Shown here one piece after another: positions 1 to 43,436 of a DNA stretch of 43,436 nucleotides; position 1 is the stretch's first letter; every line of letters starts with the position of its first letter. This stretch comes from Bacilli bacterium (GTDB taxonomy: Bacteria; Bacillota; Bacilli; Paenibacillales; KCTC-25726), in NCBI GenBank assembly GCA_036381315.1, contig DASVDB010000074.1, positions 1 through 43,436 of the forward strand, read 5' to 3'. Made by a program: the position numbers and the translations under genes. The notes beneath the pieces are model-generated. The model saw nothing but the letters and a program-made list of their open reading frames with translations, was not told the origin of the DNA and made no database searches.

Positions 1-854
1 ATGAACATAAGCGACAAACTGACGGCTCCCAACCCGAACAGGAGCAAGATGCTGCCCGTTTCCAACAGAGACACGCCTTCCGCGAGATGAAACGCGTACT
101 TCATTACGAATAAGGTGACCATGATTTGCAAGGCCAAGACCAGAATGCTGACAGTTACATTTGCCAGGATATACGTTCTGGCCGTAACCGGCGACGACAA
201 TTGCCGGTAATACGTGCGGTTTTCTTTCTCTTTCAGAATCAAGTCCGTCATATTGAAGGCGGAAAACAGCATGAACAGGAGCAGAAAGCCGATTGATTGG
301 TAACCGGTGCTTTTTTTTGCCGACACATCGCCTAATGTCCTGGCCGTAACCTGGAATGTACCGTTCCGGTAATCATGGTACATCTGCCGGAATTTCGCGT
401 TATCCGTTCCGGAAGCCTTACCGATCGCCGCTATGTTGGCGATATAGGCATCAAGCATCACTTTCGTGTAGCGGGTTACTTGCGCGCCCTTTACGGATAC
501 GATGCTTACACCGTCAGGATGCCCGTTGCGGACGCTTTGGCCGAACCCTTCTTTAAACACAAGCCCTACATCCAATTTTCCCGCGACAAGCTGCCGATTC
601 AGTTCCGCATTATCCACGTTAGTAACTTTCACCGCTTGCAAGCCGCTGACATAGGCAATGGCATCCTGGGTAATGGCCGCATGGCCGTCGGCGTTGACGA
701 TTCCGATGCGCAGCGAACCGCCATGAACGTTGCCGTAGATCAGAAACGAGACGATGACGCCGACAAGCGGCAAACCGATATAGGACGCCCATTTCTTTTT
801 GGAGCGGAATGTGTTAAACAATGTTTTACGAACAAGCCATAGCAAGTTGGACAT
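1..854 (-). CDS. ABC-2 type transporter permease (C-terminus beyond window)
   Basis: The frame is open from an ATG at 854 down to the window edge (284 residues) with no stop, so the C-terminus is missing. It starts MSNLLWLVRKTLFNTFRSKK, with one N-terminal membrane helix, a soluble extracellular region of about 150 residues, then hydrophobic helices resuming around residue 185 (GYQSIGFLLLFMLFSAFNM), the usual plan of ABC-2/YhgE-like export permeases. It follows the other permease after only three bases (858 to 854) and both follow an ATPase gene, so the three form one exporter operon. By family such systems export drugs, peptides or lipids; the substrate here cannot be read from sequence. Confidence 0.85.
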   Translation of the reverse strand, partial: MSNLLWLVRKTLFNTFRSKKKWASYIGLPLVGVIVSFLIYGNVHGGSLRIGIVNADGHAAITQDAIAYVSGLQAVKVTNVDNAELNRQLVAGKLDVGLVFKEGFGQSVRNGHPDGVSIVSVKGAQVTRYTKVMLDAYIANIAAIGKASGTDNAKFRQMYHDYRNGTFQVTARTLGDVSAKKSTGYQSIGFLLLFMLFSAFNMTDLILKEKENRTYYRQLSSPVTARTYILANVTVSILVLALQIMVTLFVMKYAFHLAEGVSLLETGSILLLFGLGAVSLSLMF

Positions 855-857
855 GGT

Positions 858-1982
858 TTAAAACCCCTCCCGTCGGTTCATCGCGGATGCAGCGAGCATG
901 ATCAACAATGCGGCCAACCCGAAATTTAAACCGGCTGTTGGCAGCGCTGCGAGTACGTTGCCGTCGTATATGATTTGTGTGAGCGAACGGTTTGCCCAAT
1001 AGATCGGCGACAGATTCGGCAGGAAGCTCAAGAAATCGCCGCCGACTGCCCCGACCGGAAAATATGCGCCGCCGATAAAGGCGAAAATTTGAATGAGGAT
1101 CGTCAGCACGCCGCGCGAAGCTTCCCCTTTAAGGAAATAACTGATGGCAAGCCCGATGCTGACCGCCAGCGCGGTTTCGCTAAGCAGTACGAGAAAGACC
1201 GCGTCATAATGAGTACCCCAATTTGCCTGATAGACGAAGCGGCTGAACGCAACCACAATGACGACGCAAAGCAAATTCAAGACGATATTGCCCAACACTT
1301 TGCCTGTAAAAATTTTGCCGCGCGAAACCGGAGAAGCGAGCAGACGCAACGCCGTGTTGTATCTTTTCTCCCGGTTGATCAAGGTACTGGCCCCGATCGC
1401 CGCATACATTACAATCATCGTGGTCATTGCCATGGCGTAGTAATCGAGCGACCCGGGAGCCTTGCCGGCATGAAGCGTACGCTCTTGCACATAATCGCCG
1501 TGCGCCGAGGCGGCCAGGATTTCGCCTATTTTGGCGGGATCGGTTTTTGCGGCGCTCGAAGCCAGATTGTATTTGTCGGCAAAGGCGTTCAGCATCCCCT
1601 GGAGCACATTGCTTTGGATCGTATCGATACTGCTGCCGAAGTAGTCAAGGCCGTTGTCGGTTACTTCGACGTAACCGGTATATGTGTAGTCTTCCACCTT
1701 GCTTTTGCCGTCTGTCCCGGGTTTTGCTTGCACAAACTGAATATCGAAGCCTCCCGCCTCTTTAACGAACTGTTGCCAGGATGACGTTAAGCTGCTGCCC
1801 GCATCGACTGTATATAAAAGCTTGATATCACCTAGTTGAACATTGGAACTGAAAGCATTGGTGAGCGCCGTCCCCAGGATCAACATCAGTACGATCGGAA
1901 AAGCCAGCATGAAAACCAATGTGCGGAAATCGCGGAAATCGCTTTTGATTTCCTTTTTTGCAATGTTTAAGATGTGCATCAT
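858..1982 (-). CDS. ABC-2 type transporter permease
   Basis: 374 residues. An N-terminal helix (about residues 20-45, VFMLAFPIVLMLILGTAL) is followed by a soluble extracellular loop of about 130 residues and a C-terminal block of five or six helices, as in the NatB/YhaP and DrrB-like ABC-2 permeases. The start MMHILNIAKKEIKSDFRDFR is typical of the family. It lies 20 bases downstream of the ATPase gene and almost abuts the next permease, so the two permeases probably form a heterodimer. A two-component gene pair lies upstream on the same strand, as is common for stress-induced exporters of Bacillota, but a terminator separates them. Substrate unknown. Confidence 0.88.
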   Translation of the reverse strand: MMHILNIAKKEIKSDFRDFRTLVFMLAFPIVLMLILGTALTNAFSSNVQLGDIKLLYTVDAGSSLTSSWQQFVKEAGGFDIQFVQAKPGTDGKSKVEDYTYTGYVEVTDNGLDYFGSSIDTIQSNVLQGMLNAFADKYNLASSAAKTDPAKIGEILAASAHGDYVQERTLHAGKAPGSLDYYAMAMTTMIVMYAAIGASTLINREKRYNTALRLLASPVSRGKIFTGKVLGNIVLNLLCVVIVVAFSRFVYQANWGTHYDAVFLVLLSETALAVSIGLAISYFLKGEASRGVLTILIQIFAFIGGAYFPVGAVGGDFLSFLPNLSPIYWANRSLTQIIYDGNVLAALPTAGLNFGLAALLIMLAASAMNRREGF

Positions 1983-2002
1983 GTCGTTGTCACCTCGCTG
2001 TA

Positions 2003-2938
2003 CTAATCGCGGAGGGTTCGGCCCGTAAGGGTCAGGAATACCGTCTCCAAATTTGGCTCTTTTTCCTGCACTGCGCGAATCTCGACGCCGGTTTTGAGCA
2101 ATTCCTGGATGATCCGGTTCAAATTGTTGATTTCGGCGCGCGAGTGAATTTTGATGATATTGTCGTCCGTCTCCACCGCTTGCACGCCGGAAATTCTGCG
2201 GATAGCGCCTAATGGAATTTCCTCCGCCGTCTTTGTCTCGATCCAGATGTCTTTCGTATCGGTAATGATGGCTTTCAACTGTTCCTTGGTGCCTTCGGCA
2301 ATAATTTTGCCATGATCGATAATCGCGATCCGGGTGCAGATTTCTTCTACCTCTTCCATGTAGTGGCTGGTGTAGATAATCGTGCAGCCCATTTCGTTCA
2401 GTTTGCGTACGGATGCCAGAATGAAGTTGCGGGAATGCGGGTCAATGCCGACAGTCGGTTCATCCATAATAATCAATTTCGGGTGATGGGCGATCGCGCA
2501 GGCAATGTTCAACCGCCGTTTCATCCCGCCGGAGAAGTTTTTCGGTTTATCCTTCGCTTTGTCGCTTAAGCCGACGAAGGCCAAAGCCTCGTTTGTCCGC
2601 GCGTCCAGCTTGCCGCCGCGCAGCCCGTACAACCCGGCGAAAAAACTTACGTTTTCATACGCCGTCATGTCCTCATAGATGGCGAGGTCCTGCGGAACAA
2701 TCCCGAGATTCATTTTGGCGAAATGGGCGTGCCGCTCGATATTTTTGCCCAACAGGTTAATCTCTCCCTTTGTTATCCGCAACAACTGCGCGATCATGTT
2801 GATTGTTGTGCTTTTGCCCGCGCCGTTGGCGCCGAGGAATCCGAAGATCTCTCCTTCGCGAATGCTTAACGAAATGTTATCCACGGCGATGAAGTCGCCG
2901 AATTTCCGCGTTACCTGGTTCATTTCCAGCACATTCAT
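2003..2938 (-). CDS. ABC transporter ATP-binding protein (export type)
   Basis: 311 residues. The nucleotide-binding domain comes first: Walker A GANGAGKST at residues 36-44, signature FSGGMKRRLNIA, Walker B LIIMDEPTVGID, and the switch His in YTSHYMEE. A C-terminal extension of about 90 residues is typical of the DrrA/NatA/CcmA group that powers ABC-2 exporters. A ribosome site GGGAGTG precedes the ATG. It is the first gene of the exporter operon and should energise the two permeases downstream. The family drives export of drugs, ions or lipids; specificity is not visible. Confidence 0.92.
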   Translation of the reverse strand: MNVLEMNQVTRKFGDFIAVDNISLSIREGEIFGFLGANGAGKSTTINMIAQLLRITKGEINLLGKNIERHAHFAKMNLGIVPQDLAIYEDMTAYENVSFFAGLYGLRGGKLDARTNEALAFVGLSDKAKDKPKNFSGGMKRRLNIACAIAHHPKLIIMDEPTVGIDPHSRNFILASVRKLNEMGCTIIYTSHYMEEVEEICTRIAIIDHGKIIAEGTKEQLKAIITDTKDIWIETKTAEEIPLGAIRRISGVQAVETDDNIIKIHSRAEINNLNRIIQELLKTGVEIRAVQEKEPNLETVFLTLTGRTLRD

Positions 2939-2978
2939 GTTTGGTTCACTCCCGTATCACAATTCTGCAACCATTGTA

Positions 2979-3021
2979 TAAAAAAAGGATGAGCTCACGT
3001 CAGTGCATAAGTTCATCCTTT
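2979..3021 (-). terminator. Rho-independent terminator after the two-component genes
   Basis: A 9-bp stem (AAAGGATGA at 2984-2992 against TCATCCTTT at 3013-3021) with a 20-nt loop. Read on the minus strand it runs into seven T residues (plus-strand A run 2980-2986). It lies just past the kinase stop at 3041 and before the exporter ATPase, so the two units are probably transcribed separately. Confidence 0.75.
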
Positions 3022-3040
3022 ACCTATGAGAAAATTCATA

Positions 3041-4174
3041 TTATTGGATTGGGATTAGCGTAGTGACACGAAATCCGTGTGCGCCGTCGATGATTACGGT
3101 GCCGTTAGCGGCGGCTGTGCGCTCCTCCATACCGATAATGCCTAGTCCTTTCACCACCTTGCCGGCGCCTTTGCCGTTGTCGCAGACGGTTGCCTTGATC
3201 ATTGCTTTCAGCACCGTGACGTCAACCTCGATCCGCGTGGCATCGGCGTATTTGACGGCATTGGTCATCGCTTCCAGGACATTTTCCTGAATGATTTTCC
3301 ACTGCAGCGGGGTGATCGCGTCGATATTGCCGTTGTGTGTTAGCGTCGCGTCCAAACCGTGCGTACCGGTAAATTCATCGATCATCAGCCTAAGCCGGTT
3401 AATGCCGAGCTCTTCCGTCGGGGGTTTTATGCTTTTCAGTGTTAACCGGATGCTTTCAATGCCTTCCTTGGAAATCGCAATCGCATTTTGCAACAGCGCT
3501 GAGGCTTTATCGGCATCACTTGACAGCAAACGTTTCGCCGCCTCCATCTGAATCAGCGCACCGGCCATGGCATGCCCGATCTGGTCGTGGATTTGTTGGG
3601 ACAGCTTGTTCCGTTCCTCAAGCCGGTATGTGTATTCCGATTGGCGGATAAACGCTTCGTTTTCATTCAAGGCGCGCGACAGCCGCTCTATCTCGCTGCG
3701 CCTCGTCTCAAGCGTCTGCTCGTACAATTCCATGCGCTTTTGAAAAAGCCGCGCCATGGCCAGCACCAGAAATGCGGAACAAGCAACGAATCCGTATTGC
3801 GGCAACAGCGCCGGATTGATGAACAATGCCGGAATCAATGCGATGATCAGCGAGAACCCGAACCTTTTTGCATAGAATGCCGCCAATTCGTATAAGTTGG
3901 GCGGAAGCAGCAAAATATAAAGCGGATGCAATCCGTAAGCGCAAAAAGCCGCGAGCAGCAGCGAAAGCAAGATGACAAGCTGCATGAAACGTGCATTATT
4001 GACGATGTAAATCGTAATATTTACGCATATGTACAGCAGGAACGCCAGCAACTCCAATGATTGCAGGCTGTCTCCCGCAGCCGCCGCATCTGTCCCGCCG
4101 GCAGCGGAAAAATAAATGGCGGCAATCACGTAAAGGAGCAATACCGATTTGTAGCCAATCGCCCATTTTTCCAT
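3041..4174 (-). CDS. Sensor histidine kinase, NarL/LiaS (HisKA_3) class
   Basis: 377 residues. The first 145 or so are hydrophobic with about five membrane helices and little extracellular sequence, so it may sense membrane state or work with a partner. A charged coiled-coil linker (about 143-187) leads to the dimerisation motif EERNKLSQQIHDQIGHAMAG, where H196 is the expected phosphorylated His. The ATP-binding domain shows the N box (ENVLEAMTNAVKYADA) and the G box (VCDNGKGAGKVVKGLGIIGM). It lies 11 bases after the response regulator gene, so the two are co-transcribed and form one signalling pair. An exporter operon lies downstream and is a plausible target, though this is only positional. 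Confidence 0.92.
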   Translation of the reverse strand: MEKWAIGYKSVLLLYVIAAIYFSAAGGTDAAAAGDSLQSLELLAFLLYICVNITIYIVNNARFMQLVILLSLLLAAFCAYGLHPLYILLLPPNLYELAAFYAKRFGFSLIIALIPALFINPALLPQYGFVACSAFLVLAMARLFQKRMELYEQTLETRRSEIERLSRALNENEAFIRQSEYTYRLEERNKLSQQIHDQIGHAMAGALIQMEAAKRLLSSDADKASALLQNAIAISKEGIESIRLTLKSIKPPTEELGINRLRLMIDEFTGTHGLDATLTHNGNIDAITPLQWKIIQENVLEAMTNAVKYADATRIEVDVTVLKAMIKATVCDNGKGAGKVVKGLGIIGMEERTAAANGTVIIDGAHGFRVTTLIPIQ

Positions 4175-4185
4175 ATCGATCCCCT

Positions 4186-4863
4186 TTAAGCGCCGCCGTT
4201 TTCGCCGCTTGAAGAACCGGTCAAATAATAAATGGCGATTTGCGTCCGATGTTCCAATCCGGTCTTGTTCAGGATCGATGTGATGTAATTGGCGGTCGTG
4301 CCTTCCGAAATAAACAACCGTTTGGCAATTTCCTTGTTGGACAAGCCCTTCGCGATCAGCGCCATCACATCCAGCTCCCGCTCGGTGAAGCGGCTTTTGT
4401 CAATCGGCGGCTCCGCCGCAGGCGGAACGGCAGGCTCCCGCTCGGCTTTCAGGGTGTTCTTGATCTTGTTCAATACTTCATCCTGCATCACACTTTGGCC
4501 GTTGTAAACACTTTTGATCGCATCGCAAATACGCTCGGGATCGGTGTTTTTCAGCAGGTAGCCTTTGGCGCCGAATTTGACTGCATCGACAATGTACTCG
4601 TCGTCGTCAAACGTTGTCAGGATAAGCGGCTTGACGTTTGTTTCCGCCGTCAGCGCCCGAACCGCCTCAACTCCGTTCATGTTCGGCATCCGCACATCCA
4701 AAAGCGCCACATCGACTTCATGGCTACGGCAGAAATCCACCGCTTCCTTGCCGTCGCTTACCGTTGCAACCACATCAAAATCACTGAAGCTGCTTAGGAT
4801 AATTTTCATTCCTTCACGGATAAAGGAATTGTCGTCGGCTATCATAACCCTGATTTTTTTCAA
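4186..4863 (-). CDS. Response regulator, NarL/FixJ family
   Basis: 225 residues. The receiver domain is at about 1-125, with acidic pair D10-D11, phospho-acceptor D56 in VALLDVRMPNMNG, and the conserved Lys in FGAKGYLLK. A LuxR-type helix-turn-helix occupies about 158-216 (FTERELDVMALIAKGLSNKEIA). The family phosphorylates on Asp, dimerises and activates promoters. It is encoded first, with its kinase 11 bases downstream. An inverted repeat at 4910-4927, upstream of the start, is a possible binding site. Confidence 0.93.
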   Translation of the reverse strand: MKKIRVMIADDNSFIREGMKIILSSFSDFDVVATVSDGKEAVDFCRSHEVDVALLDVRMPNMNGVEAVRALTAETNVKPLILTTFDDDEYIVDAVKFGAKGYLLKNTDPERICDAIKSVYNGQSVMQDEVLNKIKNTLKAEREPAVPPAAEPPIDKSRFTERELDVMALIAKGLSNKEIAKRLFISEGTTANYITSILNKTGLEHRTQIAIYYLTGSSSGENGGA

Positions 4864-4909
4864 ATCCGTCCCTCCATTTTCATAAAGTTATTTTACAACA
4901 GGCAAGTTT

Positions 4910-4927
4910 CTCTATCCAACGATAGAG
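4910..4927. promoter_or_regulatory. Inverted repeat between the regulator gene and the CcdC-like gene
   Basis: CTCTATC (4910-4916), spacer CAAC, GATAGAG (4921-4927): a perfect 7-bp inverted repeat in the 156-bp divergent gap. It could be an operator for the adjacent response regulator or for either flanking gene; nothing fixes which. Confidence 0.35.
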
Positions 4928-5025
4928 GCGAAATTTTAAATTCTAACTTTGGGGTAGTCGCTAAATCGGACAGCAAGAGGTATGATAATAATAAAATTCG
5001 CGGTAACAAGTTTGGAGGAATGAAT

Positions 5026-5574
5026 ATGGATCAGCATTCGAGCACGCTTATTATCATGATTGCCCTCATTCTTTTTGCCATCTATCGGCGGGTACGCCGC
5101 AACATCGGCTGGCAGCATCTAAGATCGGGCAGTATGACAATTCGGATCGTGTTATTTTTGGTCGTGGGGCTGCTTTTTTTCATCGAAGGAGTCTTCCATC
5201 CGATCAGTTTAATCTCTGACATTGCGGGAATTGGATTGGGTGTTGTCCTGGCGCTTTACGGCGCAAAAGTAACCGATTTTGCACAGCGGGAAGGCCTCTT
5301 GTACTACCGCCCGAACGTTTGGATCGGTGCCGTTGTAACATTCATTTTTCTGGCCCGGTTTGTTTACCGCTTTTATGGTGTCTTTTCAAGCGGAATACTG
5401 GATCAGGTTCAACAAGGCAAGCAGAATCCGAATGACCTGCAAAACTTAAGTTCTGCAGCCGATTCCTGGACGGCCGGCCTTATGTTGATTATGTTTGCTT
5501 ATTATGTCGTTTATTATATGATCTTGTTAAAAAAGCAAAAACAATTGCAGGCGGGACAACGCAACATGGTCTGA
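5026..5574 (+). CDS. CcdC/DUF1453-like integral membrane protein
   Basis: 182 residues from the ATG at 5026. An in-frame ATG at 5020 is only one base from GGAGG (5014-5018), whereas 5026 is seven bases away, so 5026 is preferred. About five hydrophobic segments are seen (around residues 8-20, 37-55, 60-75, 96-112 and 146-166). A motif RRxRRNIG near the N-terminus and an LxxY/TDFAQREGLLYYRP stretch recall the CcdC/DUF1453 family, whose role is uncertain (a link to cytochrome c biogenesis has been suggested in Bacillus). It stands alone, divergent from the two-component genes. Confidence 0.6.
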   Translation: MDQHSSTLIIMIALILFAIYRRVRRNIGWQHLRSGSMTIRIVLFLVVGLLFFIEGVFHPISLISDIAGIGLGVVLALYGAKVTDFAQREGLLYYRPNVWIGAVVTFIFLARFVYRFYGVFSSGILDQVQQGKQNPNDLQNLSSAADSWTAGLMLIMFAYYVVYYMILLKKQKQLQAGQRNMV

Positions 5575-6088
5575 CCCGTGAGTTGATTCAGGGCCCGACT
5601 CAATTTGTATTTTCGTTTCAGTTGGAGATGACGCGAAGATGCCGCTTGAGAAATGGGAGGATGCGATCGAACTAACAAACGGTCATGCAGAGGGGGAGGA
5701 TTTTCGCGTCGTGCGCACTGGCGAAAGAAACAAAAAAACGACAATAAAGCAAGTTAACGTAAAAAATCCATCGAAAAGTTCGCAGCGTTGTATATGAAAG
5801 CTTGCTGCAGCCAATGCGCTCAGCCGATTTGGGCGGTTGGCGCGGCTATTGCACGATGGTCTGAGCCGACGCCATTTTTGCCGTTTCATTGGCTACCGCC
5901 AAAGCCGCGGCCAACGAGTTTGGCATCCTCACCCTGGGCCGCGCCTATGCGATCGCACTCCTTTGCCGCTTTCCAGATTACTTTCGCGGTGTGCAGCCCC
6001 GCATTCCCTCCCCTAATAGCGATACAAGCCAAATGTTTACCGTATCACATTCATTCCCTGTCGTGCTTATCGGCTTTTTCAGGTCTAC
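5575..6088. other. Gene-poor region between converging genes
   Basis: No convincing intact gene is seen in 514 bases. A 52-codon frame at 5639-5797 (starts MPLEKWEDAIELTNGHAEGE) has a weak GGAG 11 bases upstream and is listed separately. A second stretch around 5870-6000 reads in frame as AIFAVSLATAKAAANEFG, which vaguely recalls an enolase helix but is interrupted by a stop just upstream. This may be decayed coding sequence. Confidence 0.4.
5639..5797 (+). CDS. Possible small protein of unknown function (52 aa)
   Basis: An ATG at 5639 opens a 52-codon frame rich in charged residues (MPLEKWEDAIELTNGHAEGE, later KKTTIKQVNVKNPSKSSQ). A GGAG lies at 5624-5627, slightly far from the start. I recognise no family. 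It could equally be a fragment of a decayed gene. Confidence 0.22.
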   Translation: MPLEKWEDAIELTNGHAEGEDFRVVRTGERNKKTTIKQVNVKNPSKSSQRCI

Positions 6089-7771
6089 TTAAGACCAGTT
6101 CTTAAGCTTTGATGTTTTTCCGATGCCCGGGTTGAAGCTATTGGTCGGGTCGCATTTTTTATAGTGATCAACCAGCGCCGGCGCAGCTTTATAGAGATGA
6201 CCGACATTATGTTCCGCGGGATAAATTGCGCCGCGCGAATCCAACAGCTTCAGCATTTTTTCCTTCAAGGCGTGCGCGTCGACTCCTTTTTTCACGATGT
6301 AGTCCTGATGCAGCACATGACAGAGGAAATGTCCGTAGTAAAGCTTGTGCTCAATCTGGCTTAAGATTTCCTCGGGCAACTCTTCAAACCAGTCCATATC
6401 ATTGCGGCGCAAGGCAATATCAAGCGCCAAAATATCATCGACTTCGTCCTGATGCACTTCCTGGTAGCGAATTGCCGCACCCGCCGCCACAAACCGATGC
6501 AAAAATGCGGCAGCTCCTTCTTTTGGCGTGCAAACGAAGAAATCGCCCTCCGCTTCTTTAAAAAATTCCGTCAGATAAGCTTCGGCCTCGGCGCTGCCCG
6601 CGCCCGACGTTTTGAGGATCAGATGGTGCTCGTACTTATCGCGGAATTCCTCCATTCTTTTGGGCAAATGGTTGGGGAACAGATAGCTTAGTTTTTGCAA
6701 GATTCGGTCGGGGAGATAAGGTTTGAATATTTTCATTTTGTCCAAAATCCGCTCCGTATTGGCCTTCAAGGCAAACAGGAAAGGCAAACGGTCAGTGCCC
6801 AGTTTATTGATGATAATGAATGAATCTTTACCGTATTTTTTGGCGATATCGTAAATATCACGGTGCATGTATTCACCGGCGACAGGGAGATGTTCGAACT
6901 CTGACAGCGCTTTTCGGCGAATCAATTCCAGCACGCGCGGAGTATTGGTTCCGATGTAGAAAACCTTTTCGTTCTGTTCTTTCGGGAACGTATCGAGCCG
7001 CACGGCGAACACGGCAACTTTGCCGGAGCAACCCGAAGATTCATAGAGCTGGTTGGGATCGGCATTGTATCTGGCCGGGGTATCGGCGTCGATGTCGCGC
7101 ACGCGCATTTGATAAGTATAATTGTGCCCATGTTTAGGCGACTCCGGGACAGCGTTCGGATCGAAATTTCCAGAGTCAAGATTGGCAACAATTTGTTCAG
7201 GCGTATCGCCCAAATCGATACCGAGGTGATTCACCAGCTCAAGCTCGCCGTTTTCGTTAATGCGGGCAAACAGTGACAGTTCCGTGTAAGCAGGTCCGCG
7301 TTTGACAAGCGAGCCGCCCGAGTTGTTGCAAATCCCGCCGATAACCGACGCGCCAAGACAAGACGAGCCGATCACAGAATGCGGTTCTCGCCCCAGCGGT
7401 TTCAACGCATTCTCAAGTGAATAGAGCGTAGTGCCCGGAAAAGCCAAAACCTGTTTGCCGCCATTCAGCAAATAAAGTCCTTTCATTCTGGTTGTGGATA
7501 TAATGATGACTTCGCGATCATATTCGCCAGAAGGAGTGGAGCCTTCTGTCAAACTTGTATTCGACGCTTGCATAATCATGATTTTATCGAATTTGACGGA
7601 TGTTTTTAGAACTCGCCAAAGCTCTGTCAAATTTCCCGGCTTGACAACAGCCAGCGCCTCCCCGTATCCCGAGCGATAGCCTTTGCGATAACGCAAAGTT
7701 TTGGAGGGATTGGTAATGATATATTTGCGCCCTAAAATCGCTTCAAGTTCCGAGATAAATGGATTTTTCAT
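6089..7771 (-). CDS. dld: Quinone-dependent D-lactate dehydrogenase
   Basis: 560 residues, close to the 571 of E. coli Dld and visibly alike along its whole length. Shared stretches include YRKGYRSGYGEALAVVKPG, ASNTSLTEGSTPSG, PLGREPHSVIGSSCLGASVI, PVAGEYMHRDIYDIAKKYGK, AEHNVGHLYKA and a final DPTNSFNPGIGKTSK. The N-terminal half is the FAD-binding PCMH fold and the C-terminal half holds the substrate cap and membrane-binding part. The enzyme oxidises D-lactate to pyruvate at the inner face of the membrane and passes electrons to quinone. GGAGG lies nine bases before the ATG. It is monocistronic, with a promoter and palindrome upstream (7946-7965). This soluble-type Dld is best known from Proteobacteria, so transfer is possible. 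Confidence 0.95.
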   Translation of the reverse strand: MKNPFISELEAILGRKYIITNPSKTLRYRKGYRSGYGEALAVVKPGNLTELWRVLKTSVKFDKIMIMQASNTSLTEGSTPSGEYDREVIIISTTRMKGLYLLNGGKQVLAFPGTTLYSLENALKPLGREPHSVIGSSCLGASVIGGICNNSGGSLVKRGPAYTELSLFARINENGELELVNHLGIDLGDTPEQIVANLDSGNFDPNAVPESPKHGHNYTYQMRVRDIDADTPARYNADPNQLYESSGCSGKVAVFAVRLDTFPKEQNEKVFYIGTNTPRVLELIRRKALSEFEHLPVAGEYMHRDIYDIAKKYGKDSFIIINKLGTDRLPFLFALKANTERILDKMKIFKPYLPDRILQKLSYLFPNHLPKRMEEFRDKYEHHLILKTSGAGSAEAEAYLTEFFKEAEGDFFVCTPKEGAAAFLHRFVAAGAAIRYQEVHQDEVDDILALDIALRRNDMDWFEELPEEILSQIEHKLYYGHFLCHVLHQDYIVKKGVDAHALKEKMLKLLDSRGAIYPAEHNVGHLYKAAPALVDHYKKCDPTNSFNPGIGKTSKLKNWS

Positions 7772-7853
7772 CTTGCCGCCTCCTTGAAATTGTTCCTCTG
7801 CACAGCCCCGGAACTGTTATTGTCGGTAGAATACAACACGGCTCGCAAGTAGT

Positions 7854-7871
7854 CAATCCATTTTTGGATTG
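7854..7871. promoter_or_regulatory. Hairpin/palindrome in the dld leader
   Basis: CAATCCA (7854-7860), TTTT, TGGATTG (7865-7871): a perfect 7-bp inverted repeat between the putative dld start point and its ATG. It could act as an operator or as an mRNA hairpin. Confidence 0.35.
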
Positions 7872-7945
7872 CGCGCGGTTATTGGCTGCCCCGCAGCTTG
7901 CCAGAGACGTCGGCGAGATTTGGCGGATGTCAACATTAACAGTCA

Positions 7946-7965
7946 AACATCATGATGTTATTATA
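7946..7965 (-). promoter_or_regulatory. dld promoter -10 with adjoining palindromic operator
   Basis: On the minus strand a consensus TATAAT (plus 7960-7965) is followed at once by the perfect 14-bp palindrome AACATCATGATGTT (7946-7959). A weak TTTCAT lies 17 bases upstream as -35. The palindrome covers the expected transcription start, the classic place for a repressor site. Confidence 0.55.
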
Positions 7966-8091
7966 ACATTAGAAGTAATAAAATGAAACTGGAAGCAGCG
8001 AAATGATAGACAGGATCGTCGCTTTGCAAGGCAAGGTTTGCGGAAATGGAAAGAGGGAAACCAAAACGAAAGGGATAAGGTGGCTGTTCAA

Positions 8092-8238
8092 ATGAAGACG
8101 GAGCTAGAATTTGCCGGGAAAACGGCGCTCATAACCGGCGGAACAAGAGGAATCGGCTTTGGGGCAGCCAGACGTCTGGCTGAGTTTCTGAAGAAGCGTC
8201 ATGTTGAAACGATCCCTGCGAGAAAATTGACCATCTAA
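8092..8238 (+). pseudogene. Truncated N-terminus of a short-chain dehydrogenase (SDR)
   Basis: From ATG 8092 the frame reads MKTELEFAGKTALITGGTRG and continues IGFGAARRLAE, the standard SDR Rossmann start with the TGxxxGIG cofactor motif. After about 30 residues the likeness ends and the frame stops at 8238, where a full SDR has about 250 residues. The catalytic Ser-Tyr-Lys part is absent and is not found downstream, where a regulator gene starts. It looks like the remains of a deleted gene. Confidence 0.65.
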
Positions 8239-8240
8239 AT

Positions 8241-8272
8241 ATAATGATGATATGATATGGTATTATCATTAT
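8241..8272. promoter_or_regulatory. Inverted repeat upstream of the GntR gene (probable operator)
   Basis: Arms ATAATGATGATA (8241-8252) and TATTATCATTAT (8261-8272) are complementary at 11 of 12 positions around an 8-base spacer. It ends three bases before the GGAGG of the regulator, so binding would block its transcription. Autoregulation is the natural reading. Confidence 0.5.
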
Positions 8273-8290
8273 TTGGAGGTTTTTATAAAA

Positions 8291-9025
8291 ATGGTCGAAA
8301 GAATGCCGGATGCAAATTTGCCAACACCGCTATATTATCAAATCAAACAAATATTTGACGAAAAAATCAAAAGCGGCGAATGGCAAACGGGACAAATCAT
8401 TCCATCCGAGATCGAGTTAATTCAAAAATATAATGTCTCAAGAACGACCATCAGGGAAGGCATCAATGCCCTGGTCAAGGAAGGAAAACTGCAAAAGAAA
8501 CAAGGGAAAGGCACCATTGTCTGTTCGGTCAGAATGGAGGAGCGGCTTGGCAAGCTGACCGGTTTTGCGGAAGAAATGCTGGCCAAGGGAGTTAAGCCGG
8601 GAGCCCGGCTGCTTGAGGTCAGGAGAATGATACCTGACAAATGGATTGCGGAAAAATTGTCGCTAGCGGAAGATGACAACGTGCTATATATCAAAAGAAT
8701 ACGGCTTGGCAATGAAGAACCGATCGCCATTGAGCACAGTTATTGGCCGATCGAGATTGGCCAGCTGTTCATGGGGAAAGATCTGGAGAAGATTGCTTTC
8801 TACGCGGAGTTGGAGCAAAACGGCGTCTTTTTAAAGGAAGCCGACGAAATTATTGCCGCGCGCAACGCCTCGCGGGAGGACGCCAAATTGCTGCTCATTA
8901 AAATGAACGATCCGTTGCTCCGTATGGAGCGCATCACCTATTCCACAAATGCGCAGCCGATTGAATTCACATGTACGGATTATCGATCGGACAGATATTT
9001 CTACCGGGTTCATCTTACACGCTGA
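8291..9025 (+). CDS. GntR-family transcriptional regulator, HutC/UTRA type
   Basis: 244 residues from the ATG at 8291, eleven bases after GGAGG (8275-8279). An upstream in-frame ATA start would lie inside the inverted repeat and lacks a ribosome site. The N-terminal winged helix (about 8-75: PLYYQIKQIFDEKIKSGEW, then VSRTTIREGINALVKEGKL) is followed by a UTRA ligand domain (about 95-240, with YIKRIRLGNEEPIAIEHSYW). HutC-type proteins usually repress sugar or amino-acid genes and release DNA on binding an effector. Neighbours are dld (divergent) and an MFS exporter (downstream), both with palindromes in their promoters. The target is not certain. Confidence 0.9.
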   Translation: MVERMPDANLPTPLYYQIKQIFDEKIKSGEWQTGQIIPSEIELIQKYNVSRTTIREGINALVKEGKLQKKQGKGTIVCSVRMEERLGKLTGFAEEMLAKGVKPGARLLEVRRMIPDKWIAEKLSLAEDDNVLYIKRIRLGNEEPIAIEHSYWPIEIGQLFMGKDLEKIAFYAELEQNGVFLKEADEIIAARNASREDAKLLLIKMNDPLLRMERITYSTNAQPIEFTCTDYRSDRYFYRVHLTR

Positions 9026-9079
9026 GCGCGATGCGCTTTATTGGATTGGAGAAAGGAAAAAGACAGAGGTTGGTCGACG

Positions 9080-9115
9080 AAGTCTCCAGAGTATTTCCTG
9101 GAGGCTTTGTTATTT
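9080..9115 (+). terminator. Possible terminator after the GntR gene
   Basis: AAGTCTCCAG (9080-9089) pairs with CTGGAGGCTT (9098-9107), with one internal mismatch, and is followed by a T-rich stretch (TTTGTTATTT). The T tract is imperfect, so efficiency is doubtful. Confidence 0.45.
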
Positions 9116-9157
9116 GAAAAAAGGATGTTTTCCAACCGCGGCTTTGCAGTTGTTCTA

Positions 9158-9186
9158 TTGACCAGCATGTGACATACTAGTATGAT
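9158..9186 (+). promoter_or_regulatory. Promoter with palindromic operator for the MFS gene
   Basis: TTGACC (9158-9163), 17-base spacer, TATGAT (9181-9186). The perfect palindrome CATACTAGTATG (9173-9184) overlaps the -10 box and is a good candidate repressor site. The adjacent GntR protein is a possible binder. Confidence 0.6.
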
Positions 9187-9284
9187 GACTATGCCAATAT
9201 TACATAAAAGGCGACCAGGACGATGTCTTATACGGAAAATGGATGAGATTGCGCAATAAACGAGAGAATGGAGGGAAATCAAGC

Positions 9285-10796
9285 ATGCCGGAAAAAGGAA
9301 ACAGGTTTGGTTTTGTCATTGCCGGATTGTTAATCGGCATTTTAATTGCCGCCATGGATAATACCATTGTTGCGACGGCAATGGGAACGATTGTCGCCGA
9401 TTTGGGAGGACTTAACCAATTTGTCTGGGTAACCTCCGCATATATGATCGCCGCCATGGCCGGAATGCCGATCTTCGGCAAACTGTCGGATATGTTCGGG
9501 CGCAAACGATTTTTCATCTTTGGCCTCGTTGTTTTCATGATCGGCTCGGCGTTGTGCGGCACGGCGCAAACAATTTTGCAGCTAAGTCTCTACAGGGTTA
9601 TTCAGGGTATTGGCGGCGGCGCGTTAATGCCGATCGCGTTCACCATCGTATTCGATTTGTTTCCGCCGGAAAAACGCGGCAAGATTACGGGATTATTCGG
9701 AGCGGTGTTCGGCATCTCAAATTTGTTCGGACCGTTATTGGGAGCCTATATCACCGACCATATCCATTGGACCTGGAATTTTTACATCAATCTGCCGCTA
9801 GGGATCGTCGCTTTGGTTTTTGTAGTGTTCGCTTATAAGGAATCATCTGTGCATACCAAACAAGCAATTGATTGGTGGGGAGCGGCAACTTTGGTTTTAT
9901 CGGTTGTTAGCCTCATGTTTGCATTGGAATTTGGCGGACGGCAATTCGCCTGGGATTCCGCGGTCATCATCAGCCTTTTCAGCGCTTTTGCCATCTTGCT
10001 GATTGCTTTTCTCTATATCGAGACCAGGGCGTCGGAGCCGATTATTTCCTACCAAATGTTTAAAAATCGTCTATATGCCGTCAGCAATGCGGTCGGATTT
10101 TTCTATGGCGCCGCTTTTATCGCCGCTACGTACTATATACCGATTTTTGTGCAAGGGGTCATTGGCGGCTCCGCCACGAATTCGGGATTGATTCTGCTGC
10201 CGATGACGCTGGGTTCTGTAATTGGCGCCCAGATCGGCGGAATTTTGGCGAACAAATTCAGTTTCCGCAATATCATGATCGTCTCCGGAGTTTTGCTGTT
10301 TGTCGGAGTCGGCATGTTGTGCACATTATCGCCCGATTCGGCAAAATCCATGTTGGTGCTGTATATGATATTGGTTGGTTTGGGAGTGGGGCCTTCATTT
10401 TCCGTTTTAACGATGGCTGTAATCCATCATTTTGATTTTCGGCAAAGAGGCTCGGCCAATTCCACGTTTACGTTTATTCGCTCTTTGGGAATGACAATCG
10501 GCATTACCGTATTCGGCATCATTCAACGCAATATCATGACCGCCCAATTGTCTTCAGCCCTGCCCGCAAACGCGGCAAATGGGAATTTGCTGCATGATCC
10601 GCGGGAAATGTTGGATCCTGCGACGCGGGCGAAAATTCCCGGCGCCATTTTGGATAAAATCACCGATGCGCTGTCGATTTCCATATCGCATACTTTTATC
10701 TGGGGATTTCTCGCCGCCGTGCTGGCATTTTTGCTGATCATGATCATGGGCAATGACCGTATCGGAAGAAGAGAAAAAAGCGGGTCGCCCGCTTGA
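9285..10796 (+). CDS. MFS transporter, DHA2 (EmrB/QacA) family
   Basis: 503 residues, the usual size for a 14-helix proton-coupled drug exporter. The ATG at 9285 is nine bases after GGAGGG (9270-9275); the upstream in-frame ATG at 9243 has no ribosome site. Seen are helix 1 with AAMDNTIVATAMGTIV (the D1 motif of the DHA2 family), motif A GKLSDMFGRKRFF, motif B LYRVIQGIGGGALMPI and motif C GAVFGISNLFGPLLGAYI. It should export a drug or metabolite across the cytoplasmic membrane by proton antiport. It has its own promoter and palindrome. Substrate unknown. Confidence 0.92.
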   Translation: MPEKGNRFGFVIAGLLIGILIAAMDNTIVATAMGTIVADLGGLNQFVWVTSAYMIAAMAGMPIFGKLSDMFGRKRFFIFGLVVFMIGSALCGTAQTILQLSLYRVIQGIGGGALMPIAFTIVFDLFPPEKRGKITGLFGAVFGISNLFGPLLGAYITDHIHWTWNFYINLPLGIVALVFVVFAYKESSVHTKQAIDWWGAATLVLSVVSLMFALEFGGRQFAWDSAVIISLFSAFAILLIAFLYIETRASEPIISYQMFKNRLYAVSNAVGFFYGAAFIAATYYIPIFVQGVIGGSATNSGLILLPMTLGSVIGAQIGGILANKFSFRNIMIVSGVLLFVGVGMLCTLSPDSAKSMLVLYMILVGLGVGPSFSVLTMAVIHHFDFRQRGSANSTFTFIRSLGMTIGITVFGIIQRNIMTAQLSSALPANAANGNLLHDPREMLDPATRAKIPGAILDKITDALSISISHTFIWGFLAAVLAFLLIMIMGNDRIGRREKSGSPA

Positions 10797-10828
10797 TCGG
10801 ACAATGCGCATAATTCCGACAAAATCTA

Positions 10829-10857
10829 TTGACTATATTGGTTATGCTCTTTATAAT
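10829..10857 (+). promoter_or_regulatory. Promoter of the SsuABC-like operon
   Basis: TTGACT (10829-10834), 17-base spacer, TATAAT (10852-10857), nearly consensus for the vegetative sigma factor. It lies 47 bases before the binding-protein ATG. A short AAATCC/GGATTT inverted repeat follows the -10 and could be regulatory. Confidence 0.75.
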
Positions 10858-10903
10858 ATACCTATTAAATCCAAAGGATTTTAAACGTATAGGGGGAACC
10901 ACA

Positions 10904-11935
10904 ATGTCAAGCAAGTTCGGAATAAAACGCGTTCTTATCATGCTGCTGTCGCTGATCATCGTTTTGTCGGTCAGCGCATGCGGCAATAACAATAAAAAGC
11001 AAGCGGATCAACCGAAGGAGAAAACGCATCTTAATATCGGCTTTCTGAATGTGATGGACGATGCGCAGGTTATGCTTGCGTATGATGCGAAAATGTTTGA
11101 AAATCATGGTCTGGATGTTGATTTGCAGCAGTTCAAAAGCGGCACGGACCTGGTGAAATCGATCGTGAACGGACAGCTTGACGCAGGCGTCCTGGGCTTT
11201 ACGAACGCAGTGTCTTGGGCGGCGAAAGGCAGCGGATTAAAAGTTGTCGGCGGCGCGCAAATGGGCTATCACAGCATGCTTGTGCGCGCGGACTCCGGCA
11301 TCAAGAGCATTGCGGATTTGAAAGGCAAAGCGATCGCTTCGCAAAAGCAAGGCAGCACGGCGGATATCGTATTGAATGGCGTTGTCTTCAAAAATGCAGG
11401 CTTAACGCGCGACGATGTAAACATGCAGTATGTGGATCCGGCCATTTCGATTCAGTCGCTGGCCGCCGGTAAAGTTGACGCCGCGTTTGTTTTCCAACCC
11501 TATGAAGCAATTGCCACGGCGACGATGAACGCCAAAAAAATCTATGAAGTCGGCGACGTTTGGCCATTCCCTTGCATGGTTGTCATTACTTCCGAGCAAA
11601 AACTGAGTTCGGATCGCGATGCGATCAATGCGATGCTTGATGCGCAAAAAGAAGCGATCGACATGCTGACGAACGATCCGGACAAAGCCGCCTCGTATTT
11701 GGCCAAACGCTTTATTCCGGAAGGAAAATTGCAAGATGAAAACGGCAAAGAATACGATGCCGTCAAGCTTATAAGCGACGCCGCGGCAGCGCAAACGTTC
11801 AACTGGCAGATCACGCCCGACCAGGAAAAACGAATGCAGGAAGTCGCCGATATGATGCTTGATCAAGGAATTATCAAGGAGAAGCTTGATGTGAAGAGCA
11901 TTCTTGATTTGACATGGCAAAACGCGCAAAAGTGA
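10904..11935 (+). CDS. ABC transporter substrate-binding lipoprotein, SsuA/TauA (NMT1) family
   Basis: 343 residues from the ATG at 10904, preceded by AGGGGGA. A lipoprotein signal (hydrophobic core then VLSVSAC, with Cys as lipid site) is followed by a linker and a two-lobed domain: LNIGFLNVMDDAQVMLAYD, LDAGVLGFTNAVSWAAKGS, ADLKGKAIASQKQGSTAD. The family binds sulfonates, taurine, nitrate, thiamine precursors or aromatic acids. No desulfonation or thiamine enzyme lies nearby, so the ligand is open. The first gene of a three-gene importer operon, it is anchored outside the membrane. Confidence 0.9.
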   Translation: MSSKFGIKRVLIMLLSLIIVLSVSACGNNNKKQADQPKEKTHLNIGFLNVMDDAQVMLAYDAKMFENHGLDVDLQQFKSGTDLVKSIVNGQLDAGVLGFTNAVSWAAKGSGLKVVGGAQMGYHSMLVRADSGIKSIADLKGKAIASQKQGSTADIVLNGVVFKNAGLTRDDVNMQYVDPAISIQSLAAGKVDAAFVFQPYEAIATATMNAKKIYEVGDVWPFPCMVVITSEQKLSSDRDAINAMLDAQKEAIDMLTNDPDKAASYLAKRFIPEGKLQDENGKEYDAVKLISDAAAAQTFNWQITPDQEKRMQEVADMMLDQGIIKEKLDVKSILDLTWQNAQK

Positions 11936-11955
11936 CAGCGAGAGGATTTTGCATT

Positions 11956-12765
11956 GTGAACAAGGATAAAGCAAACAATCGGCCGAATCGCTGGCCGCTT
12001 ATCTGGAAAAAGACCTGGCCGTTTGTCGCGGCGGTTGCCACGCTGTTTTCCATTTGGCAAATCGCTTCGTTGTTCCTTCCGTCGTTTATTTTGCCGGGGG
12101 TACCGGTCGGTTTGCGCCGCGTAGCGAAAAATTTTATCGATCCAAATTATTTGCAAGGTTTGGAACTGAGTTTGATTCGCTTGATTGTCGGTTATCCAAT
12201 CGCCTGCTTTATCGGGGCGCTGCTCGGCTTGCTGGCGGGAATATCCCGCCGCTTTGCCGTTTATTTGCGCAGCATGATCGCCATTCTGCAGTCGATTCCG
12301 CCGATCACGTGGGTTCCTTTTCTTGTGTTGTTGATCGGGTTTGGCAATACGCCGATCATCATTGTCATCACCATCGCCAGCTTTTTCCCGATGGCTTTGT
12401 CGGTTATGAATGCGACAGAGGGCGTAAACAGGACGCATTTGGAAATCGCGCGCGTATTCGGCGCCAACAAGCGGGAAATATTGCGCAGGGTGTATCTTCC
12501 CGAGGCGCTGCCTTCCGTTGTGACCGGCGCGCAGGTTTCTTTCGGAAACGCGTGGCGTTCCTTGATCGCATCCGAAATGGTCGGCGGCGTGTCCAGCGGC
12601 CTCGGTTTTACGATCAGCTACGCCGGGGATGTCGCGGATATGCCGCAAGTTCTTGCCAGCATCGTCATTATCGGCGGCATTGCGATGCTCTTGGACCATA
12701 TCGTTTTGGAAAAGATCAAACGGAAAATTCTGCATTGGCGTTACATCGGGGGAGGCGAACAGTAA
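11956..12765 (+). CDS. ABC transporter permease, SsuC/TauC family
   Basis: 269 residues from the GTG at 11956, ten bases after GAGAGGA. An in-frame ATG at 11914 would overlap the binding protein by 22 bases and has a poor ribosome site, so it is less likely. Six membrane helices are visible, with the binding-protein-dependent loop EIARVFGANKREILRRVYLP in the C-terminal half. It ends one base before the ATPase gene. It forms the membrane channel for the upstream binding protein. Confidence 0.9.
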   Translation: MNKDKANNRPNRWPLIWKKTWPFVAAVATLFSIWQIASLFLPSFILPGVPVGLRRVAKNFIDPNYLQGLELSLIRLIVGYPIACFIGALLGLLAGISRRFAVYLRSMIAILQSIPPITWVPFLVLLIGFGNTPIIIVITIASFFPMALSVMNATEGVNRTHLEIARVFGANKREILRRVYLPEALPSVVTGAQVSFGNAWRSLIASEMVGGVSSGLGFTISYAGDVADMPQVLASIVIIGGIAMLLDHIVLEKIKRKILHWRYIGGGEQ

Positions 12766-13512
12766 ATGCAGACACTGAAATTGGAGCATGTCAGCAAAAA
12801 ATTCGGCGAACTGGAAGTGCTGCATGATATTAATCTGACTGTGCCCGCCGGGCAGTTTGCCGCGTTGGTGGGACCTTCCGGGTGCGGCAAAAGCACGGTA
12901 ATCCGCATGCTTGCCGGCCTGGAAACGGCAACCACGGGGCAAGTGCTTGCCGACGGCGTGCGGATTGACAGCCCGAACCCGCGGCGGATTTTGATTTTTC
13001 AGGAACACGCGCTGTACCCATGGCTCACGGTCGAACGAAATGTCGGATTTGGACTTGAATTGGCCAATGTCGCGGAGAACGAGCGCGAGCGCAAAATTGG
13101 CGAAGTACTGGAGAAAGTAGGACTTTCCGGTTTTGAGCATTACTATCCGTCGCAAATTTCCGGGGGGATGAAGCAGCGCGCTTCCATCGCCCGCGCCCTC
13201 GTGATGGACCCCGATGTGCTGCTATTGGACGAACCTTACGGCGCTTTGGACGCAATAACCCGCATTACGATGCAAAATGAGCTGATCCGCTTGTGGCGAG
13301 GCAGCGGCAAAACGGTTGTGCTGATTACTCATGATATTGACGAGGCTGTTTATCTGGCCGATACAATTTACGTCATGAGTCCGCGTCCCGGCCGCATCAT
13401 CAAGACGCTTACGGTTGAAGAACCGCGCCCGCGCAATCGCAACAGCATGGAATTTGTCAATATTCGCAAAGAAATCATGGATGGCCTGGATATTGGCACA
13501 TACTCCGTGTAG
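12766..13512 (+). CDS. ABC transporter ATP-binding protein, SsuB/TauB family
   Basis: 248 residues. Walker A GPSGCGKST at 36-44, Q loop LIFQEHALYPWL, signature QISGGMKQRASIARAL, Walker B DVLLLDEPYGALD, and switch His in LITHDIDEAVYLAD. The ending MSPRPGRIIKTLTVEEPRPR is typical of nitrate/sulfonate/taurine importer ATPases. It directly abuts the permease gene and completes the importer. Confidence 0.93.
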   Translation: MQTLKLEHVSKKFGELEVLHDINLTVPAGQFAALVGPSGCGKSTVIRMLAGLETATTGQVLADGVRIDSPNPRRILIFQEHALYPWLTVERNVGFGLELANVAENERERKIGEVLEKVGLSGFEHYYPSQISGGMKQRASIARALVMDPDVLLLDEPYGALDAITRITMQNELIRLWRGSGKTVVLITHDIDEAVYLADTIYVMSPRPGRIIKTLTVEEPRPRNRNSMEFVNIRKEIMDGLDIGTYSV

Positions 13513-13563
13513 CGGGCCATCCGCCAATCCGCTTTACTGGAAAAACGCCTTTCGATCTGCAGA

Positions 13564-13595
13564 CCGCCAAGCAGAGCGGTTGGCGGCGCGCTTTT
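13564..13595 (+). terminator. Terminator of the SsuABC-like operon
   Basis: CCGCCAA (13564-13570) pairs with TTGGCGG (13580-13586) around a 9-base loop, followed by CGCGCTTTTT. It lies about 50 bases after the ATPase stop. A second hairpin, AAAGCCGA (13647-13654) against TCGGCTTT (13669-13676), lies further on. The rest of the gap to 13835 shows no gene. Confidence 0.6.
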
Positions 13596-13834
13596 TGCCG
13601 GGTTTGCCCTGACAAGCCGGGCGAGTTGTCCGGCTTTGCCTGTTCCAAAGCCGATTTTTTGAATTTACTCGGCTTTGGGGCGGATCAACCCTCGCAATCT
13701 TCCGGCGCAATCTCCCTCCATGAATGTGCACCACAAATCTTCCGCATCGTGTTCATCTTCATTATTCTCACCTGACACCCGCAAATCAAATTATCCTCCA
13801 GGCAGGTTTATTGGCGACAAATTCAATTGAATAA

Positions 13835-13884
13835 TTGACAAACGAATGGTTTGATGCTAGTTTAGTTTTAGGTTAAGCGCTTAT
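13835..13884 (+). promoter_or_regulatory. Promoter and LacI-type operator upstream of the secreted-protein gene
   Basis: TTGACA (13835-13840), 17-base spacer, TAGTTT (13858-13863) preceded by an extended TGC. Downstream of the -10 lies GGTTAAGCGCTTAT (13871-13884), with palindromic core TAAGCGCTTA. The same 14 bases occur inverted in front of iolD, so both promoters probably answer to one regulator. Confidence 0.6.
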
Positions 13885-13919
13885 TCTTTCCTGATCTAAT
13901 TATCAAAGGAGAGTTGCGT

Positions 13920-15281
13920 ATGGTGAATGAATTGAGCAGATTTGCAAAACCAGTTTTGTTGAGTGTTTTTTGCCTTTTCATTATTTTGTCTTATTTTTCT
14001 TTTTCGCCAAAAACCGTACAGGCTGCGACAGATGCCGAATTGGCAGCTTATTGGGCCCCCGATTTTTATCAGGATGTCAACGACACATACGGTTATCGGG
14101 CCGATTTCATCACGAACTTCGATTATGATGGGGATTGGAGGGGCAACAACAACTGGGATAACCTTGATAGTTATGCGCTTCATTCGTATATTTATTATTC
14201 TGTTGTAGAGACTGAGACCCACTATTTCATCGTTTATACTGATTACCATGCCCGTGACGACGGACCTTTGTCAGTGGATAAACACGAGAACGATATGGAA
14301 GGCTGTATGGTTGTAGTCCGCAAGGATGGCAGCGCTTACGGTTCCTTTCAATTGTTGGAGACCCTGTCACACAACGAATATTATCAATACACCAATGATC
14401 CGTCGATCTCATCGGGTTCGGACAATGTTGACGGCGGAGTGCTGATGAGGGGAACCCATCCAAAAGTATTTATTCAGGCCAACGGCCTTAGTCCCACCGG
14501 CGGACACGGAAATCTGGGCTATGATGGCAGCAGCGCGCCAGGCGGAGATGGCATCGTGTATCAGTATGGAGGTGTCGCCGATGTGGTCACAGACGCCACC
14601 GGGGATTATACCCACGTTTACCGATATGATCTGAAATCGATCGATGAGTTTTGGAACCGCAGAAACGATATCGGCGATGGCCATACTTTTGGGGCATGGG
14701 GTGCGCTGGACGGCGACAATTATGAAGCTGATTCAGCCAAACTTCCTTGGGCATGGGACGATTCAACCGACGGACCAACGTTTAAAGGAGATTTTGGCGC
14801 CGATCCTGCACATTTGGTCGATACACATTTGAATGGACTGGGAAATTTCTCGCATGTTTATGTAAAAAACTCTTATTATACACACCGATTGCAAATTTCT
14901 TCCGTGGCAAGTCTGAACGACCGCGATCCGTTTGGAAACGGCAGCGATATTTTCGTCAAGTTCCGGGCAAACGGCTCATTTGTTAGTGACGACAGACTGT
15001 GGAAGAAAAATGACGCGGCAGAAAATGTGGTATACAACGTATCCTGGGGTTCCGCCGATGCCACTTTCGGAGGGCAGTACAGTTCATTGTATAATGATCG
15101 ATATGTCGCCGAGCCGCCAAACTCTCCCATGAATATCGAAATATACGACTCTGACAGCACCAGCGGGGATGAGCTCATGGGGACGTTCAACTCCGCGCCC
15201 GCTGTAGGCGACACGGTTACCTGGACGAACGCGGTGAATGGCGATGCACAAATCACTGCGACGATTCAGGCTGTACGCTAG
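13920..15281 (+). CDS. Secreted protein of unknown function, HENDMEG motif (Vps62/NPP1-like?)
   Basis: 453 residues from the ATG at 13920, eight bases after AAAGGAG; a TTG at 13914 is too close to the ribosome site. A signal peptide (about 1-35, ending KTVQAA) is clear. The mature part begins with AELAAYWAPDFYQDVNDTYG and contains HENDMEG at 122-128, preceded by YFIVYTDYHARDDG. A His-Glu-x-Asp-x-Glu pattern of this kind occurs in Vps62- and NPP1-like secreted proteins, so a metal site is possible; this is a weak likeness. The last 120 residues (IYDSDSTSGDELMGTF) may form a separate beta domain. No membrane anchor or wall-sorting motif. It is monocistronic and shares an operator with the iol operon, which hints at a role in obtaining inositol outside the cell. 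Function unknown. Confidence 0.8.
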   Translation: MVNELSRFAKPVLLSVFCLFIILSYFSFSPKTVQAATDAELAAYWAPDFYQDVNDTYGYRADFITNFDYDGDWRGNNNWDNLDSYALHSYIYYSVVETETHYFIVYTDYHARDDGPLSVDKHENDMEGCMVVVRKDGSAYGSFQLLETLSHNEYYQYTNDPSISSGSDNVDGGVLMRGTHPKVFIQANGLSPTGGHGNLGYDGSSAPGGDGIVYQYGGVADVVTDATGDYTHVYRYDLKSIDEFWNRRNDIGDGHTFGAWGALDGDNYEADSAKLPWAWDDSTDGPTFKGDFGADPAHLVDTHLNGLGNFSHVYVKNSYYTHRLQISSVASLNDRDPFGNGSDIFVKFRANGSFVSDDRLWKKNDAAENVVYNVSWGSADATFGGQYSSLYNDRYVAEPPNSPMNIEIYDSDSTSGDELMGTFNSAPAVGDTVTWTNAVNGDAQITATIQAVR

Positions 15282-15334
15282 GCCGGAAATAAAAATCATA
15301 AACGAAAACCAGTTGAGATTGTTTTAATAAAGTA

Positions 15335-15381
15335 TTGTTTTTATGGGTAGAACAAAGTAAAATTGGGATAAGCGCTTAACC
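15335..15381 (+). promoter_or_regulatory. iol operon promoter and LacI-type operator
   Basis: TTGTTT (15335-15340), 17-base spacer, TAAAAT (15358-15363). ATAAGCGCTTAACC (15368-15381) is the exact reverse complement of the 14-mer upstream of the secreted-protein gene and sits over the likely start site. The AAGCGCTT core fits LacI-family or catabolite control sites. The LacI gene at the operon end is the likely binder. Confidence 0.65.
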
Positions 15382-15415
15382 TGCATTTAATTTTTATTCA
15401 TTGCCGGAGGTAATT

Positions 15416-17281
15416 ATGGAGAAAATTCGGTTGACGATGGCTCAGGCACTTCTGAAATTTTTGGACCAACAATATGTCTCGATCGATGGTGTCGAGATTA
15501 AATTCGTTAAAGGAATAATGGGCATATTCGGACACGGCAATGTGACGGGAATTGGCGAAGCGCTGGAACGCGGCGGAAGCAATTTGGTATTTATACAAGG
15601 CAAAAATGAGCAAGGCATGGTGCATGCCGCAACCGCTTTCGCCAAACAAAATAACCGCACGCAAATTTTTGCCTGCACATCGTCCATAGGTCCCGGAGCT
15701 CTTAATATGGTAACCGCTGCCGCAACGGCAACCGTGAATCGAATTCCGGTATTAATTCTCCCCGGAGATATTTTCGCAACCAGACAACCGGACCCGGTGC
15801 TGCAGCAAATGGAAATTGGCAGCGATTATACGGTGTCGGCAAATGACGCCTTTAAAGCGGTAAGCAAATATTGGGACCGTATTTCGCGTCCAGAACAATT
15901 AATGACAGCGGCATTGCAAGCGATGCGGGTGCTAACGGACCCCGCGGAAATGGGCGCCGTCACTTTAGCTTTGCCACAGGATGTCCAAGCGGAAGCGTAT
16001 GATTATCCGGCGGATTTTTTCGCCAAGCGTATCCATTATATGGATCGCCGCTCTCCATCCCCTGATGCAATTAAAAGGGCGGCAGCATTATTTGCCGGCA
16101 AAAAAAGGCCGCTCATTATCTCCGGTGGCGGCGTGCATTACTCTTCAGCAACAGGCGAGTTGGCAAAATTCGCGGAAGCGTTTCATATACCGGTTGCCGA
16201 AACGCAAGCGGGCAAAAGCTCATTGCCCTGGAACCATCCGTTAAATGTCGGCGGCATTGGCGTAACGGGAACGCTCCCGGCAAATAAGCTCGCAAGAGAT
16301 GCTGATTTGATTATTGGCGTCGGTACGCGCTATTCGGACTTTACAACCTCTTCCAAGTCGGCATTTGCAAATCCGCATGTACAGTTCGTCAACTTGAACA
16401 TTAACAGCCTGGACTCGGAAAAAATGGAGGGCGCGGCCATTATCGCCGATGCCAAAACTGGATTGAACGCTTTGCGGGAAGCATTGTTGGCGGCCCGTTA
16501 CCATAGCGGCTATGCCGAAAATGAAATAGCCGACCTCAAAAAAGAGTGGGATCAAGAGGTCGACCGTCTATATGAATGGGATTGTCCGGAAGGGCTGGCC
16601 CAAACCCGCGCAGTCGGCGTTATCAATCAAACCATTGACCCCGCCGCTGTGATCGTAAATGCGGCTGGAAGCCTTCCCGGCGATTTGCACAGGTTATGGA
16701 GGGCGCAGGCGCCAAAAACATATCATATGGAGTACGGTTTTTCGTGCATGGGTTACGAAGTGAGCGGGGCATTTGGCATTACGTATGCGGAGCCTGAGCG
16801 GGAAATATATGCATTTGTCGGAGATGGAAGCTACTTGATGCTGCATTCCGAATTGCTGACAAGCTTGCAAGAAGGCAGAAAAATCACTGTTTTGCTTTTT
16901 AATAACCACGGCTATCAATGTATTCATAACTTGCAAAAAGAACATGGCAGCGATGGGTTCGGCAACGAATTTCGCTTCCGGGATGCGGCAACGGGGCACC
17001 TATCCGGGGAGTATCTGCCGATTGATTTTGCCGCGCACGCCCAAAGCCTTGGAGCGAAGGCATACAAGGCCCGCACGGCTGAGGAACTGCGCGACGCCAT
17101 CATGAAAGCGAAAGCGGAAAAAATCACCACTTTGATCGAGATCGCGGTTGTGCCCGGCACGAATACGGCCGGCTATGAATCGTGGTGGCGCGTAGGCGTT
17201 CCGGAAGTTTCCGCAAGCGAAAAAGTATTGGCGGCGCACGATGCAATGCAGCGGCAGATGCAAGCGGCAAAATCATATTAA
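15416..17281 (+). CDS. iolD: 3D-(3,5/4)-trihydroxycyclohexane-1,2-dione hydrolase
   Basis: 621 residues from the ATG at 15416, six bases after GGAGG; the upstream TTG at 15401 overlaps the ribosome site. This is a thiamine-diphosphate enzyme of the acetolactate synthase fold. The N-terminal PYR domain carries E65 in [12 protein letters not shown] (cofactor-activating Glu), a central domain follows, and the C-terminal PP domain shows the GDGSYLM...LFNNHGYQ metal-binding motif. It hydrolyses the cyclic trione to 5-deoxy-D-glucuronate, the ring-opening step of inositol breakdown. It is the first gene of the iol operon, as in several Gram-positive iol clusters with altered order. Cytoplasmic. Confidence 0.96.
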
Positions 17282-17308
17282 AGGCTTGATAGGAGGGACA
17301 TAAACAAG

Positions 17309-18214
17309 ATGAAATTGCCGTTTAAGCTTGGCGCGCATCCGATTAACTGGGTTGGCGAAGATGTGAAAGAACACGGTTCCGATACGCCTTTTGCAAAGAT
17401 TGTGGATGATATGCAGGCGTTAGGGTTGGCAGGCACTGAAATGGGGCGCAAATTCCCGACTGATATTGACGTGCTGAAACGGGAATTGGCAAAACGCGGC
17501 TTAAAGCTTGTTTCCCAATGGAAATCGGTATTGCTTTCCGATCCCGCGTTTCGGGAAAAAGAGTTGCAGGCATACCGGAAACATGCGGAATTTTTGCAAA
17601 AGATGGGCGCGGAAGTCATCAGCACTTGCGAAATCGGCGGTTCGTTGCATTTTGATCCGCGCCGAACCCCGCATGAAAAGGAAGTAATCAGACTGGACGA
17701 TGCGGGATGGAAATGCTTGGCGGAAGGCCTTAACGCCGCCGGCGCGATTGCTAAAGAGTACGGGCTTAAATTAACCTATCATCACCACGGCGGGACCGTT
17801 GTCGAGCGACCGGAAGAGATTGACCGCTTAATGGAATTAACTGATCCCAACCTCGTATACCTGCTTTTTGATACCGGTCATGCTTATTACGGCGGAGCGG
17901 ACCCATACACAATACTTGAGAAATATTATGATCGCATCGCATATATCCATCTAAAGGATATCCGCAAGTCAGTATTGGAAAGAGCACGCGCCCGGCATGC
18001 CGATTTTATCACCTGCATCCGCGACGGCGTTTTCACCGTACCGGGCGATGGTGATCTTGATTTTGCCCCGATCATAAGCGAGCTTGTGCGGAGAGGGTAT
18101 AATGGTTGGGCAATGCTGGAGGGCGAACAAGACCCCGCGCTTCATCCGCCATTCCGATATGCAAAACGGGCTATACAGTATCTCGAAGAAATTTCAACCA
18201 AGGAAGGTGAATAA
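17309..18214 (+). CDS. iolE: Inosose dehydratase (2-keto-myo-inositol dehydratase)
   Basis: 301 residues, the usual family size; the ATG at 17309 follows GGAGGG. A TIM-barrel of the xylose-isomerase-like superfamily: GAHPINWVGEDVKEHG and GLAGTEMGRKFP near the N-terminus are IolE hallmarks, and LTYHHHGGTVVE and LFDTGHAYYGG carry likely metal ligands. It removes water from 2-keto-myo-inositol to give the trione used by IolD. It lies 27 bases after iolD and four bases before the iolC start. Confidence 0.96.
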   Translation: MKLPFKLGAHPINWVGEDVKEHGSDTPFAKIVDDMQALGLAGTEMGRKFPTDIDVLKRELAKRGLKLVSQWKSVLLSDPAFREKELQAYRKHAEFLQKMGAEVISTCEIGGSLHFDPRRTPHEKEVIRLDDAGWKCLAEGLNAAGAIAKEYGLKLTYHHHGGTVVERPEEIDRLMELTDPNLVYLLFDTGHAYYGGADPYTILEKYYDRIAYIHLKDIRKSVLERARARHADFITCIRDGVFTVPGDGDLDFAPIISELVRRGYNGWAMLEGEQDPALHPPFRYAKRAIQYLEEISTKEGE

Positions 18215-18218
18215 ATCC

Positions 18219-19229
18219 GTGGCTTCCTATATTACTTTTCCGACCGGAAAGGCTTTGGATTTTACCGCTATCGGCAGATTATGCATTGACTTAAACGCGA
18301 ACGAAATCAACCGCCCGATGGAAGAAACGACAACTTTTACGAAATATGTTGGCGGATCGCCGGCAAACATCACAATTGGCATGTCCCGTTTCGGGATGAA
18401 AACGGCTTTTATCGGCAAAATCGCGGATGATCAAATGGGGCGTTTTATCAAACGCTATTTGGAAAAGAACGGGATTATAACCGAAAACGTCATAACGGAC
18501 CGAACCGGCGCGGTAACAGGCCTGGCCTTCACGGAAATCAAAAGCCCCTCGGACTGCAGCATTCTGATGTATCGCGACAATGTTGCCGATTTGAAACTAC
18601 AGCCTGGCGAAGTAAGTGAAGATCTGATCGCGAAATCGAAAGTCCTGCTTGTTTCCGGTACGGCGCTCGCGCAAAGCCCGTCGCGCGAGGCGGTGTTTTT
18701 GGCGCTTCATTATGCCAGGAAACACGGCGCCGTAATCGTTTTAGATCTGGACTACCGCCCGTATACCTGGACATCTTCGGAAGAAACGGCTGTTTACTAT
18801 AATTTGGCCGCGGAAAAATGCGATATATTGCTTGGCACGCGTGAAGAATTTGACATGATGGAGAAGTTTGAGCAAAACCCTGATAGCGACGACCACATAA
18901 CGGCAGGCAAGTGGTTTCAATATTCCGCCAAAATTGTTGTGATCAAACACGGCAAAGAGGGCTCCATTGCCTACACCAGCGATGGGGTCGGGCACCGGGC
19001 CAAAAGCTTTCCGGCAAAAGTCGTCAAAACGTTCGGCGCCGGCGATTCGTACGCGGCGGGGTTTTTATACGGCTTGATGCAAGGATGGCCGGTAGAGCGC
19101 AGCATGGAATTTGGCAGCGCGGCGGCGTGCATCGTCATTTCCAGCCATAGCTGTTCCGATGCGATGCCAACCGCCGCTTTGGTGAACGACTATATCGAAC
19201 GCTGCAACCGCGGCGAAATTACAGTTTGA
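18219..19229 (+). CDS. iolC: 5-dehydro-2-deoxygluconokinase
   Basis: 336 residues from the GTG at 18219, just past the iolE stop and about ten bases after AAGGAAGG. A PfkB/ribokinase fold: N-terminal [19 protein letters not shown], sugar-binding [18 protein letters not shown], and C-terminal [16 protein letters not shown] with the catalytic Asp. It phosphorylates 2-deoxy-5-keto-D-gluconate with ATP. Product goes to the IolJ aldolase encoded two genes on. The fused IolC-IolJ-type protein of some other bacteria is not seen here; the genes are separate. Confidence 0.95.
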
Positions 19230-19245
19230 AAGGGGATTTAACACG

Positions 19246-20691
19246 ATGGCACAAATTTTGCAAAACTGGATTGGCGGAGTGTGGACAAACTCCCGCTCTG
19301 CCCAAAACGAGCCGGTATATGATCCGGCTACGGAAGAAGTGCTCGCATATGTGCCTTTTTCCACGAAAGAAGATGTGGATGCAGCTGTGGAAAGCGCGAG
19401 GAATGCTTTTCAGACCTGGAGCCGCACGCCGGTACCGCGTCGGGCCCGCATTTTGTTCAGGTACCAGCAATTGCTCGTCGAACATTGGGATGAGCTTGCC
19501 AAGATGGTCACGAAAGAAAACGGAAAAAACTATAAGGAAGCATACGGTGAAGTGCTGCGCGGCATAGAATGCGTAGAATTCGCGGCCGGCGCGCCGACCT
19601 TGATGATGGGCAAACAGCTTCCGGATATCGCCACAAATCTGGAATCGGGCATGTACCGCTACCCTGTAGGCGTCGTTGGCGGAATCACACCGTTTAATTT
19701 TCCCATGATGGTGCCATGCTGGATGTTTCCGCTGGCCATTGCTTGTGGAAACACGTTTGTGCTGAAACCGTCGGAACGGACTCCGCTTTTGGCAAACCGT
19801 CTGGCCGAATTGTTCCATGAAGCGGGCTTGCCTGCCGGCGTGCTCAATATCGTGCACGGTGCACACGATGTCGTAAACCGGATATTGGAACATCCCGGGA
19901 TTACGGCCGTATCGTTTGTCGGGTCGCAGCCGGTTGCGGAATATGTGTATAAAACCGCGTCCGCACATGGAAAACGCGTGCAGGCGCTGGCCGGAGCGAA
20001 GAACCATACGATTGTAATGCCGGATGCCGATCTTGATCTGGCGGCAAGGGAAATTATCAACGCGGCTTTCGGTTCTGCCGGCGAACGTTGCATGGCTTGT
20101 TCGGTCGTCGTCGCCGTGGGTGAAATCGGCGACGCGCTGGTGCAGAAATTGCATGCGGCTGCGGATCGGATTACGATCGGGCATGGGTTGGAAGAAGGCA
20201 ACTTTCTTGGTCCGGTAATCCGCAGTTCGCAAAAAGAACGGGCCTTTAAATATATTGAAATCGGCGAAAAAGAAGGCGCGTTTCTGTTGCGCGACGGGCG
20301 CAAAGACGCGGCGACCAGCGAAAAAGGATATTTTGTCGGGCCCACGCTGTTCGATCAAGTCCAATGTGGCATGAAAATCTGGGAAGACGAGATTTTTGCT
20401 CCCGTCCTGTCAATCGTGCGCGTCAACACGCTTGATGAGGCGATTGAAGTTGCCAATCGCTCGGAATTCGCGAATGGCGCTTGCCTGTTTACAAAAAGCG
20501 GCGCGCCTATGCGACAGTTTCGCGAAACGATTGACGCCGGCATGCTCGGGATCAATCTGGGCGTACCTGCGCCGATGTCGTTTTTCCCGTTCTCGGGTTG
20601 GAAAAAATCGTTTTACGGAGACTTGCACGTGAATGGCGCGGACGGTGTGGAGTTTTACACCCGCAAAAAAATGGTAACCGTCCGTTGGTGA
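19246..20691 (+). CDS. iolA: Methylmalonate/malonate-semialdehyde dehydrogenase (CoA-acylating)
   Basis: 481 residues. Aldehyde dehydrogenase fold with the MMSDH signature [11 protein letters not shown] around catalytic C282, substrate Asn in [11 protein letters not shown], and nucleotide motif [13 protein letters not shown]. The Gln-His pair found in many ALDHs is replaced as is normal for CoA-dependent members. It turns malonate semialdehyde to acetyl-CoA and CO2 with NAD, the last step of the inositol route. A ribosome site GAAAGGGG spans the iolC stop. Could also serve valine breakdown. Confidence 0.95.
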
Positions 20692-20724
20692 TGGCAACAC
20701 GGCAAATGGAAGGAGGATGACTGC

Positions 20725-21597
20725 ATGGCACTTGTTTCAATGGAAGATATGCTTAAAAAAGCTCTCGAAGGCGGTTACGCCGTAGGACAGTTTAATTTGA
20801 ACAATCTGGAGTTTACCCAAGCGATTCTGCAAGCGGCTGAAGCGGAGCAAGCGCCCGTCATTCTTGGTGTCAGCGAACCATATATTCCTTATATGGGAGG
20901 GCTTAAAAATATCGCGGGAATGGTGAAAGCGCTGATCGAATACGAAAATATCACAGTTCCCGTCGCCTTGCATTTGGACCATGGCACGTCATATGAAGTG
21001 TGCCTGCGCGCGTTGTTTGCCGGCTTCACTTCCGTTATGATTGACGCTTCCCGTCTTTCTTTGGATGACAATATTGCGTTAACCGCGAAAATAACGGCAG
21101 CCGCCCATGTGCTGGGCGCTACGGTCGAGGCTGAGCTTGGGCGCATAACCGGCCGGGAGGACGACATTGTGGTCGATGAAGTGGAGGCTATGTATGCCGA
21201 TCCCGAAGAGTGCGTCCGCCTTGTCAGAGAGACCGGAATCGATTGTCTGGCTCCGGCGCTCGGATCCGTCCATGGCCCGTATCGCGGGCAGCCAAAGCTT
21301 GGTTTTGAGCGGATGGGCCAAATTCAGCGTATGACCAAATTGCCGCTTGTGCTGCATGGGGGAAGCGGTCTGCCGGAAGAAGAAATCCTCACGGCGATTT
21401 CGCTCGGGACGGCAAAAATTAATGTCAATACGGATAATCAAATGGCTTTTACAGCCGCCATCAGAACCCATTTGGAGGAGAATTCCGCAGCATACGATCC
21501 GCGGGATTACTTGAAACCGGCGAAAGAAGCAATCAAACATTCGGTCAGATTAAAAATCCGGCTATTCGGTAGCGTTGGAAAAGCGGAGGGGAACTAA
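20725..21597 (+). CDS. iolJ: 6-phospho-5-dehydro-2-deoxy-D-gluconate aldolase (class II)
   Basis: 290 residues, GGAGG nine bases before the ATG. Class II (zinc) aldolase related to fructose-bisphosphate aldolase: GQFNLNNLEFTQAIL, zinc-site LHLDHGTSYE, GSVHGPYRG, and LHGGSGLPEEEI for phosphate binding. It splits DKG-6-phosphate into DHAP and malonate semialdehyde. The iol context decides the call over FbaA. iolG begins two bases after its stop. Confidence 0.94.
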   Translation: MALVSMEDMLKKALEGGYAVGQFNLNNLEFTQAILQAAEAEQAPVILGVSEPYIPYMGGLKNIAGMVKALIEYENITVPVALHLDHGTSYEVCLRALFAGFTSVMIDASRLSLDDNIALTAKITAAAHVLGATVEAELGRITGREDDIVVDEVEAMYADPEECVRLVRETGIDCLAPALGSVHGPYRGQPKLGFERMGQIQRMTKLPLVLHGGSGLPEEEILTAISLGTAKINVNTDNQMAFTAAIRTHLEENSAAYDPRDYLKPAKEAIKHSVRLKIRLFGSVGKAEGN

Positions 21598-21599
21598 CC

Positions 21600-22628
21600 A
21601 TGGAGAAAATCAAAGTCGGTTTTATTGGCGCAGGCAGAATCGGCAAAATTCACATTGAGAATTTATTGCGGCTGCCGCAGGTTGAAATTGCGGCAATCAG
21701 CGACTTGTATGCAAACGCGGAACTTGCGGCATGGGCGTCGGCAAAAGGCATCGGAAATGTTACCCAAAATAGCGATGATGTGATTCGGAATCCGGATATC
21801 AACGCGGTATTTATTTGTTCTTCAACCAATACGCATGTCCCTTTGATCAAGCAGGCCGCACAAGCGGGAAAACATATTTTTTGCGAAAAACCGGTCAGCA
21901 TGGATATATTGCAAACGGAGGAAGCGATTGAAGCGGTTCGCCAGGCGGGGATTGGGTTGCAAATTGGCTTTAACCGCCGTTTCGATCACAATTTTAAGCG
22001 TGTCCGCGACCATGTGCGGGAAGGGACAATCGGCGATCCGCATATCATCAAAATAACTTCGCGCGATCCCAATCCGCCGCATGAGGACTATATCAAAGTT
22101 TCCGGCGGCATCTTCATGGACATGATGATTCACGATTTTGACATGGCACGCTATCTGTGCGGCAGTGAAGTTGAGGAAGTATATGCGCAAGGCAATATTC
22201 TCGTGGATCAGGTATTTGCCAAATACGGCGATGTGGACACGGCAATTGTCAATATGCGTTTTCAAAACGGCGCGTTGGGAGTTATCGACAACAGCCGGAA
22301 AGCTGTCTACGGCTATGACCAACGTGTGGAAGTCTTTGGCTCGAAGGGGTCTGTTCAGATCGCCAACGATCATCCGAATACGGCGGTAATCAGTTCAGCC
22401 GACGGAATTGTTTCGGAAAAACCGCTTCATTTCTTTTTGGAACGGTATCGGGAAGCCTATGTTGAGGAAACCAGACTTTTTATCGATAGCCTGTTGCACG
22501 GAAGACCGCTGCCGGTTACCGGAGATGACGCATTGCAGGCAGAGCGGATTGCGCTGGCGGCAAAGCTGTCCTACCGCCTGAACCGTCCTGTGAAAATCAA
22601 GGAAATTTATGAACTAAATAAATCATGA
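21600..22628 (+). CDS. iolG: myo-Inositol 2-dehydrogenase
   Basis: 342 residues of the Gfo/Idh/MocA family. N-terminal Rossmann motif GFIGAGRIGKIH, catalytic K97 in FCEKPVS, and D174/H178 in MDMMIHDFDM. These match K97/D172/H176 of the Bacillus enzyme. It oxidises myo-inositol to scyllo-inosose with NAD, the first committed step. Start and upstream stop are two bases apart, so translation is likely coupled with iolJ. Confidence 0.95.
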   Translation: MEKIKVGFIGAGRIGKIHIENLLRLPQVEIAAISDLYANAELAAWASAKGIGNVTQNSDDVIRNPDINAVFICSSTNTHVPLIKQAAQAGKHIFCEKPVSMDILQTEEAIEAVRQAGIGLQIGFNRRFDHNFKRVRDHVREGTIGDPHIIKITSRDPNPPHEDYIKVSGGIFMDMMIHDFDMARYLCGSEVEEVYAQGNILVDQVFAKYGDVDTAIVNMRFQNGALGVIDNSRKAVYGYDQRVEVFGSKGSVQIANDHPNTAVISSADGIVSEKPLHFFLERYREAYVEETRLFIDSLLHGRPLPVTGDDALQAERIALAAKLSYRLNRPVKIKEIYELNKS

Positions 22629-22641
22629 GAGGTGTAGAGAC

Positions 22642-23466
22642 TTGCCTAATTTAATTGTTGCACCGGAACAAAACCCGGATAAAAGCGGGCAACTGCTTTC
22701 GATTACTCCGGAATCCGCCGGTTGGAAATACGTGGGCTTCGAGGTTGTTAGACTTGCTGCAGGCCAAACATTGCGCCGGGACACTGGCGAACGGGAAGTA
22801 TGTCTCGTGTTGCTTGGCGGCAAAGCGAATATCGCTTCAAAATTTGCTTCATGGTCCGGCATTGGGAACAGGATGAGCGTATTTGCAAAAACGCCGCCGT
22901 ATTCGGTTTATGTACCGAATGGCGATTTTTACAATATCCAGGCGCTCACCGATTTGGAAGTGGCAATTTGTTCTGCACCCGGATATGGAAACCATCAGGC
23001 GCGTTTAATTCCACCGGATCATGTCGACGTTGAAACAAGGGGATATGGCAGTATCGAACGGCAAATTCATCATATTTTGCCGGAGACGAAGCCTGCAGAC
23101 AGTCTGCTTGTAGTTGAGGTTTTCACCCCGAATGGGCATTGGTCCAGCTATCCGCCGCACAAACATGACCGCGATGCGCTGCCGGACGAGTCTTTTTTGG
23201 AAGAAACATATTACTACCGGATACAACCTGAACATGGTTTTGCGCTGCAACGCGTTTATACCGATGACCGAACGTTGAATGAAACGCTTGTCGTGAAAAA
23301 CGGCGAAGCCGTTTTGGTTCCGCGCGGTTATCATCCGGTGTCCGCTCCGCCCGGATACGATGTTTATTATCTGAATGTGATGGCGGGTCCGGTGCGCACC
23401 TGGAAATTTCACAATGACGCCGACCATGAATGGATTTTGGCAAAGCCTGATACCGATACCAACTGA
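22642..23466 (+). CDS. iolB: 5-deoxy-glucuronate isomerase
   Basis: 274 residues from a TTG start at 22642, seven bases after GAGAGGTG. Bicupin fold; the metal site is visible as SSYPPHKHDRD, then EETYYYR and the later PRGYHPVSAPPGYDVYYLNVMAG. It converts 5-deoxy-D-glucuronate to 2-deoxy-5-keto-D-gluconate, the IolC substrate. Last enzyme gene of the operon, followed by a LacI gene after 109 bases. Confidence 0.95.
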   Translation: MPNLIVAPEQNPDKSGQLLSITPESAGWKYVGFEVVRLAAGQTLRRDTGEREVCLVLLGGKANIASKFASWSGIGNRMSVFAKTPPYSVYVPNGDFYNIQALTDLEVAICSAPGYGNHQARLIPPDHVDVETRGYGSIERQIHHILPETKPADSLLVVEVFTPNGHWSSYPPHKHDRDALPDESFLEETYYYRIQPEHGFALQRVYTDDRTLNETLVVKNGEAVLVPRGYHPVSAPPGYDVYYLNVMAGPVRTWKFHNDADHEWILAKPDTDTN

Positions 23467-23575
23467 TCATGTTATTGCAGGAGATATTGAAATTAAGCAT
23501 AATGAAAAGCAGCGGATGATAAACGTTCATCCACTCTTGCGTTATTCGATTTTATTCATTATCGGAGGTCTATTC

Positions 23576-24583
23576 GTGAAAGCTACCATTTATGATGTCG
23601 CAAAAGAAGCCGGGGTTTCGATTGCAACCGTGTCAAATGCGATAAATGGCAAAGGCAAAATCAGCAAAAAAAGGCGCGAACAGATCTTTAAAATTATGGA
23701 GCGGCTGCAATACCAACCCAGTATGATTGCGTCCGCTTTAACCGGCAAGAAAACTTTTTCCCTGGGGTTGCTGATACCGGATATATCAAACCCGTTTTTT
23801 GCGGAGATTGCGCGAGCGATCGAAGACCAGGCTCACCACTCAGGTTACAGCGTCATCATCTGCAGCACCGACAATGAAGAAGAACGGGTCGAACGCTATA
23901 TCTCGTTATTGTTGCAAAAAAGCGTCGATTGTATCATTATCGGAACCGGTATCGAGAATATCGATACGCTTATCCAACTCCAGAACAAATCGATACCCAT
24001 TGCCATGATCGCCCGCGAAGTCTCTTCGCTTTCCGTCCACACAGTGGTAACGGACGATTTTGTCGGGGGAACACTGGCGGCGCAACATTTTCTCACACAC
24101 GGGCATCGCAACTTGGCGGTTTTATCGGAAAATTTAAAAGTTAGCAGCAGCCGCGAACGGATAAGAGGGTTTAAAACAGCGCTTTTGGAAGGCGGAGTGG
24201 CATTCGATGATTCCTGTGTTGTCGAATGTGACCATAAAATCGAAGACGGTAGACGAGGCATGCTGGAACTTCTAAGCAATAAGAAACATCCGACGGCCGT
24301 ATTCTGCTGTAACGACTTATTGGCGATAGGAGCGCTGCAAGCGATCAAGGAAAAGGGGTTGCGTGTGCCGGAAGATATATCCATCATCGGATTTGACAAT
24401 ACCATACTCGCATCGGTTACCGATCCGCCGTTAACTACGGTAGCCCAACCAATGGAACATATGGCGAAACTGGCTTTCAATTTGCTGATTCAGGATTTGG
24501 AAAATACCGAGTCCATCAAGCAGCGTATCGTTTTGCGGCCGGAGTTGATTGTACGGCAATCGACTTCGGCATATAAGGGATGA
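23576..24583 (+). CDS. LacI-family transcriptional regulator, probable iol repressor
   Basis: 335 residues from the GTG at 23576, seven bases after CGGAGG; upstream in-frame starts overlap iolB and lack a ribosome site. N-terminal helix-turn-helix TIYDVAKEAGVSIATVSNAI with hinge region, then a periplasmic-binding-protein-like ligand domain (GLLIPDISNPFFAEIARAI, later GFDNTILASVTDPPLTTVAQ). It lies at the end of the iol operon, where B. subtilis uses a DeoR-type IolR instead. It is the best candidate to bind the AAGCGCTT operators at 13871 and 15368. Inducer unknown; a pathway intermediate is likely. Confidence 0.9.
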   Translation: MKATIYDVAKEAGVSIATVSNAINGKGKISKKRREQIFKIMERLQYQPSMIASALTGKKTFSLGLLIPDISNPFFAEIARAIEDQAHHSGYSVIICSTDNEEERVERYISLLLQKSVDCIIIGTGIENIDTLIQLQNKSIPIAMIAREVSSLSVHTVVTDDFVGGTLAAQHFLTHGHRNLAVLSENLKVSSSRERIRGFKTALLEGGVAFDDSCVVECDHKIEDGRRGMLELLSNKKHPTAVFCCNDLLAIGALQAIKEKGLRVPEDISIIGFDNTILASVTDPPLTTVAQPMEHMAKLAFNLLIQDLENTESIKQRIVLRPELIVRQSTSAYKG

Positions 24584-24960
24584 GCTCATTACAATACCAG
24601 TCAAGCAGGGCATCAACCAGCCGGTGAAATCCCGGTCCGCGGCAATGACCATGCTGCCCCGTAGCCGACAGACAAATAACGACGGGATCCGGCGGCTGAT
24701 GCCCTGCAAAAAGCATATGAGTAAGCAAATGGGGGATCGCCTTCCCGCTCAACGCCAACATGTTGGCTCCCCCTGTGTATCTCGAGCGCCCCCCCTGAAC
24801 AATTCTCCCTGCCCTGCACAGCGCAAGCGTTCCCCTGCCCAATCCTCCCCGCCCTGCGCTAACGGATGAATCGCTTTCCTGCACAACCCACCCGCACACC
24901 GCTAACGGACGCCACCGCGGCTATTCGCCTTTAACCGGTAGTTGTTTGATTTTACAAAAA
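24584..24960. other. Intergenic region with large palindrome and C-rich repeats
   Basis: No credible gene in about 380 bases. It holds a long inverted repeat (24605-24707), C-rich runs around CCCTGC between 24770 and 24860, and two copies of GCTAACGGA near 24858 and 24900. Composition differs clearly from the flanking genes. Antisense frames here have biased, low-complexity products and are not called. Confidence 0.5.
24605..24707. repeat. Long imperfect inverted repeat
   Basis: GCAGGGCATCA (24605-24615) is exactly complementary to TGATGCCCTGC (24697-24707), and pairing continues inward for about eight more bases with one bulge and one mismatch. It has no T tract on either side, so it is not a simple terminator. 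It may be a palindromic element or a cruciform site. Confidence 0.5.
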
Positions 24961-24976
24961 AATTTGACAAACCGTA

Positions 24977-25038
24977 TTGTAAGCGATAACAATTTGTGAT
25001 ATTATTACTGCAAACGTTACCGGAAACGTTTGCAGTAA
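24977..25038 (+). promoter_or_regulatory. Promoter, cre-like site and 34-bp palindromic operator of the second LacI gene
   Basis: TTGTAA (24977-24982), 17-base spacer, TATTAT (25000-25005). TGTAAGCGATAACA, cre-like, covers the -35 and spacer. Downstream a perfect 14-bp inverted repeat (arms 25005-25018 and 25025-25038, containing GCAAACGTT) surrounds ACCGGA, so the 34-bp unit has only one central mismatch. It covers the start site and is the expected target of the LacI protein encoded next. Confidence 0.7.
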
Positions 25039-25061
25039 AATGTTTAGACGGAGGTGGCGGG

Positions 25062-26063
25062 GTGGCAAACATAAAAGATATCGCCAAATATGTAGGTATT
25101 TCGGTTTCGACCGTTTCGCGAGCGATGAATAATCACCCCGATGTGAGTGAAGAGACCAAATTACAAGTAATGGAGGCGATAAAACATTTTAATTATCGGC
25201 CCAATGCGGTAGCTAAAGGGTTGATTCAGAAAAAGACGTATACGATCGGATTGATGATTCCAGAAATATCCGACCCGTTTTTCTCCGACTTGGCCAATGC
25301 TGTTGAAGAAAAGTTATCGGAAAGCGGCTATCAGGTCGTATATGGAAACACAAACCGCAATCCCAACAAAGAAAAACTGTTTGTCACAAAAGCGATTGAA
25401 AGGCAATTTGACGGGTTGATCATTACCCCGGATTTTTTCGACGATGAATTTAAGAAAATCTTGTCTGAAATTGAAATGCCCGTCGTTTTGCTGCGCAGAA
25501 GATCGCCTGCCGGTTTGTCGTTTCCTTTTGTCGATGTCGATCACTACGAAGCGGCCACTGTGGCGGTTAACTACCTGATCGGTTTAGGCCATAAAGAAAT
25601 CGGTTTTATCGGTATGCCTGAGACCTCGTTCACCGGAAATGAACGGTTGCGGGGATATACGGACACGATGCGGAAACATGGGATTTTTTCCGGGCCAAAC
25701 AGTATCGTTCATGGCGGTCGTACGATTGAACAAGGGCGGGAAGCGATGGGCAGACTGTACGAGAAAAATCCGAATTTGACGGCAGTATTTGCGGCAAACG
25801 ATCTGCTGGGCATCGGAGCGCTTGAGTGGCTGGCCATTCACAATATTCCGGTGCCGGACAAAATGTCCGTAATCGGTTTTGACAATTTGGAATACGCTGA
25901 TCTGCATTGGGTGCAACTGACAACAATGGGGCAGCCGCGCGACGAAATGGGCAAAAGAGCGGCGCAGCTCCTCTTGCAAATGATTTCAAACAAAGATCAA
26001 TCTCCGCAATCCGACTTGATCAAAGCTGATTTGATCGTTCGCAAGTCTTGCAAGCAAATTTAG
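25062..26063 (+). CDS. LacI-family transcriptional regulator
   Basis: 333 residues from the GTG at 25062, seven bases after CGGAGG. The longer frame from 24996 would start inside the operator. Helix-turn-helix NIKDIAKYVGISVSTVSRAM, hinge RPNAVAKGLIQKKTYTIGL, and a sugar-binding-type effector domain (IPEISDPFFSDLANAVEE, VIGFDNLEYADLHWVQLTTM). Its promoter carries a LacI-type palindrome, so it is probably self-regulating. Downstream genes for an importer, phosphatase and isomerase are the likely regulon. The effector is probably the imported sugar or its phosphate. Confidence 0.9.
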   Translation: MANIKDIAKYVGISVSTVSRAMNNHPDVSEETKLQVMEAIKHFNYRPNAVAKGLIQKKTYTIGLMIPEISDPFFSDLANAVEEKLSESGYQVVYGNTNRNPNKEKLFVTKAIERQFDGLIITPDFFDDEFKKILSEIEMPVVLLRRRSPAGLSFPFVDVDHYEAATVAVNYLIGLGHKEIGFIGMPETSFTGNERLRGYTDTMRKHGIFSGPNSIVHGGRTIEQGREAMGRLYEKNPNLTAVFAANDLLGIGALEWLAIHNIPVPDKMSVIGFDNLEYADLHWVQLTTMGQPRDEMGKRAAQLLLQMISNKDQSPQSDLIKADLIVRKSCKQI

Positions 26064-26120
26064 ATTCCAAAAGCATTTTGCTGGAAAACAATTTTGCATC
26101 AAAGAAGGGGAGATTCGAAC

Positions 26121-27230
26121 ATGTTTAGAGAGATCAGTAAGAAAACGGCTATCTTATTCGTGTCCATTATGCTCGTTAGTGCTGTTTTGTTGGCAGGTTG
26201 CGGCAAAAAAGCGGAACCGGAGAACTCCGCAACATCTGCTCCATCGGCAGCGGAAACAAATGCGCCTGATGACAGTTCCGCGAAAGACTCCGGCAAGCTG
26301 GTCGTGTACGCGGCATTGAACGAAGACGACATAGTCCAGATTCAAAAGCAGTTTAAAGCCGACACCGGAATTGATATCGAATACTTACGCTTAAGCGGTC
26401 CGGGAGAAGCAAGCACCCGCATCGTAGCTGAAAAGAACAGCCCGAAGGCGGATATTATGGTAGGGGGCTCTGTGGAGTTTTATGATGCGTTAGGGCAACA
26501 AGGGCTGCTGGAAAAATACTCTTCCCCCAATGCCCAGGGTCTTGACGCGACATTTATCGATCCGAACGGATACTGGCAAGGGTGGTATATGGGCGTACTA
26601 GGCATCGTGATCAACACGGACAGATTCAATAAAGAACTTGCACCGAAAGGCGTTCAGGAACCGAAGACATGGGACGATTTGCTTGATCCGCATTACAAAG
26701 GTTTGTTTATTACCTCGAATCCGGCAACGGCCGGCGGCGGCTATATATTTGTCGCTGACCAGTTATTCAGGCTGGGCGAGCAAAAAGGCTGGGAGTATTT
26801 GCAGAAACTGAATGAAAATGTCCATCATTATACGCCCGGCGCAGTGGATGGCATCAAGCTTACCGCAACCGGCGAATTTGTCGCAGCCATGTCATGGGCG
26901 CACGATATCGTGAAAACCGCCAAGCAAGGCTATCCGATTAAAGTGATCGTTCCGGATGACACCGCGTTTGAAGTAGGCGGCGCGGCAATTGTAAAAGGCG
27001 GCCCGAATACGGAGAATGCCAAGAAATTTATTGATTGGCTGTTGACTAAACCGGTTCAAGAAATGAATTCCAAAAGCTCAAATCGTTATTCTGTAAGAAA
27101 AGATGTTGCGCCGCCGGAAGGCATGATCAAACTTGAGGATGTCAAACTTGTTCAGTATGACCGTGCCAAGGCAGCGGAAATGAAAGCGGATGTAGTGAAA
27201 AAGTTTACGGAAATGATTGGCTCCAAATAA
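26121..27230 (+). CDS. ABC transporter substrate-binding lipoprotein, FbpA/AfuA-like
   Basis: 369 residues; ATG at 26121 follows AAGAAGGGGAG. Lipoprotein signal with VLLAGC (lipid Cys C27), a low-complexity Ala/Ser/Glu linker (30-57), then a cluster D/F binding domain starting KLVVYAALNEDD. Such proteins are often annotated as iron(III) binders. The Tyr-Tyr pair used for iron is not seen at the expected C-terminal place (NRYSVRKDV has one Tyr). Instead H261-D262 and E284 (AMSWAHDIV, TAFEVGG) recall the hexose-phosphate binder AfuA as I remember it. I infer a phosphorylated sugar or cyclitol, or a phosphonate, as ligand. It begins a transporter operon. Confidence 0.82.
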   Translation: MFREISKKTAILFVSIMLVSAVLLAGCGKKAEPENSATSAPSAAETNAPDDSSAKDSGKLVVYAALNEDDIVQIQKQFKADTGIDIEYLRLSGPGEASTRIVAEKNSPKADIMVGGSVEFYDALGQQGLLEKYSSPNAQGLDATFIDPNGYWQGWYMGVLGIVINTDRFNKELAPKGVQEPKTWDDLLDPHYKGLFITSNPATAGGGYIFVADQLFRLGEQKGWEYLQKLNENVHHYTPGAVDGIKLTATGEFVAAMSWAHDIVKTAKQGYPIKVIVPDDTAFEVGGAAIVKGGPNTENAKKFIDWLLTKPVQEMNSKSSNRYSVRKDVAPPEGMIKLEDVKLVQYDRAKAAEMKADVVKKFTEMIGSK

Positions 27231-27267
27231 TAAGCTCTGGCATGAATAAACGTAGAAATTAAACGTT

Positions 27268-27299
27268 CCGGGGAATGGCGCTAACCGCCATTTCCCCGG
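27268..27299 (+). other. Intercistronic hairpin after the binding-protein gene
   Basis: CCGGGGAATGGCG pairs with CGCCATTTCCCCGG across a four- to five-base loop with one bulged base; no T tract follows. Such hairpins after binding-protein genes commonly protect the upstream mRNA and lower downstream expression. Confidence 0.65.
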
Positions 27300-27336
27300 C
27301 AAATGCTTTGGCTTGCAATGAAAGGTGTGAGCGGCT

Positions 27337-28959
27337 TTGATCGCAGAACTGAAACGTTTGAGAAAAGATCCTGTATTGGCACTGGCGATTGCAGCCATTC
27401 TTGCAATAACGGCTATGTTCATTATCTGGCCAATCCTTAAAGTTGTAAGTTATCCGCATCTCGAAGACTTTCTAAGTTTATTTACAAATTCGCGCTGGTT
27501 CCATGCGGCTGTGAACAGTTTGCAAATGACGGTGATTTCCACAATAACTTGTACGGTATTGGCGTTTGTGTTCGCGTACGCGATCGCCAGGCTGGATGTC
27601 CCGCTAAAAGGACTGTTCAAATTTATTACGTTGTTGCCGATCGTCTCGCCGCCGTTTATTGTGGCGCTATCCTATATTTTGCTTTTCGGCCGGCAGGGGC
27701 TTGTCACGAAACAACTTTTTGGCCTGAACATTGATATTTACGGATGGCAGGGACTTTGGGTGGTGCAGACCATTACCTTCTTCCCGTACGCCTATGCGGT
27801 TATATACGGAGTGTTAAAAACGACTTCGGTCAATTTGGAATATGCCGCTTATAATTTGGGAGCGTCTCGCTGGCAAGTATTTAAGGATGTATTTTTTCCG
27901 CTTTGCCGACCGGGCATAGCGGGCGGAGCGCTCATCTCAGCTATGAGCATTTTGGCGGATTTCGGCAACCCGATCGTTATTGGCGGAAATTTTAACGTGC
28001 TTCCAACGGAAGCTTACATGCAAATGGTGGGATTTTTCGATTTGCCCGCCGCGGCAATGTTGTCGACTTACCTGTTGGTTCCGGCGCTTGGCATATTTAT
28101 CATCAACAGACGTTGGGTAGGAAAACGCTCCTATATTACCGTAACCGGGAAAGAAACCTCTTTGCCGCCTTATCCGATTCACAGATTTGTTAAATGGAGC
28201 ATTTTCGCATTCTGTATCTTTGTTTCCGCATTCGTGCTGGCCGTTTACGGAGTTTTGTTCTACGGCGCATTCGCCAAAACATGGGGATATGATTGGTCAT
28301 TTACTTTAAAAAATCTGCATTATGTTTTTGCCAAAGGCACTGAAATCACCAACAGCATCAAATTCGCGCTGATTTCTTCGCTCGCGGCTGCGGTGTTCTC
28401 CTTGTTGCTCGCCTATATTGTGCAAAGAAAACAAGTCGGGATTAACCGATTCCTTGATTTTCTCGCGATTTTGCCGGGAGCGGTTCCCGGAATATTCCTG
28501 GGACTTGGTTTCGCCATGGCGTTTAACGAAAAACCGTTCATGTTAACAGGAACATCCGCGATCATGATTCTCGCCTTAATGTTTTGGAATTTGCCCACAT
28601 GCTACAGTTCAAGCCTTGCGGGCTTGCAACAAATCGGGACTTCCTTGGAAGAGGCTTCTGTCAATTTGGGGGCGGGGAATTTCAAAACATTTAAATCCAT
28701 CTTGCTGCCGCTATTAAGCGGACCGTTCATTTCCGGTCTTGTCGTATCATTTTTGCGGTCGGTCACTTGCTTGAGCGTCGTCATTTTTATCTATTCCGCC
28801 AGCACATCGGTGGGCACCATTTCGATTCTCAGCCTTGTGCAAAATGGCGAATGGGGCGGGGCGTCGGCGTTTACGGTCGTGCTCATTTCAATCGCGTTCG
28901 CAGTTTTGGCGGCGACGAAACTTTTCTTTAGAAATCAGGGAAAGTCATACGATTTGTAA
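27337..28959 (+). CDS. ABC transporter permease, two-domain FbpB/AfuB type
   Basis: 540 residues from a TTG start at 27337, preceded by AAAGGTGTG. Two homologous halves, each with about six helices and its own coupling loop: EYAAYNLGASRWQVFKDVFF and EEASVNLGAGNFKTFKSILL. This fused-permease layout is typical of FbpB, AfuB and related importers for iron, hexose phosphates or phosphonates. It works with the upstream lipoprotein and the ATPase encoded 13 bases downstream. Confidence 0.9.
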   Translation: MIAELKRLRKDPVLALAIAAILAITAMFIIWPILKVVSYPHLEDFLSLFTNSRWFHAAVNSLQMTVISTITCTVLAFVFAYAIARLDVPLKGLFKFITLLPIVSPPFIVALSYILLFGRQGLVTKQLFGLNIDIYGWQGLWVVQTITFFPYAYAVIYGVLKTTSVNLEYAAYNLGASRWQVFKDVFFPLCRPGIAGGALISAMSILADFGNPIVIGGNFNVLPTEAYMQMVGFFDLPAAAMLSTYLLVPALGIFIINRRWVGKRSYITVTGKETSLPPYPIHRFVKWSIFAFCIFVSAFVLAVYGVLFYGAFAKTWGYDWSFTLKNLHYVFAKGTEITNSIKFALISSLAAAVFSLLLAYIVQRKQVGINRFLDFLAILPGAVPGIFLGLGFAMAFNEKPFMLTGTSAIMILALMFWNLPTCYSSSLAGLQQIGTSLEEASVNLGAGNFKTFKSILLPLLSGPFISGLVVSFLRSVTCLSVVIFIYSASTSVGTISILSLVQNGEWGGASAFTVVLISIAFAVLAATKLFFRNQGKSYDL

Positions 28960-28972
28960 TATGGAGGAGCAT

Positions 28973-30067
28973 ATGAAAACTGGGGAGAACTTGATACGAA
29001 TAGAAAATGTCACGAAGAGATTCGGCAATTTTACGGCGATCAATCATGTCTCGTTAGATATTCCAAAAGGCCAATTCACAACACTTCTCGGGCCGAGCGG
29101 ATGCGGCAAGACGACGCTGATGAGACTGATAGCCGGCTTTCACGAACCGGATGAAGGCAATATTTATATTGATGGCAATAAAATAAACGGAATTCCGGCA
29201 TATAAACGCAATACACCTCTAGTATTTCAGGATTATGCGCTTTTTCCGCACATGACCGTTTTTGAAAATATTTCGTATGGATTAAAGCTAATGAAAACCC
29301 CAAGCAAACAAATCAGCGAAAAAGTGCAAAGCATGCTGGAGATGTTTGGCTTGCAAGGTATGGAAAACAGGTATCCGAAGCAGTTAAGCGGCGGGCAGCA
29401 GCAAAGGGTCGCATTTGCGCGGGCGTTGATAATTGGCAAGTCCATTCTGTTGATGGACGAACCGCTCAGCAATCTCGATGCGAAAATGCGGGTGGAAGTG
29501 CGCAACGAGCTAAGGGCATTGCAACAGCGAACGGGGATAACGGCCATTTTCGTCACGCATGATCAGGATGAAGCGCTCTCCTTGTCGGATAAAATTGCCG
29601 TTTTCAATCGTGGAGAAATTCTTCAGGTTGGTTCCCCGTGGGAAGTTTATTTTAAACCTGGCAGCAAATTTGTCGCTGATTTTGTAGGCGTGGCAAATTT
29701 TTTGGAGGGTGAAGTAGCGGCTGTCGAAGAACAGGACATCTTCGTAAAATGCCAAGAGCTTTTAATCAAAGTGGGCAAAAGCGACTACTCCTTGCAAAAA
29801 GGCGATAAGGTGACGCTCGTCATTCGGCCGGAGTGCATTGCCATTTCCGCGGGCGCGGAGGGCATGAAGGAAGCCGATAATGTATTGAAAGGGGTTATTC
29901 AAAAGAGCAGTTTTTTGGGGCGAATGATTCGATATTGGGTGGAAGTCGACTCCATGCTATGGACTGTGGATGACGCCAATCCGAGCCGCACGGGGCATCT
30001 TGAAGGATTCGCGCAAATTGCTTTGGACAAAAGCAAGATTCATATATTGCCGAAGTTCGACAATTAA
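28973..30067 (+). CDS. ABC transporter ATP-binding protein, FbpC/PotA type
   Basis: 364 residues from the ATG at 28973, with GGAGG seven bases upstream; the longer frame overlaps the permease gene and has no ribosome site. Walker A GPSGCGKTT at 40-48, Q loop LVFQDYALFPHM, signature QLSGGQQQRVAFARAL, Walker B ILLMDEPLSNLD, switch His in VTHDQDEAL. A C-terminal TOBE-type domain (about 285-364) is present. It completes an FbpABC/AfuABC-like importer. Confidence 0.93.
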   Translation: MKTGENLIRIENVTKRFGNFTAINHVSLDIPKGQFTTLLGPSGCGKTTLMRLIAGFHEPDEGNIYIDGNKINGIPAYKRNTPLVFQDYALFPHMTVFENISYGLKLMKTPSKQISEKVQSMLEMFGLQGMENRYPKQLSGGQQQRVAFARALIIGKSILLMDEPLSNLDAKMRVEVRNELRALQQRTGITAIFVTHDQDEALSLSDKIAVFNRGEILQVGSPWEVYFKPGSKFVADFVGVANFLEGEVAAVEEQDIFVKCQELLIKVGKSDYSLQKGDKVTLVIRPECIAISAGAEGMKEADNVLKGVIQKSSFLGRMIRYWVEVDSMLWTVDDANPSRTGHLEGFAQIALDKSKIHILPKFDN

Positions 30068-30090
30068 ACCCGATCAGGGAGTGGGGAATA

Positions 30091-31005
30091 ATGGCAACCC
30101 TTTATGCGTTGAACGTCGGGCGCGGCGACTCGTTTTTTGTGGAAATTCCAACCGAAAAAAAATCATACGTGATTTTGCTCGACGGCGGCAACGTTTTTTT
30201 TGATGAAAGCGTCACTCCGCTTGGATTTATGCGCAAAAAAGGCTGGTCGTGTGTCGACTTGCTGATTTTAACTCATATACATCCCGATCATCTTATCGGG
30301 CTTTTGGATGTGGCAAAACACGCAACCGTAAAAGAGGCGGTGCTTCCCTATCCGATCTTTTCGCTTCATTTGGGTGCGATGCATCGGCCAAAGGCGCTGC
30401 AAACCGCCGAAATGCTGCAAAAATACGAACAGTTGTGGAGCGATTTGCAAGAACAAAACACCCGCATTTTTGTTCGATCTCCGTTTGGCGCAAAATCGGT
30501 TTGGCGGTTCGGCGAATTGCTGCTGCGCCATTTGGATCCGGTGGATAAAAACCATTTGTCCGCTTACAAAATAGTGGAACGACTTTCCGCATCGACTGCG
30601 GAAGAGCAGGAACATTTATGTGAAATTTTCGATGCGCAATCGAACGGGGACAGCAGTGTGTGGCTGTTGGAACACCAGAATGGCGCACACCTGTTTTTAT
30701 TTGGGGCTGACGCGCTCTTGCCGAACTGGGAACGAATCACAAAACGCGAACAACTGCATCCGCATGGTTTTAAAGTGCCGCATCATGGTGTGACAGATGC
30801 GTGGAACGAACATTTGCTGCAGCTGTTATCCCCGGATTGGCTTTTAATCACAAACGACGCTAACGAATACGAAATATATCACGAAAAATGGGAGCAACTT
30901 GCGAAATCTTCAGGCAGCCGGTTATTTGTAACCGGATCGCAGTCTGACACCCAGCATTATTTATCGCGGTTACCGCAGCTTCCGGAGAGGATTGAGATAA
31001 AATGA
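30091..31005 (+). CDS. Metallo-beta-lactamase-fold hydrolase, ComEC-like
   Basis: 304 residues. It opens LYALNVGRGDSFFVEIP and ILLDGGNV, very like the start of the ComEC metallo-beta-lactamase domain (VGQGDS). The metal motif HIHPDH is at 62-67 and a later FKVPHHGVTDAW supplies further ligands. No membrane helix. ComEC-like stand-alone proteins act on phosphodiesters or are unknown. Placed between an importer ATPase and a phosphatase gene, it could hydrolyse an imported phosphodiester or lactone. It overlaps the next start by four bases (ATGA), so the two are translationally coupled. Confidence 0.8.
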   Translation: MATLYALNVGRGDSFFVEIPTEKKSYVILLDGGNVFFDESVTPLGFMRKKGWSCVDLLILTHIHPDHLIGLLDVAKHATVKEAVLPYPIFSLHLGAMHRPKALQTAEMLQKYEQLWSDLQEQNTRIFVRSPFGAKSVWRFGELLLRHLDPVDKNHLSAYKIVERLSASTAEEQEHLCEIFDAQSNGDSSVWLLEHQNGAHLFLFGADALLPNWERITKREQLHPHGFKVPHHGVTDAWNEHLLQLLSPDWLLITNDANEYEIYHEKWEQLAKSSGSRLFVTGSQSDTQHYLSRLPQLPERIEIK

Positions 31006-31823
31006 TGCCGTTCAAACGACCATATCGCATGATCGTAACGGATATTGATGGAACACTGGTTGATACGCAGCAAATGATCAGTGCAGAGAACAAAACAAAA
31101 ATTTACTCCTTTCAACAGCAGGGCGGCATTGTTACGTTGGCTACAGGGCGCATGGAAGATGCGACTCGCCGTTTTGTCCAGGATTTGAATATACGGCATC
31201 CCGTTATCCTTTATAATGGGGGGAAAATTGTTGATTTTACGACGGGGCAATGCCTATTTGAGGCAGTCCTTGCGGAAGATGTAATCCGCGCACTGATCCG
31301 ATTGCTGGAAGCGAATCCGCATAATATGATTTTTTATTCGGAGAAAAAATTGTGGGTCAAAGAGATTACGCCGACATTGCAAGATTATATGAAAAAGGAT
31401 CAAGTTCAGTGCAGCGTTTGGAAGACGCCGGAATTTTTGCTGCAAAGCAAAGTCAACAAAATATTAATCATTCGGGAAGACCGTAACTTTTCCGCCGTGC
31501 GGCAGGCTTTAGAGCAGTTAACGGGCCGCTCTTGCGAATTGGTTCAGTCGGAGCCGACCTATTTGGAAGTTTTGCCTCAGGGCGTCTCCAAAGGGCGCGC
31601 TTTGCAAATGCTGGTCGACCATTTGGGCATAGATATCCGGGAAGTGATTGCGATCGGCGATAATTTGAACGATCTGGACATGATTTTAAAGGCTGGTTTG
31701 GGTGTGGCGGTTTCCAACGCGCATCCGAAACTGAAAGAACATGCGCAATATATTGCTTCTTCGCACCTTGACCACGCGGTCGCCGATGTAATTGAAAAAT
31801 ATTGTTTGCCGATTAACCGGTAA
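31002..31823 (+). CDS. HAD-superfamily phosphatase, Cof type (IIB)
   Basis: 273 residues. Motif I IVTDIDGTLVD with nucleophile D14 and acid D16, motif II in ATGRMEDATRR, a large type-IIB cap in the middle, the conserved Lys in GVSKGRALQML, and motif IV AIGDNLNDLDM. Cof-type enzymes remove phosphate from sugar phosphates and related metabolites in the cytoplasm. Coupled to the MBL gene by an ATGA overlap and next to an isomerase gene; the operon suggests that an imported phosphorylated compound is dephosphorylated here. An alternative Met start lies at 31005. Confidence 0.88.
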   Translation: MMPFKRPYRMIVTDIDGTLVDTQQMISAENKTKIYSFQQQGGIVTLATGRMEDATRRFVQDLNIRHPVILYNGGKIVDFTTGQCLFEAVLAEDVIRALIRLLEANPHNMIFYSEKKLWVKEITPTLQDYMKKDQVQCSVWKTPEFLLQSKVNKILIIREDRNFSAVRQALEQLTGRSCELVQSEPTYLEVLPQGVSKGRALQMLVDHLGIDIREVIAIGDNLNDLDMILKAGLGVAVSNAHPKLKEHAQYIASSHLDHAVADVIEKYCLPINR

Positions 31824-31852
31824 TTTTAAGACGTTCCTGTGGAGGAAATTTT

Positions 31853-32695
31853 ATGATTGTTGGTTTGGGAGAATGGGGATTGCAATATCTGTCAATAGAA
31901 GAGCATTGCAAAATTACGAAAAGTTTCGGCATGCGATACTTGGAGTTGGGAATCGGCGGAGATTTTCCCGGTAGAATACAACGCGATGTTTCCCAGCAGG
32001 AAGTTGACGATCTGCTCACTTGTTTGCAAGATTATGGAATACGAGCGCCGTTCGTCGTATTGGAAAGTGATTTCACGTTGGAGGACCCGCAAGAAGTGCG
32101 GAAAATGATCGAGCGGGCCGCCAATGATATTCGATTGGCCGCCCGCCTTGGCGCCACGCATGTGCGATTGTTTGCCGGATTCGAGCTTGCCGCCAACATG
32201 ACGGAGGACCGTTGGGCGCGCATGATTCAAGCGTTTTCCGAACTTCATGCGCTTTGCCAAAAGTACGATATTGTCATTTCGATTGAAACGCATGGGCGAA
32301 TCACGAAGAAAAATAATGGGTTTATTCAGGAACATACCGTGACAACAGAGTGGAACTCGTTGCAACGGCTGTTGCGGGAACTTCCCCCGGAGGTCGGTTT
32401 TAATTTTGACCCGGGAAATTTGAAAACGGTAGCGGAGCGTTCGTTAAGCGATTATGCCAAACTGCTTGGGAACCGGATCAATTACTGCCATTTGAAAGAC
32501 TGGAAGCGGACGGATGATTACTGGGTGGCTTGCGCGCCCGGCGACGACGACTTAAATTATGACGAATTGCTAGAATCAATGACATTTCAAGGCGTTTATC
32601 TCATTGAATACGAACAAGTAAACGATGTCGTCGATGGTATTGGCAGAAGCCTGAAATATTTGCGCTCAATACGGCCCGATTTGCGGTTTGAATAA
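31853..32695 (+). CDS. Sugar phosphate isomerase/epimerase, xylose-isomerase-like TIM barrel
   Basis: 280 residues, GGAGG eight bases before the ATG. The xylose-isomerase-like TIM-barrel is shown by GMRYLELGIGGDFPG, ARLGATHVRLFAGFELAANM, the acidic metal ligands in VISIETHGRI and VGFNFDPGNL, then INYCHLKDWKR and YLIEYEQVND. Members include IolE, IolI, IolH, L-ribulose-5-P and tagatose epimerases. The iol operon here lacks IolI/IolH, and this could be a functional stand-in. The exact substrate is not readable. Confidence 0.85.
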   Translation: MIVGLGEWGLQYLSIEEHCKITKSFGMRYLELGIGGDFPGRIQRDVSQQEVDDLLTCLQDYGIRAPFVVLESDFTLEDPQEVRKMIERAANDIRLAARLGATHVRLFAGFELAANMTEDRWARMIQAFSELHALCQKYDIVISIETHGRITKKNNGFIQEHTVTTEWNSLQRLLRELPPEVGFNFDPGNLKTVAERSLSDYAKLLGNRINYCHLKDWKRTDDYWVACAPGDDDLNYDELLESMTFQGVYLIEYEQVNDVVDGIGRSLKYLRSIRPDLRFE

Positions 32696-32743
32696 GCGGA
32701 GGTTCAGCGTGTGCGCCAACCCTTGCCAAGGAAGTGAGAATGG

Positions 32744-33514
32744 ATGGGCGATATATCGAGTATATGGCATATAACGCAGGGTGAAATGATATTAAGATTG
32801 GGCGTTTCCGCCATTCTGGGCGGATTGATCGGCTTTGAGCGGGAATGGAACAATCATGCCGCCGGCTTTCGTACACATATTCTCGTCTGTTTGGGCGCCA
32901 CATTAATTATGCTGCTGTCGATATATGGGTTTTCCGCATTTGTGGCAGAAGCGAACGTCAGAATTGATCCGGCCCGTTTGGCAGCTCAAGTAATTAGCGG
33001 TATTGGTTTTCTTGGCGCCGGGGCGATTTTGCGGAACGGTTCCGTAATTAGCGGGCTCACGACAGCGGCATCTATCTGGGTGGTGGCTGCGATAGGCTTA
33101 TGCGTGGGGGCGGGGTTTTTGTCCGCCGCCGTGATTTGCACGCTTATGGTTTTATTTAACTTATTGTTGTTGAACAAGTGGGAGAAACGTATACTAGGCC
33201 GCCGCCGAAATTTGGAAATTCGTATTGAAGCGTTTGACCGCGCCGGCGTGATTGGTAAAATTGCGGCGGCTTTTCACGAAAACGGCATACAGATCTTGAA
33301 TATGAAGGTGGAGTCGACCGTCGGAATATTGGACGCAACAAGCCGGACGCCGACGGTGCGGTTTAGCGCCCGCACAAAAGCGCAGAATCTAGACCAGATC
33401 ATTCCGGCAATCGGGAGATTGCGGGAGTTGCCCGATATTATTCGGATTGACTACACAGGCGACGTGAAAACCGATTTTCAGGAATCAATATCTGCACGAT
33501 CGATGCACAGTTGA
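32744..33514 (+). CDS. MgtC/SapB-family membrane protein
   Basis: 256 residues; a nearby out-of-frame ATG at 32740 is not used. The N-terminal MgtC domain has about four helices and the family signature GGLIGFEREWNNHAAGFRTH, with ARLAAQVISGIGFLGAGAIL following. A C-terminal cytoplasmic ACT-like domain (about 150-250: RIEAFDRAGVIGKIAAAFHE) completes it. MgtC proteins are tied to growth at low magnesium and to modulation of the F-type ATPase. It follows the isomerase gene by 48 bases, perhaps co-transcribed, but a functional link is not evident. Confidence 0.9.
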   Translation: MGDISSIWHITQGEMILRLGVSAILGGLIGFEREWNNHAAGFRTHILVCLGATLIMLLSIYGFSAFVAEANVRIDPARLAAQVISGIGFLGAGAILRNGSVISGLTTAASIWVVAAIGLCVGAGFLSAAVICTLMVLFNLLLLNKWEKRILGRRRNLEIRIEAFDRAGVIGKIAAAFHENGIQILNMKVESTVGILDATSRTPTVRFSARTKAQNLDQIIPAIGRLRELPDIIRIDYTGDVKTDFQESISARSMHS

Positions 33515-33547
33515 AAATGAATCAAAATGGCGGGACATGCGCTATCC

Positions 33548-33608
33548 GCAAACGCTTACACTTTTGCCCACATGTTCTATTGACTCATTGGACGAGTTGT
33601 GATATTTT
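33548..33608 (+). promoter_or_regulatory. Promoter with upstream cre-like site
   Basis: TTGACT (33580-33585), 17-base spacer, TATTTT (33603-33608). GCAAACGCTTACA at about 33549-33561 resembles a catabolite control site. Transcription would start near 33615 and run directly into the hairpin at 33637. Confidence 0.5.
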
Positions 33609-33636
33609 AAAAATGTCGATAGAACAAGTTCAGTTT

Positions 33637-33675
33637 AAAATGGATGGAGACTTTGCAAGTCATCCATTTTTAAAT
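33637..33675 (+). terminator. Leader terminator/attenuator hairpin
   Basis: AAAATGGATG (33637-33646) pairs with CATCCATTTT (33661-33670). Inside, ACTT and AAGT (33650-33660) can pair around TGC, and the stem runs into a T stretch. It lies only about 20 bases after the predicted start, so the unit would give a short RNA of some 60 bases unless read through. Confidence 0.55.
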
Positions 33676-33683
33676 CCGATCTC

Positions 33684-33697
33684 TTGTAACTACATAG
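33684..33697 (+). repeat. Direct repeat copy 1, TTGTAACTACATAG
   Basis: Identical 14-mer occurs again at 33755-33768, 71 bases on. Both lie upstream of the GntR gene, so they are candidate paired operator sites; the TGTA..TACA core has dyad symmetry. Confidence 0.5.
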
Positions 33698-33754
33698 ATA
33701 CATACCTACAAATCAATTCGGATATACGATATTGGAAATTTTTTATAGCGGGTT

Positions 33755-33768
33755 TTGTAACTACATAG
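33755..33768 (+). repeat. Direct repeat copy 2, TTGTAACTACATAG, at the GntR promoter
   Basis: Second copy of the 14-mer. Its first six bases could serve as a weak -35 (TTGTAA) for TATACT at 33780-33785 with a long 19-base spacer, so a bound protein would hinder the regulator promoter. Confidence 0.5.
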
Positions 33769-33821
33769 TTTTATAGTGGTATACTTAAAAAAATATAAAT
33801 CTCATTTGGGAGTGAACCACT

Positions 33822-34544
33822 ATGAACACAATCAATAAATTAAGTCCAGTTCCTCTTTATCATCAAATAAAAAAGGAATTGGAAAAGAAAATAAAAGAAG
33901 GACAATTTAACGACAACCCAAACTTTTTGAGCGAGCAGGAAATTTGCGAGATGTATTCCGTCAGCCGGACAACGGTCAGGCAAGCGCTAAGAAAAATGAT
34001 CGAAGAAGGATTGCTGTACAAAAACGATTTGCGCGGCAGGCTGCGTGTGGCTGCGCCGAAGGTCAATCAAAACTTGACGAGATTGTACGGCTTTTTTACG
34101 GAAGATGTGTTGAATTCAGGAATGAAACCGCATACGAAGCTGCTTTCGTTGGAGGAAGTGCATGATCCGCATATTTTATCATTGCTTGGGCTGCAGGAAA
34201 ATGAAACGGCGTATCTGATTTCCCGACTGCATGAAGGAAGCGATGAACCGCTCGCGATTCAAAACTCCTATATCGCCGAGAAAGTTTTGCCCAATATCAA
34301 AGAATTAGATTTGACGAAATCAATATTTAAATATATTACCAAGTATTCCGCAGTCAGAGGCACGCAGATTATCAGTATGCGTTTCCCGACCAGCCGGGAG
34401 AGGACGCTCTTGCGTTTGAACAACAAAGTTAGCGTATTTCAAATAAACCGCACCAGTTATGCGGAAGACGGGACGGTGATTGAATACTTTGAGTGTGTCC
34501 TAAGCGGGGACCGCTATAATTTCACAATCGATTGGACCTCGTAA
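33822..34544 (+). CDS. GntR-family transcriptional regulator, HutC/UTRA type
   Basis: 240 residues; GGGAG lies nine bases before the ATG. Winged helix at about 8-75 (PLYHQIKKELEKKIKEG, SVSRTTVRQALRKMIEEGLL) and UTRA domain at about 90-238 (LISRLHEGSDEPLAIQNSYI). Related in plan to the GntR protein at 8291 but clearly different in sequence. It is the only regulator beside the importer and CoA-pathway genes and probably represses them until a ligand is bound. Direct repeats upstream and an inverted repeat at 34688 are candidate sites. Confidence 0.92.
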   Translation: MNTINKLSPVPLYHQIKKELEKKIKEGQFNDNPNFLSEQEICEMYSVSRTTVRQALRKMIEEGLLYKNDLRGRLRVAAPKVNQNLTRLYGFFTEDVLNSGMKPHTKLLSLEEVHDPHILSLLGLQENETAYLISRLHEGSDEPLAIQNSYIAEKVLPNIKELDLTKSIFKYITKYSAVRGTQIISMRFPTSRERTLLRLNNKVSVFQINRTSYAEDGTVIEYFECVLSGDRYNFTIDWTS

Positions 34545-34604
34545 TTCGCGTGTATACGTGAACGGTACCGCTTTCGCCCGGGGCCCGAGACGACAACACC
34601 GCAG

Positions 34605-34646
34605 AATAAACAACCAGTTCCGGGGAAGCGGCGCCGTTTATTTTTT
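34605..34646 (+). terminator. Possible terminator after the GntR gene
   Basis: AATAAAC (34605-34611) pairs with GTTTATT (34636-34642), followed by four more T residues. The stem is AT-rich with a long GC-rich loop, so strength is uncertain. Confidence 0.4.
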
Positions 34647-34651
34647 GTCCC

Positions 34652-34726
34652 ATTGTAAGCGCATTCCTTACAATTCTTCACAAACGAATACACAGTGTTT
34701 GTTATTACAGACACTTTGTATATAAA
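34652..34726 (+). promoter_or_regulatory. Promoter region with two inverted repeats upstream of the sugar importer operon
   Basis: ATTGTAAG (34652-34659) and CTTACAAT (34667-34674) form a perfect 8-bp repeat around seven bases, with a cre-like TGTAAGCGC. A second repeat has 15-base arms (34688-34702 and 34707-34721, 13 of 15 paired) around TATT. The second overlaps a putative -35 TTGTTA (34699-34704) and -10 TATAAA (34721-34726). The GntR protein and catabolite control are the likely binders. Confidence 0.55.
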
Positions 34727-34750
34727 AAATTAAGCCAAGGGGTGTTCGAA

Positions 34751-36082
34751 GTGAAAATGTTCAGATTGGCAAGCATCATGTTGTTAACGCTTTCGTTGAT
34801 TTTTGTCGCGGCGTGTTCCGGCGGCGGGGGGAGCAAAAACGATGCGACTCAGGAAACCAATCAGCCGGACAAAGCTGCGAACGAAACGACAAACAATTCG
34901 GGACAAGAACTGCTCTTTGTCGGCTGGAGCGGCGAGCAAGAACTTGCCGGACCTCCGATCAAAAGTTACATGAAAGCCTGGAGCGATGCGCATGCGCCGG
35001 ATTCGATTACATGGATGGGGTGGCCGTGGGGGCAAACGCTTGAGCAATTGCTCCTCAGAGGGCAAGGCAATGAACAGATGGATGTGGCGCAAGTCGATAT
35101 CGGCTGGCTGAAAACACTGAGCGACGCCGGCTTGTTGACGGACTTGTCTACGGTATTTGATCAAAAATGGCTGACGGATAATTACAGCGAAGCATATTTG
35201 AAAATGGGCCAGGTGGACGGCAAGCAGGTTGCGCTTCCATGGACCGTCGCCGCCACTTCGCTGGTGAAAAATCCAAGCATTCTGGAAGCATCCGGCGTTA
35301 AGCAAGATCCGACGACGATCGAAGAATTTGAAGCGGCTCTGAAGCAAATCAAGGCGGCGAATAAAGACATCGTCCCATACGCGTTTGACACCAAAGATGA
35401 AGAAATGAGCACGGACTTTCAGGTTTGGCTGAAAATGTTCGGCAGCGACGTATTTGACGATAATGGCAATATCATTATCAACAACGAGGGCGGCGTCAAG
35501 GCGGTTACCTGGTTGAAGAGCTTGCTGGATCAAGGTTTGGTCAAGATGGATATTGCCAAGTATGATGCCAGACAATTGTTTGTTCAGGGAAAAACGGCAT
35601 ATATCGACGACTCGATCATTATCAAGGGGAATGTAAGCAGCGCGGGCGTTTCCGCCGCCGATTTGCCTTCCAGGATAAGCCCGGTAAAAAGGCCGGTTGT
35701 AAAAGCGGGCGACCCGCAAGTATCCAAGCTGTGGGGACATATGCTGGTTATTCCGACTACGGCCGTTGCTCCAAAGAAATCAGCAAGCTTCATTCAGCAC
35801 CTTGTAGGTCCCGAATCCTCATTGGATTACTTCACCAAAGTGGGACAATTGCCGGTTGTCAAGGAAGCGATCGCCAACGAGAAGGTGCAGAGCGATCCGA
35901 TTTCCAAAACGTGGTTGGAGTTGACCGAATTCAGCACGCCGTCGGATACGGAAAGAACCAATGTGAAAAAAGTGCTTGATAAAATTATTACGGAGGAAGT
36001 CCAGGCGGCTATGCTGGGTGCGAAGTCGCCGCAAAAAGCAATGGATGATGCGGCTTCCCGTATAAAAGAGGCAATGAAATAA
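34751..36082 (+). CDS. ABC transporter sugar-type substrate-binding lipoprotein (family 1)
   Basis: 443 residues from a GTG at 34751, eight bases after AAGGGG; an ATG two codons later is possible. Lipoprotein signal LSLIFVAACSGGG, an Asn/Thr-rich linker, then a carbohydrate-type solute-binding domain (ELLFVGWSGEQELAGPPIKS, MDVAQVDIGWLKTLSDAGLL, GKQVALPWTVAATSLVKNPS). The family binds oligosaccharides, polyols and glycerol-phosphate-like ligands. Unusually, its permease genes lie 2.5 kb downstream, beyond a crotonase and a CoA-transferase gene. A strong hairpin follows at 36101-36157. Confidence 0.9.
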   Translation: MKMFRLASIMLLTLSLIFVAACSGGGGSKNDATQETNQPDKAANETTNNSGQELLFVGWSGEQELAGPPIKSYMKAWSDAHAPDSITWMGWPWGQTLEQLLLRGQGNEQMDVAQVDIGWLKTLSDAGLLTDLSTVFDQKWLTDNYSEAYLKMGQVDGKQVALPWTVAATSLVKNPSILEASGVKQDPTTIEEFEAALKQIKAANKDIVPYAFDTKDEEMSTDFQVWLKMFGSDVFDDNGNIIINNEGGVKAVTWLKSLLDQGLVKMDIAKYDARQLFVQGKTAYIDDSIIIKGNVSSAGVSAADLPSRISPVKRPVVKAGDPQVSKLWGHMLVIPTTAVAPKKSASFIQHLVGPESSLDYFTKVGQLPVVKEAIANEKVQSDPISKTWLELTEFSTPSDTERTNVKKVLDKIITEEVQAAMLGAKSPQKAMDDAASRIKEAMK

Positions 36083-36100
36083 GGTTTGTCGCATGCACAG

Positions 36101-36157
36101 CGCCGCCTGCTGAAAAGGCTGTCGAATGTTTCGGCCCTCCTTTCCGGCGGGCGGGCG
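36101..36157 (+). other. Intercistronic hairpin after the sugar-binding protein gene
   Basis: CGCCGCCTGCTGAAAAGG (36101-36118) pairs with 36139-36157, allowing two G-U pairs, one mismatch and one bulge. No T tract follows. It lies between the binding-protein stop and the crotonase start, matching the hairpin at 27268 in position. Confidence 0.5.
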
Positions 36158-36190
36158 TTCTACTTCATACACAAAAGGGAGGAAGACAGG

Positions 36191-36976
36191 ATGTCTTCTC
36201 ATTTCGGCGATTCGGAATATCACGATTTGTCTGTGGAAATCCGCGACGACATCGCGATTGTGGCGATCAACCGCCCTAAGGTGTTGAATGCTTTATCAAG
36301 AAAGACAAAACGCGAGCTCAGGGATTTCTTTCAAAAAGCGAATGAGCGCGCGGATTTTAAAGCTGTGATCCTGACCGGCGGGGGAGAGCAATCGTTTTGC
36401 GCCGGAACGGATTTGAAGGATATGGGCACACACGAAACGGTCGAAGGGGTGGACATGCTGTGGCTTGAGCATCGCATGAATGAAGCCATTCGCTATTGCA
36501 ACAAACCCGTAATTGCCGCAGTGAACGGCTATGCTCTCGGCAGCGGATGCCTGATGACGATTTTGTGCGATTATTCGGTTGTCGCCGACTCTGCCATCCT
36601 CGGCTTTCCCGAAATTAAGGCCGGCTTGCCTTCTTGCATCGAAATCGCCCTTCTCCCCCGGTTGGTTGGCCTGGCCAAGGCCCGGGAGATGACCTATTTC
36701 GGGGAGCCAATCAGTGCCAAAGAGGCGCTGGATATAGGTCTGATCAACAAAATCGTGCCGAAAGAAGCTGTCATGCAGGCCGCCGTGCAGATTGCCCGCA
36801 AATTTATCGCAATCAGCCCTGCGGCAAGACGCAGCCAGAAAGAATTAATCAACAAATGGATCGAAACGGATTTTAAAGCGGCCGTAGAATACAGCATACC
36901 GTTGGGCGGCGTCTGTTTCGCGACCGGCGAGCCGAAAATTGAAATTCAAAAATTTTTGGATAAAAAGCGCAAGTAA
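36191..36976 (+). CDS. Enoyl-CoA hydratase/isomerase family (crotonase fold), atypical active site
   Basis: 261 residues from the ATG at 36191 after GGGAGG; the longer frame would include the hairpin. Crotonase features: oxyanion-hole segments SFCAGTDLKDM and NGYALGSGCLM, then LGFPEIKAGL. In standard hydratases GGGCE supplies one catalytic Glu; here the residue is L121 (GSGCL). The second Glu is kept as E141. So simple hydration is doubtful; isomerase, hydrolase or C-C cleaving activity is possible. Substrate is probably a CoA ester made by the CoA-transferase encoded next. Confidence 0.88.
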   Translation: MSSHFGDSEYHDLSVEIRDDIAIVAINRPKVLNALSRKTKRELRDFFQKANERADFKAVILTGGGEQSFCAGTDLKDMGTHETVEGVDMLWLEHRMNEAIRYCNKPVIAAVNGYALGSGCLMTILCDYSVVADSAILGFPEIKAGLPSCIEIALLPRLVGLAKAREMTYFGEPISAKEALDIGLINKIVPKEAVMQAAVQIARKFIAISPAARRSQKELINKWIETDFKAAVEYSIPLGGVCFATGEPKIEIQKFLDKKRK

Positions 36977-37021
36977 TAACAGGCAGGCGCATTACATCAG
37001 CAAAAATTGGGAGAGACGACC

Positions 37022-38575
37022 ATGATCCAAAAAATTTCCGCAGAAGAAGCAGCTATGAAAGTAAAGTCGGGCCAAACCGTGATCGTTTCCGGGAATGGGG
37101 AAATGCTGCTGCCGGACGATTTGTTGGCCGCCCTCGAGAAGCGTTTTTTGGAAACGGGCGAGCCGCGCGATTTAACTTTGATATACAACGTGATTCCGGG
37201 TGCGCAGCGAAGCGGCACCGGAATTGACCGGTTCGCCCACCCGGGGATGGTAAAGCGTATTTATGCCGGGGCTTATTTTACGCTCAGAGTGGATAAATTG
37301 AATGAACTCATCAAAAACAATCAGGTGGAAGCTTATCTGATTCCGTACGGGGCGCTCTATAATATGGTGCGGGCCGGCTCGGCAGGTCATCCGGGTATTC
37401 TTACTTCCGTGGGACTGGGGACGTTCGTCGATCCGCGCAACGGGAAATATCGCTTGACGGCGCGGACGACGGAAGACATCGTGCGCGTGATGACGATTGA
37501 CGGCAAAGAATATTTGTACTGGAAAGCCTTGTCCGCGGATGTTGCCTTGATTCGCGCGACGACGTCTGATGAAGAGGGAAACCTGTCGATCGAACAGGAA
37601 CCGAATTCAATCGGCTTGCTCCATCAGGCCATGTTGGCGAAAAACAACGGCGGCATTGTCATCGCACAGGTGAAACAAATTTCCAAACCATTTTCGGTCC
37701 ATCCGAAACTGATTACCGTGCCGGGCATCTTTGTCGACTACGCCGTTGTTGCGCCAAATCAAATGGACGCCATGCCGTATAATCCCGCCTGGACGGGCGA
37801 CATTCAAGTACCGGTTGATGAATTGCAACCGATTCCGCTCGATTACCGGAAAGTCATCGCCCGGCGCGCGGCAATGGAACTGCGGCCCGGGGATTTGGTG
37901 AATTTCGGATTTGGCTTGCCTTCGGATGTGCCGGCGATTGCCGGTGAAGAAGGGATTTCCGAGAAATTGATCTTCAACGTGGAGCATGGGCCGATTGGCG
38001 GCATCCCCAACAACAAGGAAGCTTTTGGCGCCGGAGTGAATATGACGGCGATCATGGATGGGCCCGATATTTCCGATCTTTTTGACGGGGGACGTCTGGA
38101 CATGACTTGCCTCGGAATGGCGGAAGTCGATCCGAACGGGAGTGTGAATGTGAGTTGCGTGAATGGCAGGTTCAACCTGGGCGGCTTTATGGATATTGTG
38201 CATGCGACCAAGCGCATCGTTTTTTGCGGCACGTTCACGGCGAAGGGGCTCAAAGCGGAAGTGAAGGATGGCCGGCTGCATATTTTGCAAGAAGGAAAAT
38301 TTGTCAAATTCATTCCATCGTTCGATTATGTGTCCTTTAACGGAAAAGCCGCGTTTGCAAAAGGCCAGCAGGTAACATATGTAACTGAACGGGCCGTATT
38401 TTCGCTGACGGAAAAAGGCTTGACGCTGATTGAAATCGCCCCGGGAATCGATCTGGAGAAAGATGTCCTTTCGCTCATGGCCTTCCGCCCTCATATTTCA
38501 GAGTCGTTAAAAGAAATGGATGCAAGAATCTTCAAACCGGAGAAGATGGGGCTTGCTCACGATTTTGCCAAATAA
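37022..38575 (+). CDS. Acyl-CoA:acetate/propionate CoA-transferase, YdiF/Pct-like
   Basis: 517 residues, one chain holding both alpha- and beta-like halves. N-terminal half: VKSGQTVIVSGNGEMLLPDD and later LIRATTSDEEGN. C-terminal half: MELRPGDLVNFGFGLPSDVP and catalytic E321 in NVEHGPIGGIPNN, the residue that forms the glutamyl-CoA intermediate. The family moves CoA from acetyl-, propionyl- or succinyl-CoA to a free acid in the cytoplasm. Lying between two crotonase genes, it probably activates an acid formed in this pathway. GGGAGAG lies before the ATG. Confidence 0.92.
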   Translation: MIQKISAEEAAMKVKSGQTVIVSGNGEMLLPDDLLAALEKRFLETGEPRDLTLIYNVIPGAQRSGTGIDRFAHPGMVKRIYAGAYFTLRVDKLNELIKNNQVEAYLIPYGALYNMVRAGSAGHPGILTSVGLGTFVDPRNGKYRLTARTTEDIVRVMTIDGKEYLYWKALSADVALIRATTSDEEGNLSIEQEPNSIGLLHQAMLAKNNGGIVIAQVKQISKPFSVHPKLITVPGIFVDYAVVAPNQMDAMPYNPAWTGDIQVPVDELQPIPLDYRKVIARRAAMELRPGDLVNFGFGLPSDVPAIAGEEGISEKLIFNVEHGPIGGIPNNKEAFGAGVNMTAIMDGPDISDLFDGGRLDMTCLGMAEVDPNGSVNVSCVNGRFNLGGFMDIVHATKRIVFCGTFTAKGLKAEVKDGRLHILQEGKFVKFIPSFDYVSFNGKAAFAKGQQVTYVTERAVFSLTEKGLTLIEIAPGIDLEKDVLSLMAFRPHISESLKEMDARIFKPEKMGLAHDFAK

Positions 38576-38590
38576 GGGAGGGGGTTGTAT

Positions 38591-39490
38591 ATGAATAAGG
38601 ATAGCAGGATCAACCGCAGGCTGTCCGACAGTCAGTTCGGGGTCATATTAATCTTGCCGGCCCTGGCCGTGTTTCTTTCCGTCATCCTGTATCCGTTTTT
38701 AAAATCGATAACGCTTAGTTTTACCAATCTGAGTTTGCTAAGCCCTAAAACCTCATATGTCGGTTTTGCCAATTTTATGGAATTGTTTCATAACCCTTAT
38801 TTATATGAGTATATCAAAAATACGATCGTCTTTGTCGCCGGGACGACGTTGATTCCTTTCGTGCTCGGATTTATTTGGGCCATTGTGTTGAATCACGGTT
38901 TTAAAGGTTCGGAATTTTTGAAAGGGATTACTTTGGTCAACTGGATTATCCCCAGCACCGCCATCGGTTTTTTGTGGATCTGGATTTTTCAGGGGAATTA
39001 CGGTTTTGTCAATTACATTTTAAAAATGTTGGGCGTAATCAAGAATGATATTTCATGGCTGGGTAGGGTCGATACCGCGATGATTGCGGTTATCATTGCG
39101 AAATCGTGGCAAACATTGCCCTGGTTTATGGCTTATCTGATTGGCGGATTAAACATGGTGCCGAAGGAGCAAATTGAAGCGGCCCGCATCGATGGCGCCA
39201 ACAACCTGATGGTTTTTCGGCATGTCATTTGGAGCAATATGAGAATGATCATCAGTTTCCTGCTTATTCTCGGCGCAATCGGCAACCTGCAGCACTTTGA
39301 CATTTTATGGGTCATGACGCAAGGCGGACCGATCCGATCGACGACGACTTTATCGGTTGCCGTTTATCGCACCGCTTTTCAGGAATGGAATATCGGGATG
39401 GCGGCAACGATCGGCGTTATTTGGGTCGTAATGATTTCGTTATTCGCCGTTTTCTATTTGCGGCATATTTTGCGGGAAGATTTGAAATAA
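38591..39490 (+). CDS. Sugar ABC transporter permease, MalF/UgpA type
   Basis: 299 residues from the ATG at 38591 after GGGAGGGGG. Six helices; the coupling loop EQIEAARIDGANNLMVFRHV is the EAA motif of carbohydrate importers. N-terminal sequence FGVILILPALAVFLSVILYP is typical. It pairs with the permease encoded 31 bases on and the binding protein at 34751. No ATPase is encoded in the window part of this cluster. Confidence 0.93.
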   Translation: MNKDSRINRRLSDSQFGVILILPALAVFLSVILYPFLKSITLSFTNLSLLSPKTSYVGFANFMELFHNPYLYEYIKNTIVFVAGTTLIPFVLGFIWAIVLNHGFKGSEFLKGITLVNWIIPSTAIGFLWIWIFQGNYGFVNYILKMLGVIKNDISWLGRVDTAMIAVIIAKSWQTLPWFMAYLIGGLNMVPKEQIEAARIDGANNLMVFRHVIWSNMRMIISFLLILGAIGNLQHFDILWVMTQGGPIRSTTTLSVAVYRTAFQEWNIGMAATIGVIWVVMISLFAVFYLRHILREDLK

Positions 39491-39521
39491 AGTTTGTGAA
39501 ACGAGGCGAGGTGAGGGGCAT

Positions 39522-40352
39522 ATGTTTGAAAAATCAAAATCTTATCGGATCTTTTTTTGGATCTCGTTTATCCTGATCGGCCTGTTTGTGCTTTTCCCGC
39601 TGTACTGGATGATCAATACGGCATTAAAACCGATTACGGAGGTATTGACGCCTGATATATGGCCCAAGCATCCAACATTGGTCAACTTCATGGAAGTTTT
39701 TCAGAACAAGGAAATTTTGCTGTACTTTAAAAACAGTTTTATCGTATCGATCGTAACCAGCATTCTCTCCACTTTCGTGGCGGCCTATGCGGCGTACAGC
39801 TTTTCCAAGTATCGTTACAAAGGCAGAATTTCTTTTATGTTATTGATTCTTGTTTCCAAAATGTTCCCTTACGCCGTTCTTCTGCTCAGCATTTATGTGA
39901 TGATGCAAACGCTCGGCATGCAGGACAGCTACGCGGCTTTGGTCGTCTCGTACATCACTTTTGCGCTGCCGGTTGCGGTGTGGACGCTGAAAACTTATTT
40001 CGACGAAATCCCGGATGCGCTTGTCGAAGCTGCGAAAATCGACGGGGCGTCAAACTTCGGAATCATTCATAAAATCATTTTTCCGCTCGCGATTCCCGGT
40101 TTGATTTCGACAGCCATCTACAGTTTCGTGTGGAGCTGGAACGATATTCTGTATTCTTTAACTTTGATCACTTCCGCGGAAAAAAGGACGCTCGCCTCCG
40201 GTTTGATCATGACCTACATCGGGGAAGGAAACGATAACTGGGCCGGAATGATGGCCGCTTCCGTTGTGGTTTCCATTCCGGTGGCGATTATTTTCATTGC
40301 CGTGCAAAGGTTCTTTGTCCAGGGCCTGACGGCCGGGGCGGTAAAAGGATGA
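39522..40352 (+). CDS. Sugar ABC transporter permease, MalG/UgpE type
   Basis: 276 residues. Six helices, starting FWISFILIGLFVLFPLYWMI, with the EAA loop DALVEAAKIDGASNFGIIHK and a typical end FVQGLTAGAVKG. It forms the channel with the MalF-type partner upstream. In Bacillota such importers are often powered by a shared ATPase (MsmX type) encoded elsewhere, which would explain the missing ATPase gene. Confidence 0.93.
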   Translation: MFEKSKSYRIFFWISFILIGLFVLFPLYWMINTALKPITEVLTPDIWPKHPTLVNFMEVFQNKEILLYFKNSFIVSIVTSILSTFVAAYAAYSFSKYRYKGRISFMLLILVSKMFPYAVLLLSIYVMMQTLGMQDSYAALVVSYITFALPVAVWTLKTYFDEIPDALVEAAKIDGASNFGIIHKIIFPLAIPGLISTAIYSFVWSWNDILYSLTLITSAEKRTLASGLIMTYIGEGNDNWAGMMAASVVVSIPVAIIFIAVQRFFVQGLTAGAVKG

Positions 40353-40413
40353 AACTTTATGCCGCGGAGCTTGCCGTAATGAAATGAACTTAAGCAATGG
40401 AGTTGAATGACAG

Positions 40414-41202
40414 ATGTCGCAGGATGCGCTGGTTTTATTGAAAAAGTTTGCGGATGGAGTTGCCCACCTGATTTTTAATCATCCGCCGCTCAATCTGATG
40501 TCGGCCGATTTCAACCGGCAATTGGACCGCGTGCTCGATGAAATCGCCATTGATGCCGGAATTCGGGCCGTTGTGGTTACGGGCGCGGGAGAGAAAGCGT
40601 TTTGCGCCGGCTCGGACATTAAGGAATTTCCCGGGCTTGTGCGGGAAGGAACGCATATTACCAAAAAACTGGATCCGGAAAACCAATTGCTGGACAAATT
40701 GAGCTTTTTGCCGCAACCGACCATTGCCGCCTTGAACGGCGTAACGCTCGGCGGAGGCGGGGAAGTTGCCTTATGTTGCGACTTGCGAATCATGGGCGAA
40801 AGCGGTCGCATCGGATTTCCGGAAATAAAATTGGGATTGTTCCCGGGTAGCGGCGGCTTGGTGCGTCTGCCCAGGCTTGTCGGAGACAGCAGGGCAAAAG
40901 AACTGATGTTCTTCGGGGAACTGATCACTGCGCACAAAGCTTTGGCGATCGGATTGGTGAACGAAGTGGTACCGGATGGGAAAATTGTGGAACGCGCCCA
41001 TGAGCGTGCCGCGCAATTGGCAAACTTGTCCGCGCAGGCCATTCAGGCGATCAAATTGGGCGTGAACCAGGTGCGCGACATGCCGCACCAGCAAGGAATA
41101 CGGTTCTCGCTCGAACTAAGCCGCCGGATATTCCTGACGGACAATGCCAAAGAAGGCATTCAGGCGTTTTTTGAAAAACGGAAGCCGACATTTAATGCGT
41201 AG
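40414..41202 (+). CDS. Enoyl-CoA hydratase/isomerase family (crotonase fold)
   Basis: 262 residues. Crotonase motifs AFCAGSDIKEFPG and NGVTLGGGGEVALCCDLR, then IGFPEIKLGLFPGSGG. Both catalytic Glu positions are kept (E117 and E137), so hydratase chemistry is plausible, unlike the enzyme at 36191. It probably acts on the CoA ester after oxidation. It follows the importer permeases by 61 bases and precedes a flavoprotein, consistent with one operon. Confidence 0.92.
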   Translation: MSQDALVLLKKFADGVAHLIFNHPPLNLMSADFNRQLDRVLDEIAIDAGIRAVVVTGAGEKAFCAGSDIKEFPGLVREGTHITKKLDPENQLLDKLSFLPQPTIAALNGVTLGGGGEVALCCDLRIMGESGRIGFPEIKLGLFPGSGGLVRLPRLVGDSRAKELMFFGELITAHKALAIGLVNEVVPDGKIVERAHERAAQLANLSAQAIQAIKLGVNQVRDMPHQQGIRFSLELSRRIFLTDNAKEGIQAFFEKRKPTFNA

Positions 41203-41241
41203 TGAAGGCTTTGCAGAGGGAAGGAAGGTTGGAAGTGCCCG

Positions 41242-42975
41242 ATGAATCATGATATTCAATCCGCGGAACAGCTTTTTACGGACGTATTGGTGATTGGCAG
41301 CGGAGGAGCGGCGCTTAGGGCAGCTCTTGAAGCGCATAAAGCGGGAGCCGAAGTGTTAATTGTCGTGAAAGGCCAGCATCAAAAAAGCGGAGCGACTTAT
41401 TATAGCGTCGCGGAGATCGGCGCATTCAACGTTCCGGATGGCGCGGCCGATCCGAATGATCAACCGGAGCATTACTATAACGATATTCAAAATGCCGCAT
41501 TGGGCATGTCCGACCCGCGATTAAGCCGGATACTGGCTTCCGAGGCGCAAGCCGCGATGCGTGATCTGGAAAATTACGGTGTTGTGTTTGAAAAAGAAGA
41601 TGATCATTACCTGGCGTTTCAAGCCTGTTTTTCTTCAAAGCCCAGAACGCATGTGATCAAAAACCATTTTAAACCCATTGTGCATGCGCTTGGTTCCCAG
41701 GTGACCAAAGAAAATATCCGTTATATCGAAAGATGCATGATAACAGATTTGATCGTGCGGGACGGCCAATGTTTTGGCGCCTTTGCAATCGATCAAAACG
41801 GCAAATTCCTCGTCATTCGGGCGAAAGCGACAATACTGGCCACGGGCGGCGCCAGCCAGTTGTTCGCAAAAAACCTGTATCCGCCCGACATAACCGGCGA
41901 TGGGTATGCCATGGCTTACCGGGCAGGCGCCCAACTGGTCAATATGGAGTTCATGCAGGCGGGCATCAGCCTGTTAAATCCCGTTAATTTATTCAATTCC
42001 TATATGTGGGAGGCTTTCCCGCGGGTTACAGACAGGGATGGGCTTCCGTTTATTGCCAATTATTTGCCCGACGGTGTGACAGAAGAGGAAGTGATGAAAA
42101 CCAAAGCAAGACATTTTCCGTTCAGCACGAGAGATCATTCCAGGTACCTGGAAATATCGATTCAAAGCGAAATCAACAAGGGCCATGGGACGGCAAACGG
42201 CGGGGTATATCTGGATTATCTGCAAACCGATTTTGCCAAAATTCTTCAGGATAAAAAGTCGGATATCGGCAAAATGTGGAGCTTGGCTTATGACTGGTAT
42301 TTGCGCCGGAATGTCGATTTGTATAAGGACCGGTTGGAGATTACTTGTTCCGCCCATGCCATCAACGGCGGGGTGCGAATCAATGAAGACGCCCATTCCA
42401 GCGTGATCGGGCTTTTTGCCGCCGGGGAAGTGGCCGGCGGGCCGCACGGCGCGGATCGGCTGGGCGGGAATATGGCGGTGACGTGCCAGGTGTTTGGCAG
42501 CAGGGCCGGGAAGGCTGCAGCCAGGTTCTCCCGGGAAATCGGCGGGCATCGTGAAATGAAGCCTGCATTAAACGCGCATCAGGAATTTATTTACCGCATA
42601 CGGCATCAGCGCGGCGTGTTAAAAATCGGCGATCTGAAAAAGCGGCTGCAGGAAAGCGCCAACCGGAATTTGCTGATCATTCGCAGCGAAGAGTCGTTGC
42701 GGCAATTGAACGAGCTGATTTATGAACTGGAAGACAGTTTGTTATCGCAAAACTGTTCTGTCGAGTCAGCCAAAGACCTTGTCCGCGCGATTGAATTGAA
42801 AAATTTGCTGGATGCCGGCCGGATGATTTCAAACGCCGCTTTAGCGAGGAAGGAAAGCAGAGGGGGACATTATCGCACTGACTTTCCGACGCTGGATCCG
42901 AATTTAAGTCAAAACATCATTATAGACGCGAACAGGCCGGAAGGTTGTTTTTTCGCGAAATTGGCCGAGTTGTAA
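41242..42975 (+). CDS. FAD-dependent oxidoreductase, fumarate reductase/succinate dehydrogenase flavoprotein-like
   Basis: 577 residues. FAD-binding dinucleotide motif VIGSGGAALRAALEAHKAG (17-36); QKSGATYYS; LATGGASQLFAKNLYPPDIT with GDGYAMAYRAGAQLVNMEF; and near the end NGGVRINEDAHSSVIGLFAA followed by GEVAGGPHGADRLGGN. This is the FrdA/SdhA/NadB family. No iron-sulfur or membrane-anchor partner is next to it, so it may act as a stand-alone dehydrogenase or reductase of a C=C bond. Placed between a crotonase and an alcohol dehydrogenase gene. Substrate unknown. Confidence 0.88.
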   Translation: MNHDIQSAEQLFTDVLVIGSGGAALRAALEAHKAGAEVLIVVKGQHQKSGATYYSVAEIGAFNVPDGAADPNDQPEHYYNDIQNAALGMSDPRLSRILASEAQAAMRDLENYGVVFEKEDDHYLAFQACFSSKPRTHVIKNHFKPIVHALGSQVTKENIRYIERCMITDLIVRDGQCFGAFAIDQNGKFLVIRAKATILATGGASQLFAKNLYPPDITGDGYAMAYRAGAQLVNMEFMQAGISLLNPVNLFNSYMWEAFPRVTDRDGLPFIANYLPDGVTEEEVMKTKARHFPFSTRDHSRYLEISIQSEINKGHGTANGGVYLDYLQTDFAKILQDKKSDIGKMWSLAYDWYLRRNVDLYKDRLEITCSAHAINGGVRINEDAHSSVIGLFAAGEVAGGPHGADRLGGNMAVTCQVFGSRAGKAAARFSREIGGHREMKPALNAHQEFIYRIRHQRGVLKIGDLKKRLQESANRNLLIIRSEESLRQLNELIYELEDSLLSQNCSVESAKDLVRAIELKNLLDAGRMISNAALARKESRGGHYRTDFPTLDPNLSQNIIIDANRPEGCFFAKLAEL

Positions 42976-42992
42976 AGAACGGGGGATGAGGA

Positions 42993-43436
42993 ATGAGTGT
43001 GCTTCCGGAAACAATGCGGGCTTTAGTTTACGAAGCCCCTCGCCAAATGACAATGAGAGAGGTAAAGGTGCCGAAACCGGAAACGGGCGAGCTCTTGATT
43101 CGCGTTTCCGTGGCGGGCATTTGCGGCTCGGATTTGGGAGGATACCTGGGGCATAATTCGCTGCGCAAGCCGCCGCTGATCATGGGACATGAGTTTTCCG
43201 GAACGGTCGCCGCCATCGGAGTTGGAGCGGCGGAAAAAGCGGGAAAACCGTTTCGGATTGGCGATCGGGTAACCGTGAATCCCCTTGTAAGCTGCGGGCA
43301 ATGCGATCGCTGCAAAGAAAGCAGGGAGCACTTATGCCCCGACCGCAAACTTCTCGGCGCGGGGCTGCCGGGCGCTTTTGCCGAATTTGTCAAAGTGCCT
43401 GCGGAAAATGTGCATCATTTGCCCGATTCCGTAAGT
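42993..43436 (+). CDS. Zinc-dependent alcohol dehydrogenase (C-terminus beyond window)
   Basis: 148 residues are in the window and the frame runs off its end. The ATG at 42993 follows GGGGGATGAGGA. Catalytic zinc ligands show as GICGSDLGGYLG (Cys) and MGHEFSGTV (His-Glu); the structural zinc lobe shows as NPLVSCGQCDRCKESREHLC. Medium-chain dehydrogenase family, related to threonine, sorbitol and butanediol dehydrogenases. The Rossmann half is outside the window. Probably oxidises a hydroxyl group in the same pathway. Confidence 0.93.
   Translation, partial: MSVLPETMRALVYEAPRQMTMREVKVPKPETGELLIRVSVAGICGSDLGGYLGHNSLRKPPLIMGHEFSGTVAAIGVGAAEKAGKPFRIGDRVTVNPLVSCGQCDRCKESREHLCPDRKLLGAGLPGAFAEFVKVPAENVHHLPDSVS

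Follow-up and report, generated by a model that had tools for sequence, protein, structure and literature searches.

Which compound is taken up and broken down by an operon that combines a sugar-type ABC importer with enzymes acting on CoA esters? This question is raised by the right end of the window, the 43,436-nt stretch of DNA that was analysed; it makes up the whole of contig C74, and rightward reading inside it is impossible past 43436. The reading that we favour, with a probability of about 45%, is that the operon imports an acidic carbohydrate (a sugar acid, or else a glycoside of a uronic acid) and catabolises it via CoA thioesters. If true, acidic sugars would join the compounds handled by acyl-CoA chemistry, for which there are very few precedents.

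Gene content of the cluster

The cluster is composed of the following genes.

33822..34544, plus strand, GntR/UTRA regulator (Pfam UTRA 1.2e-26, GntR 1.7e-11)
34742..36082, plus strand, CUT1-type extracellular sugar-binding lipoprotein, SBP (SBP_bac_8 1.5e-26, SBP_bac_1 1.2e-23)
36188..36976, plus strand, ECH1, a crotonase-fold protein, isomerase- or lyase-like (ECH_1 1.3e-54)
37019..38575, plus strand, YdiF/FadX-like class I CoA-transferase (PDB 2ahu E=2.7e-120; VEHGPIGG motif)
38591..39490, plus strand, MalF-type permease (BPD_transp_1 2.8e-16)
39522..40352, plus strand, MalG-type permease (BPD_transp_1 5.1e-20)
40414..41202, plus strand, ECH2, a hydratase-type crotonase (ECH_1 8.9e-57; both catalytic Glu)
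41242..42975, plus strand, FrdA-like flavoprotein of a distinct subfamily (FAD_binding_2 5.1e-52, Succ_DH_flav_C 5.1e-17)
42993..43436, plus strand, Zn-dependent alcohol dehydrogenase (Zn-ADH), N-terminal 148 residues, open at the contig end (ADH_N 1.4e-29)

The first-pass annotation had described these genes (33822-43436) as lying on one strand with short gaps, and all of them were confirmed on the plus strand, with 15 to 61 bp between neighbouring genes from ECH1 to the ADH. Its count of eight genes, however, has to be raised to nine, plus a further gene on contig C6. Chance is excluded as the source of the cluster because the Pfam E-values of its genes span 1e-11 to 1e-57 and its enzyme core recurs in other loci.

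The binding protein, whose remote PDB relatives are sugar-binding proteins, belongs to the SBP_bac_1/8 families and together with the MalF/MalG permeases constitutes a CUT1 carbohydrate ABC importer. No ATPase gene for this importer is found in the operon, and we assume that a shared MsmX-type ATPase would power it.

The CoA-transferase is of the class I YdiF type, as it shows full-length similarity to YdiF (2.7e-120) and retains the motif with the catalytic Glu. It differs from staphylococcal FadX in gene context and reaches 349 bits against a cut-off of 750 for the FadX model. It is 69% identical to the CoA-transferase of another locus (L122), and the neighbours of class I relatives at 45% on Rhizobium/Bosea plasmids, of PHB-type and other contexts, were uninformative. 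Both catalytic Glu of enoyl-CoA hydratases are present in ECH2, whereas in the ECH1 alignment Leu replaces the first and only the second is retained.

Thiolase, ETF and acyl-CoA dehydrogenase are all absent from the ORF list of the operon. A carnitine or fatty-acid cluster had been named as an example of a known pathway that could account for these genes; neither CaiB/carnitine genes nor an acyl-CoA dehydrogenase with a thiolase occur in the operon. A Pfam KduI match at 22678 in the window was discounted as evidence for uronate metabolism: it belongs to an iol operon, for myo-inositol, and the protein is in all likelihood IolB.

Probable continuation beyond the contig end

Reading the genes to the right of 43436 had been suggested as a check, and contig C74 probably continues into contig C6, where the rest of the ADH is followed by a hydrolase gene.

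L033:3-581, start of contig C6, C-terminal half of the Zn-ADH (ADH_zinc_N)
L033:592-1581, directly after the ADH half on C6, FAH-family (fumarylacetoacetate-hydrolase) gene (FAA_hydrolase)

The two ADH halves fit one gene with about 11 residues missing. The best family of the FAH protein is 2,4-didehydro-3-deoxy-L-rhamnonate hydrolase, at 236 bits and below the NCBIfam cut-off of 500, and its sequence similarity to AraD1 is undetectable, a point against the acidic-carbohydrate reading. The L-2,4-diketo-3-deoxyrhamnonate hydrolase pathway (LRA5/LRA6) has its last steps in common with the operon, namely a dehydrogenase and a FAH-family hydrolase. As for differences, the dehydrogenase of the window is a Zn-ADH and not an SDR, the FAH protein stays at 236 of the 500 bits, and sugar dehydrogenase, lactonase and aldonate dehydratase are lacking from the window operon.

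The FrdA-like flavoprotein and the loci of its relatives

The FrdA-like protein adopts the SdhA/FrdA fold (TM-score 0.7 to 0.8) and shares with SdhA/FrdA and L-aspartate oxidase the His and the Arg by which one carboxylate is bound. Unlike them, its subfamily conserves neither the second-carboxylate site nor the catalytic Arg, and the covalent-FAD His is absent. In the SdhA-equivalent columns (SdhA numbering), H242 is replaced by Gly or Val, T254 by Trp in 15/15 sequences, and R286 varies between Arg, Ser and Tyr. Moreover, genes for iron-sulfur and membrane subunits are absent from the operon ORFs. Judged by its site residues and partner genes, the protein is not a succinate dehydrogenase/fumarate reductase flavoprotein. 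In one annotated record, the subfamily goes by the name of 'FAD-binding protein'. The subfamily is widespread, and the operon supplies a first context for it.

A CoA-transferase was found in 27 of the 28 loci of this subfamily (13 of class I and 14 of class III, never both), along with MaoC in 21, crotonase in 13 and acyl-CoA dehydrogenase in half. The enzyme core of the window operon recurs in distantly related bacteria, and the importer is of CUT1, CUT2-like, Opp, TRAP or TTT type depending on the locus. The co-occurrence of the genes in other genomes, which had been put forward as a check, holds for the enzyme core, but the type of importer varies. Cultured relatives that carry CoA-transferase and FrdA together with MaoC or AraD1 are Paracandidimonas soli, Castellaniella sp. 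S9 and Halalkalibacter oceani. The combination of sugar-type import with CoA-thioester chemistry that had been pointed out is confirmed as real, being found again in further genomes and equipped with a regulator and an operator of its own.

Enzymes of sugar-acid metabolism are found near several FrdA relatives. For instance, AraD1/GguC was identified above cut-off with a KGSADH-like ALDH adjacent, and other neighbours include the DapA family and a ketoglutarate-semialdehyde dehydrogenase (KGSADH) above cut-off with a FAH-family gene. GH88 adjoins FrdA, CaiB and MaoC in locus L019, as well as FrdA and CaiB in locus L028, where a GarR-like reductase is also present. LacI-type regulators and GMC genes were likewise seen around the closer relatives.

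These neighbourhoods bear on a competing explanation, in which the substrate is a carboxylic acid (short, branched or side-chain) that is degraded by ordinary beta-oxidation-type chemistry and for which the CUT1 importer was simply recruited. The FrdA-like protein would then take the place of acyl-CoA dehydrogenase, ECH2 would hydrate, the ADH would oxidise the beta-hydroxyl, and ECH1 and FAH would cleave. The half of the FrdA loci with acyl-CoA dehydrogenase speaks for it, many of them with MaoC, CaiB and TRAP importers of the kind usual for carboxylates. In the same way, distant FrdA relatives (34-35%) have genes for Liv-type ABC systems and acyl-CoA dehydrogenase as neighbours, and the one that was checked also has ETF. 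Against the acidic-carbohydrate reading, the TRAP/TTT importers and acyl-CoA dehydrogenases of many relatives fit ordinary carboxylic-acid catabolism equally. However, it is CUT1/CUT2-type importers, LacI-type regulators, GH88, GMC, AraD1, DapA and KGSADH that recur around the closer relatives, and the thiolase, ETF and acyl-CoA dehydrogenase of such a route are missing from the window operon. The beta-oxidation-type route appears possible but rather doubtful.

A sister cluster with a shared operator

A second cluster of the same genome, on contig C50, contains GntR, SBP (L034:2508-3857), MalF, MalG, CoA-transferase, crotonase and a GH88 unsaturated-glucuronyl hydrolase. Regulator, CoA-transferase and crotonase are paralogous between the two clusters at about 50% identity. 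The GntR that heads the C50 cluster (L034) is 50% identical to the window regulator, and the C50 crotonase, which also carries both hydratase Glu, is 50% identical to ECH2. Two predicted operator copies were located in front of the window regulator.

33685..33697, plus strand, predicted GntR operator copy 1, TGTAACTACATAG, within a 21-bp repeat
33756..33768, plus strand, predicted GntR operator copy 2, TGTAACTACATAG, within a 21-bp repeat, from the pattern search

The 13-bp pattern TGTAAYTACATMG, built from the operator sites themselves, has exactly four occurrences genome-wide, two at the window cluster and two at C50, versus 0 for the control. A looser search allowing 3 mismatches was not enriched over the control, and the specificity is confined to the tighter pattern.

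The C50 GH88 displays full-length similarity to unsaturated glucuronyl hydrolases (2zzr E=1e-50), and the Asp pair that is presumably catalytic is aligned. The family acts on 4,5-unsaturated uronides, compounds otherwise known as products of polysaccharide lyases. As in the streptococcal and Rhizobium GH88 systems, a CUT1 importer accompanies GH88 in C50; a heparinase II/III gene lies near GH88 on Rhizobium plasmids, whereas C50 has a CoA-transferase and a crotonase instead. An order-wide pattern of GH88 with CoA genes was considered and rejected, as no CoA genes were seen beside GH88 in the best-matching loci of other genomes (1.5 kb flanks). That GH88 is found next to a crotonase and a class I CoA-transferase only in this genome, among the loci compared, counts against the acidic-carbohydrate reading.

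Uronic-acid glycosides may be handled via CoA, the thioester letting a crotonase eliminate the neighbouring hydroxyl to give an intracellular 4,5-unsaturated uronide and the flavoprotein adding a step; we hold this to be unlikely as it stands. In a uronide-specific lyase system, which is the specific form of the favoured acidic-carbohydrate reading, glucuronic acid glycosides would be imported and converted to glycosyl-uronyl-CoA, a crotonase would eliminate the beta-hydroxyl (C4-OH) to yield the 4,5-unsaturated uronide, and GH88 or an ADH/FAH branch would dismantle the product. The C50 gene content, the operator common to both clusters and the GH88 genes of L019 and L028 argue for such a system, but neither the window operon nor the majority of FrdA loci contain GH88, and we know of no crotonase that has been shown to take a pyranosyl uronyl-CoA as its substrate. 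It seems improbable to us.

Proposed route and comparison with known systems

In the favoured acidic-carbohydrate reading, the carboxylate would be activated by the class I CoA-transferase. ECH2 would remove (or add) a beta-hydroxyl, generating a 4,5-unsaturated uronide or a 2-keto-3-deoxy acid from a uronide or aldonate. The FrdA-like flavoprotein may carry out a redox step adjacent to the carboxylate; both this step and the nature of the substrate are less certain than the rest of the scheme, and a simple beta-elimination leaves the role of the flavoprotein unaccounted for, which counts against the reading. ADH and FAH would then act on the 2-keto-3-deoxy acid, its 4-hydroxyl being oxidised and the resulting 2,4-diketo acid giving pyruvate together with another acid that is hydroxylated. 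For C50, where GH88 follows the same pair of CoA-transferase and hydratase, the most specific model is that a CoA-activated uronide would be beta-eliminated to the unsaturated uronide before GH88 cleavage.

In line with the statement that no characterised operon is known to have this gene set, none was found described in the papers searched. That CoA-ester enzymes do not belong to sugar catabolism was too strong a claim, since in Klebsiella michiganensis deoxyribonate has been proposed, on genetic evidence, to be used via acyl-CoA intermediates (PMC6365646). The Klebsiella cluster resembles our proposal in including a CoA-transferase and in taking a sugar acid through acyl-CoA. Its own features are a CoA-synthetase, a beta-hydroxyacyl-CoA dehydrogenase, a thiolase, a glycerate kinase and MFS importers, and it is not described as having an FrdA-like protein, a crotonase pair or an ABC importer, unlike the window operon (PMC6365646). 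Among the ORFs of the window operon, no CoA-synthetase, thiolase or glycerate kinase was found. This precedent (PMC6365646) supports the acidic-carbohydrate reading, as do the sister C50 cluster, the shared operator, the CoA-transferases, MaoC and crotonases of the FrdA loci, the recurring sugar-acid enzymes, the best family of the FAH protein and some sugar ABC transporters.

The first-pass annotation had instead proposed, by analogy with Dch, Oah and Had of benzoyl-CoA metabolism, that the cell takes up a cyclic acid bearing hydroxyl groups, for instance quinate or shikimate, attaches CoA to it, oxidises it and opens the ring. Two crotonases, a Zn-ADH and a CoA-transferase could perform such chemistry, the crotonase and Zn-ADH superfamilies are common to the benzoyl-CoA/cyclohexanecarboxyl-CoA enzymes (BadI, Had, Dch, Oah), and the weaker family matches include BadI and Had. 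The analogy is nevertheless not supported, the crotonases and the ADH lying far below the curated cut-offs, with BadI at 125 of 468 bits and Had at 74 of 339, the latter score coming from the N-terminal half of the ADH alone. Neither the operon nor the surroundings of the compared FrdA loci contained recognisable genes for quinate, shikimate or aromatic rings, and the literature search found no paper tying such genes to hydroaromatic acids. What the neighbourhoods hold are sugar-acid/uronide enzymes (GH88, AraD1/GguC, DapA, KGSADH, FAH), and a cyclic acid is in our view very unlikely.

Xylan-derived 4-O-methylglucuronate was also considered as the substrate and rejected, GH67 being absent from the genome and the literature search giving no supporting paper. 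The GH88 gene of C50 makes the guess testable, the prediction being an unsaturated uronide formed from glucuronide plus acyl-CoA.

Operon content and probable continuation

The window is a complete contig (C74) of a 2.78 Mb draft genome. Its operon comprises nine plus-strand genes, from a GntR/UTRA regulator (33822) through a sugar-binding protein (SBP), a crotonase (ECH1), a CoA-transferase, the MalF and MalG permeases, a second crotonase (ECH2) and an FrdA-like protein to a zinc-dependent alcohol dehydrogenase (ADH) truncated by the contig end (43436). The class of every gene was confirmed with Pfam and NCBIfam. From ECH1 onward, intergenic gaps are 15 to 61 bp; starts adopted for ECH1 (36188) and the CoA-transferase (37019) lie downstream of those in the raw ORF list.

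The first-pass annotation had pointed to the genes right of 43436, and a likely continuation was found on contig C6. A single one among the genome's ADH C-terminal domains starts at a contig edge, as the first gene of C6 (193 residues), and alignment to a full-length homologue leaves about 11 residues missing between the two halves. We infer that C74 and C6 join here. The next gene on C6 belongs to the fumarylacetoacetate-hydrolase family (FAH), its best family being 2,4-didehydro-3-deoxy-L-rhamnonate hydrolase (236 bits, under the cut-off of 500). Further downstream, inspection of the sequences revealed genes resembling those of cobalamin transport and synthesis.

A related cluster in the same genome

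On contig C50 there is a sister cluster from which arguably more can be learned than from the window operon:

L034:1632-9413 (C50), all in one direction: GntR, SBP, MalF, MalG, CoA-transferase, crotonase and GH88 (unsaturated-glucuronyl hydrolase)

Identity to the window counterparts reaches 50% for GntR, 48-49% for the CoA-transferase and 50% for the crotonase (against ECH2), while the importer parts diverge (binding protein 19%, permeases 27%). The C50 GH88 resembles unsaturated glucuronyl hydrolases over its full length. In addition, exactly four matches to the near-palindromic 13-bp pattern TGTAAYTACATMG exist genome-wide, two per cluster, against 0 in a reversed control. Both window copies lie upstream of the regulator; on C50, one precedes the regulator and the other the SBP gene. 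Taken together, the paralogous genes, divergent importers and common pattern suggest that a module was duplicated and that its two copies share a similar mode of regulation and differ in what they take up.

Distribution of the FrdA-like subfamily

Relatives of the FrdA-like protein (45-61%) were found in Beta-, Gamma- and Alphaproteobacteria, NC10, Clostridia-type genomes and a few Bacilli; among 399 genomes of its order, only the window genome gave a match at E <= 1e-100. Of 28 FrdA loci, which cannot be counted as independent (six are Paraburkholderia/Burkholderia-type and four Kaistia-type), 27 have a CoA-transferase within ~9 kb. It is of class I at 13 and class III at 14, never both, and the sole locus devoid of it is a 4.4-kb contig. 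Since only two class I genes of this type exist in the window genome at the threshold used, chance proximity would be rare.

The closest core, L122 from another Bacilli genome, contains MaoC, CoA-transferase (69% identity), a DapA family member, ECH (52% to the C50 crotonase), FrdA (60%), LacI and TRAP genes. Other FrdA loci carry AraD1/GguC with an aldehyde dehydrogenase (ALDH) resembling ketoglutarate-semialdehyde dehydrogenase (KGSADH), FAH plus KGSADH above cut-off, GH88 (L019, L028), a GarR-like reductase, or GMC and sugar ABC genes.

L122 lies ~18 kb from another FrdA-subfamily cluster, L121; one of the pair has a class III CoA-transferase and the other a class I, each with LacI and TRAP. 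Separately, three genomes of the order (L073-L075) harbor a trio of remoter FrdA (34-35%), CoA-transferase and crotonase, accompanied by acyl-CoA dehydrogenase, ALDH and Liv-type ABC genes; L073, the one checked for these, also has ETF, Fe-ADH and Fe-S reductase.

Active sites and proposed chemistry

The predicted structure of the FrdA-like protein (pLDDT 90) matches SdhA/FrdA and aspartate oxidase. Across 15 FrdA-like sequences, in columns that we take to correspond to SdhA residues, the His/Arg pair holding one carboxylate is conserved (H372 in 14/15, R406 in 15/15). The second carboxylate site has disappeared, its positions being occupied by Gly/Val and by Trp 256, the latter invariant. The catalytic Arg is present in only some sequences, and no covalent-FAD His was seen in the window protein. 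These features together make a fumarate reductase unlikely. The substrate probably presents a single carboxylate near the flavin.

The window CoA-transferase retains its catalytic Glu; ECH2 and the C50 crotonase retain both hydratase Glu, the first of which is absent from ECH1. CoA-transferase and hydratase would convert a uronide into an unsaturated uronide with no need for a polysaccharide lyase, and the C50 GH88 would then cleave it. Enzymes of the type involved in 2-keto-3-deoxy acid breakdown (ADH/FAH, AraD1, DapA, KGSADH) take the place of GH88 in the window operon and in several relatives. From this combination, CoA-dependent catabolism of acidic carbohydrates is tentatively proposed for the window operon (probability roughly 0.45); its most specific version, uronide elimination, carries a low probability. 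The main rival, ordinary carboxylic-acid beta-oxidation that recruited the importer, appears somewhat unlikely.

For one sugar acid, deoxyribonate, genetic work in Klebsiella michiganensis led to the proposal that it is catabolised in CoA-bound form (PMC6365646); the enzymes differ from those of the window operon. No description of the window enzyme set was found in the limited open-access collection searched.

Other gene groups in the window

Two further groups were observed:

15401-23466: complete myo-inositol operon in the order IolD, IolE, IolC, IolA, IolJ, IolG, IolB, assigned via translations and an IolB/KduI family match
26094-32695: iron/phosphonate-type ABC importer (SBP, fused permease, ATPase), then an MBL-fold protein, a Cof-type HAD phosphatase and a xylose-isomerase-like TIM barrel

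The latter group may serve in the uptake of a phosphorylated compound.
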